Source: Halobiforma lacisalsi AJ5
Lineage (GTDB): Archaea; Halobacteriota; Halobacteria; Halobacteriales; Natrialbaceae
Length of the DNA stretch: 64,000 bases
Assembly (NCBI RefSeq): GCF_000226975.2
Contig: NZ_CP019285.1
Coordinates: 620,001 to 684,000 of the forward strand
Reading direction: 5' to 3'
Part shown: positions 1-64,000 of the stretch, in pieces
How positions within the stretch are numbered: the stretch's first letter is position 1
Layout: every line of letters begins with the position of its first letter
The notes under the pieces: generated by a model
What the model saw: the letters and a program-made list of their open reading frames with translations, nothing else
What the model was told of the DNA's origin: nothing
Database searches by the model: none
Made by a program: the position numbers and the translations under genes

Positions 1-64
1 GCCGCAGAAGTCCACCGCTCGGATGGGTTCCTCCGGCTCACGACGTCGTTCGCGAGAGAAGTAT

Positions 65-164
65 CGCCTCCCGGATTTGAACCACGCGAAAGACTCGCTT
101 GCGCTCGTCTTTCGACTTCCCGCTCGCTGCGCTCGCGGGAACGGGGACAGCTCGATCTTCAGTC
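65..164 (-). pseudogene. tRNA-Phe 3' remnant split by a double hairpin
   Basis: Bases 65-83 match 210-228 and bases 142-164 match 228-250 of the intact tRNA-Phe gene about 145 bp away. The two matching pieces are adjacent in the tRNA (T arm and anticodon/variable region). Here they are separated by 58 bases (84-141) holding two hairpins: 87-94 pairs with 107-114, and 117-123 pairs with 135-141. The 5' half of the tRNA is absent, so this is a remnant and not a functional tRNA. The origin is inferred to be a partial duplication followed by insertion. Confidence 0.75.
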
Positions 165-206
165 AGGTCCAGTAACTTCTCGAGTGGGAATCGCGTAAAA
201 TCGGGA

Positions 207-280
207 TGCCGCCTCCCGGATTTGAACCGGGGACAGCTCGATCTTCAGTCGAGTGCTCTCCCAGTCTGAGCTAAGGCGGC
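207..280 (-). tRNA. tRNA-Phe (GAA)
   Basis: Read on the minus strand the sequence folds as a 74-nt cloverleaf. The acceptor stem pairs GCCGCCT with AGGCGGC, followed by discriminator A. The anticodon loop is CTGAAGA, giving anticodon GAA for phenylalanine. The T arm contains GGTTCAAATCC. CCA is not encoded, as is usual in haloarchaea. A partial copy of its 3' half lies at 65-164. Confidence 0.95.
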
Positions 281-500
281 TTACCTCTTTCTCCGTCCAT
301 GGTATAAAAAAGGATTTCGAATTGCGACGACTCCGATCGATTCGGTTACAGATCCGCCGAGCCCTCGAGATCGTCGGTCGAACCGTTCGAAATCGTTCCG
401 TACGGATGAGATACAATAGTTTGATCTTCCTTAACCGTCGTTTGTTGGATATTCGGATATTCAAGACACCCTTTTCCGGTCTGGCGGGTAACCCTGTGTT

Positions 501-947
501 ATGGAAGCACTTACCTCGAGTCAGGAGGAGCAAGAACTCTCCGCCGACACCATCCTGGAGCTGCTCGCCAATCGGCGGCGACGATACCTCCTGTACGCAC
601 TGCGGGGGCGGGAAGATCCGATCGAGCTCTCGACGCTCGCCGAACAGGTGGCCGGCTGGGAACACGACGTGCCGCCGGACGAAGTCGAGAAAAACGAGTA
701 CAAGAGCGTCTACGTCTCGTCGGTCCAGTGCCACGTCCCGAAACTGGCCGACGCCGGCGTCGTCGACCACGACGAGGACAACCACACCGTCGTCCTCTCG
801 GACAACTTCGACCAACTCGAGCCGTACCTCCGGGTCGTGATCAAAGACGAACCCGAAAACTCGACGTTGCACTCGGCGCTGCAGGCGGAGTCGGGTGACG
901 GGTTCTTCAGCCAGATCCGGGAGAACGTCGCACGCCTCAAGCACTGA
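501..947 (+). CDS. DUF7344-like winged-helix protein, putative transcriptional regulator
   Basis: A 148-residue acidic protein. Residues about 15-40 (DTILELLANRRRRYLLYAL) have the start typical of haloarchaeal DUF7344 helix-turn-helix proteins. They are followed by a winged helix with the VYVSSVQCHVPKLADAGVV recognition segment around residues 72-91, a pattern where a YxS..H.PKL helix precedes 'D.GVV'. No membrane segment or ligand domain is visible. It stands alone between tRNA-Phe and tRNA-Val genes. The DNA target is unknown, and the family assignment is from memory of the motif. Confidence 0.75.
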   Translation: MEALTSSQEEQELSADTILELLANRRRRYLLYALRGREDPIELSTLAEQVAGWEHDVPPDEVEKNEYKSVYVSSVQCHVPKLADAGVVDHDEDNHTVVLSDNFDQLEPYLRVVIKDEPENSTLHSALQAESGDGFFSQIRENVARLKH

Positions 948-1201
948 CTACTGCCGGGAAGCACGGACGAAACCGAGATAGTGGCGGATTACGGACGGCG
1001 GCTCGAGGTTTCCTCCGGATTGGCTCGTTTCGGATTCGGCGTCGGCGTCGGCGTCGGTTTTCGCGGCGCCGTCGATGATTCACGGTCGATCAGACAGTGA
1101 TGACCGCCGGTTTGTGACGAGGGGACGGACTTCTGGACGCGAAACGATGACCCTGGCTCGAGCGGGCAACTCTACAATAATCGCGTGAGCGCTAGGAATA
1201 G
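948..1201. other. Gene-free stretch before the tRNA-Val repeat
   Basis: No convincing coding frame is seen. The stretch contains a short run of GGCGTC hexamers near 1038-1055. It leads into the partial tRNA-Val copy at 1202. Confidence 0.4.
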
Positions 1202-1317
1202 TGGGCTCGGGCGGGTTCGAACCACCTCAACTTCGCTCGCTGCCGCTCGCTCGTTCCGTCGTTCGAACCCGCCCTCACATACATTTCTGTGGTTCATGCG
1301 TTGTTCACCACAGAAAT
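1202..1317. repeat. Partial tRNA-Val copy plus two hairpins abutting the tRNA 3' end
   Basis: Bases 1202-1226 repeat the last 25 bases of the tRNA-Val gene (1317-1341) in direct orientation, 115 bp away. Within the copy, 1209-1222 forms a perfect 14-bp inverted repeat with 1261-1274. A second perfect 11-bp hairpin pairs 1283-1293 with 1307-1317, and its right arm ends on the tRNA discriminator base. The whole unit looks like an element bounded by tRNA 3'-end copies. It is too short to carry an integrase. Confidence 0.75.
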
Positions 1318-1390
1318 GGGCTCGGGCGGGTTCGAACCACCGACCTCGGCCTTGTAAGGGCCGCGTCATAACCAGCTAGACCACGAGCCC
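1317..1390 (-). tRNA. tRNA-Val (TAC)
   Basis: Minus-strand cloverleaf of 74 nt. The acceptor stem is GGGCTCG/CGAGCCC with discriminator A. The anticodon stem CGGCC/GGCCG closes loop CTTACAA, giving anticodon TAC for valine. The T arm contains GGTTCGAACC. A 25-bp direct copy of its 3' end lies 115 bp downstream of the tRNA 3' end. Confidence 0.95.
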
Positions 1391-1419
1391 GCACCCGGAC
1401 CAAAGCCACCCGCCCGAAT

Positions 1420-1429
1420 AACATTTACT
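1420..1429 (+). promoter_or_regulatory. Probable TATA box for the DUF192 gene
   Basis: The AT-rich stretch AACATTTACT lies 22-31 nt before the ATG at 1451, the spacing expected for a leaderless haloarchaeal promoter. Confidence 0.45.
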
Positions 1430-1450
1430 TTCTCGAGTCGCACGACAACC

Positions 1451-2020
1451 ATGGCACTCGAGCGCACGTCGAAGGCCGTCCTCGTCCTCGCAGTCGTCGC
1501 GCTGGGCGCCGTTCTCCTCGCACAGGCCGGACTCGTCTCGGCTCCGTGGGGTGACGACCGGGCCGAGGTGCGGGTCTTCGACGCCGACGCCGACGCCGAC
1601 ACCGACGCCACACCCGGGTCCGAGAAGCCGAAAGCGACCGTCAACGTCGAGGTCGCCGACACTTGGAACGAGCGCTACACGGGCCTGAGTAATCACGACT
1701 CGCTCGAGGACGGCGAGGGCATGCTGTTCGTCCACGACAACGAGGCCGAACGGACCTACGTAATGCGTGAGATGGACTTCGACATCGACATCGTCTTCAT
1801 CGGCGCGGACCGCGAGATCACGGCGATCGAACACGCACGCGCCCCCGAACCCGGCGAGGACGGCGAAAATATCCAGTACACCGGCGAGGCGAAGTGGGTA
1901 CTCGAGGTGCCACGAGGGTACGCCAACGAGACCGGGATGGCGGTCGGCGACACGGTCGAGATCGATGTCGAACCCGAGGGCGAAGGGAGCGACGACGGGA
2001 ACGGCGCGGACGGGGGATAG
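1451..2020 (+). CDS. DUF192 family protein, membrane-anchored
   Basis: A 189-residue protein with an N-terminal hydrophobic segment at about residues 8-28, so it is probably anchored outside the cell membrane. It then has an Asp/Ala-rich linker and a DUF192 domain from about residue 58. Visible family features are the N-terminal 'V.VADTWNERYTGLS' strand-helix, 'GMLFVH', 'MREMDFDIDIVFI' and the closing 'VLEVPRGYANETGMAVGD'. The biochemical function of DUF192 is unknown. It ends 58 bp before the ABC exporter on the same strand and has its own candidate promoter. Confidence 0.88.
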   Translation: MALERTSKAVLVLAVVALGAVLLAQAGLVSAPWGDDRAEVRVFDADADADTDATPGSEKPKATVNVEVADTWNERYTGLSNHDSLEDGEGMLFVHDNEAERTYVMREMDFDIDIVFIGADREITAIEHARAPEPGEDGENIQYTGEAKWVLEVPRGYANETGMAVGDTVEIDVEPEGEGSDDGNGADGG

Positions 2021-2045
2021 TCGGCGTATTTCGATTCGTAGCAAA

Positions 2046-2055
2046 CGCTTATTGG
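2046..2055 (+). promoter_or_regulatory. Probable TATA box for the ABC exporter gene
   Basis: The stretch CGCTTATTGG lies 24-33 nt before the ATG at 2079. This supports that start over the longer open frame, which extends upstream into the preceding gene. Confidence 0.4.
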
Positions 2056-2078
2056 TACCGGTCCCCGAAGCGGATACG

Positions 2079-4091
2079 ATGAGCGGAAGCGGCGTCGACT
2101 GGGACGACGATGACCCGTTCGAGGAGCAGCGCGAGGAGATCGAGAACCCGATGAAGCGGCTGTTCCTCGAGTACGGCCGCGATTACTCGTTCCACGCGAT
2201 CGTCGGCATCGTCGCGAGCGTGTTCGCCCGCGTACTGGATCTGCTGCCGCCGGTGATGCTGGCGGTGGCGCTCGACGCGGTGTTCCGCGAGGAGGCTGGC
2301 AGCACCAGTTACACGGAGGCGCTCCCGTTCGGTGGCGGCTTCGTGGAGCCGTACGTCCCCGCCTCGCAGGTGGAACAGTTCTACCTGACTGTCGGCGTCA
2401 TCGCCGGCGCGTTCTTCTTCGGGGCAGCGTTTCACTGGCTCCGCAACTGGGGGTTCAACGCCTTCGCCCAGAACATCCAGCACGATATCCGGACCGACAC
2501 CTACGACAAGATGCAGCGGCTGAACATGGACTTCTTCGCCGACAAGCAGACCGGGGAGATGATGTCCATCCTCTCGAACGACGTCAACCGCCTCGAGCGG
2601 TTCCTGAACGACGGAATGAACTCCCTGTTCCGGATGGCGGTGATGGTCCTCGGGATCGGCGTCATCCTCTTTGCGTACAACTGGCAGCTCGCGCTGGTCG
2701 CGTTGCTCCCAGTGCCGCTGATCGCCGTGTTCACCTACTTCTTCGTCAGGATCATCCAGCCCAAGTACGCCGCCGTCCGCTCGGCCGTCGGCACGGTCAA
2801 CTCCCGGCTCGAGAACAACCTCGGCGGGATCCAGGTGATCAAATCGAGCACGACGGAGGAGTACGAGTCCGAACGCGTCGACGACGTCTCCCGGGACTAC
2901 TTCGACGCGAACTGGGACGCCATCGAGACGCGCATCAAGTTCTTCCCCGGACTCCGGGTGATCGCGGGGATCGGCTTCGTCGTCACGTTCCTCGTCGGCG
3001 GCCTGTGGGTCTTCCAGGGACCGCCCGGGCCGTTCACCGGCACTCTGAGCGAGGGGGAGTTCGTCGTGTTCATCCTCTACACGCAGCGGTTCATCTGGCC
3101 GATGGCCCAGTTCGGCCAGATCATCAACATGTACCAGCGCGCCCGCGCGTCCTCGGCCCGGATGTTCGGCCTGATGGACGAGCCGAGCCGGGTCGCGGAG
3201 ACGCCCGACGCGACGGACCTCGAGGTGGACGAGGGCCGCGTCGAGTACGATCACGTGACGTTCGGTTACGACGAAGAGGAGACGATCGTCGAGGACATCG
3301 ACTTCACCGTCAACGGCGGCGAGACGCTTGCGCTGGTCGGTCCCACCGGCGCGGGCAAGTCGACCGTCCTCAAACTTCTCCTGCGGATGTACGACGTTCG
3401 AAAGAGCGAAGCTCTTTCGAGCCAATCAGAATCGCAGAGCGATTCTGATGACGTCGATCGAGGTGCGATCAGGGTCGACGGCCAGGACATCCGCGAGGTG
3501 ACCCTCGAGAGCCTGCGCGAGTCGATCGGCTACGTCAGCCAGGACACGTTCCTCTTCTACGGGACCGTCGAGGAGAACATCAAGTACGGCACGTTCGACG
3601 CCGACCGCGAGGAAGTGATCGAGGCCGCGAAGATGGCCGAGGCCCACGAGTTCATCCGGAACCTGCCGGAGGGCTACGACACGGAGGTCGGCGAACGCGG
3701 TGTCAAGCTCTCGGGCGGCCAGCGCCAGCGGATCTCCATCGCACGGGCGATCCTCAAGGACCCCGACATCCTCGTACTGGACGAGGCGACAAGCGACGTC
3801 GACACCGAGACGGAGATGCTCATTCAGCGCTCGATCGACGAACTCGCCGCCGATCGTACCACGTTCGCCATCGCCCACCGGCTCTCGACGATCAGAGACG
3901 CCGATCAGATCCTCGTTCTCGAGGACGGCCGGATCGTCGAACGCGGCGAACACGAGGAACTGCTCGAGAACGGCGGGCTCTATTCGCACCTCTGGGGCGT
4001 CCAGGCGGGCGAGATCGACGAGTTACCGCAGGAGTTCATCGAGCGTGCCCAGCGCCGGCAGGCGCGGACGGAGGTCGGGAACGACGACTGA
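2079..4091 (+). CDS. ABC transporter, fused permease and ATPase (exporter type)
   Basis: A 670-residue half-transporter. An N-terminal six-helix membrane domain (about 30-340) is followed by a nucleotide-binding domain with Walker A GPTGAGKST at 421-429, signature LSGGQ at 544-548, Walker B ILVLDEA near 565-571 and H-loop AHRLST near 602. This is the ABCB/MsbA-like exporter layout, probably acting as a homodimer. The substrate cannot be told. The start at 2079 begins the acidic stretch MSGSGVDWDDDD; the frame is open further upstream, but that extension overlaps the previous gene. Odd feature: residues 441-457 (RKSEALSSQSESQSDSD), between Walker A and the Q-loop, are encoded by two perfect palindromes absent from the usual family pattern. 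Confidence 0.92.
   Translation: MSGSGVDWDDDDPFEEQREEIENPMKRLFLEYGRDYSFHAIVGIVASVFARVLDLLPPVMLAVALDAVFREEAGSTSYTEALPFGGGFVEPYVPASQVEQFYLTVGVIAGAFFFGAAFHWLRNWGFNAFAQNIQHDIRTDTYDKMQRLNMDFFADKQTGEMMSILSNDVNRLERFLNDGMNSLFRMAVMVLGIGVILFAYNWQLALVALLPVPLIAVFTYFFVRIIQPKYAAVRSAVGTVNSRLENNLGGIQVIKSSTTEEYESERVDDVSRDYFDANWDAIETRIKFFPGLRVIAGIGFVVTFLVGGLWVFQGPPGPFTGTLSEGEFVVFILYTQRFIWPMAQFGQIINMYQRARASSARMFGLMDEPSRVAETPDATDLEVDEGRVEYDHVTFGYDEEETIVEDIDFTVNGGETLALVGPTGAGKSTVLKLLLRMYDVRKSEALSSQSESQSDSDDVDRGAIRVDGQDIREVTLESLRESIGYVSQDTFLFYGTVEENIKYGTFDADREEVIEAAKMAEAHEFIRNLPEGYDTEVGERGVKLSGGQRQRISIARAILKDPDILVLDEATSDVDTETEMLIQRSIDELAADRTTFAIAHRLSTIRDADQILVLEDGRIVERGEHEELLENGGLYSHLWGVQAGEIDELPQEFIERAQRRQARTEVGNDD
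3398..3449. repeat. In-frame double hairpin inside the ABC transporter ATPase domain
   Basis: TCGAAAGAGC (3398-3407) pairs perfectly with 3411-3420 across a 3-nt loop. Five bases later ATCAGAATCGC (3425-3435) pairs perfectly with 3439-3449 across a 3-nt loop. The insert keeps the reading frame and adds about 17 Ser/Glu/Asp-rich residues in a loop. It resembles the paired hairpins next to tRNA-Phe. Confidence 0.85.
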
Positions 4092-4166
4092 GAAGGGGTC
4101 GACGGCGAAAAACTCGCTTCCGCGCTCCCGCACCCGCCGAGTACCCGCCGAAGCCCGTCGCCCAAC

Positions 4167-4511
4167 TCAGAACGACTCTTGCTCGCGCTGTCCTTCTTGC
4201 TCGGGCGCGCCCTCGTCCTGACGGTCCTCGCCCGCGGCGGGCGGCGTCCGGTCGCTGTAGTTCTTGCGTCCGATCGCCTCGTCGCCGACCATGTTCATGA
4301 TCGCCTGCTCGACCGCGCTGTAGTCCTCGTACTCCTCCTCGTTCATCGGCCCGATCAACTCCTCGAGGGGCATCGTCTCCTCGCCGAAGTCGACCTCGCG
4401 GTCGCCGTGCTCGTCGAGCAGGTCGTCCTGGCTGATCGGATACTCCACGGCCTCGAGGTCGTCGTGGAGGTCCCCCAGTTCGACTCCCAGCTCGCGGCTG
4501 TCGTCGGTCAT
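4167..4511 (-). CDS. DUF5789-like small acidic protein
   Basis: A 114-residue protein starting MTDDSRELGVELGDLHDDLE, with a conserved-looking core ('YPISQDDLLDEHGDREVDF' then 'PLEELIGPM' and 'YDSAVEQAIMNMV.DEAIGRKNYSDR'-like segment) that matches my recollection of haloarchaeal DUF5789. The last 20 residues are low-complexity Glu/Gln. No motif suggests an enzyme. It is convergent with the ABC exporter and divergent from the creatininase-family gene, whose start is 95 bp away. The ATG at 4511 was chosen over upstream starts because homology-like sequence begins there. Confidence 0.75.
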   Translation of the reverse strand: MTDDSRELGVELGDLHDDLEAVEYPISQDDLLDEHGDREVDFGEETMPLEELIGPMNEEEYEDYSAVEQAIMNMVGDEAIGRKNYSDRTPPAAGEDRQDEGAPEQEGQREQESF

Positions 4512-4605
4512 AGGAGAGATGTACGGGAGCAGGGTGAAACGGGTTGAGCCTGCGCTCGCCACGGTGGACGACTGCGCTGACCGACCGTCGATGGTCGGTG
4601 GTTTC

Positions 4606-5376
4606 ATGTCCGAACGGGCGATCTACTCCCGCATGGATCTCAGCGACGCGACGTGGACCGACGTCCGGGACTCTGAGGCCGAGCTCGCGGTCGTCCCGGT
4701 CGGCAGCACGGAACAGCACGGCCCGCACGCGCCGCTCGGCACCGACGTCCTCACTGCAGAGGCGGTCGCCGACGCGGGTTGTGAGCGTATCGATCGCGAG
4801 GTCGTCCGCGCGCCAGCGATCCCCGTCGGAGTGGCCGAGGAACACCGCCAGTTCCCCGGGACGATGTGGGTCTCGCCGGACACCTTCCGAAGCTACGTCC
4901 GCGAATCCGTCGAGAGCCTGTTCTCCCACGGGTTCGATCGCGTCGTCCTCGTCAACGGCCACGGCGGCAACGTCGACGCGCTCCGGGAGGCCGGCGCGCG
5001 ACTTACGCGGGACGGCAACGAGGAAACCTACGCCGTCCCGTTCACCTGGTTCGAGGCTGTCGGCGACCACTCGAGCGACATGGGCCACGGCGGTCCCCTC
5101 GAGACGGCGCTGCTCAGGGAGGTCGCACCGGAGCTCGTCCGCGAGGAGCGCGTCGACGAGGCGAGCGCGGACGCCGCCGACGGCTGGGGGGAGTGGGTGA
5201 GCTACGCGAACCTGGCCTACGACAGCGCGGCGTTCAGCGACAACGGCGTCGTCGGCGACCCGCGCGAGGGGTCGGCCGAGCGCGGCGAGGAACTGCTCGA
5301 GCTGGCGGCCGCGGCGCTGGCGCGGCTGCTCGAAGCCGTGGCGGAACGGGACGTTTCGCGGCCGGAGCGAAGGTAG
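4606..5376 (+). CDS. Creatininase-family amidohydrolase, possibly ArfB-like
   Basis: A 256-residue protein with the creatininase signature. 'PVGSTEQHGPHAPLGTD' near residues 26-42 supplies the Glu-x-His metal ligands. 'EEHRQFPGT' near residue 75 is followed by 'VNGHGGN' near 117-123 and 'MGHGGPLETALL' near 159-170. Family members hydrolyse cyclic or formyl amides; in archaea the best known is ArfB, the formamide hydrolase of the riboflavin/F420 pathway. Because the genome contains F420-type metabolism in related species ArfB is possible, but the sequence alone does not decide between ArfB and another amidohydrolase. Confidence 0.85.
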   Translation: MSERAIYSRMDLSDATWTDVRDSEAELAVVPVGSTEQHGPHAPLGTDVLTAEAVADAGCERIDREVVRAPAIPVGVAEEHRQFPGTMWVSPDTFRSYVRESVESLFSHGFDRVVLVNGHGGNVDALREAGARLTRDGNEETYAVPFTWFEAVGDHSSDMGHGGPLETALLREVAPELVREERVDEASADAADGWGEWVSYANLAYDSAAFSDNGVVGDPREGSAERGEELLELAAAALARLLEAVAERDVSRPERR

Positions 5377-5393
5377 CGGCGGGAGTTGGTTCG

Positions 5394-5876
5394 TTACTCC
5401 GCCTCGGCTTCCTCGGGCTCTTCGTCCCCGTCGTCGGCCTCCGCCTCTTCGTCCACGTCCGCAGCCTCTACCTCGTCTTCGTCCGGCACCGCCTCCTCGA
5501 GCGTCCCACGAAGCGCCGGGATCGTCGACGTGAGGTCGCCGACCTGCTCGCCGGCCTCGGCGACGTCCGCGATCGCCTCCTCTAGGTCCGCGATCTCGGC
5601 CTCGAGGTCGTCGGCGTCGTCGAAGGCGTCCGCGCGCTGGCCCATCGTGAACCACTTCTTGGCGTCGCGGAGGTGATCCTCGGCGTCGCCGGGATCCAGC
5701 GCGGAGTTGAGCCCGTTGAGCACGCCCAATACGTTGTCGGCGTCGGTCTCCCAGACATCGTCGGCCGCCGGGAGGGCCGCCCAGGCCTCCTCGAGCGAGG
5801 CTTCGACGTCTTCGCGCATCTCGTTGGCCGCTTCGCCGAACAGTTCCTCGTCGTCGCCGAACGTCGCTTGGCTCAT
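5394..5876 (-). CDS. DUF5790-like acidic protein
   Basis: A 160-residue very acidic protein starting MSQATFGDDEELFGEAANEM. The core (residues about 1-120) is helical with heptad-like spacing and includes 'DVWETDADNVLGVLNGL' and 'DAKKWFTMGQRADAF'. The tail is almost entirely Asp/Glu/Ala. It fits the haloarchaeal DUF5790 pattern. No function is known. It is convergent with the creatininase-family gene, 17 bp apart. Confidence 0.75.
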   Translation of the reverse strand: MSQATFGDDEELFGEAANEMREDVEASLEEAWAALPAADDVWETDADNVLGVLNGLNSALDPGDAEDHLRDAKKWFTMGQRADAFDDADDLEAEIADLEEAIADVAEAGEQVGDLTSTIPALRGTLEEAVPDEDEVEAADVDEEAEADDGDEEPEEAEAE

Positions 5877-6008
5877 GTCACCACCTTCACGGGGACCGAG
5901 GTTAAAAGGTCGCCCGAAAGTGAAAGTGAAAACGGGCTCGAGCGGGCGGCTCGAGATGAAATAGCGCGCGGATTTCGAAAAGGTGTATACTGCGCCGGGC
6001 CCGGGACC

Positions 6009-6716
6009 CTACCGAGTCCGCAACTCCCGTGCTGGCTTGCTGCCGGAGGCGATCGTGTCGACGCCGGGGCTGTACAGGTGGACCGGCTCCGTCTCCGGCC
6101 GGTCGAACCCGTTGGCGGCGAAGAGCGTGTTCTCGCGGAACGAGACCTCGGCGTCGTACAGCGGCCAGGGCTCGTGGGAGACGTCGGCATACCGGATCGA
6201 ACCGTCCGGCGCTTCGGTGTAGTAACGGTAGCGTTCGGTCAGGAACCCCTCGAGGCTCCCGTGGTCGGCGTAGTATCGGCTCCCGGTCGGCCCGTACGTC
6301 GCGTCGAAGCGAACCGAGCGCGCGCCGCGGTGGCGACGCCTGCTCGTGAACCTGACGGCCCCGTCGTCCGCGGCAAGGTCGATGTCCGCGTAGTAGTACG
6401 GAAGGTGGTGGAACAGCCGCGCACCGAGGACGGCGGCGAGTCCGTCGGCGTCGAGGCTGAAGAAGTACACCCCCGGATGGCCCTCGTAGGAGACGTACGT
6501 CCGCAGGTTGAGTTCGGGCAGCGCCACTCCGGTTCCGGACGGCAGCGCCCGCGGCCGGACGTCGACGTTCGTGAAGGGGACGACCGAGAGCCACGCCTTC
6601 CCGTCGTGGGTGTCGACCGACAGGCGCTGCGGGAGGTGTGGACGCACCCGGTTGGGCTCGAGCGGCCAGTTGGCAAACAGGAGCCGTCGCCAGCCCATCG
6701 AGAGGGACACGACCAT
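6009..6716 (-). CDS. DUF2071 (YqjF-like) family protein
   Basis: A 235-residue protein. Family features include the opening 'WRRLLFANWPLEPNRVRPHLPQ' (split here at residues 9-30), 'WLSVVPFTNVDVRPR' around 42-56, 'ELNLRTYV' around 67-74 and 'GVYFFSLDAD' around 81-90. DUF2071/YqjF proteins have an acetoacetate-decarboxylase-like fold and no settled activity. The chosen ATG at 6716 precedes MVVSLSMGW; a second ATG 18 bases in is also possible. The gene lies 71 bp downstream of mptD on the same strand, so co-transcription is possible. Confidence 0.82.
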   Translation of the reverse strand: MVVSLSMGWRRLLFANWPLEPNRVRPHLPQRLSVDTHDGKAWLSVVPFTNVDVRPRALPSGTGVALPELNLRTYVSYEGHPGVYFFSLDADGLAAVLGARLFHHLPYYYADIDLAADDGAVRFTSRRRHRGARSVRFDATYGPTGSRYYADHGSLEGFLTERYRYYTEAPDGSIRYADVSHEPWPLYDAEVSFRENTLFAANGFDRPETEPVHLYSPGVDTIASGSKPARELRTR

Positions 6717-6787
6717 ATCGGAACTTGGGACAGTGAGCGTAAGAAGACACCGCCCAACGGAACTGTGGCGGTGGCTTCGTCTCGAGG

Positions 6788-7156
6788 CTACAACGACGAC
6801 CGGTCCTCGACCGACTCGAGTCGCATCAGCGGATAGCCGTCCTCCATCTCCATGCGGGCGACGACCTCGCAACCCTCGTAGTCGATCACGATTTCGACCT
6901 CGAGGAACCGACCTGTGAGTTCGGTGTAGTCGGCTCCCGCATCGGCGATGGCGGCCGCGAGTTCGTCCTCGCGAACGTCGACGTCGACGGCACGGCAGTG
7001 GGGCTGGTTCTCGATCGCCTCCTCCATCGCGGTCGCGACGCTGTCGGCGCTGTCGGGCGAGACCGGCGTACCGGCGAACTGGTGATACAGCGAGCCGAAC
7101 TTGATGCCGGCCTCGAAACAGGCGGCTTCGGCGTCGGTCGGCGCGGTGTCGGTCAT
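6788..7156 (-). CDS. mptD: Archaeal dihydroneopterin aldolase MptD
   Basis: A 122-residue protein carrying 'CFEAGIKFGSLYHQFAGTPVS' at its start, then 'SVATAMEEAIENQPHC', 'YTELTGRFLEVEI' and 'YEGCEVVARMEMEDGYPLMRL'. This is the pattern of the archaeal MptD/DUF372 family. MptD cleaves 7,8-dihydroneopterin to 6-hydroxymethyl-dihydropterin on the route to folate or methanopterin-type cofactors. The length is normal for the family. The ATG at 7156 was preferred over an upstream one at 7183 because conservation begins there. It is divergent from azf, with 111 bp between the starts. Confidence 0.85.
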   Translation of the reverse strand: MTDTAPTDAEAACFEAGIKFGSLYHQFAGTPVSPDSADSVATAMEEAIENQPHCRAVDVDVREDELAAAIADAGADYTELTGRFLEVEIVIDYEGCEVVARMEMEDGYPLMRLESVEDRSSL

Positions 7157-7267
7157 ACTCGAGCCCTCGCGAGCGGTCGGCAAGGGGGTTGCGGTCCCGG
7201 GTCGGCCGCGGAGGCGCCAGCCCGGAATCGCACGTTACTTACCGACGCTTTCCCTCACACCGAACGA

Positions 7268-8023
7268 ATGGCACAGTCGGTCCTGCTCACGGGAGCTTCG
7301 GGGCGCGTCGGGCAGGCGATCCTCGAGGGACTCGCGGACGAACGGGAGTACGAGTGGCGGTTGCTAGACCGGGATCCACCGACGGGAGATCGTAACTACC
7401 CGGGTGAGTTCGTCGTGGCGGACATCACCGACGAGGAAGCGGTCCGCGAGGCGATGGAGGGCATCGACGTCGTTCTCCACCTCGCAGGCGACCCGCGTAA
7501 GACCGCGCCGTGGGAGAGCGTCCTGCCGAACAACATCGACGGCACCCAGACCGTCTACGAGGCCGCGGTCGGCGCCGGCGTCGACAAGTTCGCCTTCGCT
7601 TCCTCGAACCACGCCGTCGGGGCCTACGAGACCGACGAGCGGACACCGGACATGTATCGCGAGGACGACGAATTCCGGCTCGACGGGACCGAACTCCCCC
7701 GCCCCGGCAACCTCTACGGCGTCTCGAAGGCGACCGGCGAAATCCTGGGTCGGTACTACCACGACGAATACGGCCTCTCCGTGGTCTGTGTCCGGATCGG
7801 CAACCTCACCAAAGATCACCCGCCGATCGACTACGAACGCGGGCAGGCGATGTGGCTCTCCCACCGCGACTGTGCACACCTCTTCGATCGCTGTATCCGG
7901 GCGGAGTACGACTACGAGGTCGTCTACGGTATCTCCGACAACGACCGCAAGTACTACTCGATAGAGCGCGCTCGAGAAGTGCTGGGGTACGAGCCTCGCG
8001 ACAATTCTGCCGACCACGGCTGA
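7268..8023 (+). CDS. azf: NAD-dependent glucose-6-phosphate dehydrogenase Azf
   Basis: A 251-residue extended short-chain dehydrogenase. The NAD-binding motif TGASGRVG is at residues 8-15, the catalytic YGVSK (Tyr150, Lys154) follows a Ser at about 112-113, and ASSNHAVGAYETDERTPDMY precedes the active site. The sequence closely recalls the characterised Haloferax volcanii Azf (archaeal zwischenferment), which oxidises glucose-6-phosphate with NAD+ in the oxidative pentose phosphate pathway. The C-terminus ends at DNSADHG, slightly shorter than I remember for Haloferax. A related UDP-sugar or uronate dehydrogenase is the alternative. Confidence 0.85.
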   Translation: MAQSVLLTGASGRVGQAILEGLADEREYEWRLLDRDPPTGDRNYPGEFVVADITDEEAVREAMEGIDVVLHLAGDPRKTAPWESVLPNNIDGTQTVYEAAVGAGVDKFAFASSNHAVGAYETDERTPDMYREDDEFRLDGTELPRPGNLYGVSKATGEILGRYYHDEYGLSVVCVRIGNLTKDHPPIDYERGQAMWLSHRDCAHLFDRCIRAEYDYEVVYGISDNDRKYYSIERAREVLGYEPRDNSADHG

Positions 8024-8290
8024 CGCTCGGTTCCGACACGTGCCGGTGAGAGGCGACTACAGCGCCGGGTAACGCGGCGATGAAAATCGTTTCCGAATTA
8101 AAACCACAGTTGTCGATAGGGTTTCGCTACGGGTCGATCGACCCGAAAACGACGTACGAACCACTCCTCTGTCTGCGTGTCAATTTCACTCAGTCTCGAG
8201 TTACCGACTCAAACACCGGGAAACGAACGATAGAGTTTATTCACGGCTTCGTTCAACGACCGGAGACCCCCAGCGGGGTGTGAGATTTCC

Positions 8291-8722
8291 ATGAGCAAAA
8301 CCGATCAAAATCCGGCAACGGATTCGCAACGCTCCCGGCTGAAAGACGGTGCACTCGCTGCCACGGCCCTCGCAGTCGGAACTGGTGCCGCGACGAGCAC
8401 GGCGGCCGCACAGGACGACGAAGACGTCGTCATCACTGCAGAAGACTACTATCCGGACGTGGACTTCGACGTCGTCGCTCAGTACGAATCCGGTGTGAGG
8501 GACGATATTTTGGAAGCGTTCGAGGACGAGTTCGACGACAGCGACGATTGGGAAGTGTACGCCATCGAGATCGACGTCGGCGGGTCGGCGAGCGAACTCG
8601 GTCACCTCCTCGCGGACGAAGAAGAAACCGACGTCAGCGAGGGCGATTCGGGAACGTTCGATACGAGCGCATCGTTCCGGAATTCGGAACTCGGCCTGCT
8701 CGAGGTGGACCCGGGGCTGTAG
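8291..8722 (+). CDS. Exported acidic protein of unknown function
   Basis: A 143-residue protein. Residues 15-40 are basic then Ala/Thr-rich (SRLKDGALAATALAVGTGAA) and end in TAAAQ, resembling an export signal with a likely cut near residue 40, though no twin-arginine is present. The mature part is acidic (EDVVITAEDYYPDVDFDVV) and similar in layout to small secreted proteins that haloarchaeal annotations call calcium-binding, a label I cannot verify. A purine-rich GGGGTGTGAG sits about 13 nt before the ATG and may act as a ribosome-binding site. A TATA-like GTTTATTC lies near 8236. Confidence 0.7.
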   Translation: MSKTDQNPATDSQRSRLKDGALAATALAVGTGAATSTAAAQDDEDVVITAEDYYPDVDFDVVAQYESGVRDDILEAFEDEFDDSDDWEVYAIEIDVGGSASELGHLLADEEETDVSEGDSGTFDTSASFRNSELGLLEVDPGL

Positions 8723-8874
8723 ACGACGGCGGGAACGAAACGACGGCGATAACCGGAAGACGACCGCCATCGAACTCCTTCCGTTACTAGTTCTCGGTCG
8801 CGTCCGGAACGGGCGACTTCCCGTCGTTGCCGATATCCCGAATCGAAGGGCCGTCCCGGAACAGACTCAGCGTC

Positions 8875-8997
8875 TCAGTCTGCGTTCGCGAGCGAGCACG
8901 CGGGGCTGCAGAACCCGCGTTCCGCCGCGTTCGCGTCGGGATAGGCCCTGAATTCGTCGCCACACTCCTCGCACGTGATGGAAACGAACTCCGGCAT
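8875..8997 (-). CDS. Small zinc-finger protein, 40 residues
   Basis: A minus-strand frame of 40 codons encodes a protein starting MPEFVSITCEECGDEFRAYP and ending FCSPACSLANAD. It has a CxxC (Cys9, Cys12) and a CxxxC (Cys31, Cys35) pair separated by a short helix, as in treble-clef or zinc-ribbon micro-proteins that are abundant in haloarchaea. A partner or target is unknown. It falls below usual length cut-offs, so it is easily missed. Longer open frames over the same DNA lack any recognisable pattern. Confidence 0.75.
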   Translation of the reverse strand: MPEFVSITCEECGDEFRAYPDANAAERGFCSPACSLANAD

Positions 8998-9054
8998 AGC
9001 AACCGATGGTCGGACTTCGAGCAGGAAAACGTACTGGAAGGCTCGAGCCGGCCG

Positions 9055-9675
9055 TCACTCCGAAAACAGTCCCTTCACGTCCTCCTCGCGGGACCGACGC
9101 TTGCTGACGTGCTCCGACAGTCGCCGGTAGACGAGCCCGCGGTGCTCGTCCTCGCGGACGAAGTCGAACAGCAGAGCGATGAACAGACTGTCGTCCGCGC
9201 CGGCCTCGAGGTCCCGCCGGGCGTACGTTCGGGCCCGCTCGACCGGTTTTTCGTCGAAGCCCAGTTCCTCGGCGAGGACGACAGCGGCGATGCCCGTTTC
9301 CGTGACTCCGAGCGAGTCGAGCGTCGGTACCCCGCTCTCGTACTCGAGTCGAACCGGGGGTCGGCGTTCAGCGATTTCGGGATCGGCCGAAAGCGACGCG
9401 AGGAAACGACGGATCGGCCCGACCTCGAGACCGCGGTACGTCGACGGGAGAGGTGCGAGGTAGTCGCCGGCGCTTTCGGCCAGTCCGACGGCACCCTCCC
9501 AGTTGCGGTTTCGGGCGTGGTGGACGGCGCCGCTCGTCTGGATCAGCCCGTGTAGCAGTCGCTCGTCGTCGGTGCCGGACTCGAGTTCGAGCCAGTGGTC
9601 CTCCCAGGCGTCGTGTGCAGCGTGGTAGTAGCCGTCGTTGTAGACGGCGATCCCCGCTCGGAGGTGATCGCGCAT
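9055..9675 (-). CDS. DUF309 family protein
   Basis: A 206-residue protein with the DUF309 signature near its N-terminus. 'AVYNDGYYHAAHDAWEDHWLE' (residues about 10-30) supplies the conserved Glu/Asp/His/Trp set, and it is followed by 'LLHGLIQTSGAVHHARNRNWEGA'. The fold is all-helical. The family function is unknown. The second half (about 100-206) contains 'FIALLFDFVREDEHRGLVYRRLSEHV', seen in haloarchaeal members. The gene is single, with about 290 bp of non-coding DNA before its neighbour. Confidence 0.85.
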   Translation of the reverse strand: MRDHLRAGIAVYNDGYYHAAHDAWEDHWLELESGTDDERLLHGLIQTSGAVHHARNRNWEGAVGLAESAGDYLAPLPSTYRGLEVGPIRRFLASLSADPEIAERRPPVRLEYESGVPTLDSLGVTETGIAAVVLAEELGFDEKPVERARTYARRDLEAGADDSLFIALLFDFVREDEHRGLVYRRLSEHVSKRRSREEDVKGLFSE

Positions 9676-9968
9676 GTGGAAGCGTTGGCGCTCGACGGTC
9701 CTGTGGCTGTCGACTGTACTGTCCGCTCGGGGCGAGGACGCGACGAACGTGGAACGGTGACGCCGGATATCTTCCGCCTCCGGCAGGGCGGGCAGACAAC
9801 TGTCGAAAACGGGGAGCGGGACGCGGCGTTCCCGACCGGTTACTGGCCGCCACCGGCGAGGCGGTACTCGAGGTGACGACCGTCCACCACATTAGTATGG
9901 GACGGATTACGAGAGTTGTGACCGCCTGACGAGGCGTAATAACGGACTACTGACTACTCCGAACGTCC

Positions 9969-11048
9969 TCACTCCCAGCGGAACTCGCCATCGCGCTGGA
10001 CGACTTCGCCGTCGATCTCGAGCCGGGAGTCCTCGCTGACGTCGGTGATCATGTCGACGTGGACCGCGGAGTCGTTGCCCGACTCTCCGTCCGGCAGGCA
10101 GGCGTCGTAGGCCCTGCCGACCGCGAGGTGGACGGTGTCGCCCATCTTCTCGTCGAACATGATATTGTCCGTGTAGCGGTCGATGGCGCGGTTCATCCCG
10201 ATCCCGAGTTCGCCCAGGCGACTGGCCCCCTCGTCGGTGTCGAGGATGTCGCCGACGACGGACTCGCCCTGTTCGGCCTCGTAATCGACGACGTCGCCGT
10301 CCTCGAACTCGAGGCGGACGTTCCGGACGGTCTCGCCCCGGAGCGTCATCGGGACGTCAAAGGTGACCTCGCCCTCGGTGGCGTAGGGTGCGGTGAAGAC
10401 CTCGCCGCTCGGCAGGTTGTGGGAGTCGTAGGCGACGGAGGCGGCGCTGTTGACCGCGGTCCGGTCGTCGATCCGCATGGTGAGATCGGTGTCCTCGGAG
10501 ACGAGTCGGACCTCCGACCCCTCGTCGAGGAGGTCTTTCATCCGAGCCATCTCCTCGGCGAACGACTCCCAGTCGCGCAGAATCGCGTCGTAAGCGAACT
10601 CCTGGTACTCCTCGTAGGCCATCTCGGCCTGCTGGGCGAGCGACCGGGTGGGGTGGTACGTCGAAACCCAGCGGGTGTCGTACCGCTGTTCGCGGATCTC
10701 CCGGCGGGCCTCGCGGTGGTTCCGGCGCGTCTCGCTCGAGACGTCAGCCGTGGCGCTCGTGTTCCGGCCGCCGCCCAGCGAGAGGTAGACGTCGGCCTCC
10801 TCGAGCAGCGCCTTCTCGTGGGCCGCCTCGTCGAACTCTCCCTCGTGCGCGCGGAGGTACGCACGCGTGATCTCGTCGGAACTGTAGGTCGCGAGGAGGT
10901 TGGCCCCGCGCTCGCCGAGTTCCTCGGCGACGGCGACGGCGAGTTCGTGTGCGTCCGGCCCGACCGACACCACGACGTCGTCGCCCGCCTCGACGCGGGC
11001 GCTCCAGTCGACCAGTACCTCGGCGTGTTCGCGAACGCGTTCGTCCAT
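9969..11048 (-). CDS. Aminopeptidase of family M29 (leucyl aminopeptidase type)
   Basis: A 359-residue protein with the M29 (aminopeptidase T/PepS/AmpS) pattern. It has an N-terminal domain with 'AEVLVDWSARVEAGDDVVVSV' and a C-terminal domain holding 'PSGEVFTAPYATEGEV', 'LGELGIGMN', 'FDEKMGDTVHLAVG' and 'VHVDMITD'. These segments carry the Glu, His and Asp metal ligands of the family. It removes N-terminal residues using a two-metal site in the cytoplasm. The ATG at 11048 precedes MDERVREH. A second, shorter member of the same family lies at 62380. Confidence 0.85.
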   Translation of the reverse strand: MDERVREHAEVLVDWSARVEAGDDVVVSVGPDAHELAVAVAEELGERGANLLATYSSDEITRAYLRAHEGEFDEAAHEKALLEEADVYLSLGGGRNTSATADVSSETRRNHREARREIREQRYDTRWVSTYHPTRSLAQQAEMAYEEYQEFAYDAILRDWESFAEEMARMKDLLDEGSEVRLVSEDTDLTMRIDDRTAVNSAASVAYDSHNLPSGEVFTAPYATEGEVTFDVPMTLRGETVRNVRLEFEDGDVVDYEAEQGESVVGDILDTDEGASRLGELGIGMNRAIDRYTDNIMFDEKMGDTVHLAVGRAYDACLPDGESGNDSAVHVDMITDVSEDSRLEIDGEVVQRDGEFRWE

Positions 11049-11158
11049 ACCCGGGGATGGCAACGGCCACACAAAATCCCACCCTTTCGGAGTCGGTCGG
11101 CGATCGACTGCCGACGACCAACGGCCGACGACCGCGGGCACCTCGAGCGATTGCGCGT

Positions 11159-11893
11159 TTACGAAGGCACTTCGGTGATGTCGCCGTCGGTCCGGGACCG
11201 AACGAGTCCGACGATCGCGTAGACGATCGGCGTGTCGAGCACTGCGATGGCGAGTTTCAGCAGGTACTGACCGATCATCAGCGCGGCGAGGTCCCCGATC
11301 GGAAGCACGATTCCGACCCCGAGCAGCGCCGGGGCGACCGCGAAGGCGACGGCGACGAAGATGATCGTGTCGATCGCCTGGCTGGTCGCCGTCGAGCCGA
11401 TGTTACGCAGCCAGAGCTTGTCTCCGCCGGTGTAGCCCCGGATCCGATGGAACGCGATCACGTCCCAGTTCTGACTGACGAGGTACGCGAGAAGGCTCCC
11501 CAGGACGATGTTGGTCGAGGCGCCGAGCACGTCGGCGAACATGCCGGGATCGATGCTGTTCGGGGCGGCCGGAGCGGCGACCGTGGACCAGACCAGCGCG
11601 AGCACGACGAAGTTCAGCGCGAACCCGACGTTGACGACGATCTGGGCCGCGCGTCGCCCGTAGAGTTCGGTGTAACAGTCGCTCGCGAGGAAGGTCAGAG
11701 CATAGGCCAGCGCGGCACCCGGCAGAACGAGAGCGTCGCCGGTGATGGGCAGCGAGAACGGCAGCGAGAACGCAAGCACCTTCGAGGCGGTCAGTTGCGC
11801 GGTCACCAGTGCCGTTACGAAGAGGCCGATCAGGGCCACCTGCGGCACCGTCGGTACAGCGGAACGGCCCGAACGAGGTTGGGAGCGAGTCAT
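11159..11893 (-). CDS. YhhQ-type queuosine/archaeosine precursor transporter
   Basis: A 244-residue membrane protein with about six to seven hydrophobic segments. Family features are 'LTASKVLAF', 'AYALTFLASDCYTELYGRR', 'NWDVIAFHRIRGYTGGDKLWLRN' and 'STATSQAIDTIIFVAVAF'. The YhhQ family (PF02592) imports preQ0/preQ1. In haloarchaea the product would feed archaeosine synthesis in tRNA. The ATG at 11893 precedes MTRSQPRSGR and was chosen over one 72 bases upstream. It is divergent from the padR-like gene. Confidence 0.85.
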   Translation of the reverse strand: MTRSQPRSGRSAVPTVPQVALIGLFVTALVTAQLTASKVLAFSLPFSLPITGDALVLPGAALAYALTFLASDCYTELYGRRAAQIVVNVGFALNFVVLALVWSTVAAPAAPNSIDPGMFADVLGASTNIVLGSLLAYLVSQNWDVIAFHRIRGYTGGDKLWLRNIGSTATSQAIDTIIFVAVAFAVAPALLGVGIVLPIGDLAALMIGQYLLKLAIAVLDTPIVYAIVGLVRSRTDGDITEVPS

Positions 11894-12118
11894 AGCCGTC
11901 GCGTATCCATCGACGCTACCTAAACGGTTCGAGATCCGTTCAGTATCGGTTAGCAGCTCCGACACGGCACAAACCTGTCACCAATCAACCATTATACAGA
12001 GTGAAACCCAACTCAAGGCGACACAAGTCACAGTAAGTCGTCTAAAACGCGTCCAACGGTCGTAATACGCCGCCGATAACAAATAGTCAGTCGTGTGGTT
12101 TGATTAGACGGGTGAAAC

Positions 12119-12394
12119 ATGGACGATTTAACCGGATTCCAGCGCGACCTCCTGTACGTCATCGCGGGCGCAGACCAGCCGTCCGGACAGGACGTCAAAG
12201 ACGAGATCGAGACGTACTACAGTTCCGAGATCAACCACGGGCGGCTCTATCCCAACCTCGATACGCTCGTCAACAAGGAACTCGTCGAGAAGGGACAGCT
12301 CGACAGACGAACCAACTACTACGCGATCACCGACGACGGTCGTCGAGCGATCGAGAAGCGCCGAGAGTGGGAACGACAGTACGTCGACGTCTGA
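12119..12394 (+). CDS. PadR family transcriptional regulator
   Basis: A 91-residue winged-helix protein: 'DLTGFQRDLLYVIAGADQPSG', 'VKDEIETYYSSEINHGRLYPNLDTLV', 'KELVEKGQLDRRTNYYAITDDGRRAI'. This matches the haloarchaeal short PadR group, which lacks the C-terminal dimerisation domain of larger PadR proteins. It probably binds DNA as a dimer. Its target is unknown. It stands alone between the divergent transporter and the convergent RCK-type genes. Confidence 0.88.
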   Translation: MDDLTGFQRDLLYVIAGADQPSGQDVKDEIETYYSSEINHGRLYPNLDTLVNKELVEKGQLDRRTNYYAITDDGRRAIEKRREWERQYVDV

Positions 12395-12554
12395 CTGACT
12401 CACCGAGGACGAGCGACCGCGCCTCGAGGCTCCGAGAGAGACGGCTCCGCCGCCACCGGGAGGAGAAGCGGGCCACGGGGAGGCCACGAACGGCGGCGCG
12501 TTCGAACGACGACCGAACGACCTCGTCACCGCCGGCTGGAATCCGGTCGTCCGT

Positions 12555-12576
12555 TCCCTCGCCCGTCGGCGAGGGA
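12555..12576. terminator. Hairpin between convergent genes
   Basis: TCCCTCGCC (12555-12563) pairs perfectly with 12568-12576 across a 4-nt loop, 5 bp beyond the stop codon at 12581 of the leftward gene and 160 bp after the padR-like gene. The stem has no T-run, so a terminator role is only suggested by its position. Confidence 0.35.
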
Positions 12577-12580
12577 GCCG

Positions 12581-13798
12581 TTACTCCTCGGCCGAATCGT
12601 CGACGGATCCCGCACCGGTCGCGAACAGCGGTTCTAACTCGGCCGGCGTCCCGAGCGCGTAGAGCGCATCGCCCGCAGACAGCGTGTGATCTGTAGCCGG
12701 AAACGGGACGAGTTCGGTCCCGGAACCGCCATCCTCGTGTCCTCGCTCGACCAGGAGCACACGTCCCGGAACCCAGTCGACGAACTCGTTCTCGAGGTCC
12801 GACCCCGACTCGACCCTCGCGCGGACGACCGTCTCGGGGGCCGTCTCGAGCGCGGCAAGGAGCTCGGGAACGGCCGTCGGCATCTCCGGGCGAGTAACGA
12901 GTCGATACTCTGGACCTGAAGCGGTACTGCCGTTCCCGGCGGGATCGAACGCCGATGCGTCCGCCAGGTCGATAGCGATCGTCGCCGTCGTTTCGTCGGT
13001 CGCTCGAAGCGTTCCCGTCGCAGCCAGCCGCCGCGAATCGACTCCGTCGGGGCGATCGGTCCAGAGTTCGACCGGATCCCCGGCGGTCGCGTCCGCCGGT
13101 GGATCCGCACGTACCGCGACGGCAGCGGTATCGGGCGGGAGGGTCCGGCTGCTCCCTCGACGACGCCCGCCGATCGCCAGCCGTTCGACGGTCCCGTCCC
13201 GGGCGAGGTCCACCGAGGCGTGTCCGATGCCGTAGTCCCGCTCGAGTCGATCGATCAGCCGCGACTCGAGGTCGTCGATGGACAGGGCGTGCGGAAACAG
13301 CATCGTCCGTCCCTCGAGCGTGCGCTTGGTTTCTCGGTTGACGACGGGATAGCCGTCGGCGTCCGCGATCGTCTCCGGGAGATGGATCGGACCGGACAAT
13401 CGCGCCGACCGGAGGACAGCAGCGGCCTCGACGGTGTCCGGAATCGGTTCGATCCCGTAGACCTCGCAGGCGAGGTGGTCACCGATGCGCCGTCCGCCCT
13501 CGGCGGCGACCGTACCGGCGAACGCAGCCCCGAGGACGTAGACGGCAGTCGCGTGGTGAAACGGATCGGTTCCGACGATCACCGCGGTTCCCCGGGTAGC
13601 GGCGACGTTCAATGGAAGTCCGACGGCGGCCAGTCCGGCGAGAGCACTGACGCCGATCGGCAGACGCCTCGTCCCGTACCGGCGGTACGCGAACGCGATC
13701 CCCGTCGCGGCAATCGTCGCGAGGAGGGCGAAACCCAGGACGTTGATGAGGGCTGTTTCGGTCCACTCGGTGACGAGAGTCGCCAGGACGACGGCCAT
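12581..13798 (-). CDS. Membrane protein with putative RCK_C (TrkA-C)-like domains
   Basis: A 405-residue protein. Three hydrophobic segments in residues about 1-100 (LINVLGFALLATIAATGIA; LAAVGLPLNVAA; ATAVYVLGAAFAGTVA) are followed by a soluble region. 'LAIGGRRRGSSRTLPPDTAAVAVR' and the final 'LVPFPATDHTLSAGDALYALGTPAELEPL' recall the TrkA-C/RCK_C fold with its 'GD.L...G..E.L' ending. Haloarchaea carry such proteins in tandem and annotate them as TrkA-related. A K+ or ligand-sensing role is inference. Its start abuts the stop of the upstream paralogue with no gap, so they are probably one operon. Confidence 0.75.
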   Translation of the reverse strand: MAVVLATLVTEWTETALINVLGFALLATIAATGIAFAYRRYGTRRLPIGVSALAGLAAVGLPLNVAATRGTAVIVGTDPFHHATAVYVLGAAFAGTVAAEGGRRIGDHLACEVYGIEPIPDTVEAAAVLRSARLSGPIHLPETIADADGYPVVNRETKRTLEGRTMLFPHALSIDDLESRLIDRLERDYGIGHASVDLARDGTVERLAIGGRRRGSSRTLPPDTAAVAVRADPPADATAGDPVELWTDRPDGVDSRRLAATGTLRATDETTATIAIDLADASAFDPAGNGSTASGPEYRLVTRPEMPTAVPELLAALETAPETVVRARVESGSDLENEFVDWVPGRVLLVERGHEDGGSGTELVPFPATDHTLSAGDALYALGTPAELEPLFATGAGSVDDSAEE

Positions 13799-15124
13799 TC
13801 AACTCACCTCCCCGGTACACGACGCGGGCTCTTCCGCTGCGTTTGCCCGGCTCGACGAGTGCTGCGACGACGAGCAGTCGACCGTCGGATCGAGAAGGCG
13901 TTTCATCGTCGTCCGCGTCCCGGCGACGATCACTGCGTCGCTCCACTCGAGCGGAACGGACGCGATGTCCGGATCGACGACCCACGAACGATCGGCGTCC
14001 TCGACGGTCGCGGTTCGGTCGTCGTGCTCCGGATCCCTCGTCCCGACTCGCGCCGCGAGCACGGCGACGTCGTCCTCAAGCGTCGCGTCGACGTCGCTCG
14101 AGGCGAGTCGGGAGCGGAGACGACCGAAGGGGACAGAACGGATCGACTGATCCGCCCGCTCGAGGAGGGCACACGCCGCGGTATCGGCGTCGGCTCCGCC
14201 GCCGTCCGGTCCCGGAACGACGACGATCCGAGCGCGGTCGGCCTCCAGCAGGGGGTCGGCGTCGGCGGTCGGGACAGCGACGGTTACTCGCTCGAGGCCC
14301 CGGTTTTCGGGCTCTGAAGCCGATGCCGCCGAGTGTCCCTCGTCAGGGACCTGCCCAACGCTCAGGACTCGCCCGCGGACGGCCTCCGACCCGGTTCGGA
14401 CGACGATCGTATCGGTCGCCGCCAGCCCGGTCGGAACGAGCGCCCGAATCGTGACTGCACGCCACCCTTCGGGAACGCGACTCGAGACGCCGTTCGCCGG
14501 CGGGGCCGCGGCGATCGTCGCGCGACCTCGTTCGTCGATCGACGCCGAGACGGCGGCCAGGTCGTAGCTCGTTCGAAGGTGCGCTTCGAGCCGCGATTCG
14601 AGCGCCGACAGCGGCAGGTCCGCCGGAAGTCGCCACGAACCGGTCTCGAGTCGTTGGCGGAGAGCAGGATCGAGCGACGGGTGGCCGTCGAGACCGTGAA
14701 CAGCGCCGGTCGCGGCGACCGCCACTCGACCGGCCGCGTCGACCGACTCGAGGGCGGCCGCCGAGAGGCCGCGTTCGCGACGCGCTGGCCGGGCGGCCTC
14801 GAGCGGGAGGTCGGCGGCGACCGTTTCGGCCTGACTGTGGGCATAGAGGCCGAGCGCGGCGATGACGAACGTTCCGACCGCGACTGGGAGCAACAGGGTC
14901 GTCTCGCCGACGCCGGCAATCTGCTGGCCGGAGACCGGCAGGCCAATCGCGTACCCGTGACCTGTGGCGAGTACCAGGGCGACGAAGACGGCGACCGCCC
15001 GCGGAACGGTCCGATCGATGGCCTCGAATCCGACCGTCAGACCGAAGATGACGACCGCTGGTCCGATTCCGAGGAGTACGCCGAACGCGACGACGATCAG
15101 TATCGCGGTCGTGAGTTCGAACAT
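13799..15124 (-). CDS. Membrane protein with putative RCK_C-like domains, paralogue
   Basis: A 441-residue protein organised like its downstream neighbour. It has N-terminal membrane helices (about 5-30, 38-60, 72-95), a helical linker and a soluble region with 'VTIRALVPTGLAATDTIVVRTG' and 'WSDAVIVAGTRTTMKRLLDP'. The latter again resembles the end of an RCK_C domain ('GD.VIVAG....M..L'). The last 25 residues are Ser/Cys-rich. Together with the genes at 12581 and 15136 it forms a leftward three-gene unit. Domain assignment is by eye and moderate. Confidence 0.72.
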   Translation of the reverse strand: MFELTTAILIVVAFGVLLGIGPAVVIFGLTVGFEAIDRTVPRAVAVFVALVLATGHGYAIGLPVSGQQIAGVGETTLLLPVAVGTFVIAALGLYAHSQAETVAADLPLEAARPARRERGLSAAALESVDAAGRVAVAATGAVHGLDGHPSLDPALRQRLETGSWRLPADLPLSALESRLEAHLRTSYDLAAVSASIDERGRATIAAAPPANGVSSRVPEGWRAVTIRALVPTGLAATDTIVVRTGSEAVRGRVLSVGQVPDEGHSAASASEPENRGLERVTVAVPTADADPLLEADRARIVVVPGPDGGGADADTAACALLERADQSIRSVPFGRLRSRLASSDVDATLEDDVAVLAARVGTRDPEHDDRTATVEDADRSWVVDPDIASVPLEWSDAVIVAGTRTTMKRLLDPTVDCSSSQHSSSRANAAEEPASCTGEVS

Positions 15125-15135
15125 CGCCCGTCGCG

Positions 15136-15639
15136 TCAGGCCTCCGTGACGATGATCTCCGGGTTCGGCTGTTCGTCGATGTAGTTGCTGTCCGAGGGCG
15201 GGACGATGTCGATCTCGAGCGTCCCCATGTCCTGGTCGGCCCGAAGGCTGGGTTCCTCGAGTTCGACGACGGCCTCGTTGTCATCCGCCCCGGTGTGAGC
15301 CTCCTCGACGCCGTTGAGTTGAGCCGAGCCGGCCGAGACGAGGACGGTCGCGTCTTGGACGTTGTTTCCGTTCTCGTCGATGACGAAGACCGAGACGTCG
15401 GCATCCGAGTCGGCCTCGACGACCTGGTCGTCGTTGGCCACTTCGACCGTAACCTCGGTGTCGCCGACGTCACCGATTCCTCCGAGCATATTGAGCATGA
15501 GCGCCAGTGCCGCGACACCGACCGTGAGCGCGATCACGAGCCGGATCGGCAATCCCTCGATAGCGCGGTCGTCGTCAGCGAACGAGTCGCCTGCGCCCGA
15601 GTGCTGACGCTCGTTCCCGGCGACTGCTTTCGATCGCAT
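15136..15639 (-). CDS. Membrane-anchored protein with an Ig/carboxypeptidase-regulatory-like domain
   Basis: A 167-residue protein. One transmembrane segment at residues about 30-52 (LPIRLVIALTVGVAALALML) is followed by an outer domain of beta-strand character ('TEVTVEVANDDQVVEADSDADVSVFVIDENGNNVQDATVLV') typical of carboxypeptidase-regulatory or invasin-like Ig domains. The N-terminal 'MRSKAVAGNERQHSGAGDSFADDDRAIEG' part is cytoplasmic and also recalls pilin-like leaders. It is the first gene of a leftward unit and is divergent from the HerA-like gene through a shared TATA palindrome at 15663. Confidence 0.75.
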   Translation of the reverse strand: MRSKAVAGNERQHSGAGDSFADDDRAIEGLPIRLVIALTVGVAALALMLNMLGGIGDVGDTEVTVEVANDDQVVEADSDADVSVFVIDENGNNVQDATVLVSAGSAQLNGVEEAHTGADDNEAVVELEEPSLRADQDMGTLEIDIVPPSDSNYIDEQPNPEIIVTEA

Positions 15640-15662
15640 ACCCCGGTTGGCCCCGGCTTCCA

Positions 15663-15670
15663 GTTTAAAC
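15663..15670. promoter_or_regulatory. Symmetric bidirectional TATA box GTTTAAAC
   Basis: The perfect palindrome GTTTAAAC lies exactly midway between two divergent ATGs. Twenty-three bases separate it from the start at 15639 (minus) and 23 from the start at 15694 (plus). This is the normal TATA-to-start spacing of leaderless haloarchaeal genes in both directions. Binding of TBP in either orientation is inferred. Confidence 0.7.
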
Positions 15671-15693
15671 CCCGGGACGAGGATTGAAAAGGG

Positions 15694-16803
15694 ATGCCCG
15701 GGCAACGACCGACGATGGAGTTCGTACTCGGTCGCGAAGACGACCTCGAGAGCGGGCCGGTCGGTCGCCTGGGCAGTTACCGGGCGCTCGACGGCAGCGA
15801 CGGGGCAGCCCTCTATCTGGACCTCGATCGGCCCCACGCGGTGCTCGTGGTCGGAAAGCGCGGATACGGAAAGTCCTACACGCTCGGCGTGATCGCGGAG
15901 GCGCTCGCGCGGACACCGGGGGTTGCCCCCGTGATCATCGACCCGATGGGCGCGTTCCGTACGCTCTCGGAACCGGCGGACGGCGACCCGGTTCCGGCGA
16001 CGGTCCTCGAGTCGCCGACCGTCGCCCCCGGCGCGCTCGATCCCCGTTCCTGGTGTGAGCTGCTCGGGCTTTCGCCCGAAAGCGGGGCCGGCGGACTGGT
16101 CTGGCAGGCCGCCCTTTCGGCGGCGACGCTCGACGGCATGCGCGAGTGCATCGATTCCGCCGACGCGCCGACCGCCGATCGTCGCGCGACGATCAACCAC
16201 CTGTCGCTGGCCGATTCGTGGGACGTCTTCGACGCCGATGGCCTCTCTGCGGCGGAGTTCGCGACCACCGGGGTGACGGTCGTCGACGTCTCCGGACTCG
16301 ACGCCGCGCCGATGAACGCCGTCTGTCGCGGCGTCGCGGAGGGGCTCTATCGGGCCCGCGTCGACGATACGATCGACCGCCTCCCGTGGCTGTTGCTCGA
16401 CGAGGCTCACGCCTTCTTCGACGGGGTCGCCGAACCAGCCCTCCGGACGATCCTCACGCGAGGGCGTGCACCCGGCATCACGCTGGTCGCGGCGACCCAG
16501 CGGCCGAGCGCCGTTCCTCCGGTCGGCATCTCCCAGTCCGACGTGCTCGTTACCCACCGGCTCACCGCCGGCGCGGACGTGGACGCGCTCGAGGCGGCAC
16601 AGCCGACGTACTTCGAGGGATCACTGGCCAGCCGGATGCCCGAACGGCCCGGCGAGGTCGTCGTGATCGACGACGCGACCGAGACGGTGCACGCGGCCCG
16701 GATCCGGCAGCGGGACACCCCCCACGGCGGGGACAGCCCACGAGCGAGCGACGTCGCCGGCTACGAGGATCGGTCCGACCGGGGAGGCGGTGCCGAGGTT
16801 TAA
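15694..16803 (+). CDS. HerA/VirB4-like ATPase
   Basis: A 369-residue P-loop ATPase. Walker A GKRGYGKS is at residues 54-61. Walker B WLLLDEAHAF follows near 231-240, then 'RGRAPGITLVAATQRPS' with the sensor/arginine segment. This is the HerA/FtsK-like arrangement seen in DNA translocases and in ATPases of archaeal surface-structure loci. The start at 15694 fits the shared TATA box; an inner ATG at 15715 is possible. It heads the pilus-like locus, and the next gene's promoter overlaps its stop codon. A role in DNA or pilus assembly cannot be separated by sequence. Confidence 0.82.
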   Translation: MPGQRPTMEFVLGREDDLESGPVGRLGSYRALDGSDGAALYLDLDRPHAVLVVGKRGYGKSYTLGVIAEALARTPGVAPVIIDPMGAFRTLSEPADGDPVPATVLESPTVAPGALDPRSWCELLGLSPESGAGGLVWQAALSAATLDGMRECIDSADAPTADRRATINHLSLADSWDVFDADGLSAAEFATTGVTVVDVSGLDAAPMNAVCRGVAEGLYRARVDDTIDRLPWLLLDEAHAFFDGVAEPALRTILTRGRAPGITLVAATQRPSAVPPVGISQSDVLVTHRLTAGADVDALEAAQPTYFEGSLASRMPERPGEVVVIDDATETVHAARIRQRDTPHGGDSPRASDVAGYEDRSDRGGGAEV

Positions 16804-16808
16804 GTATG
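16797..16808 (+). promoter_or_regulatory. TATA-like box overlapping a stop codon
   Basis: The stretch GGTTTAAGTATG overlaps the TAA stop (16801-16803) of the upstream gene and lies 21-32 nt before the ATG at 16829. This suggests an internal promoter for the following genes. Confidence 0.5.
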
Positions 16809-16828
16809 ATCGGTCGGCGAAACCGCCC

Positions 16829-17653
16829 ATGACCGACACCGAGCGACTCGAGCGACGGCTCGCCGCGGTCGAACGTGCGGTCGTCGACGGCGACGCGAGG
16901 GTCGACGAGCTTGCGGATCTCGAGTCGGCCCTCGCGGCGATTTCCGATCTCGAGGAGCGCCTCGAAGAACACGAGCGTCGGCTCGCCGACCTCGAGGGTC
17001 GGACCGGATCGCTGGAAGGGTTCACGGGCGAGCTCCGGGCGGTCAACGAGGAGGTGGAGCGACAGGCTGCGGCGGCGGTCGCGGCCGTAGATCGCCTCGA
17101 GCGCCGGCTTCCGGCATCCGGAGACGAAGACGGAGACGGACACCCTGACGCGAGCACCGGACAGCAGGATCGAACCGAGTCCGATCCGGACGACGAGTCC
17201 GGCCGGAAACGATCGGCGACGACCGCACGCGAGAACCCGGAGACGAGCGCAGCGGTGGGAACGGAGCGCTCGACGAGCACCGAGCCGAAGGCGCCGGAAC
17301 GAACGGCGGCAGCGATCGTCGAGGGGGCGGATGCGACGGACGAGGACGACGGCCAGTCGCAACGGGACCGGGACGACGCCGGAACGCCGTCGTTTCCCGA
17401 ATCGGCCGGGCGAACGTGGACCGGAGCGTCCGCTGACGCCGACGAGTCGACCGTCGTTCCGGCGGACCAGCGGTCGGTCGACCGGCGACTCGAGGACGGC
17501 CCCTCGTCGAATCCGGGCGACGTGCCGAAATCGAGAGGTTCGAGGAACCAAGACGCGAGTGCAACGGCAAGAAGCGAACCAGGGACGGACGATTCAGACA
17601 CGAGTGACGACGCCGCAACCGGACTGCTCGCGGCGCTTCGAACGAAGCTATGA
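16829..17653 (+). CDS. Coiled-coil, low-complexity protein of the pilus-like locus
   Basis: A 274-residue protein. Residues about 1-95 form a predicted coiled coil with regular Leu/Glu/Arg spacing ('LERRLAAVERAVVDGDARVDEL', 'EERLEEHERRLADLEGR'). Residues 96-260 are a disordered Ser/Thr/Asp/Glu-rich region. A short helix follows at the C-terminus (GLLAALRTKL). The pattern agrees with haloarchaeal DUF7310 proteins that sit beside PilB-type ATPases. A structural or scaffolding role is inferred. The ATG at 16829 was chosen over an upstream one because the coiled coil and TATA spacing fit. Its stop overlaps the next start (ATGA). Confidence 0.75.
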   Translation: MTDTERLERRLAAVERAVVDGDARVDELADLESALAAISDLEERLEEHERRLADLEGRTGSLEGFTGELRAVNEEVERQAAAAVAAVDRLERRLPASGDEDGDGHPDASTGQQDRTESDPDDESGRKRSATTARENPETSAAVGTERSTSTEPKAPERTAAAIVEGADATDEDDGQSQRDRDDAGTPSFPESAGRTWTGASADADESTVVPADQRSVDRRLEDGPSSNPGDVPKSRGSRNQDASATARSEPGTDDSDTSDDAATGLLAALRTKL

Positions 17654-18111
17654 TCAGGTACGTCCTCGCCGCGTTGCTCACCGTCGCCGTGATCGCCCTG
17701 TCGCTCCCGGCGATCCAGAGTGTCGCAGGCGTAGCGAGCGAACGAGGATTCGCCGGTGACGTCGCAGCGATCGACGACGCCGCAGTGTCGCTACTCGAGA
17801 GCGAAGAACCAACACCGGATGGCGTCCCTGCACCGCGTCGAACCGTGACGCTCTCGTTCCCGGCCGACTCGCTGACGACGGCTCCGATCGCGCACCTCCG
17901 GATCGAACGGATCGACGAGACCGGAAGCCTCGCGTCCTACGCCGCGGACGGCCGGGCCGAACGCCAACACCCGATCGACGCGCCGATCGTCCACGCCGAT
18001 CCGACCGCGAACGAAACAGTCGAACTGGGCGGCGTCGGGGAACGGCGCACGCTCGCACTCACGCTCCAGCGGGATGGCGACGGCGACCCGGTCGTCGTCG
18101 CCACCGACTGA
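17650..18111 (+). CDS. Membrane-anchored DUF7311-like protein of the pilus-like locus
   Basis: A 153-residue protein with one N-terminal hydrophobic helix (YVLAALLTVAVIALSLPAI, about 4-22) and a beta-rich outer domain ('RTVTLSFPADSLTTAPIAHLRIERI', 'RTLALTLQRDGDGDPVVVA'). The leader lacks a clear prepilin site, so it may be anchored as a bitopic protein. It overlaps the coiled-coil gene by 4 bp and is followed after 5 bp by the ATPase gene, so translation is probably coupled. The family name is from memory. Confidence 0.75.
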   Translation: MIRYVLAALLTVAVIALSLPAIQSVAGVASERGFAGDVAAIDDAAVSLLESEEPTPDGVPAPRRTVTLSFPADSLTTAPIAHLRIERIDETGSLASYAADGRAERQHPIDAPIVHADPTANETVELGGVGERRTLALTLQRDGDGDPVVVATD

Positions 18112-18116
18112 GGACG

Positions 18117-20078
18117 ATGTTCGGCGACGTTACCCGACGGGCTATCGGCCCGGCGCTCGAGCGGATCGGATTCGAGCTGTGGGTCACATCTCGCGACGAC
18201 GATACCCCGGGCCGGTGTTCGTGTGCGACCGCGTTCGACGAGGGTCGACTGATCGTCGATGCCGACGATTGTCCCGACGACGGCGACCTGCTCGAGGCCC
18301 CGACGTGCCGCCGGACCGTCGTCGAGGCGCTCGTCGAGCGGAGCGTCCGAGAGGTGATCGTCCGCTCGGAGGGACTCGAGTACCGGTACGACGACCGGGC
18401 CGTCCTCCTGTTCGTCGCCGCTGGACAGTTCCTCGAGTTGATCGGGGACGATCACGAACGACTGGCCGAGGCGGCGGCGACGGACCCCCTCGCGGCCGGC
18501 GAGGAGTTGCGGACGCGGGTCGACCGCGTCGCCGATTTCGGGACCGAAGCCGGTCTGATCGAAGCCGCAGGCGCCGTCGAAGACTACGCCGACCTCGCCC
18601 CCTCCGTCGGGGTCGAGATCGGCCACTACGTCGTCGATCGGTCGTTCGAGGGACGACTCCGGGACGTCCGGTCGCTCGAGACCGGCAGCGAGGCACGGAT
18701 CTACGATCGAGACGACGGGATCCCGCTGTACGCCCTGGACGTCGTCGACCTCTCGCTGTCGGCCGAGAACCGGACGCGATTGATCGACGGCTACGAAGCG
18801 ATCGCGACCGGCGCCGTCGAGGGGGAACGCGTCGCCTCGCGGGCGATCGAGCGAGTGAGCGACGGCGAGCAGGTGGAGCCGCTCGTGAGTTCGATCCTCG
18901 CGAAACACACCGCCGGCTACGGCGTGCTCGAGGACCTGTTCGCCGACCCGGCGGTGACCGACGTCTACGCGACCTCGCCCGTCTCGCGGAACCCGCTGCG
19001 GGTGGTCGCCGACGGGGAATCGATGGCGACGAACGTCTCCCTGACCGCGGCGGGCGCACGTGCGCTCGGCTCCCGGGTCCGGCGAACCAGTGGACGGGCG
19101 TTCTCCCGGGCGACGCCGACCGTCGACGCGACGGCCGCCCTCGAGAACGGAACGGAGGTTCGGATCGCGGGCGTCACCGATCCGGTCGCAGACGGGACAG
19201 CGTTCGCGTTCCGCGAGCAGGCCGACGACGCGTTCACCCTGCCCGCGCTGGTCGCGAACGGAACGGTTCCCGCGGCGGCCGCGGCCCTGCTCTCCGTCGC
19301 GATCGAACGCAACGCGGCAGTTCTCATCGCGGGCACGCGCGGAGCCGGGAAGACGACGCTGCTGGGAACGCTGCTGTACGAATTGGCACCGGAGACGCGG
19401 ACCGTCATCATCGAGGACACCCCCGAACTCCCCGTCGACCCCCTCCAGTCGGTCGGCCGCGACGTACAGGCGCTGCGTACCGGCGCAGGCGACGGACCCG
19501 AACTCTCGCCGGCAGAGGCACTCAGGACTGCGCTCCGACTCGGTGACGGCGCGCTCGTCGTGGGCGAGATTCGCGGCGAAGAAGCGGGCGTCCTCTACGA
19601 GGCGATGCGAGTCGGAGCGAACGCCAACGCCGTCCTCGGCACGATCCACGGCGACGGTGCCGACGACGTCTACGAACGGGTCGTCTCGGACCTGGGCGTC
19701 GAACCCTCGTCGTTCGGCGTGACTGACCTCGTGGTTACCGTCCAGACCTACCGGACCCCGACGGGGCGAACGCGGCGACTCGCCCGCATCGAGGAAGTGC
19801 TGGTGGACGCCGGCAAAGAAGGACGGCAGGTCGACGTCCGCTTCGAACCGCTCTACGCCCTCGAGGGGCAGGACGCTCGTCCGACCGGCCGGATCGACCG
19901 TGGAGAGAGCCGCCTGGTTGACAACCTCGCCGGTCCGGGGGAGACGTACGCGGACGTCCGGGCGGCGCTCGCGGCGCGCCGGGAAACCCTCGCCGGACTC
20001 GCCGCGGACGGACGCACGAGCCCGGGCGACGTCGCCGAAGCGTACGCCGATCGCAGCCACCGAAGGGGTGACGGGTGA
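18117..20078 (+). CDS. pilB: Type IV pilus-like assembly ATPase (PilB/TadA type)
   Basis: A 653-residue type II/IV secretion ATPase. The N-terminal half (1-270) includes a Cys-containing segment (CSCATAFD...CPDD...CRRT) and helical regions. The ATPase core has 'VEPLVSSILAKHTAGYGVLEDLFADPAVTDVY' near 260-290, Walker A GTRGAGKTT near 405-413, the Asp box 'VIIEDTPELPV', Walker B 'GALVVGEIRGEEAGVLYEAM' near 479 and the His box TIHGD near 511. It should power assembly of the pilus encoded by the locus. The C-terminal 60 residues are Arg/Ala-rich. It overlaps the next gene by 4 bp. The Cys set may bind zinc. Confidence 0.9.
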   Translation: MFGDVTRRAIGPALERIGFELWVTSRDDDTPGRCSCATAFDEGRLIVDADDCPDDGDLLEAPTCRRTVVEALVERSVREVIVRSEGLEYRYDDRAVLLFVAAGQFLELIGDDHERLAEAAATDPLAAGEELRTRVDRVADFGTEAGLIEAAGAVEDYADLAPSVGVEIGHYVVDRSFEGRLRDVRSLETGSEARIYDRDDGIPLYALDVVDLSLSAENRTRLIDGYEAIATGAVEGERVASRAIERVSDGEQVEPLVSSILAKHTAGYGVLEDLFADPAVTDVYATSPVSRNPLRVVADGESMATNVSLTAAGARALGSRVRRTSGRAFSRATPTVDATAALENGTEVRIAGVTDPVADGTAFAFREQADDAFTLPALVANGTVPAAAAALLSVAIERNAAVLIAGTRGAGKTTLLGTLLYELAPETRTVIIEDTPELPVDPLQSVGRDVQALRTGAGDGPELSPAEALRTALRLGDGALVVGEIRGEEAGVLYEAMRVGANANAVLGTIHGDGADDVYERVVSDLGVEPSSFGVTDLVVTVQTYRTPTGRTRRLARIEEVLVDAGKEGRQVDVRFEPLYALEGQDARPTGRIDRGESRLVDNLAGPGETYADVRAALAARRETLAGLAADGRTSPGDVAEAYADRSHRRGDG

Positions 20079-21817
20079 TCCGCATGGCGTCGTCGGAAGT
20101 GACTCACCCCCTCGTCACCCTCGCTCGAGCGTTCGCCGCGCTGTATCCGTGGCCGGTGGAGCCGGGCGACGAACTCGCCGAAGCGCTGTCGTTTCTCGGT
20201 CTCGAGCGCGATCTGCCGCCGAAAACCGTCGTCCGTGCGGGGTACGGTGCCGGGGTGGCATCGGCCCTTCCGGTCGCGTTCCTCACCGTAACGCCTGCTC
20301 CGCTCGTGTCGGTGCTTCCGTTCCTGGTGCTCGTTCCCCTGGCGACGATTCATGCGGTACACTCGTTGCCGGGATTGATCGCCGCATTCCAGCGAACCGA
20401 GGCACTGGGGGACGCGCCCAATCTCGTCGGCCGAACGGTGCTCAGGATGCAGGTCCAGCCGTCCCTCGAGAGCGCGGTCCGGTTCGCAGCCGAGACCGGA
20501 CGTGGGCCGCTGGCAGCGAGTCTCGCGGCCCACATCGATCGTTCGCTGGGGACGCCGGAGACCGGGCTTCTCTCGTTCGCCGACGAGTGGGCCGATCGGT
20601 TCCCCGCACTGCGACGATCGGCGCACCTGCTCGCGACGGCACAGGAAGCCCCGGAGGCGGAACGGGCCCGGACGCTCGACCGTGCGCTCGAGGCGATACT
20701 CGACGGGACCCGCGAGCGGATGGCCGAGTTCACTGCAGCGATCCGTGCCCCGACGAGTGCGCTGTTCGCGTTCGGGGTGATGCTTCCGCTCGCGCTCGTC
20801 GCGCTCGTCCCCGCCGTCCCGATGGTCGGGCTGCCGGTCAACATCTGGATGGTCGTGCTGCTTTACAACGTCGCTCTCCCGGCGGTGCTCGTCGCCGCGA
20901 GCCTCTGGTTGCTCGTCCGCCGACCCGTCGCGTTCCCGCCGCCATCGGTCGATCGCGACCACCCTGACCTCCCCGACGGGCTGTGGAGGCGATCCCTCGC
21001 AGGCGTCGCGGTCGGCGTCGCCGCCCACGCGGCGATCGGCCGGGTCGGATACCCCCACCTCGCGCCGGTCGCGGGCGTCGGACTCGGCCTCGGAACGGGA
21101 CTGCTCGCCATCTACGACCCGATTCTCTCGGTTCGCCACTCGGTCAAGGACGTCGAAGCCCACCTCACCGACGCACTCTACCTCGTCGGCCGGCAGGTCG
21201 CGGAGGGCGAATCCGTCGAGTCCGCAGTCGCACTCGCCGGCGATCGGGTCCCGGCCGAAACCGGCGAGGTGTTCCGGACCGCGGCGGCCCTCCAGCGTCG
21301 CCTGCACGTCGACGTCGAAGCTGCCTTCCTCGGTGAGTACGGGGCCCTCCGGACCGTGCCAAGCCCACGGGCCCGCAGCACGGCGGCCCTGCTAGCGATC
21401 GCCGCCGACGAAGGGCGGCCGGCGGGTCGGGCGATCGTTTCGATGGCCGACCACCTGGAAGACCTCGAGGAACTCGAGCGAAAGACCAAACGCGACCTCG
21501 AGCAGGTGACGGGAACGCTGGACAATACGGCTGCCTGCTTCGGTCCGCTCGTAGCGGGTGCGACGGTCGGGCTCGCGGATATGATGGCCGGCATCGACGT
21601 GCAGGGAACGACGGGGTCGACCGCGTTCCCGACGGACCCGCTCGCGCTCTCGATCGGGGCGTTCGTCCTCACGCTGTGTTTCGTGCTGATACCGCTGTCC
21701 TACGCCCTGCGGTACGGACTCGACGGGGCGCTGTTCGGCTACCATACTGGGCGGGCACTCCTGTCGGCGACGGTCGTGTACGTCGTCGCGATCGTCGCGA
21801 TCGATCTCCTGCTGTAG
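20075..21817 (+). CDS. pilC: Type IV pilus-like membrane platform protein (PilC/TadC type)
   Basis: A 580-residue integral membrane protein with two cytoplasmic T2SSF-like helical domains and about eight to nine hydrophobic segments (for example PFLVLVPLATIHAV near 90, ALVALVPAVPMVGLPVNIWMVVL near 245, ALSIGAFVLTLCFVLIPLSYA near 525). The cytoplasmic 'HSVKDVEAHLTDALYLVGRQVAEGESVESAVALAG' segment is a T2SSF hallmark. It forms the membrane base for the PilB ATPase encoded immediately upstream with a 4-bp overlap. A start at 20084 (MASSEV) is also possible. Confidence 0.88.
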   Translation: MIRMASSEVTHPLVTLARAFAALYPWPVEPGDELAEALSFLGLERDLPPKTVVRAGYGAGVASALPVAFLTVTPAPLVSVLPFLVLVPLATIHAVHSLPGLIAAFQRTEALGDAPNLVGRTVLRMQVQPSLESAVRFAAETGRGPLAASLAAHIDRSLGTPETGLLSFADEWADRFPALRRSAHLLATAQEAPEAERARTLDRALEAILDGTRERMAEFTAAIRAPTSALFAFGVMLPLALVALVPAVPMVGLPVNIWMVVLLYNVALPAVLVAASLWLLVRRPVAFPPPSVDRDHPDLPDGLWRRSLAGVAVGVAAHAAIGRVGYPHLAPVAGVGLGLGTGLLAIYDPILSVRHSVKDVEAHLTDALYLVGRQVAEGESVESAVALAGDRVPAETGEVFRTAAALQRRLHVDVEAAFLGEYGALRTVPSPRARSTAALLAIAADEGRPAGRAIVSMADHLEDLEELERKTKRDLEQVTGTLDNTAACFGPLVAGATVGLADMMAGIDVQGTTGSTAFPTDPLALSIGAFVLTLCFVLIPLSYALRYGLDGALFGYHTGRALLSATVVYVVAIVAIDLLL

Positions 21818-21826
21818 CCGCTGAGG

Positions 21827-21835
21827 TTTAAATAC
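21827..21835 (+). promoter_or_regulatory. TATA box inside the pilus-like locus
   Basis: TTTAAATAC lies 22-30 nt before the ATG at 21857. It is a strong match to a haloarchaeal TATA element at leaderless spacing. It suggests the pilin-like genes can be transcribed separately from the ATPase genes. Confidence 0.6.
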
Positions 21836-21856
21836 GAACACGCGGCCACGGCCGGC

Positions 21857-22762
21857 ATGGATCTGGAGACGCCCGCCGACGCGTGGTACGTCTGGCTCGC
21901 AGTCAGCCTCCTCACCCTCGCGACGGCCGGTATTGCACTCGGGCTGCCGACGGGACCGCCGCCGGACGCGACGGCGGCGGCAAACGCCATCGAACGAGCC
22001 GCCGGAACGGCGGATGCGAACGGATACGTGACAACGACCTACGAGCACGACGCCGACGCCATCAGGATCGACGGGAAGACGATCACCATGCGAAACGACC
22101 ACGGTACCGCCCACGCGAGCATCGCCTACGGACAGGTCGTCCCGGTGACCGGACACGAGCGACTCGAGAACGTTACATCCGGCACCCCGGTCACGGAGGA
22201 ATACGCGACAGAGATCGCTGCACCGAACGAAAGCGGCGTCGACGCGTTCCTGACCGACGTCAGGGCGGCCCACGAGGACAACGCGGGCGAGTGGCGACGC
22301 GCCGACGGTGAGTTGCGAACGAGGGCGGTCCGGACGATGCCCTCGCCCACTGTCTCGGTCACCGTCGAAACCGCGGACCTGCCGGGCCAGCAGACCGACG
22401 AACTCGAGTTCAGTTACGAGACCAACCGCGAGGTCCCGCTCCGACTCGGTGGACAGGGATCGCTCGGCGGCGACGTCGAGACATACGAAATCCCCGACTC
22501 CCGTTCCGGGAGCGTGGTGCTCGACCACACCGATATCGGCGACCGGAACACGCTCCAGTTCCCCCTCACCGTTCGGGTCGGGACGAGCGGCGACACTCTC
22601 TGCGACGCGACCGTCGAGATTCCGCAGGCAGGGGAACGAGTCGACGTCTGTGACCACGGCGAGGGAACGCTCGGGACCGACGTCCCTGTGGAAGACCTCG
22701 GCTACGTCGACCGAACGTCGTCCATTCCGGAGGCCTACCATGTCACGCTCGTCAGCACGTAG
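21857..22762 (+). CDS. Membrane-anchored protein of the pilus-like locus (DUF7283-like)
   Basis: A 301-residue protein. One N-terminal transmembrane segment (WYVWLAVSLLTLATAGIALGL, about 11-31) is followed by a large outer domain rich in beta strands. It includes 'AANAIERAAGTADANGYVTTTYEHDADAIRIDGKTI' and two cysteines near the C-terminus ('DTLCDATVEI', 'RVDVCDHGEG') that could form a disulfide. It starts its own transcription unit (TATA at 21827). Its end overlaps the next start by 23 bp in another frame. A minor-pilin or assembly role is inferred from context. Confidence 0.75.
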   Translation: MDLETPADAWYVWLAVSLLTLATAGIALGLPTGPPPDATAAANAIERAAGTADANGYVTTTYEHDADAIRIDGKTITMRNDHGTAHASIAYGQVVPVTGHERLENVTSGTPVTEEYATEIAAPNESGVDAFLTDVRAAHEDNAGEWRRADGELRTRAVRTMPSPTVSVTVETADLPGQQTDELEFSYETNREVPLRLGGQGSLGGDVETYEIPDSRSGSVVLDHTDIGDRNTLQFPLTVRVGTSGDTLCDATVEIPQAGERVDVCDHGEGTLGTDVPVEDLGYVDRTSSIPEAYHVTLVST

Positions 22763-23216
22763 GGGTCGGGGTCAGACGGAGCCGCTGGCGGCGCTGGTCG
22801 CCGTCGCGACGATCGGTCTCGCCGTCGGGTTGTACGGCGGTTACCTCACCGGTGTCCTCGGGGAGACGACCGATCGAACGCCAGAGTCGGTCGCGATCGA
22901 CCGCGTCTGGGACGATGTCTCCGAAAACGGCGTCTTCACGGCAATCGGCGGGAACGACGGCGCGATCAGGAACCGGGTTCGGATCGACTCTCTCCCGGAA
23001 GGGAAGACGGTCCACGTCACCATCACGACCGTCGACGACGGTGAAAAACACGTGATCGACCACGCCCGGTTCCACGCCGACGGAACCGTCCGCGATCCCA
23101 CTTTTGTCGGGGACCCGCCGGCCGACACCGGTGTCGCGACTCGGCCGGTTCCGGTCGAACTCGAGCCGGGAGACGTCCGCGGCGGGACGCTTCGGGTGGA
23201 GGTGTGGTCCCAATGA
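22740..23216 (+). CDS. Pilin-like protein with class III signal (DUF7285-like)
   Basis: A 158-residue protein starting MSRSSARRGRGQTEPLAALV. The RGRGQTEPL segment directly before a 20-residue hydrophobic helix (ALVAVATIGLAVGLYGGYL) is the form of an archaeal prepilin (class III) signal, probably cut after the Gly before QTEPL. The remaining 125 residues are an outer beta-rich domain. The start at 22740 lies inside the preceding gene, and its stop overlaps the next start (ATGA at 23213). It is probably a minor pilin. Confidence 0.78.
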   Translation: MSRSSARRGRGQTEPLAALVAVATIGLAVGLYGGYLTGVLGETTDRTPESVAIDRVWDDVSENGVFTAIGGNDGAIRNRVRIDSLPEGKTVHVTITTVDDGEKHVIDHARFHADGTVRDPTFVGDPPADTGVATRPVPVELEPGDVRGGTLRVEVWSQ

Positions 23217-24364
23217 GGGGGAGACACTCGAGTAGCGGAGCGAGGGACAACGGCTCGAACCGGTCGATCCGAAACGGCACGGACGAGCGCGCCGTCAGCA
23301 CCGTCCTCGACGTCGCACTCGCCTTGCTGCTGATCAGCGCGAGCGTACTGGTCCTGGGTCTCTACCTCGAGGACGGAACCGAGGCCGAACGGTTCGACGG
23401 GACCAGTGCGGAACGGACCACCGAGACGCTCGCCGCGACGACGCTCTCGATCCAGTACGACGTCGGCGGCGTCGAATCGAGCGACGTCTACGTCCCGCCG
23501 GAGCTGACGCCCCCGGGCGCGTACGAACGCGCCGAGTACGGTCCGGCGACCGGGTTGCTCGCCGATGCGGCGGTCACGAACGCACGGATCGGCGACCACG
23601 AGCTGCTGGCATACGGCGACGAGTACGAGGACGCAGTCGACGGATCGATCGGGAGCGCGCTCGTCGGTGCGGACCGCGATCGCGATCACCACCGTCACCG
23701 GGTCTACGCCGTCGCTGTCTGGGAGCCCTACGAGAACGCCTCGATCCGCGGGACAGCGACGGCCGGCGAACGACCGCCTGTCGACGAGGACGTCGGCAGC
23801 GCGACGATCGCTGTCTCGAGCGGCCTCCCGCCACTCGAGGAGGCGGCGATCAGGGACGCCTACGACCGCGGCGACGATCGAGAAGAGGGGATCGCGCTGG
23901 TCGCCGAACTGCTCGCCGAGCGCCTCGTCGAGGGGTATTTCCCGCCCGAACAGTCCCAGCATGCTCTCGAGAGTCAGGGACTGGACCGGTCGCTGAAGGT
24001 CTACCACTACCGGGAGACGGCGGCGGCCGTCGGCGTCGAGTTCGACGACCCGGACGACGAAGGGGGACCACTCTCCCGGAGCACCGCTAACGCGACGGCC
24101 GCAAACGAGCGGCTCGTCTACGGCGAGCGGGGGCCCGAGACGATACTCGACGACCTGCAGGAATGGTTCGGCGACGAGGACGAACCGAACGGACTCGCGG
24201 CCGTGATCGCCGACGACCTTCGAAACGACGCCCTCGCGCCCGAACTCAAGGAGATCGACCGGAAGTACGACGACGAGACGGCCGACGAACGCGTCGAAGA
24301 CCTGCTCGTCGAGTCGATCGCCCTCGAGGAGGCGACGATCACCGTCCAGACCTGGGAACCGTAA
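23213..24364 (+). CDS. Pilin-like protein (DUF7284-like)
   Basis: A 383-residue protein. After 27 basic residues, 'DERAVSTVLDVALALLLISASVLVLGLYL' (split here by position about 25-53) has the RAVSxV start typical of haloarchaeal pilin signal/hydrophobic domains. The outer part (about 60-383) is acidic and mostly helical, including 'PPLEEAAIRDAYDRGDDREEG'. It is much larger than a major pilin. It overlaps the preceding gene by 4 bp and is followed after 2 bp by the largest gene of the locus. A minor pilin or tip protein is the likely role. Confidence 0.78.
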   Translation: MRGRHSSSGARDNGSNRSIRNGTDERAVSTVLDVALALLLISASVLVLGLYLEDGTEAERFDGTSAERTTETLAATTLSIQYDVGGVESSDVYVPPELTPPGAYERAEYGPATGLLADAAVTNARIGDHELLAYGDEYEDAVDGSIGSALVGADRDRDHHRHRVYAVAVWEPYENASIRGTATAGERPPVDEDVGSATIAVSSGLPPLEEAAIRDAYDRGDDREEGIALVAELLAERLVEGYFPPEQSQHALESQGLDRSLKVYHYRETAAAVGVEFDDPDDEGGPLSRSTANATAANERLVYGERGPETILDDLQEWFGDEDEPNGLAAVIADDLRNDALAPELKEIDRKYDDETADERVEDLLVESIALEEATITVQTWEP

Positions 24365-24366
24365 CG

Positions 24367-27270
24367 ATGGCACGCCAGCAACCGCACACGATTAGAGTTT
24401 CGCTCGACGACCGAGCGCGGGTGCCGTTCGCGATTATCGGCGTCCTGCTATTGTTGAGTAGTGTTACCGTCATCGGCATCCTGGAATCGCGAGACGAAGC
24501 CGAAGTCGACGCGAATCCGATGCTCGCGCTCGATCGAACCGAACCGCTCGTCCAGTCCGAACTGCGGAGGGCGGTCCTGCACGCGACCGACGATGCGGCC
24601 CGGGCGCCGCTCGGAACGACCGCCGACACGCCGGTCGGTAACGCGATAGCTGATCCCGATGGTGACGAGTTCGAACGCTATCTGAAGCTGCTGATCTACG
24701 CCGAAGCCGAGCGAACGCTGCCGGCGGCCGGGCAGGAACTGCGCGGCTCGGCCGAGACGACCGTCGACCTCGAGCCCGTCGACTGGAACGATCGAGCGAG
24801 CGTCGAAGCGGCGATCGATCGCGTCGAACTCGAGTACCGGAACGGGGACGGTGACGGAGACGGTCCAACGACCGGACTCCTCAGAACGACGATCGAAGGC
24901 GTCTCGATCCGCCTCGAGAGCGACGACGGGAGTACCCGGGTTCGCGACCGACGGCCGATAACGGTCACCGTCGGGACGATGCTGTTCGAACTCCACGAGC
25001 GAACGGAACGGTTCGAACGGGGCCTCAACGACGGGTTCCGGGAAGCGGACGGCTACGAGGGATTCAGCCGCAAGCTCGCAGCCCGGCTGTATCCGCTCGT
25101 CTGGGGCAAAGCCTACTACGACCGCCTCGACAACGACCCGAGCGAACGTGCGTTCGAAAACGTGACGCCGAACGAACACACCGAGGTGCTGGCGAACGAC
25201 GCGATATTTGCACTCCAGAAAGACGCGTTCGGTGACGGGGCCGTCGACCCGTACGAGGATCGCGTGATGAGAGGTGCGTCAGCATGTCTCGCGGTCGACC
25301 TCGGCGAAGAGGTCGTTGACGCCGATCTCGAGGACATGGAAACGCTCTGTGAGAGCGATTACGTGTTCGGCGACGTCGAGGGCGAACTCGAGGATCCACC
25401 GACGATTCAGGAGCTATTGACGCTCGTCCTCGAGGACTATGTACGCGGCGAGATGGAAGTGGAGTTAGAGATTCATCCGTTCGCGGAGGCCGCGTTCGTC
25501 GAGACAACTGGCTTTACGATGGACGGACTAGAAGACGAGTTTTACGAAGATTTGAACGAGAGTGATCGCTTCGACGAGACGTATTTAGAGTCCCATTATC
25601 AAGAAGAATTGATAAATGCAGAAGAAGTAACTGGACTCAAAAACGTAGTAGGGAAATTAGAGTCAGAAGTAAATAAAATAGAAAGTACCGACAGTGTTAA
25701 AGAATCAGTTTCTAGCATATATAAGGCAGAAATTTCTCTTGAGGAGAATATAATCCGTGAAAACACTCTCCCGGATGCTAATATTATGGAGGGCCCTACT
25801 GGAAGCGAAAATCATACCTATCAAGGAAGGGAGTATCTCATCTTCCCTGGAGACGGTGCTGATGTGAGGTTTTCGGAGCGAAAAGAGGATACAGCCGACT
25901 TAGAGAGGAACTTGGTAGATATTAATATCACATTTGAAAATGTGGTTCAAGAACAAGTCCACTGGGAAGGACATGGGAACGCGTCGAATGTGACGATCGA
26001 TTCAGATAGAAAGAGCATCACATATACCGCGGAATTCACCATCGCAGGAGAATTTGCGCCGGATGCGACCGTCGATAGATCGAGAGGAATGGAAACCGCA
26101 CTCGAACGAGGAGGGGCAGCCGGACCGATCGGAGTAGACAATTTCGACGGTGCGGCGATGGAATCTGTCGAGGAGCTATTCGGAACGCGAAGCGAGGATA
26201 CGCTCGAGAGTCGCATCGAGTCGCAGTCGAGTACGATCCTCAATAGAGACGATTTCGAATCGGCGATCGACTACGATACGGAAGGTGAACTCGACCTACA
26301 AGAGGACGATATCGATACCTGGCTCCAGAACGAGTTATCGGAAACGCATCTAACCGTCGTTACGGAGGTCGAACCGCTGGAGGTCGATCTGTTCGACATG
26401 GTGACCGGCGAGAGTCCGATCTACGAGTTCGAATCGAAGGTCGCCGAACTCGAAGACGACGTCGTCTACGATGGGATCGACGGTTCGTACGAGAACGCAC
26501 CGGATATGGCCCGGGCAGAGGTTCGCCAGCGATACTTCGAGAACATCTACGCATGGATCGAAACGATGGGCCAGATTCACGATGATTCGAACGACGCAGC
26601 CGACGAGATGATCGGCGAACTACTGGGTGGAGCAAACGACATGCTCGAGGATAGCGTCGGGTTCTTCCAGGGGGTGTTGGCCAATCCGGAAGAGGCACTC
26701 GGCGACGACCCCCACGATGAATGGGCTCTGGCCGGTGGGTCGCCGTTACACGAAGACGTTCGACTCGTTGTCGACGGATCGCCTACCTATCTTCCGCTCG
26801 AAACGGTCGAACGGGGGGAAGTACCGGCAGTACGGCCGGACGGTAACGGGCCGTTAAACCCGGCACCAGCTGCGCATGCACCGCTGGGAGCAAAATACGA
26901 AAACGAGGTGGGATTTCCCGGTGCCCCGGTCGTTCCATGGCCGCAGTTTTTCTTCCTGCAACTGGATGCCTGGCAAGTAGACGTCAAGGGCGAATATGCT
27001 CGATTCGAAGTGAGAGCGACGAGCGGTGACGGGCCGCGAACTGATTCGACGACCTACGTCAGAGAGGACAAAGCGGTCTATATCGATGCAACCAATGCGG
27101 ACGGCAAAGTCAAAGCGGGTTCAGTGGACCCAATAGCGTTCGAAAACTCCGTTCCAGTCGTTACGTTCGTTCCGAGCCCACAGCTCTTGCCTCGAGGCAG
27201 TCCAGGTGTCGGTAATACTGGACAGGAGACCAATGAATCCGATAATTGGACAGAAATAGGCGATGTTTAG
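24367..27270 (+). CDS. Very large membrane-anchored protein of the pilus-like locus (DUF7286-like)
   Basis: A 967-residue protein. One N-terminal transmembrane segment (VPFAIIGVLLLLSSVTVIGIL, about 19-39) is followed by an acidic outer region of about 920 residues with coiled-coil-prone stretches (about 390-470) and a conserved-looking C-terminal domain ('GAPVVPWPQFFFLQLDAWQV', about 855-874). No catalytic motif is recognised. Odd feature: about 25500-26100 is AT-rich with AGA, TTA and ATA codons, unlike both flanks (line 25621-25680 has only 19 G/C in 60). This suggests replacement of the central part. Its stop overlaps by 4 bp the stop of the convergent lipoprotein gene. Confidence 0.8.
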   Translation: MARQQPHTIRVSLDDRARVPFAIIGVLLLLSSVTVIGILESRDEAEVDANPMLALDRTEPLVQSELRRAVLHATDDAARAPLGTTADTPVGNAIADPDGDEFERYLKLLIYAEAERTLPAAGQELRGSAETTVDLEPVDWNDRASVEAAIDRVELEYRNGDGDGDGPTTGLLRTTIEGVSIRLESDDGSTRVRDRRPITVTVGTMLFELHERTERFERGLNDGFREADGYEGFSRKLAARLYPLVWGKAYYDRLDNDPSERAFENVTPNEHTEVLANDAIFALQKDAFGDGAVDPYEDRVMRGASACLAVDLGEEVVDADLEDMETLCESDYVFGDVEGELEDPPTIQELLTLVLEDYVRGEMEVELEIHPFAEAAFVETTGFTMDGLEDEFYEDLNESDRFDETYLESHYQEELINAEEVTGLKNVVGKLESEVNKIESTDSVKESVSSIYKAEISLEENIIRENTLPDANIMEGPTGSENHTYQGREYLIFPGDGADVRFSERKEDTADLERNLVDINITFENVVQEQVHWEGHGNASNVTIDSDRKSITYTAEFTIAGEFAPDATVDRSRGMETALERGGAAGPIGVDNFDGAAMESVEELFGTRSEDTLESRIESQSSTILNRDDFESAIDYDTEGELDLQEDDIDTWLQNELSETHLTVVTEVEPLEVDLFDMVTGESPIYEFESKVAELEDDVVYDGIDGSYENAPDMARAEVRQRYFENIYAWIETMGQIHDDSNDAADEMIGELLGGANDMLEDSVGFFQGVLANPEEALGDDPHDEWALAGGSPLHEDVRLVVDGSPTYLPLETVERGEVPAVRPDGNGPLNPAPAAHAPLGAKYENEVGFPGAPVVPWPQFFFLQLDAWQVDVKGEYARFEVRATSGDGPRTDSTTYVREDKAVYIDATNADGKVKAGSVDPIAFENSVPVVTFVPSPQLLPRGSPGVGNTGQETNESDNWTEIGDV

Positions 27271-28469
27271 CTAATTTTGAATAGTGTATTCTCGTGGCTA
27301 GTTAGATAAACTGAATTATTCGCGACAATTGGTGATGCTATCGCCGGTTCACCCAGATCGTATTCCCAACCCAAATCTCCAGATTCAATATCGATTGCAT
27401 AAACAGCATAGTATGAACAAATGTATATCATGCTATTTGCAACTACTGGTTTCGGATCTGGGGAGAACTGAATTTTGAGTTCCCAACTTAGATCACCAGA
27501 CTGAGTTTCGAGTGCGATGACTCGATCACTATCCCCAAAGAACACCGTCCCGTTCGCAACGGACGGACTCGAGGCGACTTCCGTCGTCGCTTCGTACTCC
27601 CATTCGAGGTCGCCCGAATCGGTATCGACGGCGTAGAAGTTCCCCTCGACATCGCCGATGTAGACCAATCCGTCCGCGACGGCGGGGCTAATGTGGTGGA
27701 GAATCTCGCCTGCTTCGTTTTCGAACTCCCACTCGCGTTCGCCGGTCTCGAGGTCGATCGCACCGAGCCGGTCCTCGTAGGCGACGTACGCGGTCCCGTC
27801 GCTGATCGCCGGTGCTTCTGAAACACCCATCTCGTACGGATCGGGGAGGAGATCGATCGGCTCCTCGAGGGTTCCAGTCTCGAGATCGAACCGCCAGATG
27901 TGCTCGTCGTCGGTAACGACTCCCGTCGAGTCGTCGAGGACGAGCGGATAGTACGGGTTGGAGTTCGTCCCGTCTTCGCGCCATCGCACGTCACCTGACT
28001 CGCCGTCGATCGACAGCAGTTCGCGGTTGCCGGAGAAGTAGAAGTTGCCATCGGCGTACGCGGGTGTTGGGCGCAACGAGGTTTCCAGGTCGACCGACCA
28101 CTCCTCGTCGCCGGTTTCGGGGTCGATCGCGTAGAACCGTTCGTCGTGCGAGCCGACGTACAGCGTTCCGTCGATGAGAAGCGGCGTAGCGGCGAACGAG
28201 TCGTCGGCTTCAAACTCCCAGTCGACGTCGACACCGTCGTCTCCCGACCCATCGGGGCCCCGAGCATCGGGTTGGTGACCGGTGTTCGCCAGGTCGACGC
28301 CGTACATGCGCCACTCGGCACTGGCCGGGCGGTCGCGGAGGAGCGAGTCGGACGGGGCACCATCTTCGTTCTCGTTCAGGTAACTTGCACATCCTGCGAG
28401 TGCGGGGACGGACGCCGTCGTAGCACACGTCCGCAGCCATTGACGGCGAGTTCTGTTGCTTCGTTGCAT
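27267..28469 (-). CDS. PQQ-type beta-propeller lipoprotein
   Basis: A 400-residue protein. It opens with a Tat-type lipoprotein signal: twin Arg in RTRRQWLRT, then a hydrophobic stretch ending in the lipobox LAGC (Cys about 27). The remainder contains repeated propeller blades of the form 'GxVYVGSxDxxxYAIDxETGDxxWxxxL' at about 40-residue intervals, as in PQQ-like repeat and BamB proteins. No catalytic dehydrogenase residues are evident, so it is probably an extracytoplasmic binding or assembly protein. The ATG at 28469 was chosen because the signal starts there and a TATA-like palindrome lies 31-46 bp upstream. The gene's 3' 200 bp are AT-rich. Confidence 0.85.
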   Translation of the reverse strand: MQRSNRTRRQWLRTCATTASVPALAGCASYLNENEDGAPSDSLLRDRPASAEWRMYGVDLANTGHQPDARGPDGSGDDGVDVDWEFEADDSFAATPLLIDGTLYVGSHDERFYAIDPETGDEEWSVDLETSLRPTPAYADGNFYFSGNRELLSIDGESGDVRWREDGTNSNPYYPLVLDDSTGVVTDDEHIWRFDLETGTLEEPIDLLPDPYEMGVSEAPAISDGTAYVAYEDRLGAIDLETGEREWEFENEAGEILHHISPAVADGLVYIGDVEGNFYAVDTDSGDLEWEYEATTEVASSPSVANGTVFFGDSDRVIALETQSGDLSWELKIQFSPDPKPVVANSMIYICSYYAVYAIDIESGDLGWEYDLGEPAIASPIVANNSVYLTSHENTLFKIS

Positions 28470-28499
28470 ACAGTCGTCACTGTGTGAAGACAACCGTTC

Positions 28500-28515
28500 G
28501 TAATACATTTATTAC
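28500..28515 (-). promoter_or_regulatory. AT-rich palindrome at the lipoprotein promoter
   Basis: GTAATA (28500-28505) pairs with TATTAC (28510-28515) across CATT. It lies 31-46 nt before the lipoprotein start at 28469, which places it at or just beyond the TATA position. It could be the TATA box, an operator, or both. Confidence 0.45.
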
Positions 28516-28665
28516 TTTTGAACCGCTGATATATCCTCCATCAACCTAGTTTTAACTGTTTTAGAGCAAATAATCTGTGCGCCAACACTGGATTCGAGCT
28601 CATTGCAACGAACCAAATGTCACCACTCGAAGGAGAATCGGCCACCAGAGACCGACTGGCGTCGA

Positions 28666-30309
28666 TCATTCTCGAGCAGTCGCAACGATTGCGAGGTCGG
28701 AGTCGAGTTCAGTGATGCGCTCGGCGGTAGGTGTAGAGACGATGCGTGACACCGTGGAACGATCGGTACTTGCGCCAACGAGAACGATGTCGTACTGCGT
28801 CGCGCGGTCGGCGACGAACGCCTCCGGTGTATCACCGACGACACGGCTTTCGAAATCGCAGTCCACGCTGTCGGCGTTCCCGTCGAACGGTTCGAGAAGT
28901 CGTGTGAGCATTCGTTCGGCCCGTCGGCGGTCCCGGTCTCGAGTGAGGCAGTGACAGACACTGACGGTTCCGTCACCCACCAGCCGCGTCGCAAAGTCGA
29001 CCATCGCATGCGCGATATCGCTCTCGCGGCGAACCGGGACCAGTGCTCGCTGCCAGTCGTCCCGGCCCTTCTTCGAGCGGTGAACCAGAACGTCGAGCCC
29101 CCCGTGCAGGAGGTCACGAACGAACCCTGACGGCCCCTCTCGGTCGTGGCCCTCACGTGATTCGTAGGGGGCGACGATCAGATCGCACTCCGTTTTCCGG
29201 GCAGCCGCGAGTACGGTCGTCGGATCGTCCTCGTTGCCCGCGACGACGGCGACTTGACAGGGTACGTTCGTCTCCGCTTCGATTTCGCGAGCATATTCCT
29301 CGATCCGTTCGGCGGTTTCGGTTCCGACTCGGGTTTCGGCGCGTGTTCGGCCGTCACCCCCATCTGGTGTGGGGTCCCCTTGGTCTGCATCCGGACCCGA
29401 TCGCGCCGAACTGTGAGTTGGGTGGCCTCCCGCGGCCTGCTCTTCACGGTCATCAGTTTCCTCCTCACTGCCGGTATCGTCCAGCCCGTTCGGTGACTGG
29501 CCGTCCAAGACATCGTCGACCGACTCTCGATCGACGACCTCGAGGAGCACCACCTTGCCGGCCTCGTGTGCGGCCGCGAGGCGAGCGCCGAGCATCGCAG
29601 TCGCCCCGGGACGGTCACCTCGAATCGGGACGAGCACTGCGTCGTCGGCCGTCGTGCTTGCATAGAGGAGATGAGCGCGTCGCTCGAAGAACCACCGCCG
29701 CCATCCGACGAACGCGGCAGCGACCAGCGACGTCGCGACGAAGACGCTGAACACGTAGGCGATCGCGGCGCCCGTTCGGCCGGGGAACACGCCGATGACG
29801 GTACCGTCGGCATTCGTTCCGAGCGGTTCGGTGAGGAGCACGAGCAATGCAGTCGAGAACGATTGTGCTTCCTCCAGATCGAGAAGCCACGTGAACGAAC
29901 CGGTGAGGAAGATAGCGAAGGCCGCGGCGCCGGCGTGGGCCTCGAACGTTCCCGGAGAACTGCCGTACCCATATCGTCCGACGACCTCGAGTGCGATCCA
30001 GCCACAGACTGCGCCCAACGTCAATCCTCCGACGAACCGCCGCGGGGAGGCGTACTCGCTCTCCGGTTCGGAAAAGAGCGTGTACGCTCCGGACGCAAGC
30101 GGCGGAAACAGCAAGAACGGAAGGGCAGGAACGGCGTTCGACAGTGCCGTAACGAAACCGAGCAGCGCCGGGACGAAAAGCAGCGCCGAGAGGCGGATCA
30201 GATTTCGCGTGTTCTCGAGCCACGCCCGCAGTTCGCGTCGTTCGCGCCGTTCGATTCGACGGAGCCGAGACCCGATCGCACGGACGCGCGACCGGAGACC
30301 CTCGAGCAT
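28666..30309 (-). CDS. HPP membrane domain fused to universal stress protein domains
   Basis: A 547-residue protein. The N-terminal third carries an HPP-family domain (about 35-210) with four hydrophobic segments and 'PALPFLLFPPLASGAYTLFSEPESEYASPRRFVGG'-like sequence. The rest is cytoplasmic and resembles two universal stress protein (UspA) domains (about 220-390 and 400-547) with 'LVPVRRESDIAHAMVDFA' and the ending 'YDIVLVGASTDRSTVSRI'. HPP proteins include nitrite transporters in chloroplasts and cyanobacteria. The fusion suggests transport or sensing regulated by nucleotide binding. Substrate unknown. The linker (about 275-330) is acidic low complexity. Confidence 0.8.
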   Translation of the reverse strand: MLEGLRSRVRAIGSRLRRIERRERRELRAWLENTRNLIRLSALLFVPALLGFVTALSNAVPALPFLLFPPLASGAYTLFSEPESEYASPRRFVGGLTLGAVCGWIALEVVGRYGYGSSPGTFEAHAGAAAFAIFLTGSFTWLLDLEEAQSFSTALLVLLTEPLGTNADGTVIGVFPGRTGAAIAYVFSVFVATSLVAAAFVGWRRWFFERRAHLLYASTTADDAVLVPIRGDRPGATAMLGARLAAAHEAGKVVLLEVVDRESVDDVLDGQSPNGLDDTGSEEETDDREEQAAGGHPTHSSARSGPDADQGDPTPDGGDGRTRAETRVGTETAERIEEYAREIEAETNVPCQVAVVAGNEDDPTTVLAAARKTECDLIVAPYESREGHDREGPSGFVRDLLHGGLDVLVHRSKKGRDDWQRALVPVRRESDIAHAMVDFATRLVGDGTVSVCHCLTRDRDRRRAERMLTRLLEPFDGNADSVDCDFESRVVGDTPEAFVADRATQYDIVLVGASTDRSTVSRIVSTPTAERITELDSDLAIVATARE

Positions 30310-30476
30310 ACGTTTCGTTACGGCTGGATCGGAGAAGGGCGTTACGCTGGTCGCAGAACGTCAAATTTCGAACGACCGGGAGTCGGGCGCGTTCCATCTA
30401 ACGGCTTACTGGCACCCGTGACGACCCCACGGCCTTCGTTCGAGCGGGCATCGGAAGGGGAGTCCCGAACCGAAAT

Positions 30477-30932
30477 CTATGCTCCGTCCCGTTGCTGGAT
30501 CCCGGTCCACGACTCGATCCGGAACCGGTAACCCCGAACGCCGCGCATCGGGTTCGCGGACGCGAATATATTGGGGTGCCAGGCGTTTTGCATCGCGTCC
30601 CGCAGGGTGTCCCATTCGTCGTCCGGGACGGCGACGATCCGACCGGTCAGGGATATACTCTGCCAGTCGTAGACGGATTCGGCGCGGTAGACGAGAAACC
30701 GCCCGCGCCCGACGTCGTCAGAAAGGTCCTCTTTGCGACTTTCGGTTCCAAACAGCAGATAGACGAAGTACAGCATCGACTCCCCGTCGTACCCAAACGA
30801 CATCGGGACGACGTACGGGACGCCCTCGGTCGGCAGCGCGAGGATGCCGATTCCTTCCTCCTCCAGAAGCGTCCGCATCTGTTCCTCGCTCATCGACGCG
30901 GTGTTCGACTCCTCGAGCAGGTCATTGAGCAT
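30477..30932 (-). CDS. Pyridoxamine 5'-phosphate oxidase-like FMN-binding protein
   Basis: A 151-residue split-barrel protein: 'MSEEQMRTLLEEEGIGILALPTEG', 'PYVVPMSFGYDGESMLYFVY', 'RFLVYRAESVYDWQSISLTGRI', 'HPNIFASANPMRGVRGYRFRI' in order. This is the haloarchaeal PPOX-like family that binds FMN or a related cofactor. The true substrate is unknown. The start at 30932 (MLNDLLEE) was chosen because a TATA-like CATTATTAG lies 24 nt upstream on the minus strand. An ATG at 30941 is the alternative. It is divergent from the MinD-like gene at 31084. Confidence 0.82.
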   Translation of the reverse strand: MLNDLLEESNTASMSEEQMRTLLEEEGIGILALPTEGVPYVVPMSFGYDGESMLYFVYLLFGTESRKEDLSDDVGRGRFLVYRAESVYDWQSISLTGRIVAVPDDEWDTLRDAMQNAWHPNIFASANPMRGVRGYRFRIESWTGIQQRDGA

Positions 30933-31083
30933 AGTTACCAATACACGTTCTATTCTAATAATGGTGCCGTCGGTCGAAAACCACGGCCGTCACGCGCTGG
31001 CCGCCGCGCTGAGAGGGGACAGTGATACAGCGATGCCGGCCGACGGCTACAGGTTCAAATGGGAAGGCGCGACCAATCGCGGC

Positions 31084-32457
31084 ATGTTCGCTATCGCCGG
31101 CGCGAAAGGCGGTTGTGGAAAGACGACGGTGACGATCGGGTTGGCCGACGCGTTCTCGAGAGCGGGCACGCCCGCCGTGGCCGTCGACGCCGACCGACAG
31201 TTGCCCAACCTGCACGTCGTCGCAGGGGCGGATCGGAACCCCACGCTCGTCGATGTCGCGTCCGACGAGGAACTCGAGGCGGTCGTCCAGGGTCGGCAGG
31301 GACCCGATGGCGACGGTGTCGGTGCCGGCGTCGGGATCGTCCCCGCACCGGAGCCGTCGGAGCGGGCCGAAGTCGATTTCGAACTCGCCATCGATCGCCT
31401 CGAGCGAACCGGCGCCGAGGTACTGGTCGACTGTCCGTCCGGGGCCGGCCCCGACGCGGTCGAACCACTGGAGTACGCCGACGCGGTCGTCGTAGTGACG
31501 ACCGCCACCGACCGCGGCCTGGACGCGGCCGCCACGACGGTCGAAATCGCGCGCCGACTCGATACCCCCATCGCCGGTGCGATCGTCACCCTGACCGATG
31601 GAGTGACCGATACCCTCGAGTCGACCCTCGGTATCCCGGTTCTCGGCACCGTCCCGGACTGCGAGTCACCGCTGACGGAAGCCGCCGCGCGAACGGCGTT
31701 CGACGACCTCGCGGCTGCAGTGGCCCGCCGGGCGACCGCGACCCCGTCCCCCGGCAGCGATCGGGAAGGGTCGGCGAAGTCCCTGCTCTCGACCGGGAAC
31801 CGCGCCGTCGATCGGACACTCGGCGGCGTACCGCCCGGAACGGTCGTTGCCGTGACGGCTCATCCGGCCAGTCAGTCGGAACGGCTCCTCTACGAGGCGA
31901 CCGCGACCAGAGGAACGCTGTACCTGACGACCGATCGCTCGAGGAACGACGTCGAGCGGGCGATAGAGTCGACGACGGTCCGGACCGGCAACCCGACGGT
32001 ACGGCGCCTCGACCGGGACGAGCCAGTCGAACACGCGCGCCGACTGATCGGGGAGTTACCGGAGGGTGCGAACCTCGTGATCGACTCGGTGGCTCCGCTC
32101 GAGCGAACGGCCGGCGAGGCGTACCCGGACGTGCTGAACGCCGTCGCCGATCGGATGTCCGAGACGGGTGGAATCGCCATACTGCACTGTCTCCGGGGCG
32201 CGGAGCCGAACCGACGAACGACGACGCTGCACCTCGCCGATGCGGTGTTCGACGTCCGGACGATCAGCGCGGGCGTCGGAACGGGCGTCGAGCACCGCAT
32301 CGCGGTACCGAAATTTCGGCCCGACGGCCGTCGATCGCCGATCGTCGAACTCGACCGGCGTGAGAAAGGCGAGCGGAATGGTCTCGGTTCGGAAGGTGAC
32401 CCCACCGCGTTCGAGTTCGCCGCGGAACGGGACGACGGGCAGGGAAAAGAGGAGTAG
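31084..32457 (+). CDS. MinD/ParA-like ATPase fused to a RecA-like domain
   Basis: A 457-residue protein. The N-terminal MinD-type ATPase has the deviant Walker A KGGCGKTT at residues 8-15, 'VLVDCPSGAGPDAVEPLEYADAVVVVTTA' as Walker B region and 'VLGTVPDC' near 195. The second half (about 240-430) has the layout of RecA/KaiC-like haloarchaeal proteins ('TGNRAVDRTLGGVPPGTVVAVTA', 'LVIDSVAPLERTAG', 'ILHCLRG') but its Walker A is degenerate. MinD-family proteins place cellular structures at the membrane. The role here is unknown. The ATG at 31084 begins the ATPase; upstream open sequence has no domain. Confidence 0.78.
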   Translation: MFAIAGAKGGCGKTTVTIGLADAFSRAGTPAVAVDADRQLPNLHVVAGADRNPTLVDVASDEELEAVVQGRQGPDGDGVGAGVGIVPAPEPSERAEVDFELAIDRLERTGAEVLVDCPSGAGPDAVEPLEYADAVVVVTTATDRGLDAAATTVEIARRLDTPIAGAIVTLTDGVTDTLESTLGIPVLGTVPDCESPLTEAAARTAFDDLAAAVARRATATPSPGSDREGSAKSLLSTGNRAVDRTLGGVPPGTVVAVTAHPASQSERLLYEATATRGTLYLTTDRSRNDVERAIESTTVRTGNPTVRRLDRDEPVEHARRLIGELPEGANLVIDSVAPLERTAGEAYPDVLNAVADRMSETGGIAILHCLRGAEPNRRTTTLHLADAVFDVRTISAGVGTGVEHRIAVPKFRPDGRRSPIVELDRREKGERNGLGSEGDPTAFEFAAERDDGQGKEE

Positions 32458-32467
32458 CGGTACGGAC

Positions 32468-33142
32468 TTACTCCTCCGTGGCTGTCTCGAGCGTGCTCGC
32501 GATCGACGCGAAGGAGTCGACCGACGGACAGGTCGGATACGCGTCCCGGACCGGCCTGTCGCGTTCGGCGGCGACGGCGATCGTCGGCCGCTCCGCGAGG
32601 GTTGCGACTCCAGTGCCGAGTTTCGACTCGAGTCGGTCTGCGATCCCCGCGATGCCGTCGTCGGACGCCCGGTTGATGACGATCGTTCCGACCGGCGTTC
32701 CGAGGTCCCGAGCGAGCGCTCGTGTACGGACCGCATCCACGATAGCGGCCCGTTCCGGGATCGTTACGAGTACAGCCACGGTCGCCGCGTGTAGCGGATA
32801 GCCGACGTCGCGGGCGAGCCCCGCGGGACAGTCGACGACGACACGTCCCCGCTCGCGTTCCAGTCGGTGCAGGACCCGCGGGAGTTCGGAGAGCAGCGAC
32901 GCCCGGACGCCAGCGAGCGAGCGACCGCTCGAGAGTACGGGGACGGCACCGTGCTCGACGACCGCGTCGTCGGGGTCGGCTCGACCGGCGAGCACGTCGT
33001 GCAGCGTCGGACCCTCGAAAGAGGGGAGATCGCCCGTCGCGAGGTCACCGTCGACGACGACCGCCCCGAGTTCCCGGGCGAGGTTCAACGCGACGGTCGT
33101 CTTGCCGACGCCCCCTTTGCCACCTCCGACTGCCACGATCAT
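32468..33142 (-). CDS. MinD/ParA-like ATPase
   Basis: A 224-residue compact MinD-type ATPase. The deviant Walker A GKGGVGKTT lies at residues 8-16, 'VVVDGDLATGDLPSFEG' at about 29-45 is switch I, and 'RVVVDCPAGLARDVGYPLHAATVAVLVTIPERAA' around 110-143 is switch II. A C-terminal amphipathic helix is not obvious. It is convergent with the MinD-RecA fusion gene, 10 bp apart, so both sets end together. It overlaps the upstream gene by 4 bp (ATGA), so it is translated from a shared message with the DUF7857-like gene. Confidence 0.85.
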   Translation of the reverse strand: MIVAVGGGKGGVGKTTVALNLARELGAVVVDGDLATGDLPSFEGPTLHDVLAGRADPDDAVVEHGAVPVLSSGRSLAGVRASLLSELPRVLHRLERERGRVVVDCPAGLARDVGYPLHAATVAVLVTIPERAAIVDAVRTRALARDLGTPVGTIVINRASDDGIAGIADRLESKLGTGVATLAERPTIAVAAERDRPVRDAYPTCPSVDSFASIASTLETATEE

Positions 33143-33522
33143 CCGTCGATCGACGTCGACGGCGGAACGCCGGCCGGCGAGCCGGACTCGAGAGAATCGA
33201 GGATGGTGTCCGGCGAGGACAGCCCGTCTGCCCCGGAAATGCGGGTCGAAGCGGTGACCTCGACCGGCTTCGGCCGGGGATCGGCGGGAGTCGCGAACCC
33301 AAGTCCGCGGGTTCGCCCCGGGTCGACGACGCCCCGCCACGCGCCGTTGGTCCACTCGACTGCAGCCCCGCGCCTGGCACTCGGGGTCCAGACCGGCGCG
33401 TCGAACCGTGGCTCGAGCCGCACGCGCTGAGGCGTCGCCCGGCCGTTCGTGACAGTCACGCTGACGAACGTGACGCCATGGCGGGGGGTAGTGTTCGTCT
33501 CGAGATCGATCGAATCGGCCAT
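33139..33522 (-). CDS. DUF7857-like small protein, partner of the MinD-like ATPase
   Basis: A 127-residue protein of beta-strand character: 'TPRHGVTFVSVTVTNGRATPQRVRLEPRFDAPVWTPSARRGAAVEW' with a 'VDPGRTRGLGFATPADP' turn, like an immunoglobulin-type or CARDB-type domain, then an acidic C-terminus. It has no signal peptide and so is probably cytoplasmic. The start at 33522 precedes MADSIDLE. Its stop overlaps the start of the MinD-like gene, so the two are likely to work together. The domain name is tentative. Confidence 0.7.
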   Translation of the reverse strand: MADSIDLETNTTPRHGVTFVSVTVTNGRATPQRVRLEPRFDAPVWTPSARRGAAVEWTNGAWRGVVDPGRTRGLGFATPADPRPKPVEVTASTRISGADGLSSPDTILDSLESGSPAGVPPSTSIDG

Positions 33523-33620
33523 GGGGACGGTGGCCGCTCGATCCGATTTAAACTCTCGGACGGCGAGACCAAACTGATTGGAACCGCAACTCATACGTTG
33601 GGACCGAATATCGAGGGTCG

Positions 33621-33746
33621 ATGAACGCTCGGTGCCCGGAATGTGACGGCCTGGGAGAGTTACTCGAGAAAAGATCGCTCGAGGGCGGCGTGAGAGGCAT
33701 CTTCGAGTGCTCGAACTGCGGGACCGAGTGGTCGACCGCTATCTGA
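33621..33746 (+). CDS. Small zinc-ribbon protein, 41 residues
   Basis: A 41-codon frame encodes a protein starting MNARCPECDGLGELLEKRSL and ending FECSNCGTEWSTAI. Two CxxC pairs (Cys5/Cys8 and Cys30/Cys33), separated by 21 residues, match a rubredoxin-like zinc ribbon. It starts 99 bp upstream of, and divergent from, the DUF7857-like gene. Its length is below usual gene-finder thresholds, and its codon use is typical of the host. Function unknown. Confidence 0.75.
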   Translation: MNARCPECDGLGELLEKRSLEGGVRGIFECSNCGTEWSTAI

Positions 33747-34168
33747 AGCCCCCCGAGTGTGGGGGCCACGGATCGCGTCGATCGATCGATTCAGGCTCGA
33801 GGCTTCCTTCGACGCGTGCCGGACGACCGACGATGAACCACCCACCGACTGACCCCTGCTCATGCTCGTCGTCGCGACCGGATTCGCGGCCCTCATTCGA
33901 GTTGGACGGGCGGATTCGTGCGAGCAGGGGCGACGGGGTTGAAAAGACTCGCCTTGCCGGGTGGGATCGGACCGGGCTTCGTACTCGCTCATGTCGGCTG
34001 CTGGCACCTGTTCGGGAATGGATGAGGAACCGGACTGACGAGGGTGCGGGTCGATCGATGCCGTCGTGGCGTCGTTTCCACCGAAGACTGGGTGAAGGCC
34101 CCCCGGCCCGGCCACGAGCGAACCGGACGTTGTCTGACGGGTGGCAGACGAGCGTCATTACAACGACA
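33747..34168. other. Gene-free stretch with a long inverted repeat
   Basis: No convincing coding frame was seen. CCCCTGCTC (33853-33861) is the inverse of 33922-33930, a 9-bp stem enclosing a smaller CGCGA/TCGCG hairpin. The region leads to the promoter of the HalOD1 gene. A structured transcript is possible but unsupported beyond this pairing. Confidence 0.35.
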
Positions 34169-34173
34169 CGGGC

Positions 34174-34181
34174 TTTTATTA
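34174..34181 (+). promoter_or_regulatory. Probable TATA box for the HalOD1 gene
   Basis: TTTTATTA ends 23 nt before the ATG at 34205, the usual leaderless spacing. Confidence 0.5.
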
Positions 34182-34204
34182 CCGAGAATCTGGCAGCGGG
34201 GAGC

Positions 34205-34471
34205 ATGCATTCCGATCCACCCATCAGCCACCGAGTCGTGGAGAAGGTCGCAGAACGCGAAGGTGTGCCGTCGACGGAGTTGCATCCGCCGCTTCACTCC
34301 GCGGTCGATACCGACGCACTCGATGCGATCTGTCGAACGGCTGATACCGATCGCGGACGGCCAACGATCGAGTTCGAGTACGAGGGATACACCGTCCGCA
34401 TCGCCAACGGCAGCGAGATCACGATCGAGGAGCCGTCACCGCTCGTGGAACCGGATCGGGAATTCGCCTGA
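34205..34471 (+). CDS. HalOD1 output domain protein
   Basis: An 88-residue protein that consists only of a HalOD1 domain: 'VVEKVAEREGVPSTELHPPLHSAVDTDALDAIC' followed by 'TIEFEYEGYTVRIANGSEITIEEP'. HalOD1 is a haloarchaeal output domain often found at the end of signalling proteins, and also alone as here. Its biochemical role is not established. The upstream open frame is not used; the ATG at 34205 matches both the domain start and a TATA box. Confidence 0.88.
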   Translation: MHSDPPISHRVVEKVAEREGVPSTELHPPLHSAVDTDALDAICRTADTDRGRPTIEFEYEGYTVRIANGSEITIEEPSPLVEPDREFA

Positions 34472-34799
34472 GCGCATCCGTCGGACGAACCGAGATTTGC
34501 AGTGCCTGAATTATATGCTCTAGATGAACCCACGCATCCCTCGCTAGCTATGTTCGGAGAACTAGTCCGCTGACAGTGGACTTCCTCTGTTGGCCGTTCC
34601 ATCGGAGTGGGTCGGCCCCTGATTGAGTAACTACCCTCTCTCCGTTGGTCACCAGAGAAGTACTGATGACAGTGATCTGCACCCAAAAGATAAAATATTT
34701 TATACCTACAACATTCAATTATTACTCGGGATTAGATAGTAAGTGACAGAGACCCGATATCACACAAATATATCGGCTCAAAACCGTGCAGTTTCTGGA
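34472..34799. other. AT-rich gene-free stretch before tRNA-Met
   Basis: No coding frame is convincing. The stretch is clearly poorer in GC than its surroundings and contains the 12-bp palindrome TAAAATATTTTA at 34691-34702. No transcript can be assigned to it. Confidence 0.4.
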
Positions 34800-34907
34800 T
34801 GGGCCCTGACGGATTCGAACCATCGACCACTCGGTGTCTCACGCGATCGCACCGGTGTCCGACCTCGTTATGAGCCGAGCGCTCTAACCAGACTGAGCTA
34901 AGGGCCC
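34800..34907 (-). tRNA. tRNA-Met (CAT), elongator type, with a 33-nt intron
   Basis: The minus strand gives acceptor GGGCCCT/AGGGCCC with discriminator A, D arm AGCTCAGTCTGGTTAGAGC and anticodon loop CTCATAA, so anticodon CAT. Exon 1 is 34869-34907, the intron 34836-34868 and exon 2 34800-34835. Removing 33 nt restores a CTCGG/CCGAG anticodon stem and a 75-nt tRNA. The intron sits after anticodon position 37, where archaeal bulge-helix-bulge introns lie. Elongator tRNA-Met introns are known in haloarchaea. Confidence 0.92.
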
Positions 34908-35036
34908 TCTACTCGGAGGAAAACGTGGCCGGAAGTTAACGCTTACTCTCCGTCTCTCGGTTTTCGACACACTAGGTGCCCGGAGTGCGCGCGCCGGCGA
35001 CGGGACTATGTGACCGGCGACCGAACGAATGGGTGA

Positions 35037-35345
35037 ATGCCGGATCGTCGACTCGAGCGGTTCCTGCGGTCGAAACTCCGTGAAGCGGGCGAGCAGTACG
35101 AACAGATACGGGAGTCGACGGACAGCCAACTCGAGGAGGCCCGCGAGGCGTACGAGGTGGCGAAAAACGCACGCGCGCTCCCGTCGGACGAGGCGGGACG
35201 TGCGAAGATCATCTGTCGACGCTACGCCGAGAAACGGGCGGCGATGCTGGACGACCGGTACCGGCCGGCCTGTTACGAGGACGGCCACCCGGATTGCGAG
35301 GGCTGTGTCGAGGACGTTCACGAGGGCCGGATCGAGACGTGGTAG
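35037..35345 (+). CDS. DUF7091-like helical protein with a Cys-rich end
   Basis: A 102-residue protein. The first 60 residues are charged helix ('DRRLERFLRSKLREAGEQYEQIRESTDSQLEEAREAYEVA') with coiled-coil character. The end has Cys residues in 'RPACYEDGHPDCEGCVEDVHEG', a CxxC with nearby His that could bind a metal. It also contains an IICRRYAEKRA helix. It lies between tRNA-Met and the convergent ba3 operon. Function is unknown, and the family name is from memory. Confidence 0.75.
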   Translation: MPDRRLERFLRSKLREAGEQYEQIRESTDSQLEEAREAYEVAKNARALPSDEAGRAKIICRRYAEKRAAMLDDRYRPACYEDGHPDCEGCVEDVHEGRIETW

Positions 35346-35479
35346 TCGACCGACTCGTCGGAGAAACGAAGCGGAGAATCGCGGACGCGAACCGGTTTTG
35401 ACTGACGGAAACCGCAGATCCGAGCGTCGATCAGCCTCGAGAGTCGAATCAGCGATCGATGAAAGGCCCGAGGGCGGCG

Positions 35480-35734
35480 TCAGCCTCTGTTTTCGTTCGG
35501 GTTCGGGCGTCCGCCGTCACCCTTCCGCTTCGGGCGCTCTTCGCTGTCGTCGTCGGCCGGGCGGAAGGCCCACGCGAGCAACGCCAGGATCATTCCCAGG
35601 CCGAGCAGGGCCGTCTCGAGGGCGGTGAGTTCGATCCCGACCCACGAGAGGACGGTCCGGAACTCGACCGCGAACGGGATGATGAAGGCCGCGGCGACGA
35701 GTAGCGCCTCAGGGGAGACCCGCATCTCACGCAT
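35480..35734 (-). CDS. cbaC: Cytochrome ba3 oxidase small subunit CbaC
   Basis: An 84-residue protein with two transmembrane segments (PEALLVAAAFIIPFAVEF about 8-25, and ALETALLGLGMILALLAWAF about 38-57) and a charged tail. It starts directly after the cbaA stop codon, with no intervening base. Gene order cbaD-cbaB-cbaA-cbaC matches the ba3 oxidase operon described in Natronomonas pharaonis. A start at 35725 (MRVSPEA) is also possible. The small subunit probably stabilises the oxidase. Confidence 0.8.
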   Translation of the reverse strand: MREMRVSPEALLVAAAFIIPFAVEFRTVLSWVGIELTALETALLGLGMILALLAWAFRPADDDSEERPKRKGDGGRPNPNENRG

Positions 35735-37513
35735 CTACGGGATCACCTCGATCTCGGGGAGGGCAGCGGTAACGGTCTCGAGCGAGGCGGGCAGTTCGGC
35801 GGGAAGGAACGGCGCGATGCTGACCGGGAAGCCGTTGATCTCGTAGCCGAACAGGCCGCCGTCCTGGATCACGCTCAGTATCGGGAGCGTGTACGCGAAC
35901 ACGACCAGAACGACTGCGATGGTCGTCCAGAGTTTCAGGTTGTCGAGGATCAGGGGGGCGTCCTCGGATCCGGAGAGGGTATCGGCGTAGGTGTTCGCCG
36001 GGATGGAACCGCTCTCGGCGCGGTCCCCCAAGACGGTCACGACCATGTTCGCGAGGAACAGGACGAGCGAGAGGAACAGCAGGGTACCCCCGAGTGCGAC
36101 CTGGAGATCCAGTTCGGCGACGGAGCCGACGCCGGCCTCGAACGCGAACTCCTCGTACTGGGGTTCGGCCGTCCGGCGGGGAATGCTGAACAGACCGCCG
36201 CGGTGCATCGCGTTCGACATGAACGTCATCCCGATGAACCACAGGAGGACCTGGACCAGCGCGACCGAACGGTTCCACAGGCGCTTGCCGGTCAGTTGCG
36301 GGATGAACCAGTAGGAGGCGGCCATGAACGTCAGCGCGACTGCGGTACCGACGGTGAGGTGGAAGTGGCCGACGACCCAGAAGGTGTTGTGGACGAGATA
36401 GTTGATGTTCATGCCGGCGTTGATCATCCCGGAGAAGCCGGCTGCGGCGAACATCAGTCCCGCAAGCGACATCCCGGTGAAGACGGGGTCGCGCCAGGGC
36501 AGGGCCTTCAGCCAGCCGAGGTAGCCGCTCCCGCCGCGCTGACGAGCACCGTGTTCCATGCTCGCGACGACGGTGAAGGCGGTCAGCAGGCTCGGCAACA
36601 GGAGGAACATCGTGTTCGTCATGGCGATGAACTTGAACCCTTCCGCGATACCGGGGTCGAGGTACTGGTGGTGGATCCCGGTCGGCACCGAGAGGATCAG
36701 GAAGAGGACGAACACGACGCGTGCGAGCGGATCGCTGAACAGCTTTCCGCCGGCGAATTTCGGCAGCATGATGTACCACATCATGTACGCCGGCAGCAGC
36801 CAGAAGTACACGACCGGGTGGCCGAAGAACCAGAACAGCGTCCGGGTCAGCAGCGGGTTGATGCCGTCGACGAGACCGAGCGTCCACGGCAGGATAAAGG
36901 CGAGGATGGCGACGGCGACGCCGAGGGTCGCGAGGTACCACATCAGCGTCGTCGTCAGCACCATAAACGTCGGCAGCGGGATGCGTTCATCCGGGTTGTC
37001 CTGCTTCCAGGCCCACCAGGTACGGAACCAGTCGACCCCGGCGAGCCAACTCCCGACGACGAACAGGACGAGCCCGACGTAAAACAGCGGGTGGCCCTCG
37101 AGCGGCGCGTAGAACGTGAACAGCACGCTCGCGCTCATGTCGATGGAGTCGGTGAAGCCAGCGAGGATCGGGACCGCCGCGAGTATCGTGCCCAGCACCA
37201 TCAGGCCGTACCAGCCCCACGTGAAGCGCAGATCGACCATCCCGCGGTCGAGGCTGGTCGTGACAGCCCACGTGAACAGGCCCACGAGGAAGAAGATCGT
37301 GAACGTGAGCGCGAGCAACACCCCGTGTGCGGTCAGGACAGTGTAGTAGTCGGCCGAGTCCATGAACCGGAACACGTCGGTCCGGTGAAGCGCCTGGATC
37401 AGCCCGAACAGGCCGCCGATAGTGAGCGCGATAAACGAGCTCCAGAACGCCGAGTGGATGACTTTAGACTCTTCCGGGAAATCCTCGAAGTATGCGGTCG
37501 TCGCGTTACTCAT
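35735..37513 (-). CDS. cbaA: Cytochrome ba3 oxidase subunit I
   Basis: A 592-residue heme-copper oxidase subunit I with about 13 membrane helices. 'LTAHGVLLALTF' holds a low-spin heme His. 'FFGHPVVYFWLLPAY' contributes the CuB His and the cross-linked Tyr, 'GIHHQYLDPG' the His pair, and 'VGHFHLTVGTAVALTFMAA' the high- and low-spin heme His ligands. It reduces oxygen to water and pumps protons across the membrane, receiving electrons from a halocyanin or similar carrier through subunit II. The start at 37513 overlaps the end of cbaB by 8 bp. B-type oxidase features fit better than an aa3 enzyme. Confidence 0.95.
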   Translation of the reverse strand: MSNATTAYFEDFPEESKVIHSAFWSSFIALTIGGLFGLIQALHRTDVFRFMDSADYYTVLTAHGVLLALTFTIFFLVGLFTWAVTTSLDRGMVDLRFTWGWYGLMVLGTILAAVPILAGFTDSIDMSASVLFTFYAPLEGHPLFYVGLVLFVVGSWLAGVDWFRTWWAWKQDNPDERIPLPTFMVLTTTLMWYLATLGVAVAILAFILPWTLGLVDGINPLLTRTLFWFFGHPVVYFWLLPAYMMWYIMLPKFAGGKLFSDPLARVVFVLFLILSVPTGIHHQYLDPGIAEGFKFIAMTNTMFLLLPSLLTAFTVVASMEHGARQRGGSGYLGWLKALPWRDPVFTGMSLAGLMFAAAGFSGMINAGMNINYLVHNTFWVVGHFHLTVGTAVALTFMAASYWFIPQLTGKRLWNRSVALVQVLLWFIGMTFMSNAMHRGGLFSIPRRTAEPQYEEFAFEAGVGSVAELDLQVALGGTLLFLSLVLFLANMVVTVLGDRAESGSIPANTYADTLSGSEDAPLILDNLKLWTTIAVVLVVFAYTLPILSVIQDGGLFGYEINGFPVSIAPFLPAELPASLETVTAALPEIEVIP

Positions 37514-38330
37514 TGTCGTCCTCCGTATCGGTCGTGTCGTCGCTTTCGTCGTTTTCGTCGTCCTCGTCCGTTCCAACCGTCACCTGGCCGCTCTCCTCGT
37601 AGTCGTCGACGGTGACCGTCCAGTCGTGTTCGCCCTCGCCGAGGTCCGAACTGTCGACGGCGAAGGTAACCTCCTCGGAGCTGTCGCCCGCGACGGTTAC
37701 GTCTTCCTCGAGAGTCACGTCGCCGATCTCGGCCGTGACGGTGGTATCGAGGTCCTCGAGCTGGCCGTTCGTCACCGTAGCGGTGACCTCGATCTCCTCA
37801 CCGGTCGCGACCTCGTCGGGCGCCTCGGCGGAGAGTTCGGTGAGGTCGAAGTCCTCTTCGGGCGTGACGATCAACTGGCCGGACATCTCGTGGTGTTGTG
37901 GACCGCAGTACTCGTTGCAGACGAGGCCGTACTCGCCGGGTTCGTCGAACTCGACGGTCATCGTGGAGATCTCGCCGGGAATGACCATCGTGTTGACGTT
38001 CGTGCCGACGACGCTGAAGCCGTGGATCACGTCGGGGCTCGTCACGTGGAAGGTGACTTCGCTGCCGGCGGGCACCTCGATGGGGTCGGGGACGAACGTA
38101 AACGTCTGTGCGCGGACGTAGACCTCGTACTCGTCCTCACCGACCTGCTGGACCCCCGGGTCGCTGAACTCCTCGTGGTCGAAGACCTCGTTGGGGTCTA
38201 TCGAGCCACCCTCGTCGTCGACCATCGCGATGCCGAGGCCGATCGACCCGTACGTGATCGTTGCAATGAAGCCAACGATCAACAGCATCGCGGCGATCAG
38301 CCACGCTTTTTCGTACGTGTGGATGTTCAT
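37506..38330 (-). CDS. cbaB: Cytochrome ba3 oxidase subunit II with extra C-terminal domain
   Basis: A 274-residue subunit II. One membrane helix (about 9-34) is followed by a cupredoxin domain with CuA ligands His103, Cys138, Cys142, His146 and Met149 ('CNEYCGPQHHEM'). It accepts electrons on the outside and passes them to subunit I. An additional beta-rich domain follows from about residue 155 ('APDEVATGEEIEVTATVTNGQLEDLDTTVTAE', split here) resembling a CARDB-type Ig domain, then an acidic tail. Typical ba3 subunit II is about 170 residues, so this is an extended form. It overlaps cbaD by 4 bp and cbaA by 8 bp. Confidence 0.93.
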   Translation of the reverse strand: MNIHTYEKAWLIAAMLLIVGFIATITYGSIGLGIAMVDDEGGSIDPNEVFDHEEFSDPGVQQVGEDEYEVYVRAQTFTFVPDPIEVPAGSEVTFHVTSPDVIHGFSVVGTNVNTMVIPGEISTMTVEFDEPGEYGLVCNEYCGPQHHEMSGQLIVTPEEDFDLTELSAEAPDEVATGEEIEVTATVTNGQLEDLDTTVTAEIGDVTLEEDVTVAGDSSEEVTFAVDSSDLGEGEHDWTVTVDDYEESGQVTVGTDEDDENDESDDTTDTEDDNE

Positions 38331-38557
38331 ACGAGCCCCACCCCCATCAGGATCGAGCTAACGACCGTCGGGTCGTTCCCGACGAATTCCACGAAGTACA
38401 TGAAAAACCACAGTGCTACCAGGATCAGGAAGTACAGTCCGATGAGCACCAACGTCCCGATCGGATCGTACTCGTCGTGACCGATCTCCGTGATCGGTCC
38501 GTCGACGTCTGCGGCCGTATCCGGCCGCTCCGCACTTTGCTCTGTCGCCGAACTCAT
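38327..38557 (-). CDS. cbaD: Cytochrome ba3 oxidase small subunit CbaD
   Basis: A 76-residue protein with one transmembrane helix (PIGTLVLIGLYFLILVALWFFMYFV, split by position about 32-56) after an acidic N-terminus. It is the first gene of the leftward ba3 operon and overlaps cbaB by 4 bp (ATGA). The start at 38557 (MSSATEQ) is preferred since upstream frame is uncharacteristic. It corresponds to the small CbaD subunit reported from the Natronomonas operon. Confidence 0.82.
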   Translation of the reverse strand: MSSATEQSAERPDTAADVDGPITEIGHDEYDPIGTLVLIGLYFLILVALWFFMYFVEFVGNDPTVVSSILMGVGLV

Positions 38558-38658
38558 ACGGGAGGGTAGTGAACGGGTAGGACTTACCCCTCCCTGTCGT
38601 TCCAGCAGGATGGGAACGGGTGCATCCTTTAAGTAGCCATCATACGCAGGAATACACA
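38558..38658. promoter_or_regulatory. Divergent promoter region of the ba3 locus
   Basis: The 101-bp gap between cbaD and the divergent small membrane gene contains an imperfect palindrome GGGTA...TACCC at 38576-38590 and the TATA-like CTTTAAGTAG about 25 nt before the ATG at 38659. Joint regulation of the two directions is inferred from the layout only. Confidence 0.4.
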
Positions 38659-38880
38659 ATGACGTTCGAGGACCTCGAACCCCGACACGCAGCCGCAGCC
38701 GGACTGCTCGCATTCGTGCCGACGGTAATCTACGGCATCGGTCGTCCCGGACTCGCCGGCTTCGTCGCCGCGCTCAACGTCGCGATAATCTTCGCGTCGC
38801 TGTACGTCGCGATGTCGCCGGTCGACAGCGACGGACACGACCACGGACACGGCTCCGGCGACAACGGAACGAGTGCGTAA
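38659..38880 (+). CDS. Small membrane protein beside the ba3 operon, CbaE candidate
   Basis: A 73-residue protein with two short hydrophobic segments ('AAAAGLLAFVPTVIYGIG' about 11-28 and 'AALNVAIIFASLYVAMSP' about 36-53) and a His-rich tail (DSDGHDHGHGSGDNG). It is divergent from cbaD and shares its promoter region. I recall haloarchaeal annotations of a small ba3 oxidase subunit in this position, but cannot verify it. The histidines could bind copper for the oxidase. Confidence 0.7.
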   Translation: MTFEDLEPRHAAAAGLLAFVPTVIYGIGRPGLAGFVAALNVAIIFASLYVAMSPVDSDGHDHGHGSGDNGTSA

Positions 38881-39071
38881 ACGGATTCGACAGCCGTCCG
38901 AGCCCTCGAAGCGGCGGGCTCGGCGACACCCGAACGGTTCGCGGCTCGGTCACGACTCCGCACCCATGAGTTCTCCGCTCACCCGACGACCCACACCGAG
39001 CACCCTCGAGTGCCACGCGTATCGCGTCCGCCCACCATTCGAGCGGACCGACGACCGATCCTCCTCTCCAC

Positions 39072-41705
39072 ATGGCTCGAGACACTAGCCGATCGACACC
39101 CACGCCGGGTTCGAGCGCGGACGACGACGCGTCCGACCGAAGCCGCTCGAGCGACGACGCCGATCTCGCCGCCGTCCCGCCCGCCGTCGAACTCGGGGAG
39201 GGCGGCGGGGGAGACGACGGACCGACCGGCTGCGACCTCTGTGACCTCCCCACTCCGGAGCCGCCGGTCGCCGCGCCGGACGTCGACGGACGCTTTTGCT
39301 GTCGGGGCTGTCTCGAGGTGAGTCGGACGCTGTCGAACTCGGATGCGAACGCCGACGCCGATTCGGCCGGCGCGGAACCCGACCCCGGCGCGCTCCGATC
39401 CCGGCTGGCCGACGGGGACGCGGGTTCGGAGGCCGCCGACCCCGACGACGCGCTCGAGGACGGCGAGGGCGAGGAGGCGTTTCTCTCGGTCGACGGGATG
39501 CACTGTTCGACCTGCGAGGCCTTCCTCGAGACGACTGCCGAGTCCGCCGACGGTGTCCTGGCTGCGGAGGCCAGTTACGCGACGGAGACGGTTCGGCTGG
39601 CGTACGATCCCGACCGGGTCGAAACTGGTGACCTCGCCGACGTCGTCTCCGGCTACGGCTACACCGCGCGGGAGCGCGGACGCGAGAGCGACCACGAGGC
39701 CGACGACGGACAGGCGCTCGTAAAGTTCCTCGTCGGCGGCGGGCTGTTCGGGATGATGGTGATGGTGTGGTACGCCGTCTTCCTCTACCCGACCTACTTC
39801 GGCTACGAGCCGGTGGCCGACTTCGGAAGCTACGACGGCTACTACGTCGCGGTCAACATCTGGCTGATGACCACCTTCGTCCTCTTCTACACGGGGTACC
39901 CGATCCTCCGAGGTGCGTACGTCAGCCTCCGGGCGGGGATGCCCAACATGGACCTCCTCGTGGCGACCGCGGCCGTCGGCGCGTACGCCTACAGCACGCT
40001 CGCGATGGTTCTCGGGCGGACGGACCTGTATTTCGACGTCAGCGTCGCCGTCATACTCGTCGTCACCGCGGGTACCTATTACGAGGAACGGATCAAGCGC
40101 CGCGCGACGAACCTGTTGTCGGACCTCACCGAGCAGCAGGTCGACGAGGCCCGCCGCGAGGACGGCGAGACGGTCCCGCTCGAGAGGGTCGAACCCGGCG
40201 ACCGACTGCTCGTTCGCCCCGGCGAACGGATCCCGCTGGACGGCGACCTCGTGGAAGGAACGGCCGCAGTAGACGAGTCGCTGGTGACCGGCGAGTCGCT
40301 TCCCGTCGAGAAAGCACCCGGCGATCCGGTCCGCGGGGGAACCGTCGTCACGGACGCCCCCGTCGTCGTCGAGGTGGGCGAGGACGCCGAGAGCACCCTC
40401 GACCGGCTGGTCTCCCTGCTGTGGTCGATCCAGAGTTCGCGGCCGGGCGTCCAGCGACTCGCCGACAAGCTGGCGACGATCTTCGTCCCGCTCGTGTTGA
40501 CCCTCGCAGCCGCCGCGACGGTCGTCCTGCTCGCGCGGGGCTCGACCCCCTCGGAGGCGCTGCTGGTCGGGCTGACGGTCGTGATCGTCTCCTGTCCCTG
40601 TGCGCTGGGACTGGCGACGCCGCTTGCGATCGCCTCCGGAATTCAGTCGGCCGCGAAACGCGGGATCGTCGTCGCCGCGGAAGCGATTTTCGAGGACGCA
40701 CCCGAAGTGGACGTCGTCGTGCTCGACAAGACGGGAACGCTCACGACGGGGACGATGACGGTGACCGACGTGTACGCGGACGCGACGGAGGGGAGCGACG
40801 GACCCGACGAGACGACGCTCCTCGAGCGCGCTGGCGCCGTCGAAGCCCTCTCGGAGCATCCGATCGCGGCCGCGATCACGGAGGCAGCCTTCGGCGACAG
40901 CAACGAGGACGGTGACGGTGGGGACGACCACCCCGACGACGAAAACGGGGAGCCCACCCTCCCTGCCGGCGTCAGCGCCGACGACTTCGAACGCGACCGC
41001 CGCGGCGTCAGCGGCGTCGTCGACGGCGACCGCGTCGTCGTCGGCCATCCGGACTACCTCCGCGAGTCCGACCTCGAGATCCCCGACAGCCTCGAGTCAC
41101 GAATCGCGGACGCCCGAACGGCCGGCGACGTCCCCGTCGCAGTCGGCTGGAACGGGCGTGCTCGCGGCGCGATCGTCGTGGGCGACTCCCCCCGCGAGGA
41201 ACTGGAACGAGCGGTCGAAACGCTCTCGAGCGGTCGCGAGGTCGTCGTCCTTACCGGTGACGAGGGGGCCGCGGCCGACCGATTCCGGGCCGTCGAGGGG
41301 GTAAGCGAAGTCTTCGCCGGCGTCCCGCCGGAGGGGAAAGCCGAAACCGTCCGCCGGTTGCGGGCCCGCGGCACCGTCGCGATGGTCGGCGACGGGAGCA
41401 ACGACGCCCCCGCGCTGGCGGCCGCCGACGTCGGCATCGCGATGGGCAGCGGGACGAAACTGGCGACCGACGCCGCCGACGCGGTGATCGTCGGCGACGA
41501 CCTCGAGGCGGTCCCGGAGACGTTCGACCTCGCGGCGGGCACTCACCGCCGTATCCGACAGAACCTCGGCTGGGCGTTCTTCTACAACGCCGTCGCGATT
41601 CCGCTCGCGATCACCGGACTCCTGAACCCGCTGTTCGCGGCGGTGGCGATGGCGACGAGCAGCCTGCTGGTCGTGATAAACTCCGCGCGGTCGATCTCGG
41701 ACTAG
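39072..41705 (+). CDS. Copper-type P-type ATPase
   Basis: An 877-residue P1B-type ATPase. It opens with a Cys-rich motif (CDLCDLP about 54 and FCCRGC about 75-80), then a heavy-metal-associated domain with GMHCSTC around 142-148. Eight membrane helices carry the ion-binding CPC ('SCPCALGLATP' about 507). The phosphorylation motif DKTGT lies near 553 and GDGSNDAP near 773. CPC indicates Cu+ transport. With the ba3 oxidase next door it may supply copper for the oxidase (CcoI/FixI-like) or export excess copper. The Cys-rich N-terminus preceding the HMA domain resembles CcoI-type proteins. It overlaps the convergent CDGSH gene by 4 bp. Confidence 0.92.
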   Translation: MARDTSRSTPTPGSSADDDASDRSRSSDDADLAAVPPAVELGEGGGGDDGPTGCDLCDLPTPEPPVAAPDVDGRFCCRGCLEVSRTLSNSDANADADSAGAEPDPGALRSRLADGDAGSEAADPDDALEDGEGEEAFLSVDGMHCSTCEAFLETTAESADGVLAAEASYATETVRLAYDPDRVETGDLADVVSGYGYTARERGRESDHEADDGQALVKFLVGGGLFGMMVMVWYAVFLYPTYFGYEPVADFGSYDGYYVAVNIWLMTTFVLFYTGYPILRGAYVSLRAGMPNMDLLVATAAVGAYAYSTLAMVLGRTDLYFDVSVAVILVVTAGTYYEERIKRRATNLLSDLTEQQVDEARREDGETVPLERVEPGDRLLVRPGERIPLDGDLVEGTAAVDESLVTGESLPVEKAPGDPVRGGTVVTDAPVVVEVGEDAESTLDRLVSLLWSIQSSRPGVQRLADKLATIFVPLVLTLAAAATVVLLARGSTPSEALLVGLTVVIVSCPCALGLATPLAIASGIQSAAKRGIVVAAEAIFEDAPEVDVVVLDKTGTLTTGTMTVTDVYADATEGSDGPDETTLLERAGAVEALSEHPIAAAITEAAFGDSNEDGDGGDDHPDDENGEPTLPAGVSADDFERDRRGVSGVVDGDRVVVGHPDYLRESDLEIPDSLESRIADARTAGDVPVAVGWNGRARGAIVVGDSPREELERAVETLSSGREVVVLTGDEGAAADRFRAVEGVSEVFAGVPPEGKAETVRRLRARGTVAMVGDGSNDAPALAAADVGIAMGSGTKLATDAADAVIVGDDLEAVPETFDLAAGTHRRIRQNLGWAFFYNAVAIPLAITGLLNPLFAAVAMATSSLLVVINSARSISD

Positions 41706-42016
41706 TCCTCGCGCTCGCCGCCGCTCTCGTCCTCGTTCTCGTTCTCGTCCTCGTTCTCGTTCTCGTTCTCGTCCTCGTCCTCGTCCTCGGCTTTCCGTTC
41801 CGTCACCACTCGGTCGACGACGGCCCGCTCGCCGTCCTCGTAGACGTAGGTCTCGCCGTCCTCCTCGTCCTCCGTCCGTCGGTGGCTCCCGTCACAGAAC
41901 GGAAACGTGTCCGAGAGACCGCACTGACAGACCGCGACGTCCCCCTTCTCGTCGTCGATATCCGACGGATCGAGCGTTCGCGGACCGGTCGCCTCGAGTT
42001 CGACGAGTCGCGTCAT
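41702..42016 (-). CDS. CDGSH-type iron-sulfur protein
   Basis: A 104-residue protein with one CDGSH motif: Cys30, Cys32, Cys41 and His45 in 'CQCGLSDTFPFCDGSH' form the ligands of a 2Fe-2S cluster. The C-terminal third is a low-complexity tail of Glu/Asp/Asn repeats encoded by a hexanucleotide-like repeat at about 41726-41790. The start at 42016 precedes MTRLVELEATGPRTL. An electron-transfer or iron-sulfur role is likely. Its stop overlaps the P-ATPase stop by 4 bp. Confidence 0.88.
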   Translation of the reverse strand: MTRLVELEATGPRTLDPSDIDDEKGDVAVCQCGLSDTFPFCDGSHRRTEDEEDGETYVYEDGERAVVDRVVTERKAEDEDEDENENENEDENENEDESGGERED

Positions 42017-42283
42017 CGTCGGACAGTCGGTCCGCCGTGACCAAAATGGTTCGCTCCGCTTGCTCCTCGGTTCCCCTCTCGGATCCCTCGCGAGAGGAAC
42101 AGCTACGGCGCTCGTCGCGGACGAACGGTGAGAGCGAGACAGCGGTGGCGACACGTCGATCCGGGAGACGATCGTTTCCCAGACTCGAGAAGAAACGTGG
42201 AACAGTGGAGCGGAAACGGGACGAATGACGGGCGCGGAAGACAAACTACTTGGTCGTCGTCGGTAATCTTCTGCTACCGAGAC

Positions 42284-42577
42284 ATGAGTTCGTACGCCGC
42301 GGAGGCGACGATCGCGATCGCGCTTACCGTCGTCAAGACGCTCAGCTTGCTCGTCGGCGGCATGATCACGTTCTTCGCGTTCAAGGCCTACCGCCGCACC
42401 CGCCAGCAAGCACTCGGATTGCTCGCGGGCGGGTTCGGCCTCGTCACGCTCGGACTGGTGTTGGCCGGGATGCTCTACGAACTGCTGGACGTGGGGCTGA
42501 TGACTGGTATCCTCCTCGAGAGCCTCCTGATGCTCGCCGGCTTCGTGGTGATCGCGTACTCGCTGTACGTCACCTGA
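42284..42577 (+). CDS. Small membrane protein, DUF7521-like
   Basis: A 97-residue protein with three membrane segments ('AIALTVVKTLSLLVGGMITFFAF', 'LGLLAGGFGLVTLGLVLAGML', 'GILLESLLMLAGFVVIAYSLYV', positions about 9-30, 42-62 and 75-96) joined by a basic loop 'YRRTRQQAL'. Haloarchaeal relatives often sit beside ArsR-type regulators and are thought to be their membrane partners, but no such regulator is next to this one. Function unknown. Confidence 0.8.
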   Translation: MSSYAAEATIAIALTVVKTLSLLVGGMITFFAFKAYRRTRQQALGLLAGGFGLVTLGLVLAGMLYELLDVGLMTGILLESLLMLAGFVVIAYSLYVT

Positions 42578-42657
42578 CTTGCCCGGCAAGCCGCGAACGG
42601 CAGTTCGAACGCTCCAGGAACGAAATCTTTACCATCGGAACATTCAGTGTTGGGGGT

Positions 42658-44910
42658 ATGTCTTCGTCGGGCGGACCCTCCGAGAGGGAGTGTACGTTCT
42701 CGCTGGACCCGTCACGAGCGTCCCACCACAACCATCCCGACAGTGACCTGCCCGACGACGACCTCACCGACGCGGGCGTCTGGAAGTGTCCCCACCCACC
42801 GCTCGAGGGACGCGATCGCTGTCTCGCCCACCTCGAGCCCGCGGAACGGCCCGACGACACCGACGAGACGGCGTGGCTCCGCGAGCGCCTCGAGTCGGCC
42901 GCGGGCGGCGGGGCCGAGAGCCGCCGACGCAAACAGTTCGTCGGCGGCCGGTTCGAGGGCCTCGACCTGACGGGCGGCGTCGGCGTCGAGACGAACGACA
43001 CGTATCCGCTCGATTTCAGGTACGCCGACGTCGATCACCTCGCCTGCGCCGCAACCGACGCGACCGACCGCCTCGAGTTCGGCATGGCGACAGTCGACGA
43101 ACTCCGACTCGAGGGGACGTTCGACGCAGTGCGTGCGCACGCAGCGGCGCTCGGCGACTGCGACCTCGAACACGCGACGATCAAGCTGCTCGACTGGCGG
43201 GACGCGAGCGTCGACGCGCTGGCACTGGGGAGCGCAGACGTCGACACGGTCGATCTCAGGAACGCGACTGCCGGCACGATCGACTGCGACGGCGCGACGA
43301 TCGATCGTGGCCGCTTCGATTTCCTGCGTGCGGATCGCGTTCGGGGAGTCCACGCGACGTTCGACGTGGTCGATTTCGACAGCGCGACGTTCGACCGGAT
43401 CAACGTCTACTACGCCGATATCGGCGAGGGTGACTTCCGGGGCGTCCGTGCCAACGACGCCGTGTTCAAGGGGGCGGCGTTCGACGGTGCGTACTTCAAC
43501 GGGGCCGTCTTCGGGGTGTCGAACTGGATCGGGGCCGACGTCGCGAGCGGTCACTTCCGGGACGCCCGTTTCGATCAGGTCTCCTTTTTCAAGGCGGACA
43601 TCCCCTCGGCCGGGTTCGAAAACGCCTATCTCGGACTGGCGAACTTCCAGAACGTGACCTTCGAGAAGGCGGATTTCGAGAACGCGACGCTCGAGCACGC
43701 CGTCTTCCGCGGGGCGACGTTCCGGACGGCCGACTTCACCGGGGTCGACTGTGCGGGCGCCCTGAATCTCAAGGAGACGACGTTCGCGGACGACGTAACG
43801 ATCCGCCCCTCGCCGACCGCTCCGCCGACGGAGACGCTCGTCGACCTCGCGGGGAGCGAGATCGCGACGGGAACCTTCGGTCAGTCCGACCGCGGCTGGG
43901 TGTTCTACGACCTCGCGGACGCGACGGTCGGGCACGTCACGTTCGAGCACGCGGACGACGGCGACGACCGCGACGGCGAGTTGATACGACACGTACGCTT
44001 CCTGCGAACCCGGTTCGAGCACTTCGATTTCAGGGACAGCGACGGGATCGACCTGAAGCGAACGAACTACGACATCCACTCGATGTACCGCGCGGACGAC
44101 GGCGACGACCCCGAACGGGACGCGGAGAACCGTGCCGGGCAGTTGCTCCAGTACGGACTCCACCTCGCCTCGAGGCGGGTTCGCTCGAACGGTGCTCCGA
44201 CGGGCGAGGCGTCGACTGGCGACAGGACGTCGACGGGCGGGGCGTCGACAGACAACAGGACGTCGAGTTCCGAAGACGACGGTGTAACGGTTCCGGGCGC
44301 AGCCTTCACGCTCGAGGCAGTACCCGACCCGGACACCGAGTCCTACGCCCAAGACAGGGTTGCTGCCTGGAACTCCCTGCTCGAGATCGACCCCGAGACG
44401 CTGCCGACGCCGAACTACCACGATCAGCCCGCCCGCGACCTCGAGTACACGTATCTGCTGGCGAAAAACGGAGCCAACGTCATCAACGACAACGAGTCGG
44501 CATCCCGGTTTTTCGTCCGGGAAATGCTCCAGCGGCGGCGGCAGTATCTCGACCTGGCCCGCGAGGCGGATTCCAATCGACGGCGGCTCGGACACCTCAT
44601 CGACTACGTCGAGAACTGGATCATCGGGACGACGTCCGGCTACGGCGAGAGTCCGGCACGAGTCATCGCGACCTCGGCCGTTACGATCGGCGTCTTCAGC
44701 GTCCTGTTTTACGCGCTGGAGCCGGGGCTGTACGACGATCCGCTCCAGTTCGGCGTCCTGAGCATCGGCTCGTTCGTCAGTTTCATCATCGGCGGCGTCA
44801 CCGACGTCCCCGATCCGCTCATCAGTCTCCTCTCACAGGTACAGGCCTTTATCGGCGCGTTCTTCATCGCACTGTTCGTGTTCACGTTGACCCGGTCGAT
44901 CCACCGGTGA
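42658..44910 (+). CDS. Pentapeptide-repeat protein with C-terminal channel-like membrane region
   Basis: A 750-residue protein. A Cys/His cluster near the N-terminus (C12, and 'VWKCPHPPLEGRDRCLAH' around 42-59) may bind zinc. Residues about 100-420 hold pentapeptide repeats (A[D/N]LxX-like units such as 'ADFENATLEHAVFRGATFRTADF') forming a right-handed beta-helix. The C-terminal 130 residues carry two hydrophobic segments ('VIATSAVTIGVFSVLFYAL', 'VQAFIGAFFIALFVFTLTR') with 'LSIGSFVSFIIGG' between, the layout of a two-helix ion channel pore. An ion channel gated by the solenoid is inferred. No homologous name is recognised. Confidence 0.85.
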   Translation: MSSSGGPSERECTFSLDPSRASHHNHPDSDLPDDDLTDAGVWKCPHPPLEGRDRCLAHLEPAERPDDTDETAWLRERLESAAGGGAESRRRKQFVGGRFEGLDLTGGVGVETNDTYPLDFRYADVDHLACAATDATDRLEFGMATVDELRLEGTFDAVRAHAAALGDCDLEHATIKLLDWRDASVDALALGSADVDTVDLRNATAGTIDCDGATIDRGRFDFLRADRVRGVHATFDVVDFDSATFDRINVYYADIGEGDFRGVRANDAVFKGAAFDGAYFNGAVFGVSNWIGADVASGHFRDARFDQVSFFKADIPSAGFENAYLGLANFQNVTFEKADFENATLEHAVFRGATFRTADFTGVDCAGALNLKETTFADDVTIRPSPTAPPTETLVDLAGSEIATGTFGQSDRGWVFYDLADATVGHVTFEHADDGDDRDGELIRHVRFLRTRFEHFDFRDSDGIDLKRTNYDIHSMYRADDGDDPERDAENRAGQLLQYGLHLASRRVRSNGAPTGEASTGDRTSTGGASTDNRTSSSEDDGVTVPGAAFTLEAVPDPDTESYAQDRVAAWNSLLEIDPETLPTPNYHDQPARDLEYTYLLAKNGANVINDNESASRFFVREMLQRRRQYLDLAREADSNRRRLGHLIDYVENWIIGTTSGYGESPARVIATSAVTIGVFSVLFYALEPGLYDDPLQFGVLSIGSFVSFIIGGVTDVPDPLISLLSQVQAFIGAFFIALFVFTLTRSIHR

Positions 44911-44997
44911 TCGGAGCTTCGACGCCGGAAGACGTCGGGCTCCGTCGATCACCGTCGACACACTAATGACAGCACCCTCGTCACTAGGGGACAGGCC

Positions 44998-45279
44998 ATG
45001 GCCGACGAAACGCAACCGCTCGAGGAGCAACTCGTCGCCGCCTTCGAAGATCTGAACTACCCCGTCGAAGGCCCGCTCGATCTGGCACCCAACTTCCCGT
45101 CCTGGGCGAACACGACGTTTACCTCCGAACGAGGGGATCCGGACGTGGAGCTCTCGCTGACTCCCCGAGAGCTGCTGGTCCTGCTGGCCGACGGCGACGC
45201 CGAGTTCCCCTACGAAGACGTCGACGAACTCGCGGCCGACCTCGAGACCAGACTGCGAGAGGAGGGATTCCCCTCGTGA
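44998..45279 (+). CDS. MTH865 family protein
   Basis: A 93-residue protein: 'LEEQLVAAFEDLNYPVEGPLDLAPNFPS' followed by 'VELSLTPRELLVLLADGDAEFPYEDVDELAADLETRL'. This matches the small helical EF-hand-like archaeal MTH865 family, named after the Methanothermobacter protein, whose function is unknown. The protein is acidic and probably cytoplasmic. It is the last gene before a long gene-free stretch. Confidence 0.82.
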   Translation: MADETQPLEEQLVAAFEDLNYPVEGPLDLAPNFPSWANTTFTSERGDPDVELSLTPRELLVLLADGDAEFPYEDVDELAADLETRLREEGFPS

Positions 45280-46055
45280 ACGTCGGCGGTCGGTGCCTCG
45301 AGTTGTAGCCACCGGTCCGACTGCTCGCGTCGGGATCGAAGGGGCGGCTCGACTGCGTCGCCCGATTTGGCAGTTCCACGTACGGTCTTCTAGAAACGTA
45401 CCAACTGATTCACATGCCGAGCGCCGCAAGTCTGCACTGCGGGGGCCTGGAGCCCCGTCGATGATCGTCGGGGCCATCCAGCTGCCGTGGTTGCACCCCG
45501 CCCACCCACCCGATCCGGACGAAGTCCGAACTCGGACGCCGAACCCGGAGCACCGACCCGGCTCCGGATCCCCGATCACGATCGGCGTCCGAAACCCGAA
45601 CCCGACCGGACCAGTCTCACTCCGCAGCACGCGCCCCTCTCGGTTCGTCACGGTTTCCGTTCGATCACGGACCGGATCCCCCTGGTCCAGCCGACCCCGT
45701 GACGAACCGTCCGAACCGTCGCCAGTGGCAGTGACTTTCCCCTCGAGTCCGACGTCGGGCGACGCTCGAGGGACGAGTCGAAGACACCGATAGCGGGAGT
45801 TACGATCGACTGAGCCTGCTCGAAACCGAGTGAGACCTGGGTACCCCTGGCAATGGTGCAAACGTCGCGCCGACTACGTGAGGTGCCGGGGAACCGAGCC
45901 AGCGAGCGCACGGAGCCAGTACTCGCTCGTAAAAGAGACGGTGGAACGAGTAAAGAAAGGGGTCAGCCGGGAAAACGCCAGAGACGCTCGTCCACCGGGC
46001 GGGCGATATGATTCGGGAGATTATACGATCGAAATATCATCAGTATAACGTTCAC
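45280..46055. other. 776-bp gene-free stretch
   Basis: No reading frame resembles a gene, and the longest frames are composed of shadow-type sequence. Its left half is filled with perfect inverted repeats, listed under the ncRNA candidate at 45447. The right part (from about 45990) falls in GC content toward the GNAT gene. Confidence 0.6.
45447..45830. ncRNA. Candidate structured RNA built of serial hairpins
   Basis: Pairings visible here include 45447-45457 with 45469-45481 (one 2-nt bulge), 45524-45529 with 45532-45537, 45545-45551 with 45561-45567, 45572-45576 with 45581-45585, 45641-45653 with 45697-45709 (13 bp, perfect) and 45740-45747 with 45765-45772 (8 bp, with a 10-bp palindrome inside the loop). 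CTCG/CGAG closes at 45819-45830. Six or more hairpins in 380 bp without coding sequence suggest a transcribed structure or a nest of palindromic elements. Strand, promoter and transcription are not established. Confidence 0.3.
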
Positions 46056-46685
46056 CTACCAATCTATCTCGAAGTCCAATGTGTCCTTCCCCTGTATTGC
46101 CTCCTCGTATTCGCTACGGAGGATAGTGAATCGATGCTGGTCGGTTACTTTACCATCGGGTCGTGATGAGTGCTGTCGTAGTAGTCCTTCATGACATCCC
46201 CCGTATTTTTCGATGTATTTCTCAATCATCCGTCTTGAGGGTTCGTTATTCGCCGCACAAGTCGTATAGTAGGCGTCGAGGTCGTACTTCTCAAACGTTA
46301 GTTCAATGAACGCTGACGCCCGCTCCAGGCCGTACTCCCGTCCCCAATAACGTTTCGAGAGGACAATATCTGAACTAGCTCGCCGTTCTTCCCAGTCGGG
46401 GCCATACGCAGTAGTTCCGACGATCTCGTTGTCTTCTTCTTTCGACCGTAACAAGTATCGTGCGCTCCCGTGATCGGCCCACTTTTCCTCGGCCCTATCT
46501 ATGAAGGTAATAACTTGGTCAAGCCGCCGAAAGCGGAACCAGGGCATATGCTCCGTTGCGTCACCTTGCCAAGCATCGTGAGTAACGAACTCGTAGAATT
46601 CGAAGGAATCTACGTTTTCGTGACTCAAACGTTCGAATTTCAGTCGGTTCGTCTCGATACGTTCGGGGAACAGATCGTGTGTCAT
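46056..46685 (-). CDS. GNAT family N-acetyltransferase
   Basis: A 209-residue acetyltransferase. 'NEIVGTTAYGPDWEERRASSDIVLSKRYWGREYGLERASAFIELTF' carries the core strand and the acetyl-CoA loop with RYWGREYG. 'YYTTCAANNEPSRRMIEKY' follows, as in RimJ/RimL-type enzymes acting on N-terminal Ser/Asp/Glu. The ATG at 46685 fits MTHDLFPERIETNRL. Its DNA is markedly less GC-rich than neighbouring genes and it lies next to tRNA-Thr, so it may be acquired. The substrate is unknown. Confidence 0.82.
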   Translation of the reverse strand: MTHDLFPERIETNRLKFERLSHENVDSFEFYEFVTHDAWQGDATEHMPWFRFRRLDQVITFIDRAEEKWADHGSARYLLRSKEEDNEIVGTTAYGPDWEERRASSDIVLSKRYWGREYGLERASAFIELTFEKYDLDAYYTTCAANNEPSRRMIEKYIEKYGGCHEGLLRQHSSRPDGKVTDQHRFTILRSEYEEAIQGKDTLDFEIDW

Positions 46686-47038
46686 TACCCGACCGTTCGT
46701 TGATACCGTAGGGTACAAGCCCTGACGGTGCCGTTCAGAAACACCGCAAGACCTAAACGTATTTTAGCCGTAGCATGTATTGAGACTCTAAACAGCGCAG
46801 TCGAGTTCTAACATACCTATACCGGGTTTTCAACGTTTCCTGCCCCAATTAACCGCTATCCTTCGTAGGTAAAGGACTACGCTTGACTACGAGCTATCCA
46901 CGCCGGTGCGGAGACTACTTCAGAAGGTACGGTTTGCCAGTAAAAAGCCGAAAAGCGGTGACCTTCCCGTCGCTGATCGGTGACAGAATTATGCTAGAGG
47001 GGCGCTGGCTGTGAATCACAGTCTGCGCCGCAGGAACA
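46686..47038. other. AT-rich gene-free stretch next to tRNA-Thr
   Basis: No coding frame is convincing. The stretch shares the lower GC of the adjacent GNAT gene. A TATA-like CTAAAATACG (minus strand, near 46755-46765) is present, but it is about 70 bp from the GNAT start. Confidence 0.4.
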
Positions 47039-47110
47039 AGCCTAGGCCGGGATTTGAACCCGGGCTCTCGTCCTTACCAAGGACGCGCTTTACCTCTAAG
47101 CTACCCAGGC
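47039..47110 (-). tRNA. tRNA-Thr (GGT)
   Basis: Minus-strand cloverleaf of 72 nt. The acceptor stem pairs GCCTGGG with CCTAGGC (one G-T pair) and discriminator U. The anticodon stem CGTCC/GGACG closes loop TTGGTAA, giving anticodon GGT for threonine. The T arm is GGGTTCAAATCCC. CCA is not encoded. Confidence 0.93.
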
Positions 47111-47209
47111 GCGTACTTCGTTGTTGACTCGAGTCGTCTTTATGGGTTTCGATTCCTCCCGGTTGTGAGTCGGTCTGCCGTAGTGCGGTTGGCCCCGCTC
47201 GAGGTCGTG

Positions 47210-48079
47210 TCAGGGATCCGTTGCGGACGTCGCCCGGTCGGTCGTGTGGTCCTCGAGGGAACGATCGGAGATCGGAGCGTCCGGGCCGTCGAAACACTCC
47301 TCGACGGGTGGGAACGACGTCCCGACCTGGGTGGCGATATCGTCAGCGACCGAGAGCAGGCGGGGCGGCGGCGCTTCGCCGGCCGCAGCGGCTCCGGTTC
47401 GAACCGCGAGTTCGAGGACGTCGCGCTCGAGGTTGGCGTCGAGTTCGGCGGCCCGTTCGACGCGGTCGTCGGCGTTCGGGTTCGGGCTCGGGTTCGCGTC
47501 CGTGTCCACATCGCCATCGTCGGCCCTCTCGCCGAGGAGATCCTCCCGGCGAGTCTGATCTCGACCGAACGACTGGACGGTTCGGACTGCCGTGTTGGCG
47601 GCTTCGGTTCGAGATAGCAGGTAGAAGCCGCGAGCGACGAGGATGTCCGCAGCCAGAATCTCGAGGTCGGCTTCGGTGTCGGCGTCCGTCTCGGTCTCCT
47701 GGCCCCCGATCGGAGTGGTCCACGGTTCATCGTGTGCCAGCGCCCGCGTGAGTCGCAACCCTTCGTAGATGAGCTGGACACCGGCCGCGTGGGTGACGAT
47801 ACCGTCGAAATCGTCCGCATCGACCGTCGGTGCGTCCGACTGCTCGAGCGGGGGTTGTCCGTTCGTACTGGCGGCGCTTGCGTTTGCCTTTGCCTTTGCG
47901 TTTGCGGTGGCGTTCGCGTTCGCCTCAGTGGTAACCGCAGCGGCACTCTCGAGGGCGAGCACGCCCGGCACCATCGACGCCTCGTCGAGGACGGACTCGA
48001 CCAGGGCGTGCAACCGCGGCGGTTCGACGTCCGCGACGGCCTCGAAAGCGGCACGCCGACAGTTGTCGGCCGTTTCCAT
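47210..48079 (-). CDS. DUF7114-like helical protein with Ala/Asn/Lys repeat
   Basis: A 289-residue helical protein. Residues about 1-45 and 95-180 ('LRLTRALAHDEPW', 'LEILAADILVARGFYLLSRTEAANTAVRTVQSFGRDQTRREDLLG') look like an all-helical enzyme-like fold without recognisable catalytic motif. A low-complexity insert of alternating Ala with Asn, Thr and Lys (about 53-68) comes from a short tandem repeat near 47878-47925. It is divergent from the enoyl-CoA hydratase gene. The family name is from memory, and relation to polyprenyl synthases is only a possibility. Confidence 0.75.
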   Translation of the reverse strand: METADNCRRAAFEAVADVEPPRLHALVESVLDEASMVPGVLALESAAAVTTEANANATANAKAKANASAASTNGQPPLEQSDAPTVDADDFDGIVTHAAGVQLIYEGLRLTRALAHDEPWTTPIGGQETETDADTEADLEILAADILVARGFYLLSRTEAANTAVRTVQSFGRDQTRREDLLGERADDGDVDTDANPSPNPNADDRVERAAELDANLERDVLELAVRTGAAAAGEAPPPRLLSVADDIATQVGTSFPPVEECFDGPDAPISDRSLEDHTTDRATSATDP

Positions 48080-48140
48080 TGGGGGACCCTTACGAGGGAG
48101 CAGGCAAAGACCTTTGGAAACGCCGGATCGACTGGACGGC

Positions 48141-48896
48141 GTGATAGACGTCACCGTAGCCGCCGCGGGCGATGCCACGTCCGACGGCGACGCGATCCGC
48201 GACGGCACCGCCTCGCCGATCCGGACGATCACCCTCGACCGGCCGAACGCACGTAACGCCCTGACTATCGATGGCCTCGAGGCCCTCGAGACCGCGATCG
48301 ACGACGCCGAGGAGCCGGTGATCTACCTCCGTGGGGCCGGGCCCGCCTTCTGTGCCGGTGCGGACCTCGAGGCCGTGAGCAATCTGGACGGCGATCCGGA
48401 GCAGGCCGAAGCGTTCGCCCGCCTGGGCCAGCGCGTTGCCCGGACGATCGCCGACTCCTCGTCCGTCGTCGTCGCCGGAATCGACGGTCCGGCGGTCGGC
48501 GGCGGGCTGGAACTGGCCCTGGCCTGTGACGTACGCGTCGGGACGCCGGACTCGAGTTACGGCGAACCGGGCGTGAGCTTCGGGCTGTTCGGGGCCTGGG
48601 GCGGAACCGTCCGACTGCCCCGGATCGTCGGGGAAGGGCCCGCCCTCGAGTTGGGGCTGACGGGCCGGACGATCGACGCCGACGAGGCGCTCCGCATGGG
48701 ACTCATTTCGCGGATCGAGGACGACCCGCGGACGGTCGCCGAGGAGATCGCGGGGAACGCCGACGACGCACTGTGCGTCCTGAAACGCCGGCTGCGGGAC
48801 GACCGCGAACGCGCGACTCAAGAGCGACGGGAAGCCGAGGCCTTCGGGCGGCTCGTGAACGCCCACGCCGACGACGTCGAGAGCGTTCTCGAGTGA
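48141..48896 (+). CDS. Enoyl-CoA hydratase/isomerase family protein
   Basis: A 251-residue crotonase. 'TITLDRPNARNALTIDGLEALETA' is the first strand-helix. 'FCAGADLEAV' around 70-79 and 'IDGPAVGGGLELALACDVRVG' around 115-135 form the oxyanion hole and CoA-binding site, and the family Glu positions fall in 'SYGEPGVSFGLFGAWGGT'. It hydrates or isomerises enoyl-CoA in fatty or aromatic acid breakdown. No ATG suits the start, and the GTG at 48141 before IDVTVAAAGD was chosen. The C-terminus is truncated relative to longer crotonases. The stop is embedded in a TGACGAG repeat. Confidence 0.85.
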   Translation: MIDVTVAAAGDATSDGDAIRDGTASPIRTITLDRPNARNALTIDGLEALETAIDDAEEPVIYLRGAGPAFCAGADLEAVSNLDGDPEQAEAFARLGQRVARTIADSSSVVVAGIDGPAVGGGLELALACDVRVGTPDSSYGEPGVSFGLFGAWGGTVRLPRIVGEGPALELGLTGRTIDADEALRMGLISRIEDDPRTVAEEIAGNADDALCVLKRRLRDDRERATQERREAEAFGRLVNAHADDVESVLE

Positions 48897-48912
48897 CGAG
48901 TGACGAGTGACG
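48893..48912 (+). repeat. TGACGAG tandem repeat after the enoyl-CoA hydratase stop
   Basis: Three tandem copies of a 7-bp unit TGACGAG lie at 48893-48912. The first TGA is the stop codon of the enoyl-CoA hydratase gene. Copy-number slippage is the likely origin. Confidence 0.7.
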
Positions 48913-48965
48913 AGACCCATAAGTAATCCAAGGTCTTTTTGTCGGTGCGACGAGAGCGGAAACGC

Positions 48966-49496
48966 ATGCCCGATTCGACGTTCCTTCCCGGCGACGAGGT
49001 CGACCTCCGGCCGATCGAGGAAGACGACCTGGACTATCTGCGCGACACGATCAACGATCCCGAGGTCTGGCGGCCGATCGGCGGCTCCCGTCCGATCAAC
49101 CGGCAACAGGAACAGGAGTTCTTCGACGACGTGGTCTGTGGTGACAACGGCGTCCACCTGCTGATCACCGCCGACGGCTCACCGGTCGGGACGATCGGCC
49201 TCCGCGAGATCGACTGGGAGGCCAGCTGCGGCGAGATCGGCTACTGGATCGATCCGGACGAGCACGGGCAGGGGTACGGCACCGAGGCGACCGAACTGAT
49301 GGTCGCGTACGCCTTCGACCAACTGGGCCTCCACCGGATCGAGGCCCACGTGTTCGAGTTCAACGAGGCCTCGCAGCGACTCCTCGAGTCGATCGGGTTC
49401 GTCCACGAGGGGACGAGCCGGGAGTCCCAGTTCATCGACGGCGAGTACCAGGATACGTACTGGTACGGATTGCTCGAGGAGGAGTGGCGGGACTGA
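48966..49496 (+). CDS. GNAT family N-acetyltransferase
   Basis: A 176-residue RimJ/RimL-like acetyltransferase: 'VDLRPIEEDDLDYLRDTINDPEVW', 'PVGTIGLREIDWEASCGEIGYWIDPDEHGQGYGTEAT' with the pyrophosphate-binding GQGYGT, and 'LGLHRIEAHVFEFNEASQRLLESIGFVHEG'. It transfers an acetyl group to an amine, probably a protein or antibiotic. The start at 48966 precedes MPDSTFLPGDEV. It follows the enoyl-CoA hydratase gene by 69 bp and is convergent with nadE, one base apart. Confidence 0.9.
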   Translation: MPDSTFLPGDEVDLRPIEEDDLDYLRDTINDPEVWRPIGGSRPINRQQEQEFFDDVVCGDNGVHLLITADGSPVGTIGLREIDWEASCGEIGYWIDPDEHGQGYGTEATELMVAYAFDQLGLHRIEAHVFEFNEASQRLLESIGFVHEGTSRESQFIDGEYQDTYWYGLLEEEWRD

Positions 49497-49497
49497 G

Positions 49498-50301
49498 CTA
49501 GTTCGACGACTCCGGCGCGGGCGGCACCGATCGTTTGTGCTCGCTGCGTTCGTACATCTCCCGGACCTGCTCGACCGTCTCCCGATCGACCTCGAGTTCA
49601 CGGGCCGTCGCGGCGACCGACAACGGGCCGTCGACGTGGGTCGCGAGGATCGAGTCGAGGGTATCGTAGCTGATCCCCAGTTCCTCCTCGTCGGTCTGGT
49701 CGGCCCACAGCTCCGCCGTCGCGGTCTTGGCCGCGAGGTCCTCGGGGACGCCGACGTGGCGCGCGAGCTGGCGGACCTGGGCCTTGTAGAGGTTGCCGAT
49801 CGGGTGGCAGTCGACCGCGCCGTCGCCGTACTTCGTGAAGTAGCCGACGGCGGCTTCGCTGCGGTTCCCGGTCCCCAGGACGAGGCGGTTCTCGTGGTTG
49901 GCGACGAGGTAGTTCAGGACCGCACGTACGCGGGCACGGGCGTTCCCGACGGCGACGTGATCCCCCTCGGCGTCGGGGTAAGCCGACAGCAGCGAGTCGA
50001 CGATCGGTTCGATCTCGATGACGTCGTAACTGATCTCGAGATCGGTGGCGACCCGTTCGGCGTCGCTCATGTTCTCGTCGCCGCTGACGCGGGCCGGGAG
50101 CACGAGCCCGTGGACGTTTTCCGGGCCGAGAGCCTCGACGGCGAGGTAGGCGGTGAGTGTGCTGTCGATCCCACCAGAGAGCCCGAGAACGGCTCCGTCC
50201 GCACCCGCTGCGTCGACTCGATCGGCGATGAACGCAGTGATGTGGTCGCGACGACGGTTCAACTCCGACTCCGAGAACCGAATGTCGATCATTCGATTCA
50301 T
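49498..50301 (-). CDS. nadE: NH3-dependent NAD(+) synthetase
   Basis: A 267-residue enzyme. The ATP-pyrophosphatase loop 'GLSGGIDSTL' lies near 42-51, 'GTGNRSEAAVGYFTKYGDGAVDCHPIGNLYKAQVRQLARHVGVPEDL' near 146-190, and 'TAELWADQTDEEELGISYDTLDSIL' holds residues binding NAD-adenylate. It makes NAD from deamido-NAD using ammonia, the last step of NAD synthesis. An in-frame ATG at 50292 (MIDIRF) is also possible. The gene has no glutaminase domain, as expected for the short form. Confidence 0.92.
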   Translation of the reverse strand: MNRMIDIRFSESELNRRRDHITAFIADRVDAAGADGAVLGLSGGIDSTLTAYLAVEALGPENVHGLVLPARVSGDENMSDAERVATDLEISYDVIEIEPIVDSLLSAYPDAEGDHVAVGNARARVRAVLNYLVANHENRLVLGTGNRSEAAVGYFTKYGDGAVDCHPIGNLYKAQVRQLARHVGVPEDLAAKTATAELWADQTDEEELGISYDTLDSILATHVDGPLSVAATARELEVDRETVEQVREMYERSEHKRSVPPAPESSN

Positions 50302-50428
50302 ATTACGGCTCGAGGTGCCAAATATCCTCCCCCTACAGCGGAGAGCCTGTACGAACGGCCAGTTTCAAGAAGGCCGAGAGAGCGCTACGTTGAAGTGGGA
50401 TCGGCTGCAAGTCGAGGATACGCTCGCT

Positions 50429-50462
50429 TGAGCGAACGAAGCGAGCGACGTGCGCCGGTGGT
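50429..50462. repeat. Hairpin and short 5' copy of tRNA-Gly
   Basis: CGCTCGCTT (from 50421) pairs with AAGCGAGCG (to 50447). This is followed by GCGCCGGTGGT at 50452-50462, which repeats the first 11 bases of the tRNA-Gly gene at 50518. It is one of several tRNA-end copies next to hairpins in this window. Confidence 0.6.
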
Positions 50463-50517
50463 GAGACGGACGGCGTCCGTCGAAGTACGGCGCGCAAACG
50501 AACGAAGTGAGTGCAGT

Positions 50518-50588
50518 GCGCCGGTGGTCTAGTGGTAGGACATGAGCTTCCCAAGCTCATAGCCCGGGTTCAATTCCCGGCCGGCGCA
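50518..50588 (+). tRNA. tRNA-Gly (CCC)
   Basis: Plus-strand cloverleaf of 71 nt. The acceptor stem is GCGCCGG/CCGGCGC with discriminator A, and the anticodon stem TGAGC/GCTCA closes loop TTCCCAA, giving anticodon CCC for glycine. The T arm is GGGTTCAATTCCC. Both ends are partly copied nearby: 11 bp of its 5' end at 50452 and 24 bp of its 3' end at 50686. Confidence 0.94.
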
Positions 50589-50709
50589 TTTCCTGCGAAC
50601 GTCAGTGAGCAGTGAAATCACCGGCGGGAATTGAGGGAGACGAGTCCCAGCCCGCACAACGGAGTGAGCAGGGACGTCTCGGCGTGGTTCAATTCCCGGC
50701 CGGCGCATT
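50589..50709 (+). repeat. tRNA-Gly 3'-end copy with inverted copy and hairpin
   Basis: Bases 50686-50709 repeat 50567-50590 exactly (24 bp, offset 119). Between them, 50621-50634 is a near-perfect inverted copy of the same segment, and 50638-50646 with 50671-50680 pairs imperfectly. The arrangement (direct 3' copy, inverted T-arm copy, hairpin) parallels the tRNA-Val repeat at 1202-1317. No coding frame is seen from 50589 to 50929. Confidence 0.7.
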
Positions 50710-50894
50710 CCTTCGGACGATCGACGACCAGTCGAGGGTCCATCCCGACGAGACCGACAGCGACGGAACCGGAGCTCGCCGTGTGGTGTGATCAGTGACC
50801 CGTTGATAGCTGTCGACCGAACTGTTCGTGAGCCGTCAGTTTTCGGCCGTATCGTGGCCCGATTCCCCGTGCCACACGGCGTTCGATTGAAAAG

Positions 50895-50904
50895 CCTTAA
50901 TACT
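50895..50904 (+). promoter_or_regulatory. Promoter box of the first tRNA-Asp gene
   Basis: CCTTAATACT lies 26 nt before the tRNA start at 50930. The identical 10-mer sits at the same distance from the second tRNA-Asp gene. Confidence 0.6.
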
Positions 50905-50929
50905 ATCAGCCGGATACGTTGGGATGCGA

Positions 50930-51002
50930 GCCCGGGTGGTGTAGTGGCCCATCATACAACCCTGTCACGGTCGTGACGCGGGTTCAAATCCCGCCTCGGG
51001 CG
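50930..51002 (+). tRNA. tRNA-Asp (GTC), copy 1
   Basis: Plus-strand cloverleaf of 73 nt. The acceptor stem is GCCCGGG/CTCGGGC (one G-T pair) with discriminator G. The anticodon loop CTGTCAC gives GTC for aspartate. The T arm is GGGTTCAAATCCC. It is nearly identical to copy 2 at 51334, differing by one base in the variable/anticodon-stem region. Confidence 0.94.
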
Positions 51003-51012
51003 TTCTTCCGAT

Positions 51013-51045
51013 CTCAATTTTCGACAGTCGGTGCTGTCGCAGTTC
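51013..51045 (+). repeat. 33-bp direct repeat containing a hairpin, copy 1
   Basis: The 33 bases at 51013-51045 recur exactly at 51548-51580. Each contains the hairpin CGACAG...CTGTCG (51022-51039). The same site after the second tRNA-Asp lacks exactly 25 of these bases (51017-51041), so this is an insertion or deletion unit. Confidence 0.8.
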
Positions 51046-51298
51046 TCGAAGATTCGACGACAGTAGCAGCAGTAGCTGCTCGAGCGACGGAGTTTCCGAT
51101 CGAGGGTCGACGGGCCCTGGGCCGTTCCCGACAGTGACCGCGAGCGGATCGACCCGGCAGCTCGAGAGCACGGACCGCCGTCGCCGACCGACCGGGAACA
51201 GGTTCGGGTTCCGGCGACCGTCGAAGCGGAGCCTCGAACAGGATCCGATCCCGGCGGGGGCGACGTGATTCCATCCCACGACGGGCCGAGAACAAAAC
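51046..51298. other. Gene-free spacer between tandem tRNA-Asp genes
   Basis: No coding frame is convincing. The spacer ends in the promoter box CCTTAATACT at 51299 of the second tRNA-Asp gene. Confidence 0.4.
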
Positions 51299-51308
51299 CC
51301 TTAATACT
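51299..51308 (+). promoter_or_regulatory. Promoter box of the second tRNA-Asp gene
   Basis: CCTTAATACT, 26 nt before the tRNA start at 51334, identical in sequence and spacing to the box at 50895. Confidence 0.6.
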
Positions 51309-51333
51309 GTCACCGGGAAAGAGAGGGATGCGA

Positions 51334-51406
51334 GCCCGGGTGGTGTAGTGGCCCATCATACAACCCTGTCACGGTTGTGACGCGGGTTCAAATCCCGCCT
51401 CGGGCG
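51334..51406 (+). tRNA. tRNA-Asp (GTC), copy 2
   Basis: Plus-strand cloverleaf of 73 nt, identical to copy 1 at 50930 except for one base (T for C after the anticodon stem), with anticodon GTC. The genes and their upstream boxes are a tandem duplication of about 400 bp. Confidence 0.94.
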
Positions 51407-51547
51407 TTCTTCCGATCTCAGTTCTCGAGAGCGACTGCTTCCCTTCGATACCCGACGACGGAGACTCGAGAGCGACGGCTCCGTTCGGTCGACTCGAGAC
51501 GGTAGTGGCCTCGAGGTGACCACCGACGGATCGTCCCCGGTACAACC

Positions 51548-51580
51548 CTCAATTTTCGACAGTCGGTGCTGTCGCAGTTC
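51548..51580 (+). repeat. 33-bp direct repeat containing a hairpin, copy 2
   Basis: Exact repeat of 51013-51045. It lies 142 bp past the second tRNA-Asp, not in the homologous position after that tRNA, so it arrived separately or was moved. Confidence 0.8.
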
Positions 51581-51654
51581 CGTGTCATCACATATCATCC
51601 ACCAATGTAAGAGCAAATATTATTGCTACAGAGACACAGTCAAGAAGGCCATCA

Positions 51655-51663
51655 GACTTAATG
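51655..51663 (+). promoter_or_regulatory. Probable TATA box for the transducer gene
   Basis: ACTTAATGA ends 23 nt before the ATG at 51687. The 280 bp between the tRNA-Asp and this gene otherwise holds only repeats. Confidence 0.45.
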
Positions 51664-51686
51664 AATTCATCTGATATTCCGGATTT

Positions 51687-54137
<2,451 letters not shown>

Positions 54138-54343
54138 CGGTTCACAGTAGTCCGTCGGACGCGGAGTCGAACCCCTCGAGTCGACGCACGAACTGACGAC
54201 TGCTCCGACCGTTCCTAATAACAACGTATTTCCGATCGAACGGATATCTCACGGTAGCTGATTCCGGATCGCCGTCCGCCGATGACTGTGGGCGCCGTCG
54301 GTCCCCACGCCGACGACCGCGATCCGTCGGAACACGCAGACCC

Positions 54344-56689
54344 ATGACCGACCGCATCACCGTCCTCGTCGTCGACAACGAACCCGGCTTCGCGGAACTG
54401 GCCTGTGAGATGCTCGAGCGCGAACGCGAGGCGATCGACGCGGAACCGGCCACGAGCCCGGACGAAGCACTCGAGCGACTCGACGCCCCCGGCGACCCGC
54501 CGGTCGACTGTATCGTCAGCGATTACGAGATGCCCGGAACGACCGGCCTCGAGTTGCTCGAGCGCGTCCGTGAGGACGACCCCGATCTCCCGTTCATCCT
54601 CTTTACCGGCAAGGGATCGGAAGCGGTCGCGAGCGAGGCGATCGACGCGGGCGTGAGCCAGTACCTCAGGAAAGAGACGGGCAGCGAGCAGTACGCCGTG
54701 CTGGCGAACGAGGTGGTCAACGCCGTCGAACAGTACCGGACCGAGAACGAACTCCGGGCGAACGAGCGGCGGTACCAGCGGACGGTGACCACCCTCCACG
54801 AGACGACACGGGAGTTGATGCGCGCCGAGAGCAAGGCGGAGATCTACCGGACGGCCGTCGACACCGCCCGCGACGTCCTCGAGGCCGCGACCGTCGCGGC
54901 GTACGCCTTCGAGCCGACCGACGGGGCGCTCGAGTTAGTGGCGTCGACTGGGGAGTGTCCGGCGGGCGGTGCAGGAACGGGAGCGCCTGCGGGTGCCGAT
55001 GTCGGGGCCGCTGCCGGCACCGGATCTCATTCGGGCCGTGGTCCCGGACCCGGACCCGGATCCGGACCGGAACCCGGAGGCGGACGCGAGTCGACGGCGA
55101 ACTCGGGCGTGGACGCGGAACGCCCACAAAGTGAGGAACGGGGCACCGATACGACGCTCGAGCCGACGGCCGACCGCCCCGTCGACCGCTTCGAACGCGG
55201 TGAGGGGGCGATCTGGGACGCCTTCTCCGAAGGGGAGAGCGCGACCCTCGAGGGGAGAGGGCCCGCGGACGCGATCACCGTCGGAACGGAAGCGGACGCG
55301 ACGCCCGCGCCGACGGCCCCCGGCCGCAGCGAGTTGATCGTCCCCCTGGGAACCCACGGCGTCCTGGTCGCCGGTACCGACCGCGAGGACGGGTTCGACG
55401 GGACGATGACGGAACTGTTGCACGTGCTGTCGGCGAACGCCGAGGCCGCCCTGGACCGGGCCGAACGCGAGGAACTGCTCCGCGAGCGCGACCGGACGCT
55501 CACCAGACAGAACGAGGAGCTGACCCGGCTCAACCACACTAACGAGATCGTCCGCGAGATCAACCACGGGATCGCCCGCGCCTCGACCCGCGAGGAGATC
55601 GAGACGACGGTCTGCGAACGGCTCGCCGACACGGACCGCTACCGTTTCGCCTGGATCGCGACCACCGACGACCCGCCCGAACCGACCGCGTGGGCGGGCG
55701 TCGACGCGACCTACGTGGACCGGCTCCGGGACGACGGCGAGCGCGCGCCCGAGCGCGAGTTGGTTCGCGAGGCCCTCGAGCACGAGCGCGTCAGCGTCGT
55801 CGGAAACGTCCTCGAGGCCGACGGCTGGGACCGACGCCGGAAGGAGGCGCTCACCCACGGCTTCCAGACGGTGCTCGCCGTGCCCCTCGTCGGGGAGGAA
55901 CGCCATCACGGGGCCCTGGTCGTCCACGTCGGCGGCGTCGACTCGATCGGCGACCGCGAACGGGCAGTGTTGTCCGAACTGGGCGAGACGATCGGCCACG
56001 CGATCCGCTCGGTCGAGCGAACGCGGGCGATGCTCGACGACGGCCGTCTCGAACTCGAACTCGAGTGTCGCGACGAGCGGCTGCTGTTCAACCGGCTGTC
56101 GGCGCGGGTCGGCCGAGCGACCCTCGAGGGGATCGTCGACCGAAGCGAGGACGAGGCCGTGGGTTTCGTCAGCGTCCCCGAGGACGCCGACGTCGACGCC
56201 CTCGAGGACGAGTCCGCCTCGGTCGAGTCGATCACGACGGTCTCGGCCGGCGACGACGAGCGGCTGCTCGAGGTGACGACCGAGCCGACGCCGTTTCTCG
56301 ACGTCGTCCGGCGCTACGACGTCCGTGTGCGGACGATGACCGGCGACGACGGCACGTCGACGGTCGTCCTCGAGGTGCCACAACGTGTCGATGCGCGCGA
56401 ACTTGTGGAGGCGATCCGCACGGAGTACCCAGAGACGGAGCTGAGCGCCCGCCGGGAGACCAACGCCGTTCCCTCGGCCCGCCAGCTCGACACCCATCTG
56501 GAGGAGCGGCTCACCGCCAAGCAACTCGAGGCCCTGCAGGCCGCTCATTACGGCGGCTTCTTCGAGTGGCCCCGAGAGAGTACGGGCGAAGACCTCGCGG
56601 CAGCGCTTGACGTCTCGGCGCCGACCTACCACTACCACCTGCGGGCTGCGGAACGGAAGCTTGCCGCGCTCGCGTTCGATGGACTCTAA
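54344..56689 (+). CDS. Response regulator with GAF domains and HTH-10 output
   Basis: A 781-residue regulator. The receiver domain (about 1-125) has the phospho-acceptor Asp in 'VSDYEMPGTTGLELL' (about 59) and 'FTGKGSEAVASEAIDAG'. A GAF-like region (about 150-360) is interrupted by a Gly/Pro-rich stretch near 205-245, and a second GAF domain follows (about 400-540). A C-terminal bacterio-opsin-activator type HTH-10 (about 720-781, 'LTAKQLEALQAAHYGGFFEWPRESTGEDLAAALDVSAPTYHYHLR', split here) ends the protein. It acts as a DNA-binding switch to an unknown signal, and its own histidine kinase is not in the window. The Gly/Pro linker is encoded by a simple repeat. Confidence 0.9.
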   Translation: MTDRITVLVVDNEPGFAELACEMLEREREAIDAEPATSPDEALERLDAPGDPPVDCIVSDYEMPGTTGLELLERVREDDPDLPFILFTGKGSEAVASEAIDAGVSQYLRKETGSEQYAVLANEVVNAVEQYRTENELRANERRYQRTVTTLHETTRELMRAESKAEIYRTAVDTARDVLEAATVAAYAFEPTDGALELVASTGECPAGGAGTGAPAGADVGAAAGTGSHSGRGPGPGPGSGPEPGGGRESTANSGVDAERPQSEERGTDTTLEPTADRPVDRFERGEGAIWDAFSEGESATLEGRGPADAITVGTEADATPAPTAPGRSELIVPLGTHGVLVAGTDREDGFDGTMTELLHVLSANAEAALDRAEREELLRERDRTLTRQNEELTRLNHTNEIVREINHGIARASTREEIETTVCERLADTDRYRFAWIATTDDPPEPTAWAGVDATYVDRLRDDGERAPERELVREALEHERVSVVGNVLEADGWDRRRKEALTHGFQTVLAVPLVGEERHHGALVVHVGGVDSIGDRERAVLSELGETIGHAIRSVERTRAMLDDGRLELELECRDERLLFNRLSARVGRATLEGIVDRSEDEAVGFVSVPEDADVDALEDESASVESITTVSAGDDERLLEVTTEPTPFLDVVRRYDVRVRTMTGDDGTSTVVLEVPQRVDARELVEAIRTEYPETELSARRETNAVPSARQLDTHLEERLTAKQLEALQAAHYGGFFEWPRESTGEDLAAALDVSAPTYHYHLRAAERKLAALAFDGL

Positions 56690-56969
56690 ATAATTAGTAC
56701 CAGTCAGAACGGACTACTAAACAGTTAGAGATCATATTTAAACCCCGTCGTTCCATACGTTTAGGTGGCGATCTGCGATACGCTGTCGCCACCCCCAATC
56801 CCCCAATCCCCACCCCCATTTTCGTTCCGCGACGTAACCCTACCAGTGTCGCGTATCGGTGAGAACAGGTCCCGAACGCCGACCGGCAGCATACGCTTTC
56901 CTGGACGTCATTGCCGGCCGGACCGCGAACGCCTGCGGTCCGGCCAGGGAATCGGTACAGCAGACCGTA
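56690..56969. other. Gene-free spacer with a G-quadruplex-type C tract
   Basis: The convergent space between the response regulator and the PCMT-like gene contains four C runs (56792-56796, 56800-56804, 56808-56811, 56813-56817). On the minus strand these are G5-T-G4-ATT-G5-ATT-G5, a canonical G-quadruplex pattern. A TATA-like CATATTTAAACC lies near 56731-56743. No gene is seen. Confidence 0.6.
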
Positions 56970-57719
56970 TCAGTTCGACTCGACGCGGTCGTCCCACTCG
57001 ATCCACTCCTGCTCCCAGCCGGTGCGAGACGCCGCGCGGCGGCGCGCGCGTTCGCGGTCCTCACGGGCCATCCGGTTGCGTTCGACCGCGCCGGACTGTT
57101 CCCCATCCACGAGTAGCGGATCGAAGGAGACGACGCCGAACTCCCGGTCCACTCCATTCGGGGAGATCGAAACGAGCCGCTGGCGTCGGGACCCCCGCGG
57201 AAAGACGAGCCGGCCGTCCGGGGCGAGTTGCTCGAGCAGCGCCCGCGGCGCGTCGACAGCCGCCGCCTCGACGAGGATTCGGTCGAACGGGGCGTACTCA
57301 GGGAGCCCCTCAGCGCCGTCACGGCGATCGACGAGGACACCGCCGTAGCCCGCGCGTTCGAGGTTAGTCCGGGCCTCGGCGACAAGCGGGCGCGCGATGT
57401 CGACGGCGTGGACGTCCGTCTCGTCGACGAGTTCGGCGGCGACGGCGGCCGTGTAGCCGACGCCGGCCCCGACGATCAGGACGCTGTCGTCGTCCTCGAT
57501 CGCCAGCGCCTCGAAGAGGCGAGCAACGATGCTGGGCGGGAGGACCCGCGTCCCGAGGATCTCGTGTTCGCGGTCGGCGTAGGCCGTCCGCTCGTCGTCG
57601 ACGAACTCGTGGCGCGGGACGTCACGCATGGCGACGGCGACGTCCTCGTCCGCGAGGACACCCTTGGCCGGCGACTCGAGGCCGTCGACCATGTCCTCTC
57701 GCAGTACCGCGGGGTCCAT
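56970..57719 (-). CDS. PCMT-like methyltransferase, diverged paralogue
   Basis: A 249-residue protein with the SAM-binding motif 'DSVLIVGAGVGYTAAVAAEL' around 94-113, 'GVLVDRRDGAEGLPEYAPFDRILVEAAA' and 'LLEQLAPDGRLVFPRG'. It lacks the QTIS.P segment that carries the catalytic Ser/Thr in protein-L-isoaspartate methyltransferases; the corresponding part reads 'EHEILGTRVLPPSIVARLFEAL'. The C-terminus has an Arg-rich and Trp-containing tail. The start at 57719 precedes MDPAVLRED. It lies 54 bp downstream of the second PCMT gene on the same strand, as a tandem pair. The activity may differ from isoaspartate repair. Confidence 0.82.
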   Translation of the reverse strand: MDPAVLREDMVDGLESPAKGVLADEDVAVAMRDVPRHEFVDDERTAYADREHEILGTRVLPPSIVARLFEALAIEDDDSVLIVGAGVGYTAAVAAELVDETDVHAVDIARPLVAEARTNLERAGYGGVLVDRRDGAEGLPEYAPFDRILVEAAAVDAPRALLEQLAPDGRLVFPRGSRRQRLVSISPNGVDREFGVVSFDPLLVDGEQSGAVERNRMAREDRERARRRAASRTGWEQEWIEWDDRVESN

Positions 57720-57773
57720 GTCTAGTCGGGCTACCCGTCGAGACGTAATCAATGGCGCGCTTGCTCGGATAGG

Positions 57774-58439
57774 TCACCCCCGCATCCGGACGAAGCGGAC
57801 GCCGCCGTGTTCCGTCCGCTCGAGGCTCCCGTCGGGCCGTTTGGTCGCTTTCACGAGCGTCTGGAAACCGGTGCCGACGGGCGCGAGCAGCCGACCGCCG
57901 GGACGGACCTGGTCGACGACCGGGTCCGGCAGCTCCGGGGTCGCACAGGTGAAGTAGGCGGCGTCGTAGGGGGCGTACTCGGGCCAGCCGTTCCGGCCGT
58001 CGCCCGTCCGGACCGAGACCTCGCCGTAGCCGGTGCGCTCGAGTCGCTCGCGGGCCTGCTCGGCCAGGTTCTCGCCGTACTCGACGCTGTAGACGTTTTC
58101 CGCGCCGACGAGTTCCGCGGTGACGGCCGCGTGGTAGCCACAGCCGGTGCCGATCTCGAGGACCTCGTCCCCCCGCTCGAGGTCGAGTTTATCGGCCATG
58201 ATCGCGACCATGTGCGGGGCGCTGATCGTCTGGTCGTCCCCGATCGGCAGCGGCCGGTCCCGGTAGGCGCCGTCGCGGCGGTCGGGCGGGACGAACTCGT
58301 GGCGGGGTACGGCCTCGAGGGCCTCGAGGACTCGATCGTCGTCGACCCGGGAGGCGACGGTCCGGACCATCCGCTGGCGGGCGGCCTCGTACTCGCCGTC
58401 GTCGACGCCCCCGTCGTCGGAACCGAAACGATCGAACAT
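57774..58439 (-). CDS. pcm: Protein-L-isoaspartate O-methyltransferase
   Basis: A 221-residue enzyme with the full family pattern: 'VPRHEFVPP', 'PLPIGDDQTISAPHMVAIMAD' (catalytic and substrate segment, about 65-85), SAM motif 'VLEIGTGCGYHAAVTAELV' around 95-113, 'RTGDGRNGWPEYAPYDAAYFTCATPELPDPVVDQVRPGG'. It methylates isoaspartyl residues in damaged proteins so that they can be repaired, in the cytoplasm. Gene order puts it first in a leftward pair with the diverged paralogue. Length is normal. Confidence 0.9.
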   Translation of the reverse strand: MFDRFGSDDGGVDDGEYEAARQRMVRTVASRVDDDRVLEALEAVPRHEFVPPDRRDGAYRDRPLPIGDDQTISAPHMVAIMADKLDLERGDEVLEIGTGCGYHAAVTAELVGAENVYSVEYGENLAEQARERLERTGYGEVSVRTGDGRNGWPEYAPYDAAYFTCATPELPDPVVDQVRPGGRLLAPVGTGFQTLVKATKRPDGSLERTEHGGVRFVRMRG

Positions 58440-58599
58440 GGCCGAACGTACGCGGCGGTGGGCAATAGCCTATGGGACGCGACTGCTTGCAAACCGTACT
58501 CGAGCAGGTACTGACGAACGCCGACCGGCGGGGAAAACGAGTGAAGCCGAATCGAACGGAAAACCGACGCTGGGCTCGGTTCGGTTCGGTTCGGTTCAG

Positions 58600-59268
58600 T
58601 TACCAGGCCGACCAGGCGCTGGTCTGTTCGTCGTAGGCGTAGACGCGCTTGGCGTCTTTCGCGAGTACCGTATCGCCCTCGATCTCGTAACGGTCCCGGT
58701 CGTAGCCCGAGGCGTCGCCGCGGACGACGAACGCGTCGATCTCGAACTCGTCGTCGCCGAAACTCTCGACCTCGCCGACCTCGAACTCGTAGTCACCCGG
58801 CACACGGACCGTGATCGAGCGACTGTCGTCCCTCGAGCCGTCCTGGGGGTGGATCGTCACGTTGACCGCGACGTTGTCGACTTCACGGGTCCAGACGGTC
58901 TCGATCTCCTCGGCCGGGGCCTCCTCGACGCGCTTGTGGCCCTCGAGTTCGACGCTGGTCACCCGCACCGTCGAGAGGACCTCCTCGGTCTCGAGGATGA
59001 ACTCGTCGCCGACCTCGACGGTCTCCTCTTCGGGCGTCGTGACGTTCGCCGTGAAGGACTCGCCTTCCTGGGAGACGACGACGTCGAGAGTCACTTCGGA
59101 CGGTCGTTCGGGCTGTACCTTGTGGACGTGATCGCACTCGCTGCAGCGGACGGTGACGGTCCCGCCCCCCTCGGTCGCGGTGAGGACCTCGTGGACTGTC
59201 TCGAGGTCCGGCGAACAGGAGGGACAGGGCGTCGGCACCCGATCCGGCAGCTCCGATGAATCGCTCAT
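58600..59268 (-). CDS. HVO_0476 family zinc-finger protein
   Basis: A 222-residue protein. The N-terminal 'TPCPSCSPDLETVHEVL' (CxxC) and 'TVRCSECDHVHKV' (CxxC) form a zinc ribbon around residues 13-50. The rest (about 55-222) is beta-rich with 'VEVGDEFILETEEVLSTVRVTSVEL' and 'EEIETVWTREVDNVAVNVTIHPQDGS'. This matches the haloarchaeal and methanogen HVO_0476 family of unknown function, possibly RNA-related by its OB-like strands (inference). It is monocistronic. Confidence 0.85.
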   Translation of the reverse strand: MSDSSELPDRVPTPCPSCSPDLETVHEVLTATEGGGTVTVRCSECDHVHKVQPERPSEVTLDVVVSQEGESFTANVTTPEEETVEVGDEFILETEEVLSTVRVTSVELEGHKRVEEAPAEEIETVWTREVDNVAVNVTIHPQDGSRDDSRSITVRVPGDYEFEVGEVESFGDDEFEIDAFVVRGDASGYDRDRYEIEGDTVLAKDAKRVYAYDEQTSAWSAW

Positions 59269-59396
59269 AACACCTCGTAGCGGCCACGTACCTAAAAGGC
59301 GATTGGACCTGGCCCGGCAGGCGGTCGGCGCTCAGGCGGCGGGGACGACTGGAGCCGGTAGGAGACGCACGGGCGACGACGCGTGGCCCCGGCCGA

Positions 59397-59672
59397 CTAC
59401 GCGGTCGCCGCCGTTCGGCCCTCGTTCCACCTGTAGCCCTCCGGCGTTTCCCGTAGCGTGCCGTCCTCGGCCCAGCGCTCGACGACCTGTCGCAACCCGT
59501 CCCGGTACGTGGGGTACGCCGGCTCCCACCCGGTGGCGTCGCGGAACCGGTCGTTCGTCGTCGGCATCGGCTCCGTCAGCAAGGCGGTCGTTTCTCCGCC
59601 GAGAACCGGACGCGCCAGCCAGGCCGGGAGGCGGCGCGGCGGCGGCGCGCCGAGTTCGTCGGCGAGTTCCGT
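59397..59672 (-). pseudogene. C-terminal part of an IS-interrupted NAD-dependent epimerase/dehydratase
   Basis: The open frame reads TELADELGAPPPRRLPAWLARP... to DGLRQVVERWAEDGTLRETPEG, the C-terminal 90 residues of an extended short-chain dehydrogenase. It continues the gene whose N-terminal part lies at 60822-61550, with the IS630 element between. Adjoining ends GEFL and TELADELG would join sensibly, but after removing a TA duplication the frames differ by 2 bases. So either the gene was already frameshifted or the exact breakpoint differs. Confidence 0.75.
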
Positions 59673-59674
59673 TA

Positions 59675-60822
59675 GTACGTGAGAGAAGTTTTGGGGCTGG
59701 AGTGAGATGGTTGATGAACAGTGAGCAGCGATCGTCGAAAGGACGTTGTTCGACATCTTTCCGATGAGGATCTTGATCGACTTCTGACCGAGGCGGACGA
59801 TCCGAAGGTCGTCCGCCGCCTTACCTTCGTGAAGAATCTCTATGAAGGAGATACGCTTGAGGAGGCAGCAAACCGGGTGGGGAAATCTGAATCAACCGGA
59901 AGCCGGTGGGCACAGCGCTGGAATGAGGGCGGACTCGGTCAACTGACGCCGAACTTCGGGGACGGACGTCCCCCGAAGCTCGGCGAAGATGAACAAGAAG
60001 AACTTCTCGAACTCCTGCGTGAGGGCCAACCGTGGAAACAACAAGAGATACAGCATCTCCTCAACGAGGAATTCGACGTTGAGTACCATCCAGATTATCT
60101 GAGTACGTTCCTCCGTGAACTAGGGCTTTCGTACTCAATCCCACGAACAAAGCGCCCATCACGGCCTGACGATGCTGAAGAGATCCTCGACGAGCGCCTT
60201 GATGAGGCGCTCGCCGAGGACGACAACCAGCCACACAACAAACAGGAAGCCGACGAAGACGGTGGCTGGGAACTTGACGACGATATTTGTACAGATGGGG
60301 GTACTGTCGTTGGGTTCTTCGACGCCTCACATCCCCAACCGTGGGATAATTCGCGTCGGATGTGGTACGTCGATAACCCGCACATTGAGCGACCGCTGGT
60401 TCGAATCGATGAACCAGCGGTCGGCTTCTATGCACTCAACGGCGAGAGCATCGTCTCATTCCCGGAAGATCAGACGAAAGAACGAATCTGCGACTGTCTC
60501 GAAAGGATACGCGAGCAGAATCCCGGCAAGCGGATTCTGCTCGTCTTGGACAATCTCTTCTCGCACACGTGCGAATACACGCGTAAGCGAGCGTCCCAAC
60601 TCGGTATCGATCTCGTATTCTTGCCGGTTGGATCGCCAGACCTCAACCCAATCGAATCGGTCTGGAAGAGTTTGAAGTGGGAAATATCTCCGCTAATCGT
60701 CGAGAGCGCGGAAGAGTTCCGCGCTCTCGTCAGTACTGTCTTCGAGAGATTGACTGCTCGTGTGAGCTTCGCTGGCAACTGGATCAAGCAGTTCCTCGAC
60801 TTGCAAAAGTTATCTTGAGTAC
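59675..60822 (+). mobile_element. IS630-type insertion sequence, about 1.15 kb
   Basis: The element lies between TA dinucleotides at 59673-59674 and 60823-60824, the usual target duplication of IS630. Its ends are inverted: left GTACGTGAGAGAAGTTTTG and right complement GTACTCAAGATAACTTTTG share GTAC and most following bases. One transposase gene fills it. It splits a dehydratase gene, so the insertion is recent enough for both halves to remain readable. The name of the closest known IS is not determined. Confidence 0.88.
59721..60818 (+). CDS. IS630 family transposase
   Basis: A 365-residue transposase starting at GTG. An N-terminal helix-turn-helix (DTLEEAANRVGKSESTGSRWAQRW, about 46-69) and a second winged helix are followed by an RNase H-like DDE domain. 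The catalytic Asp are in 'VVGFFDASHPQPW' (about 198) and 'ILLVLDNLFSHT' (about 274), with Glu in 'SPDLNPIESVWKSLK' (about 309), giving the D35E-type spacing. It cuts and inserts the element at TA. The frame is intact, so it may still be active. Confidence 0.92.
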   Translation: MSSDRRKDVVRHLSDEDLDRLLTEADDPKVVRRLTFVKNLYEGDTLEEAANRVGKSESTGSRWAQRWNEGGLGQLTPNFGDGRPPKLGEDEQEELLELLREGQPWKQQEIQHLLNEEFDVEYHPDYLSTFLRELGLSYSIPRTKRPSRPDDAEEILDERLDEALAEDDNQPHNKQEADEDGGWELDDDICTDGGTVVGFFDASHPQPWDNSRRMWYVDNPHIERPLVRIDEPAVGFYALNGESIVSFPEDQTKERICDCLERIREQNPGKRILLVLDNLFSHTCEYTRKRASQLGIDLVFLPVGSPDLNPIESVWKSLKWEISPLIVESAEEFRALVSTVFERLTARVSFAGNWIKQFLDLQKLS

Positions 60823-61550
60823 TAGAGGAACTCGCCGAACGTCGTCGGGCGATCGTCGACGACGTGGTAGAGGCCGCCGACTTCGGTCTCGATCGCCTCA
60901 GCGAAGGCATGGGCCGCGTCCTCGGCGTGCAGGAACGACAGCCTCGCGTCTTCCCGCCCGAGCAACCCACGACCGAGGATCGGGAGCCGTCCCGCGAGAA
61001 CCGACCGCCCGAACTGACGCGTGTGGGCGGAGTCGGGTGCGTAGAAGAAGCCACAGCGCAGGATCGCGGCCTCGAACCCGAACGCCGACCGACGCTCCCG
61101 AAGGAAGTCCTCGACGGCCGCCGCCGACCGAGTCGTCCGATCCGGGCTTCGCTTCGCCGACTCGTCGAACGGCGAGCCGTCCGGTTGGCGAGCGACCCAG
61201 ACGACGCTCGGGAAGAGGACGCGGTCGACGCCCTCCCCGGCGACTCCGACGAGGTTTCGGATGCCGTCGACCCGGACCCGATCGTTGCGTTCCCAGTCGG
61301 CCTCGCTCGGCCTGGTAGCCGTCGGAATCGACGTAGCCGCGTGAACGAGCACCTCGACGTTCGGGACCGCCCGTTCGAGCGAACGGCGGTCCAGGACATC
61401 ACCACGACGCGGGATCCCGCCACGCGACTCGACCCGATCGGCTCCCTCGTCGTCGCGGACGAGGCCGTAGACGTCGTGACCACGGTCGGCGAGTCGCTCG
61501 ACGAGGCGGGTCCCGAGGACGCCGGTCGCACCGGTAACGAATACGCGCAT
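60822..61550 (-). pseudogene. N-terminal part of an IS-interrupted NAD-dependent epimerase/dehydratase
   Basis: A 242-residue frame beginning MRVFVTGATGVLGTRLVERL with the Rossmann motif TGATGVLG at 7-14, 'EVLVHAATSIPTATRPSEADW' around 64-84 and 'FLHAEDAAHAFAEAIE'. It stops at TAG, two bases of which come from the IS end, after GEFL. The missing C-terminus is at 59397-59672. The intact enzyme would be a nucleoside-diphosphate-sugar epimerase-like protein of about 330 residues. The typical active Tyr-x-x-x-Lys is not obvious (position reads VVWVARQPDG), so it may be an atypical SDR. A truncated protein may still be made. Confidence 0.85.
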
Positions 61551-61607
61551 CTCGGTCGTCTAGTCGCGCCCCACACGGGAGTCGTTACTGCGGCAGCAGT
61601 ATCGGAC

Positions 61608-61616
61608 ATTTAACTC
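61608..61616 (+). promoter_or_regulatory. Probable TATA box for the HTH-10 gene
   Basis: CATTTAACT ends 23 nt before the ATG at 61640, the leaderless spacing seen repeatedly in this window. Confidence 0.5.
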
Positions 61617-61639
61617 AGCGGCCCGAATGGGTCGTCCGT

Positions 61640-62299
61640 ATGAAGCGGGTGCGCCTCACGCTCGACGCCGGGGGACGGGAGGCGGAGATCCATCCGATGT
61701 ACGATCTCCTCGTAAACGCCCCGTACGTCGAACGGGCGACGGCGATGCACTGGAACTACTCGGGGGACGAACTCGGGATCATGCACTACGTCGAGGGCGA
61801 CGCGACCGAGTTCCGGTCGGACGTCGAACGCGTTCCGGAGGTCATCGACTACGACCTCACGGTCGGCGGCGGGGACGACTTCTACGTCTACATCCGGGAC
61901 ACGACGAACGAACCGGTTCGCGAACTGCTCGACCTGCTCGAGCGGAGCCCGGTCGTCGCGATCCCCCCGGTCGAGTATCGGGCCGACGGGACCGTGTCGT
62001 ACTCCGTTTTCGGCCCTTCCGCGGAGATAACGGGTATCATCGACCGGATCCCCGACTCGATCGAGGTGGTCGTCGAGGAGATCGGCGGCCTCGCGGGCGT
62101 ACCGGGGGAACTCGACTCCACGCTGAGCGACCGGCAACGCGAGGCGATCGAGGCGGCGTTCGAACTCGGCTACTACGAGATACCGCGCGAAGCGGATCAC
62201 GAGGACGTGGCTCGAGCGCTCGACTGTGCGCCCAGTACGGCCGCCGAACACCTCCAGAAAGCCGAGTCGAAGCTCCTCCGGTCCGTGTTACGGTCCTGA
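61640..62299 (+). CDS. HTH-10 (bacterio-opsin activator-type) transcriptional regulator
   Basis: A 219-residue protein. The N-terminal sensor-like part (about 1-150) begins MKRVRLTLDAGGREAEIHPM with 'NAPYVERATAMHWNYSGDELGIMHYVEG'. The C-terminal HTH-10 DNA-binding domain (about 155-219) has 'LSDRQREAIEAAFELGYYEIPREADHEDVARALDCAPSTAAEHLQKAESKLL' (read by position). Such proteins regulate genes in haloarchaea, often for membrane or metabolic systems. The target is unknown. It is divergent from the interrupted dehydratase gene, with 89 bp between the starts. Confidence 0.88.
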   Translation: MKRVRLTLDAGGREAEIHPMYDLLVNAPYVERATAMHWNYSGDELGIMHYVEGDATEFRSDVERVPEVIDYDLTVGGGDDFYVYIRDTTNEPVRELLDLLERSPVVAIPPVEYRADGTVSYSVFGPSAEITGIIDRIPDSIEVVVEEIGGLAGVPGELDSTLSDRQREAIEAAFELGYYEIPREADHEDVARALDCAPSTAAEHLQKAESKLLRSVLRS

Positions 62300-62379
62300 C
62301 TGCGAGACGGTGGGGGTACCGGGACACCCTCGACCGCGGCGTTCCGGCAAGCGTCGGTAGACGCTCGAAGGGGTCGACC

Positions 62380-63327
62380 TTACGCCTCGGGCAGTTCGAT
62401 CTCCTCGCCGTCGGCGTAGACGGTCGGGCCCCGGAGAATGCCGTCGAGGTGAATCGGCGCTTCGGTCTCGCCGCCGATACTCGCGTTGTCGCCGATAGCG
62501 ATGTGAACCGTCCCCGCCGCCTTCTCGTCGAGCAGGACCGACCCGACGAGGTCAGTGACGCCGACGTTCGTCCCGATCCCGAGTTCGGCGAGGTTGTACG
62601 CCGCGTCACCGACCTCCTCGGAGGCCGCCTCGACCTGCGAGCGGATCTCGTCGTCCGAGATCTCCGTGACGAGGCCGTCATCGACCTCGAACTCGAGTCG
62701 ATGGCCGTCCTCGAGCAGCCCGTGTGGGCGCATCGTCCCGTCGACGACGTAGGTGCCGTCGGCCGATTCGGGGCTGATGAACACCTCCCCAGCGGGGAGG
62801 TTCGAGAACGAGCCCGATTCGCTCACGTCGCCGGTGTCGTCGTACCACTCGCGATCGCCGACCGCGAAGGTGATATCGGTGCCGAGGTCGGTCGTCACGC
62901 GGATCTCGTCGGCGTCGGCGACGCGCTCGAGGGTGCGTTCACACTCCGCGGCGATGCGATCGTAGTCGGCGTCGAGGCCCGTGACGAACACCTCCTCGGT
63001 GATCCCGGGCAGCGTCGAGCCGCGGGCCCCCTCGGCGGTCGCGTCGGACCGGGCACGGGTGTGGCTCAGGCTCTTCGTGGTCGGCGCGAGGAAGGCGTCG
63101 GCCCCGCTGAGCGCGGCAGCGACGGGTGCCGGCGGTTCGGCCCCGTGTTGCTCGCCCGGCGGATAGCGGACGATCGTCGCGTCGTCGGTAATCTCGCGTG
63201 CGACCTCGTAGAGCGCCTCGCCGATCGGCTCTCGCTCGTCGTCGGTGACGACGACACAGGATTCCTCGGCCTCGAGTTCGAGGCACTGATGAACGGCAGT
63301 CTCCGCGGCAGTTCGGAGTTCGGACAT
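62380..63327 (-). CDS. Aminopeptidase of family M29, second copy
   Basis: A 315-residue M29-like protein. The C-terminal metal-binding part reads 'NLPAGEVFISPESADGTYVVDGTMRPHGLL', 'NLAELGIGTNVGVTDLVGSVLLDEKAAGTVHIAIGDN' and 'PIHLDGILRGPTV', with the ELGIG-N, GTVH-A and H-D segments also seen in the longer copy at 9969. The N-terminal half is shorter. Binding of two metals and an aminopeptidase activity are expected from the family. The start at 63327 precedes MSELRTAAETAV. It lies 82 bp past the phosphoglycerate kinase stop codon on the same strand. Confidence 0.82.
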   Translation of the reverse strand: MSELRTAAETAVHQCLELEAEESCVVVTDDEREPIGEALYEVAREITDDATIVRYPPGEQHGAEPPAPVAAALSGADAFLAPTTKSLSHTRARSDATAEGARGSTLPGITEEVFVTGLDADYDRIAAECERTLERVADADEIRVTTDLGTDITFAVGDREWYDDTGDVSESGSFSNLPAGEVFISPESADGTYVVDGTMRPHGLLEDGHRLEFEVDDGLVTEISDDEIRSQVEAASEEVGDAAYNLAELGIGTNVGVTDLVGSVLLDEKAAGTVHIAIGDNASIGGETEAPIHLDGILRGPTVYADGEEIELPEA

Positions 63328-63409
63328 GTTCCTACGTCCGGCCGTAGCGCCGATAGGTCTTGCCTTCTCCCGTCCGGCCGACCCTCGGTCGGCGGCGGTC
63401 GCGAGCCCG

Positions 63410-64000
63410 TTAGGAGTCGGCGGCGGCCTCGAGGACCTCGACCCCGACCAGCCCCTGGCCCGTGAGCGCACGGACGTAGGCCCCGCCGGCGACCGAGACG
63501 TGGGAGAAGTCCTCCTCCTCGAGGTCGTACATCGGGATCGCTCGCGAGGTGTCGCCGCCGCCGATCACCGAGAAGCAGTCGGTGTCGGCGATCGCAGAGA
63601 GGACCTCGACGGTCCCGTCGGCGAACCGCTCGTCCTCGAAGACGCCGAGCGCGCCCTTGACGAAGACGGCCTCCGACTCGGCGACGAGGTCGGCGTACTC
63701 GTCTGCGGTCTCGCTCCCGACGTCCAGGTACGGCGTCTCCTTCTCGATCTCCTGGACGGCGTGCTCGGCGCGCTCGCCGTCCGCATCGTAGGCGAGGTCG
63801 CTCGCGAGGTGGAGCCGATCGCCGTACTCCTCGAGGACGCGCTCGATCGTCTCCTGGTGGTCGTCCCACTGGTGGTCGAAGAACTCGGTGCCCTCGACGT
63901 CGTAGCCGACGTCGTAGCCGTCCGCACGCAGGAAGAGTTCCCCGACGATCCCGCCCAGACAGAACCGGTCGACGGTGTCGTCGACCTCCTCGATGACCGG
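63410..64000 (-). CDS. pgk: Phosphoglycerate kinase, C-terminal part (runs off the window)
   Basis: The 196 visible residues end in ...VEVLEAAADS. They include 'DRFCLGGIVGELFLRADGYDVGYDVEGTEFF', 'DLVAESEAVFVKGALGVFEDERFADGTVEVL' and the nucleotide-binding glycine-rich 'CFSVIGGGDTSRAIPMYDLEEED', typical of the C-terminal domain of PGK. The stop is TAA at 63410-63412. The start lies beyond base 64000. The enzyme makes ATP and 3-phosphoglycerate in glycolysis, or the reverse in gluconeogenesis. Confidence 0.92.
   Translation of the reverse strand, partial: PVIEEVDDTVDRFCLGGIVGELFLRADGYDVGYDVEGTEFFDHQWDDHQETIERVLEEYGDRLHLASDLAYDADGERAEHAVQEIEKETPYLDVGSETADEYADLVAESEAVFVKGALGVFEDERFADGTVEVLSAIADTDCFSVIGGGDTSRAIPMYDLEEEDFSHVSVAGGAYVRALTGQGLVGVEVLEAAADS

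Follow-up and report, generated by a model that had tools for sequence, protein, structure and literature searches.

The window, by which we mean the whole stretch of 64,000 nucleotides that was analysed, carries near its start a tRNA-Val(TAC) gene that is followed on its 3' side by a short palindrome-rich unit (Table 1). Read from the 3' end of the tRNA, this unit begins with hairpin A, which is followed by the T arm in inverted copy and then by a palindromic cassette, and it ends in a direct copy of the tRNA 3' end. The first-pass annotation had described a 25-bp direct copy at an offset of 115 bp, a 14-bp inverted repeat made with the T arm of that copy, and an 11-bp hairpin abutting the discriminator base, and had taken these parts to form one compact unit. 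All of this was borne out: 1202-1226 is 100% identical to 1317-1341, the inverted repeat is a perfect 14 nt at 1261-1274 within a stretch of 17 nt (1258-1274) matching at 94%, and the hairpin is perfect over 12 bp with its arms at 1282-1293 and 1307-1318, while the grouping into one unit agrees with the recurrence of the same plan at other tRNA genes. One arm of hairpin A covers the last two bases of tRNA-Val(TAC) and the hairpin therefore starts directly at the discriminator. When the unit was compared with units at other tRNAs, the copied core was found to be 22 nt (GGTTC...A, 1202-1223), and the extra GGT in the 25-bp match is the end of a shared cassette that matches tRNA-Val(TAC) by coincidence. 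The 129-nt trailer of this tRNA has a fold energy of -61.3 kcal/mol (z of -7.1 compared to shuffles) and in a chance test none of 100 shuffles reproduced such a hairpin as hairpin A. Chance palindromes are ruled out as the source of the unit by the shuffles and by the covariation described below. When positions 1-3000 of the window were searched with the covariance models of Rfam 15, the tRNA model alone reached its gathering score and the unit matched no known RNA family.

Table 1. Positions of the tRNA genes, their downstream units and the parts of the tRNA-Val(TAC) unit in the window.
Feature	Positions	Strand	Remarks
Host gene tRNA-Val(TAC)	1317-1390	-	ARAGORN and Rfam RF00005
Hairpin A	1282-1316	-	Directly 3' of the discriminator base; stem TTTCTGTGGT/ACCACAGAAA, loop GAACAACGCATGA; covariation in 57 distinct homologues
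Inverted arm	1261-1274	-	Reverse complement of the T loop and 3' T-stem strand of the tRNA
Palindromic cassette GACGGAACGAGCGAGCGGCAGCGAGCGAAGTTGAGGT	1224-1260	-	Cassette family also found at other tRNAs
Direct copy of tRNA 3' end	1202-1223	-	T loop, T-stem 3' strand, acceptor 3' strand and discriminator; the 25-bp match reaches 1226
Whole probable insertion unit, 115 bp	1202-1316	-	
tRNA-Phe(GAA), the next tRNA	207-280	-	Diverged 3'-end copy downstream
Diverged unit behind tRNA-Phe	62-206	-	Partial body copy, two palindromes with the tandem G.A motif, 3'-end copy at 62-81 (18/20)
Unit behind tRNA-Gly(CCC)	50590-50707	+	tRNA at 50517-50589; 22-bp 3'-end copy at 50686-50707

Several other observations were made in the window and in its genome. 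The unit behind tRNA-Phe also repeats, at 82-206, part of the anticodon and variable region (CTGAAGATCGAGCTGTCCCC), a copy longer than usual. Upstream of tRNA-Gly(CCC), at about 50440-50516, there are palindromes and a short copy of the 5' end of this tRNA (GTGCGCCGGTGG). A palindromic stretch, GTTCGAAAGAGCGAAGCTCTTTCGAG...AGAATCGCAGAGCGATTCTGATGACG, lies in frame at 3394-3453 within an ABC-transporter ORF (1767-4091, + strand), to which it adds a serine-rich segment, and it looks like an in-frame palindromic insertion. Elsewhere in the genome, the region C1:4088300-4092800 (L210) has a 157-bp direct repeat, at 716-872 and 2908-3064 of the region, consisting of the 3' part of tRNA-Gly(TCC) together with its whole hairpin unit and flanking about 2 kb with short ORFs; this tRNA, which carries a unit, is the site of a larger insertion or duplication. 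The tRNA-Arg(GCG) gene (L070; C1:603082-603154) is followed by an array of longer repeats in which different palindromes stand between the tRNA 3'-end copies, a variant form of the units. Finally, in four genomes mobile elements are present exactly at the 3' end of tRNA-Val(TAC) (L079, L080, L082, and L088); the starts of those in G095 and G041 are similar to each other and those in G044 and G079 have a hairpin unit on their far side.

When tRNA-Val(TAC) together with its unit was used as a BLAST query, 123 of the 125 genomes of the family and all 29 of its 29 genera were matched, and in most of the matching genomes the match runs on through the unit, often through 2 or 3 units in tandem. The tRNA-Val(TAC) unit is present in most genera of the family, and units are found in other families of the class too. 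All tRNA genes were then surveyed in three genomes for a copy of their own 3' end, counted when at least 15 of 20 nt matched no more than 300 nt downstream of the gene. Such a copy was found behind 19 of the 46 tRNA genes in the window's genome, 29 of 42 in its congener G083, and 24 of 43 in G178 from another family, and the upstream control in the same genomes gave 0, 0, and 1, respectively. Copies of tRNA 5' ends upstream of the genes are not general (0/45). Haloarchaeal tRNA genes had been proposed by the first-pass annotation as the place to look for the unit, and units of the same plan are indeed found there, class-wide and behind about half of a genome's tRNA genes; that it might occur nowhere else, which the same annotation had allowed for, does not apply, as it recurs across the Halobacteria. 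Occupancy of the tRNA genes varies among the species of one genus. With a strict hairpin A consensus, 68 stretches were found in a one-genome-per-species collection of 84,980 species and all but one of them are haloarchaeal. These stretches and the window's own genome gave 76 motif matches, out of which 53 start 5-11 nt behind a tRNA, 12 further ones lie within 600 nt of a tRNA, and most of the remaining ones follow a visible tRNA-end copy; in the own genome every occurrence of the consensus follows a tRNA 3' end or a copy of such an end. A generic haloarchaeal hairpin was considered and rejected because in the window the strict tandem G.A hairpin (stem of at least 4 bp) occurs only behind tRNA-Phe, hairpin A of tRNA-Val having one changed pair here and therefore being missed by the strict pattern. 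As for spread outside the Halobacteria, the degenerate pattern gave too much noise in G+C-rich genomes for a decision, and the own-genome pattern for one cassette type was too loose to inform.

The 201 units that were extracted have a median length of 119 nt, most of them being 100-140 nt and the full range being 68-200 nt, and they form arrays of 1 to 5; part of this set was fetched with the hairpin A pattern and the unbiased subset is 123 units. The common plan is hairpin A, a short linker, the inverted arm, the palindromic cassette, and the direct arm that runs from the T loop to the discriminator. The inverted and direct copies of the local T arm form the base of a second hairpin, hairpin B, the top of which is a palindromic cassette that is shared between tRNA genes. 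When the inverted arms were compared with a set of tRNAs in a gapped test (an earlier ungapped version gave a weak result), the match to the own tRNA was in the top 5% in 72 of the 123 unbiased units, where 6 were expected. At tRNA-Val(TAC) the base after TTCGAA varies by lineage and the inverted arm varies along with it: C in the tRNA goes with G in the arm in 54 of 57 and T goes with A in 10 of 12. The cassettes, on the other hand, are similar at different tRNAs in 99 pairs compared to 0 pairs when cassettes were shuffled. An identical 43-nt cassette is present in different species behind tRNA-Val(TAC) (L010 and L081) and behind tRNA-Phe (L009), each time with the arms of the own tRNA. When ten whole genomes were searched for the core of this cassette family with up to 3 mismatches, 14 matches were found and the reversed control gave 0. 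A tRNA lies 48-284 nt ahead of each of the 14, which are all on its sense strand; eight different tRNAs are represented and the arms are in each case those of the tRNA concerned. The independent sites are somewhat fewer than 14 as there are two close pairs (G046 and G049), in each of which one member was located twice. Of 47 arrays of at least two units, which are phylogenetically non-independent, 26 have a first copy of the tRNA end that is preserved better than the last and 3 show the opposite. This supports that new units enter next to the tRNA, the arrays growing at the tRNA end and decaying at the far one.

The folding of the units is strand-specific. The tandem G.A motif (CGARC..GYGAG) under the loop of hairpin A is found in the tRNA-sense orientation in 91 of the 123 unbiased units and in the antisense orientation in 1, and the sense-strand fold is the better one in 169 of the 201 units compared to 55% in shuffles. 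In 57 distinct sequences of hairpin A behind tRNA-Val(TAC), stem positions are paired in 85% of cells, and when the arms of the same sequences were swapped between genomes in 200 trials, this fell to 66% with a maximum of 71%. One pair of the stem is G-C in 20, C-G in 16, and T-A in 15 sequences, and for the pair above the tandem G.A 37 sequences have A-T and 19 have G-C; the register was set on the two G.A positions, so that their invariance, and partly that of the pairs just above, is by construction. A kink-turn reading of hairpin A was rejected, since both pairs above the tandem G.A show Watson-Crick behaviour and one of them covaries. Since the bias follows the sense strand of the tRNA, whichever strand of the chromosome carries the gene, the folded form is likely to be RNA or a single DNA strand exposed by transcription, but strand-specific structure could instead stem from selection on a transcript.

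Exact presence and absence of a unit was found at three sites. The tRNA-Leu(CAG) gene of the window's genome has one 126-bp unit with a 22-bp repeat of the tRNA 3' end, and in G083 the end of this tRNA is joined exactly to the sequence that is found after the 22-bp copy, which makes it an empty site. The empty form is shared by G080, G083, and over 20 genomes from other genera, and the filled form by the window's genome (G000) and G081; the unit of G107 is related and that of G088 is decayed. From this spread of empty and filled sites, insertion is the simplest polarity at tRNA-Leu(CAG), which is the one site where insertion over deletion is polarised. At tRNA-Phe one exact pair is G061, which is empty, and G060, which is filled with the shared cassette, and a second is G056, which is empty, and Salinadaptatus, which is filled with a copy matching at 17 of 20, so that the repeat is shorter there or has decayed. 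These two pairs are unpolarised because an exact deletion between the repeats would also restore an empty site. Insertions could also be mimicked if species exchange whole tRNA regions by homologous recombination.

Taken as a whole, we regard it as probable that the unit, which is non-coding and about 100-140 bp long, is an element of the insertion type, that its targets are the 3' ends of tRNA genes in Halobacteria, and that it moves as a folded single strand. Insertion would take place exactly at the junction of the tRNA discriminator with the flanking DNA, so that the tRNA stays intact and the far end of the unit carries up to 22 bp of copied tRNA 3' end, from the T loop to the discriminator; further units would insert beside the tRNA and so give rise to tandem arrays. 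The strand predicted to fold into the two hairpins is the tRNA-sense strand, and the moving form may be single-stranded DNA or a cDNA of the tRNA trailer, which would be joined to the tRNA by a putative recombinase acting in trans or by homologous recombination at the T-arm core. Ends that match every host tRNA anew are odd for a classical mobile element and may hint at local copying or gene conversion; the inverted arm may be rebuilt at each tRNA in either of these ways, the copying then taking place during insertion. More tentatively, and with somewhat less than even confidence, we propose a minimal mobile unit, a strand-specific folded RNA or single-stranded DNA of about 100 nt that homes to tRNA 3' ends, swaps its terminal cassette between tRNAs, has its arms rebuilt from the tRNA that it enters, and has built up arrays behind about half of the tRNA genes of the class. 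When viral contigs were searched with stringent patterns no carrier of the unit was found, and a loose pattern gave uninformative matches only.

The alternative that fares best, although we consider it unlikely, is that these are functional RNA trailers in which hairpins A and B serve in transcription termination or in tRNA 3' processing, so that selection keeps the folds and the arrays are a by-product. The sense-strand specificity of the tandem G.A motifs and the covariation of hairpin A would fit with this, as would the position of the hairpin directly at the RNase Z site and the lack of long T runs behind tRNA-Val(TAC). There is also a precedent, as in Haloferax volcanii a hairpin terminator has been confirmed (59% termination) and two 3' ends were found behind tRNA-Pro (PMC7237163). 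T runs, however, are alike at tRNAs with and without units, and the idea that the hairpins replace T-run terminators was therefore rejected. Many tRNA genes have no unit, occupancy shifts within a genus, and empty sites are widespread at tRNA-Leu(CAG), which shows that the unit is dispensable at a given tRNA; moreover, selection on trailers leaves the tRNA-end copies, the shared cassettes, and the exact insertions unexplained. A trailer function is possible in addition to insertion, but as occupancy changes between congeners it is not required at any given tRNA.

It is less likely still that there is no mobile unit and that a mutational process, such as template switching at the T-arm palindrome, replication slippage, or gene conversion, makes and homogenises the copies. 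The arms do match the local tRNA and tandem arrays do exchange modules between related species, as such a process would have it, but it does not account for one cassette family that, in the ten genomes searched, is confined to positions behind eight tRNAs, or for exact empty sites; the G.A mismatches are retained instead of being corrected into perfect palindromes, and the 3' end of the tRNA alone is affected, 5' ends having no such copies upstream (0 of 45). It is very improbable that the copies are attachment sites left behind as scars when viruses or plasmids integrated at tRNA 3' ends were excised or deleted: the copied stretch is the classical tyrosine-recombinase core and elements are integrated exactly at tRNA-Val in G044, G079, G095, and G041, yet the ends of these four real integrations are quite unlike the unit, unit lengths cluster near 119 nt, the two-hairpin plan and the cassettes are common to different genera and families, and the stringent viral-contig scans gave no carrier. 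A single prophage deletion scar, the other way in which the first-pass annotation thought that its unit might be explained, is ruled out by wide occurrence, similar lengths, shared cassettes, and exact empty sites.

If the units are indeed insertion elements, then a large share of haloarchaeal tRNA genes carry downstream insertion units that neither Rfam nor the open-licence papers searched were found to describe. Partial tRNA copies, which recur and are open to misreading as prophage scars, would have their explanation in these units. The finding would also complicate the prediction of attachment sites and of tRNA 3' ends, and it would offer a compact natural system for the recombination of folded single strands into tRNA genes. 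Model haloarchaea allow the mobility of the unit to be tested directly.

The tyrT/rtT locus of Escherichia coli has repeats that follow a tRNA in tandem, each of them with a copy of its 3' end; these are about 178 bp long and belong to one locus in enterobacteria. The arrays found here are alike in having tandem units that each repeat the tRNA 3' end, but the rtT repeats are not known to have an inverted arm or an exchangeable hairpin cassette. The folded sites of integron attC arrays are strand-specific, with arms that are inverted and a terminal structure that varies, and the arrays grow at one fixed end. They offer an analogy for strand-specific folds with inverted arms and for growth at one end; however, at about 119 nt the units are too short to hold gene cassettes and their arms are tRNA sequence.

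The nearest known relatives are the PATEs, MITEs, and small mobile repeats (SMRs) of Haloquadratum walsbyi and the integrative elements that target tRNAs, and each of them fails or misses a defining feature. Like the former, the units are short, non-coding, palindrome-bearing haloarchaeal repeats without a transposase of their own (PMC3119063), and mobile ones if our reading is right. PATEs and SMRs, however, make no target duplications (PMC3119063), whereas each unit here ends in a copy of the tRNA 3' end, which sets it apart from PATEs. MITEs have fixed transposon ends, whereas the arms of the units differ between tRNAs and follow the host tRNA, so that judged on its arms the unit is not a MITE; and unlike all three, the cassette that was searched for here was found only behind tRNA genes. 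With the integrative elements of archaeal tyrosine recombinases, for example the SNJ2 family (PMC8371274), the units share the target, the tRNA that stays intact, and a downstream copy that amounts to a second attachment-like site. At 68-200 nt they are too short to encode a tyrosine integrase of their own, although one acting in trans may be used. They differ in being gene-free and about 120 bp long, and in having two conserved hairpins, arrays of up to 5, and the same cassettes at many tRNAs.

Follow-up and report, generated by a model that had tools for sequence, protein, structure and literature searches.

The locus described here lies in a 64-kb stretch of Halobiforma lacisalsi AJ5 DNA (hereafter the window), in which a gene coding for a 967-residue protein has an AT-rich centre. 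The question is whether this centre has been replaced by transfer and, if so, how far the replaced unit extends. A previous sequence-only reading had proposed replacement of the gene centre. The present analysis indicates, with a probability of about 0.72, that the AT-rich stretch makes up half of a variable module of two genes, exchanged between related haloarchaea by recombination.

The 967-residue protein matches DUF7286 (Pfam PF23957) with 388.2 bits (cut-off 27) in three stretches, the best of which covers residues 14-383, and a membrane helix is predicted at residues 19-41 from a structure model. Its gene is the last of an operon that also encodes a TadA/VirB11-like secretion ATPase (18117-20078, + strand; Pfam T2SSE, 70.1 bits, cut-off 24.9), a tentative TadC-like membrane platform protein (20075-21817, + strand), named from its operon position and a weak T2SSF match (17.5 bits, under the cut-off of 25.2), and the DUF7283, DUF7285 and DUF7284 proteins (21857-24364, + strand; 163, 109 and 269 bits), whose genes form a conserved flank. 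Against the TadA family model of NCBIfam (TIGR03819), the ATPase scored 132.7 bits, under the cut-off of 373. A MinD/ParA-like ATPase with a DUF7125 domain (30844-32457, + strand; CbiA 49 bits, DUF7125 141 bits) is probably part of the same system.

The reading frame of the DUF7286 gene (24367-27267, + strand, 967 codons) is open from end to end, as the sequence-only reading had claimed, and sliding GC and GC3 plots agree with it on a drop in the gene centre. The trough at 25492-26046 (+ strand, residues 376-560, hereafter the block; GC 0.420, GC3 0.422) lies between the GC-richer N part (24367-25491, + strand, residues 1-375; GC 0.634, GC3 0.760) and the remainder of the gene (26047-27267; GC 0.568, GC3 0.612). 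A recount of 25621-25680 gave exactly the 19 G+C of 60 nucleotides reported. The AGA, TTA and ATA codons said to be used in this region all occur, but they are few (3, 3 and 4, respectively, of the 200 codons at 25500-26100). The 50-codon GC3 minimum of the gene, 0.22, was reached in none of 5000 codon shuffles (lowest shuffle 0.32), and no lower minimum was present among the 25 largest internal drops listed from 175 AJ5 genes of at least 300 residues, taken from crude gene calls over 464 kb of the genome. The lowest 200-bp GC window of the whole 64 kb begins at 25551 and the second distinct minimum at 27251. This second trough (27200-27500), which is absent from the sequence-only reading, belongs with the dip at 25492-26046.

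The second trough leads into a convergent gene (27267-28508, - strand) that encodes a 413-residue PQQ-type beta-propeller protein (Pfam PQQ_2, 159.5 bits). With the PQQ-dependent dehydrogenase model TIGR03075 it scored 83.8 bits, under the cut-off of 480; the neighbour is a PQQ-repeat beta-propeller only. Its N-terminus, read by eye, contains a twin-arginine (RR) stretch and LAGC, as in most relatives, and such a start with its lipobox-like LAGC is typical of Tat lipoproteins. The GC3 of the PQQ gene falls from 75-85% to 28-40% across the last 120 codons; in the ranking of internal drops, three genes placed above it have doubtful long starts. The PQQ genes mirror the DUF7286 genes, with GC3 higher at the 5' end and lower at the 3' end. 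The AJ5 genome contains several further PQQ-repeat beta-propeller genes (27 matches listed), none of which exceeds 33% identity to the neighbour gene across the greater part of its length. As a source of the exchanged tract these genes are implausible by identity (best 33%).

The AJ5 locus was compared with that of its closest congener, Halobiforma haloterrestris DSM 13078 (G001; G numbers designate genomes). The two aligned at 95-96% over 16369-34506, save two places. In the first, between borders at about 25492-25509 and 26028-26046, which are fixed to within about 20 bp, identity was 45-79%. The second is an AT-rich patch at 27217-27492 (no strand assigned; unaligned by blastn at 27220-27493; GC 0.38-0.42), which covers the 3' tip of the DUF7286 gene, the point where it meets the PQQ gene tail to tail, and the 3' part of that second gene. 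Protein identity was 97, 97, 94, 96 and 94% for the T2SSE, T2SSF, DUF7283, DUF7285 and DUF7284 proteins, and within DUF7286 it was 94% in the N part, 59% in the block and 95% in the C part (26047-27216, + strand), which is unreplaced in this comparison. The PQQ protein was 97% identical over residues 1-326 and 31% identical in its tail (residues 328-413), while the next two genes past it gave 95 and 96%. Two further observations concern the same alignment. A short length difference was seen at 24817-24870, in a Gly-Asn-Asp run (DUF7286 residues ~151-165), and at 34506-34715 the alignment breaks and restarts at 84% identity, which marks a further AT-rich divergent spot (GC 0.43).

Synonymous divergence (dS) between AJ5 and G001 was 0.09-0.18 in the flanks, saturated at residues 376-525 and 1.00 at residues 526-560; this distance-based estimate has no finite value where pS exceeds 0.75, and its 25-codon windows are small. 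Nonsynonymous change in the block was high too. Since the synonymous jump sits between sharp edges, DNA has been exchanged here, and the sequence did not merely change faster in place. Replacement by transfer, as claimed by the sequence-only reading, is thus well supported by saturated dS between sharp edges, by the 95-96% identity of the surrounding locus and by the conflicting trees described below. The gene centre given as the replaced unit has indeed been replaced, but the unit runs on into the convergent neighbour gene. As 1.2 kb of unreplaced C part separates the two AJ5 patches, they may stem from two separate events; matched selection acting on both the block and the lipoprotein tail fits the split arrangement as well.

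The dip was then followed among relatives. A DUF7286 match was found in 71 of 125 genomes of the family. The comparisons used one genome per species and covered 74 genes, from 66 of these 71 genomes and from five genomes of other families; G010, G069, G070, G136 and G139 of the family, G028 and G035 of other families and two G023 gene fragments were left out. The same AT-rich block sits at the corresponding position of 23 genes in a clade. It is present in all four members of the window's genus that have the DUF7286 gene (GC3 0.38-0.54 at residues 376-475), in the clade genes of the Natrinema-type genus g9 (0.33-0.47), in most genes of genus g5 (0.36-0.54 where they belong to the clade) and in single genes of g18, g42 and g20; it is absent from the g5 genes G008a (0.85) and G130a (0.80). 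In a second DUF7286 group, in genus g6 (loci L131-L135 and L040), the AT-rich part lies some 800 codons from the start, within a stretch of which the AJ5 gene has a shorter version. The homologue of locus L119 (G052) was read as 1424 residues, about 400 above most.

Composition alone is therefore a poor mark of transfer, for an AT-rich block in the same place is carried by the congeners and, in other genera, by most relatives. According to the sequence-only reading, homologues with the same composition and a matching tree in all parts would have spoken against replacement; the composition is indeed shared by these congeners and other-genus relatives, but the trees of the parts do not match. 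A single insertion from one AT-rich donor, of which the composition would be the fingerprint, agrees with the GC3 drop and its sharp left edge and with the Lys, Asn and Ile content of the block (17.8% together, against 7.2% ahead of it). The presence of the block in 23 clade genes, including all four of the genus, and the failure to find a closer block relative in 392 genomes of the order largely refute it as a single event, so that this explanation is very unlikely. Variability and GC3 per 40 columns were inversely correlated in the 23 genes (Spearman -0.55, p 0.006) and weakly in 13 evenly GC-rich homologues (-0.28, p 0.18). The AT bias may come from loss of GC in a fast-turnover region or from a pool of AT-rich alleles.

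To see whether replacement recurs, pairs of close relatives (N-part identity above 0.84) were compared over aligned codons only. A replaced stretch, scored as 60 codons below 0.65 identity, was present in 14 of the 36 pairs, and it depends on the neighbour gene: it was found in 13 of 17 pairs whose members both have a PQQ neighbour of the AJ5 type (100 bits or more), against 1 of 19 without. Among disjoint pairs, the counts were 8 of 10 and 1 of 11 (Fisher p 0.0019). The GC3 of the 13 replaced stretches ranged from 0.28 to 0.52, and homologues with the same domains and without the PQQ neighbour are evenly conserved. The PQQ-neighbour label and the aligned-codon version were chosen after the result of a first test had been seen. 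In that test, which counted gaps and used GC3 as the label, 13 of the 36 pairs were swapped and had low GC3 (disjoint Fisher p 0.086); it was replaced since a C-terminal length difference of G013 accounted for three of the five other swaps.

Four PQQ-neighbour pairs had no replaced stretch. In two of them, G094/G097 and G019/G083, the mosaic is reversed, the tract being more alike than the flank, which means exchange as well. In the second (loci L036 and L120), the last third of DUF7286 is 99-100% identical and the remainder 93-98%, which suggests that the tract was exchanged very recently or is shared. The other two, G127/G124 and G128/G129, are plain exceptions to the replacement pattern.

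The borders of the replaced stretches are sharp and recurrent. Border positions were computed in 9 of the 14 swapped pairs. In all seven pairs examined from the window's genus and g9, five of them disjoint, the left border lies at AJ5 residue 377-393; two g6 pairs have it at residue 851. In G108/G097, for example, identity is 97-100% upstream and 37-88% in the tract. The divergent tract crosses the end of the DUF7286 gene into the PQQ gene in G108/G097, G098/G094, G109/G110, G131/G134 and G132/G133, with identity back about 0.8-1.1 kb farther on; in the first three of these pairs the C part is replaced. Within the PQQ gene, three pairs have their border at residues 73-79 (protein length about 407), G132/G133 at residue 133 and AJ5/G001 at residue 327. 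A search for repeats at the block borders gave only weak two-copy matches.

Phylogenies of the gene centre and ends were also proposed by the sequence-only reading. They were built from 25 chosen clade genes (19 for the PQQ tree), and the block and PQQ trees concur with one another and clash with that of the upstream part. The upstream part placed G108 with G097 and G109 with G110, whereas the PQQ tree grouped G094 with G097 (100), G108 with G098 (100) and G106 with G110 (86-95). The block trees, weakly resolved overall, recovered G094 with G097 (100) and gave weak support to a grouping of G108 with G098. AU tests were carried out on groups named after quick trees had been seen. The N part rejected {G094,G097} (p 6e-4) and {G108,G098} (1e-6), and {G108,G097} was rejected by the block (1.3e-4), the C part (8e-8) and the PQQ gene (1.2e-5). 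The pair {G109,G110} was rejected by the PQQ gene (0.003) but not by the block (0.14). The C part has its own history, as it mildly rejects {G106,G110} (0.017) and {G108,G098} (0.046).

The block and the lipoprotein gene share a history. Their distances were correlated after those of the N part and DUF7284 had been removed, which controls in part for relatedness (r 0.46, permutation p 2e-4). This test covered 18 of the 23 genomes; G103, G111 and G128 were omitted as the fetched stretch cut the PQQ gene, G122 for having no PQQ match and G125 for having no DUF7284 match.

Another possibility is that the tract was hypermutated in place, for instance by a diversity-generating retroelement. High divergence limited to a short tract would be expected from such a process, but synonymous change is saturated too, and in G094/G097 the tract is 97-99% identical while the upstream parts differ by about 10%, which needs transfer. 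Hypermutation is thus extremely unlikely. The source of the AJ5 block was then searched for. Antigenic variation of the pilE/pilS type draws on silent versions of the variable block stored at other genomic sites. In the AJ5 genome the block matched itself alone at E 0.1 or better, as did the full protein, and with no silent block copy elsewhere in this genome such a silent-cassette system was rejected. At E 0.01 or better, the block matched in 17 of 392 genomes of the order, and as the best match outside the genus was just 31-33% identical, no donor was found. One scan of viral contigs detected no encoded relative, and a viral origin was rejected on this basis. With neither a donor allele nor a silent copy found for the AJ5 block, the donor is hypothetical.

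Exchange of a two-gene module could proceed as follows. The DUF7286 gene, whose product is predicted to be membrane-anchored and is encoded with the TadA-like ATPase, and the beta-propeller lipoprotein gene meet tail to tail, with conserved 5' parts (membrane or signal part, promoter and start codon) and variable, AT-rich 3' parts. Homologous recombination with related haloarchaeal DNA, for which the conserved 5' parts of the two genes are the probable anchors, could exchange both distal protein parts at once and leave the promoters and reading-frame starts intact. Because the genes converge, a donor fragment would not have to bring its own promoter or start codon, and the module is read here as a promoterless cassette, both ends of which a single event could renew. 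In AJ5/G001 the pieces renewed are DUF7286 residues 376-560 and lipoprotein residues ~328-413.

Both proteins are likely to be outside the cell and touching each other, with DUF7286 probably displayed by the pilus-type machine. Neither structure nor location gave support for contact between DUF7286 and the lipoprotein. The full-length DUF7286 model was poor (mean pLDDT 56), that of the block alone reached 65, its beta-rich half being better, and neither had a PDB structure match at E 0.001 or better. SecB-like matches were weak and not meaningful, and a profile search of PDB sequences found nothing. Our best guess, judging from the pattern, is that diversity is kept because the module serves as a recognition surface towards viruses, predators, mates or self. 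Evasion of viruses or predators by way of an exposed domain, the suggestion of the sequence-only reading, may be involved.

How far the two genes are functionally paired is a separate matter. Ordinary recombination may hit the locus repeatedly, with weakly constrained distal parts and with tracts shared by adjacency and not by functional pairing, and this is a real possibility, though short of probable. Linkage alone predicts common trees for neighbouring tracts, the high nonsynonymous change of the DUF7286 block agrees with weak constraint, and the even conservation of homologues lacking the PQQ neighbour could reflect a different constraint. Plain linkage of neighbours does not, however, predict a C part that is 95% identical between two differing patches, as in AJ5/G001, and the left borders fall within 17 residues in seven of seven pairs. 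It is also conceivable, if rather doubtful, that the distal halves encoded by this convergent cassette, those of a pilus-displayed protein and its lipoprotein partner, are matched alleles which move together between species through recombination anchored at the two 5' ends, giving a serotype-like self/non-self or virus-receptor polymorphism.

A polymorphic toxin-immunity pair, in which the pilus-type machine would deliver the variable part as a toxic effector and the lipoprotein would be the cognate protection, is very unlikely. A conserved delivery part, a displaced distal part and a co-varying neighbour do resemble such systems, and the authors of the VARTIG report (PMC8416519) list this as one hypothesis for their module. 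In the DUF7286 locus, however, the variants are homologous from end to end and share a C-terminal region that is conserved (residues 851-900, 60-86% identical), the variable part has no recognisable toxin domain (Pfam gives DUF7286 alone, with no structure or profile match), and the neighbour is a 413-residue convergent beta-propeller instead of a small downstream gene on the same strand.

Exchange of variable parts is already known for surface-type proteins, but at this locus a pair of convergent genes appears to vary jointly, with edges recurring at the same residues across genera. If the proteins pair, the locus would offer a system for studying matched-partner co-evolution and what haloarchaeal viruses, predators and mates recognise. 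An AT-rich dip in a GC-rich archaeal gene can also mark a long-lived, repeatedly exchanged region and not one foreign insertion.

A search of the open-licence literature gave no paper on DUF7286, on a hypervariable haloarchaeal Tad pilus or on a hypervariable Natrinema pilus; only the following analogues emerged. As in archaeal type IV pilus loci (PMC4858521), a pair of a secretion ATPase and a (here tentative) TadC-like protein occurs with large accessory proteins and a MinD-like ATPase; DUF7286, the PQQ lipoprotein neighbour and distal-part exchange are not described in the portion of that account considered. The cell-wall genomic island of Haloquadratum walsbyi (PMC4535781) is likewise a variable, surface-associated haloarchaeal locus, but there, in the sections cited, whole-gene content varies, whereas at the DUF7286/PQQ locus alleles are replaced in frame inside two conserved genes.

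The Rhs genes of Enterobacteriaceae (PMC2935791), in the part of the account used here, also combine a conserved core and a variable tip with separate histories and displacement by homologous recombination. Displaced Rhs tips are kept as arrays of dissociated tips, whereas the DUF7286 variants are alleles of one homologous region, no silent copy of the block was found and two genes are affected. VARTIG (PMC8416519) is, according to the portion cited, a hypervariable Ig-domain module of Thermococcales with variable neighbour genes and a function given as unknown. In both systems, recombination between species diversifies the distal part of a large archaeal protein of surface type. Unlike VARTIG, DUF7286 has no immunoglobulin domain by Pfam scan, its variable part lies in the middle of the gene or distally and the C-terminal region is conserved, and it has one fixed convergent lipoprotein partner in place of the variable downstream genes. 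The VARTIG authors, in the same portion, found no close counterpart in other archaea, but their search was based on Ig/CARDB domains and would therefore miss the DUF7286 locus. Neither the VARTIG nor the Rhs account, as far as cited, shows two convergent genes as one exchanged unit. Within these limits, VARTIG is the nearest archaeal analogue of the DUF7286/PQQ locus, and Rhs displacement the nearest bacterial one.

Follow-up and report, generated by a model that had tools for sequence, protein, structure and literature searches.

Short, gene-free hairpin units behind tRNA genes of Halobacteria

The tRNA-Gly(CCC) gene of Halobiforma lacisalsi AJ5 is followed by a short unit that ends in an exact copy of the tRNA 3' end, and this observation is one case of a pattern spanning the whole class Halobacteria. 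We interpret the units as site-specific mobile cassettes that are non-autonomous and probably depend on a tyrosine recombinase acting in trans with a crossover in the T-loop. We put the probability of this reading at roughly one half, with the enzyme inferred and not shown. The lineage-wide spread of the units, their two conserved hairpins, and the rarity of a variant with a copied 5' end were not visible from the single locus.

The tRNA-Gly(CCC) locus and other units in the window

The window is the 64,000-bp stretch at positions 620,001 to 684,000 of contig NZ_CP019285.1, part of a 4.38-Mb genome (G000) that groups near Natrinema and Halopiger. It contains tRNA-Gly(CCC) at 50518..50588 on the plus strand (ARAGORN; Rfam RF00005, 70.7 bits). 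An earlier note had described a 24-bp copy of the 3' end 119 bp downstream, and GGTTCAATTCCCGGCCGGCGCATT at 50686-50709 indeed equals 50567-50590 in 24/24 nt at an offset of 119 bp. The duplicated end, here called E, is the last 22 nt of the tRNA (50567-50588, plus strand); its exact 22-nt duplicate lies at 50686..50707 (plus), and the match continues to 50709. The space between the two E sequences is filled by hairpin H1 (TTTCCTGCGAACGTCAGTGAGCAGTGAAA; 50589..50617, plus) with a conserved GARC..GYGA head; by E', a degenerate inverted copy of the tRNA 3' end (50618..50634, minus); and by the core of hairpin H2, GGGAGACGAGTCCCAGCC...GGACGTCTCGGCGT (50635..50685, plus), around which E' and E form a stem. 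H1 was assigned from its sequence, its fold, and covariation over 86 H1 hairpins, E' from a 10-nt exact inverted match and its specificity to its own tRNA, and H2 from covariation and covariance model R1, whose best match in the genome is 670621-670707 (window 50621-50707; E 8.3e-18). The inverted copy that had been placed between the gene and the 3' copy is therefore present, as TCACCGGCGGGAATTGA at 50618-50634. Its reverse complement matches the tRNA 3' end imperfectly, over 10 exact nt or about 16 nt when a single gap is allowed, and in the DNA fold the segment forms pairs with the 3' copy (z -4.1).

The copy of the 5' end, which had been given as 11 bp, was also recovered. GTGCGCCGGTGGT at 50450..50462 (plus strand) repeats 50516-50528 over 13 nt, 11 of them inside the gene, at an offset of 66 bp. 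The insert between this copy and the gene (50463..50515, plus) carries the hairpin ACGGAC-GGC-GTCCGT, an inverted acceptor piece, CGGCGC (50488-50493), and a GAACGAAGTGAG head (50500-50511). It repeats the layout of the unit with the tRNA 5' end acting as E, and the same layout was found in G001, G003, G021, and G024. In three genomes, 5'-end copies occurred at Gly-CCC in 3/3 and at Gln-TTG once, compared to a null of 3/3566. The 5'-end copy is not general but a much rarer variant of the same layout. A purely T-loop enzyme does not explain the 5'-side units at Gly-CCC.

A second unit in the window belongs to tRNA-Val(TAC) (1317..1390, minus; ARAGORN), with a 25-nt copy of the 3' end at 1202..1226 (minus) and a 14-nt inverted copy at 1261-1274; the parallel that the earlier note drew with this unit is real. 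The third unit, at the left end, is atypical. It lies behind tRNA-Phe(GAA) (207..280, minus; ARAGORN) at 65..164 (minus; region 62-164) and consists of an anticodon-arm copy (142-164), two GNA-type hairpins, and a T-loop-to-acceptor copy (65-83). At the tRNA-Phe position, a normal unit is present in the sister species (G001). Two near-identical tRNA-Asp(GTC) genes near tRNA-Gly(CCC) (window 50930-51002 and 51334-51406) are an ordinary duplication; units lie behind both copies in G003 and behind neither in G000 and G001.

Structure and distribution of the units

The last 40 nt of each of the 45 tRNAs that the Rfam model found in G000 were compared to the 300 bp behind each gene, with an exact run of at least 16 nt counted as a match. 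Such a match, typically of 22 nt, was present in the tRNA's own downstream flank for 16/45 tRNAs. Arg-GCG was a 17th unit-bearing tRNA with shorter matches only, and tRNA-Pro(CGG), detected later, adds one more. When the same 40 nt were compared to the 300 bp behind other tRNAs, there were no exact 16-nt matches in 1,886 comparisons. This null and shuffles rule out chance or base composition as the source of the copies. Tandem duplication of tRNA genes is also ruled out, since copying is limited to the last 22 nt and the insert does not consist of tRNA flank.

The own-end copies in G000 (about 17/45 tRNAs) lie 67 to 124 bp downstream. The earlier note had proposed that one mechanism was shared, and it predicted an excess of 3'-copy offsets of 110 to 150 bp when every tRNA was considered. 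Offsets in that range were found for 50 of the 76 units of G000, G001, and G003, which together with the frequency of the copies supports the proposal; the refuting outcome, no excess of end copies elsewhere in the genome, did not occur. Only for these three related genomes, all of one genus, were full tRNA sets compared. The insert length of the 76 units had a median of 99.5 bp, an interquartile range of 92 to 115 bp, and extremes of 60 and 162 bp, and no genes were present in inserts of these lengths.

The order of parts in every unit is E, H1, E', H2, E. E comprises the last T-stem base, the T-loop, the 3' T-stem strand, the 3' acceptor strand, and the discriminator base 73, the copy starting at the T-loop boundary and ending at position 73. 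The second E is usually exact, and the tRNA remains intact. The acceptor part of E' resembles its own tRNA above other tRNAs (mean percentile, 0.66; z 4.3), compared to z -1.9 for a control segment. The T-stem part is also specific to its own tRNA but is biased by selection. The contrast between an exact E and a degenerate E' suggests that E was duplicated recently, whereas E' travels with the unit.

In H1, the head GARC-loop-GYGA sits on an arbitrary stem. In H2, E' pairs with the left part of the new E to form the outer stem, and the inner stem, which includes a T.T mismatch, flanks a conserved AGTCGCAG..CCGTCT; a CGARC-GNA-GYGAG head is often present. In single-stranded DNA, C-GNA-G triloops are very stable, as are tandem G.A pairs in a CGAG context. 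The H2 covariation score over 39 sequences was 0.308, compared to 0.146 after shuffling; none of 500 shuffles reached the observed score, and the signal was lost when the partners were slid. The way in which the sequences were picked favors the outer helix. Cleaner evidence comes from the inner helix, which has no tRNA-derived base and showed double changes at each of its four pairs. An independent count gave 231/335 Watson-Crick pairs in H2 (156 when shuffled). For the 86 H1 hairpins, the figure was 289/430 (176 when shuffled).

This covariation, the near-universal occurrence of the units in the class, and a relaxed head motif whose enrichment in the first 150 bp behind tRNAs is confined to the sense strand (5.64 versus 0.37 per kb) would fit structured noncoding RNA genes or trailer elements, made with the tRNA for processing, termination, or regulation and spread by duplication. 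However, a functional sense RNA should give an excess of G-U pairs, and G.T was about as frequent as A.C among the stem exceptions (6 versus 9 in well-formed H1 and 14 versus 10 in H2), which argues against a conserved sense-strand RNA. Whether a given tRNA has a unit is not conserved, and in the Rfam scan only tRNA reached the gathering score, with no other family matching the units. We consider an RNA origin highly doubtful.

In the units of Lys and Thr (L013, L168, L172, L169, and L229) and of Pro-CGG (L242), the E copies have one extra pyrimidine inside the T-loop, in the sequences GTTCAYAATC and GTTCGACATC at different tRNAs. The extra pyrimidine possibly marks the crossover point.

The H2 covariance model had matches in 114/116 Halobacteria genomes. 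In a sample of the phylum, it matched 39/40 haloarchaea and none of the 157 nonhaloarchaeal genomes; per-genome match counts in these wide scans are to be read as "at least." The two negative Halobacteria have a G+C content of about 50%, and a direct search did reveal units in one of them, so that they are uninformative as a route to the missing enzyme. Presence at a single locus is patchy. Beside nadE, tRNA-Gly(CCC) has a unit in Haloferax, Haloprofundus, Halobaculum, Halovenus, Salinibaculum, Halocatena, and others and no unit in most Natrinema, Natrialba, and Natronorubrum.

In G000, nearly all of the 17 H2 matches are directly behind a tRNA on the same strand. The exceptions are one beside a displaced 3' half of tRNA-Gly and one at 900671-900724 between argC and argB (G000:C1; L251). 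At the latter site the H2 core is outside any tRNA and has short inverted flanks (GTGACT/AGTCAT), and nearby palindromes, CATGAAC-TCGCTTCGCTC-GTTCATG, are similar in style.

Turnover and possible origin

Units turn over fast. G000 and G001 are about 95% identical around tRNA-Gly, and the number of units differed at 10/37 tRNAs between them. Leu-CAG is filled in G000 and G001 and empty in G003, and what follows the second E in the filled genomes is the same flank that follows the tRNA in the empty one. Similarly clean differences of one unit, with the flank kept, were seen at Val-GAC, Pro-TGG, Val-TAC, and Arg-CCT. Two or three units in tandem, forming an array, occur at His-GTG in G000, Ser-CGA in G003, and Gly-CCC in G015. 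The first copy in an array agreed with the tRNA in a mean of 21.5/22 positions and later copies in 19.5/22. Sequence is also shared between tRNAs. Val-GAC in G001 and Ser-CGA in G003 have an identical H2 stretch of 48 nt alongside unrelated H1 sequences; Gly-TCC and Arg-CCT have a common 43-nt core with two differences; and whole units are common to tRNAs with the same 3' end (Lys-CTT/TTT and Val-CAC/GAC). The E copies follow the tRNA variants of their own species at Ala-CGC, Thr-TGT, and Ser-TGA in G003; Arg-CCT of the same genome is an exception. Replacement of tRNA 3' ends by imported ends was rejected, since the 3' block of unit-bearing tRNAs showed no substitution excess (0.0080 v 0.0080).

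The sequences show that each insertion leaves the tRNA intact, with its E followed by H1, a degenerate E', H2, and a second E, and that repeated insertion at the tRNA-proximal site gives arrays. In the mechanism that we infer, a tyrosine recombinase would act in trans with a crossover in the 7-bp T-loop. The 7-bp T-loop is nearly identical in all tRNAs, which would make retargeting possible. The hairpin of E', the H2 core, and E may be the folded or inverted-repeat binding site of the recombinase. Counted in favor of recombinase-moved cassettes are the closer match of the first array copies, the H2 stretch identical at different tRNAs, the own-tRNA copies with their limits at the T-loop boundary and position 73, the clean whole-unit indels, the differing unit numbers in closely related species, the covariation of H1 and H2, the class-wide spread, and the occurrence of H2 almost only behind tRNAs. 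The presence of tyrosine recombinases in 116/116 genomes is consistent with the proposal but weak support, because such enzymes are common. Archaeal tyrosine recombinases are reported to attach at the T stem-loop (PMC8371274), and beside the integrase of a Haloquadratum prophage at tRNA-Ala, 22 nt of the tRNA are duplicated (PMC3119063). We regard a T-loop recombinase as most likely, at about even odds, and a duplicating transposase as second. In all likelihood the units are selfish or neutral rather than a requirement for tRNA expression.

Several observations count against the recombinase. No recombinase gene was seen within or adjoining any unit, no integrase was found at unit loci (integron integrases were not taken as a separate family), and the 10 recombinase genes of G000 are all away from units. 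An ordinary integrase does not account for the tRNA specificity of E', and the Gly-CCC 5'-end units use a different region of the tRNA. Most indels cannot be polarized, and part of the turnover could be due to loss through recombination between the 22-nt repeats.

Copies that mirror the tRNA variants of the species fit a duplicating transposase at least as well. The units would then be MITE-like non-autonomous elements, inserted by a transposase specific to the tRNA 3' end that makes a staggered cut and a 22-bp target-site duplication, with E' as an element-borne guide or end. The exact, species-matching E would be newly made and the degenerate E' carried, and there is an analogue in the casposase of A. 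boonei, which reads the T-loop motif TCAAATC and makes a 14- to 15-bp duplication at the tRNA 3' end (PMC6614799). However, the two ends of the insert (H1 and H2) are not inverted repeats of each other, and no autonomous partner is known. Dependence on Cas1 is ruled out: Cas1 is present in 48/116 genomes and missing from several unit-rich ones (G054, G117, and G008 among them), whereas G040 has two Cas1 genes and no unit match, indicating that a Cas1-type enzyme is not required. We regard the transposase as unlikely, though with some weight of its own.

The strictly alternating orientation of E, E', and E raises a different possibility, in which hairpin heads primed copying of the adjacent tRNA end by foldback or template switching, as in rolling-hairpin products, and amplified the alternating series. 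Stems that are arbitrary but complementary around a constant GARC..GYGA head would be expected of such a process, and the same grammar at the Gly-CCC 5' end and, in a short version, at the non-tRNA site between argC and argB would also fit. However, H2 cores are conserved across species and tRNAs and were thus imported, not made locally; E' is far more degenerate than E, so that a single event cannot have made both; and the preference for tRNAs is left unexplained. Local amplification is distinctly improbable.

Neither a full-size element with H2 at its end nor attachment copies of tRNA-Ala beyond the unit were seen, and the unit pattern was absent from 2.9 million viral contigs and from phage records, which also weighs against a recombinase. 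The missing viral pattern also speaks against the idea that the units are what decay has left of ordinary large proviruses or integrative plasmids. In favor of that idea, a displaced tRNA 3' end is what tRNA-targeting integrases usually leave behind, and G000 has an element of about 2.2 kb with such a layout in tRNA-Gly(TCC) (G000:C1:4088984-4091400; loci L285 and L254), with a possible integrase fragment. Its displaced 3' half begins at the anticodon loop, with a copy of the entire hairpin unit behind it, indicating that an ordinary anticodon-loop integration carried the unit along. Independent deletions would not yield the narrow insert lengths, conserved H1 and H2, and arrays that were observed, and an origin as proviral remnants is scarcely credible.

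Comparison with known systems

No description of hairpin units behind haloarchaeal tRNAs was found in the open-access literature. Each of the nearest systems (small mobile repeats, integron cassettes, tRNA-targeting elements, and casposons) fails at least one defining test. SMR-A of Haloquadratum walsbyi is likewise haloarchaeal, about 110 bp long, and gene-free, with inverted repeats, a strong target preference, and an unknown mobilizing enzyme, but it targets IS605-type and PATE palindromes without target duplication, whereas the units target tRNA 3' ends with a 22-nt duplication (PMC3119063). The units resemble MITEs and small mobile repeats in being short (60 to 162 bp) and gene-free, in their clean presence or absence, and in having the same core at different tRNAs. 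In contrast to MITEs, they have no terminal inverted repeats (H1 versus H2) matching a known transposase element, and no parent element was found.

Integron cassette arrays share the tandem cassettes between repeated recombination sites and the younger units near the fixed end. An attC site (R''-L''-loop-L'-R') also resembles the imperfect hairpin with its E'/E outer stem, mismatched inner stem, and conserved core, in layout only. However, the units have no integron integrase or cargo gene, form one short array per tRNA, and use the tRNA T-loop GTTCRA as their site rather than GTTRRRY. Elements with tRNA-targeting tyrosine integrases also have an identity block from a tRNA stem-loop to the 3' end, an intact tRNA, and a T-loop attachment class (PMC8371274), but the units are about 100 bp long, have no integrase, occupy many tRNAs per family, and contain a tRNA-specific inverted copy. 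By analogy, the function of the units would be closest to that of a cargo-free integron cassette or a satellite of tRNA-targeting integrases.

Family 2 casposons share insertion at the tRNA 3' end, recognition of the T-loop, and direct duplication. They differ in being kilobases long, with Cas1 and a polymerase, and in a 14- to 15-nt duplication that excludes the T-loop motif (PMC6614799), and Cas1 is absent from many unit-rich genomes. The units are like CRISPR arrays in their repeat-spacer layout and polar growth at one end, but the repeat is a tRNA end and the spacers are one structured family rather than sampled foreign DNA.

The units belong with gene-free, site-specific mobile repeats, and there is a fair chance that they deserve a category of their own. 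More tentatively, they may be a new category of mobile DNA, consisting of cargo-free hairpin cassettes with a target-complementary E' that form polar arrays on tRNA T-loops across one archaeal class, either integron-like or guide-directed; we consider this possible but do not favor it. If E' guides the choice of tRNA, a target-complementary mechanism would be present in an element of about 100 bp. The units also pose the question of which enzyme recognizes the T-loop common to all tRNAs and inserts DNA without breaking the tRNA. Behind many tRNA genes in nearly all sampled haloarchaea, they are a natural, fast-changing record of site-specific insertion, and they can mislead the annotation of tRNAs, attachment sites, and proviruses.

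Two further observations concern tRNA genes of unusual setting. One plasmid record, a Natrinema thermotolerans megaplasmid (CP031304.1; L298), carries a degenerate gene resembling tRNA-Glu(TTC), whose 5' half is interrupted by an insertion and which is followed by a complete unit; ARAGORN called no tRNA for this gene. In the sister species, about a dozen tRNA genes, several of them low scoring, lie within 4 kb (G001:C17:15318-19504; L212), and this cluster is probably a virus- or plasmid-borne tRNA array.
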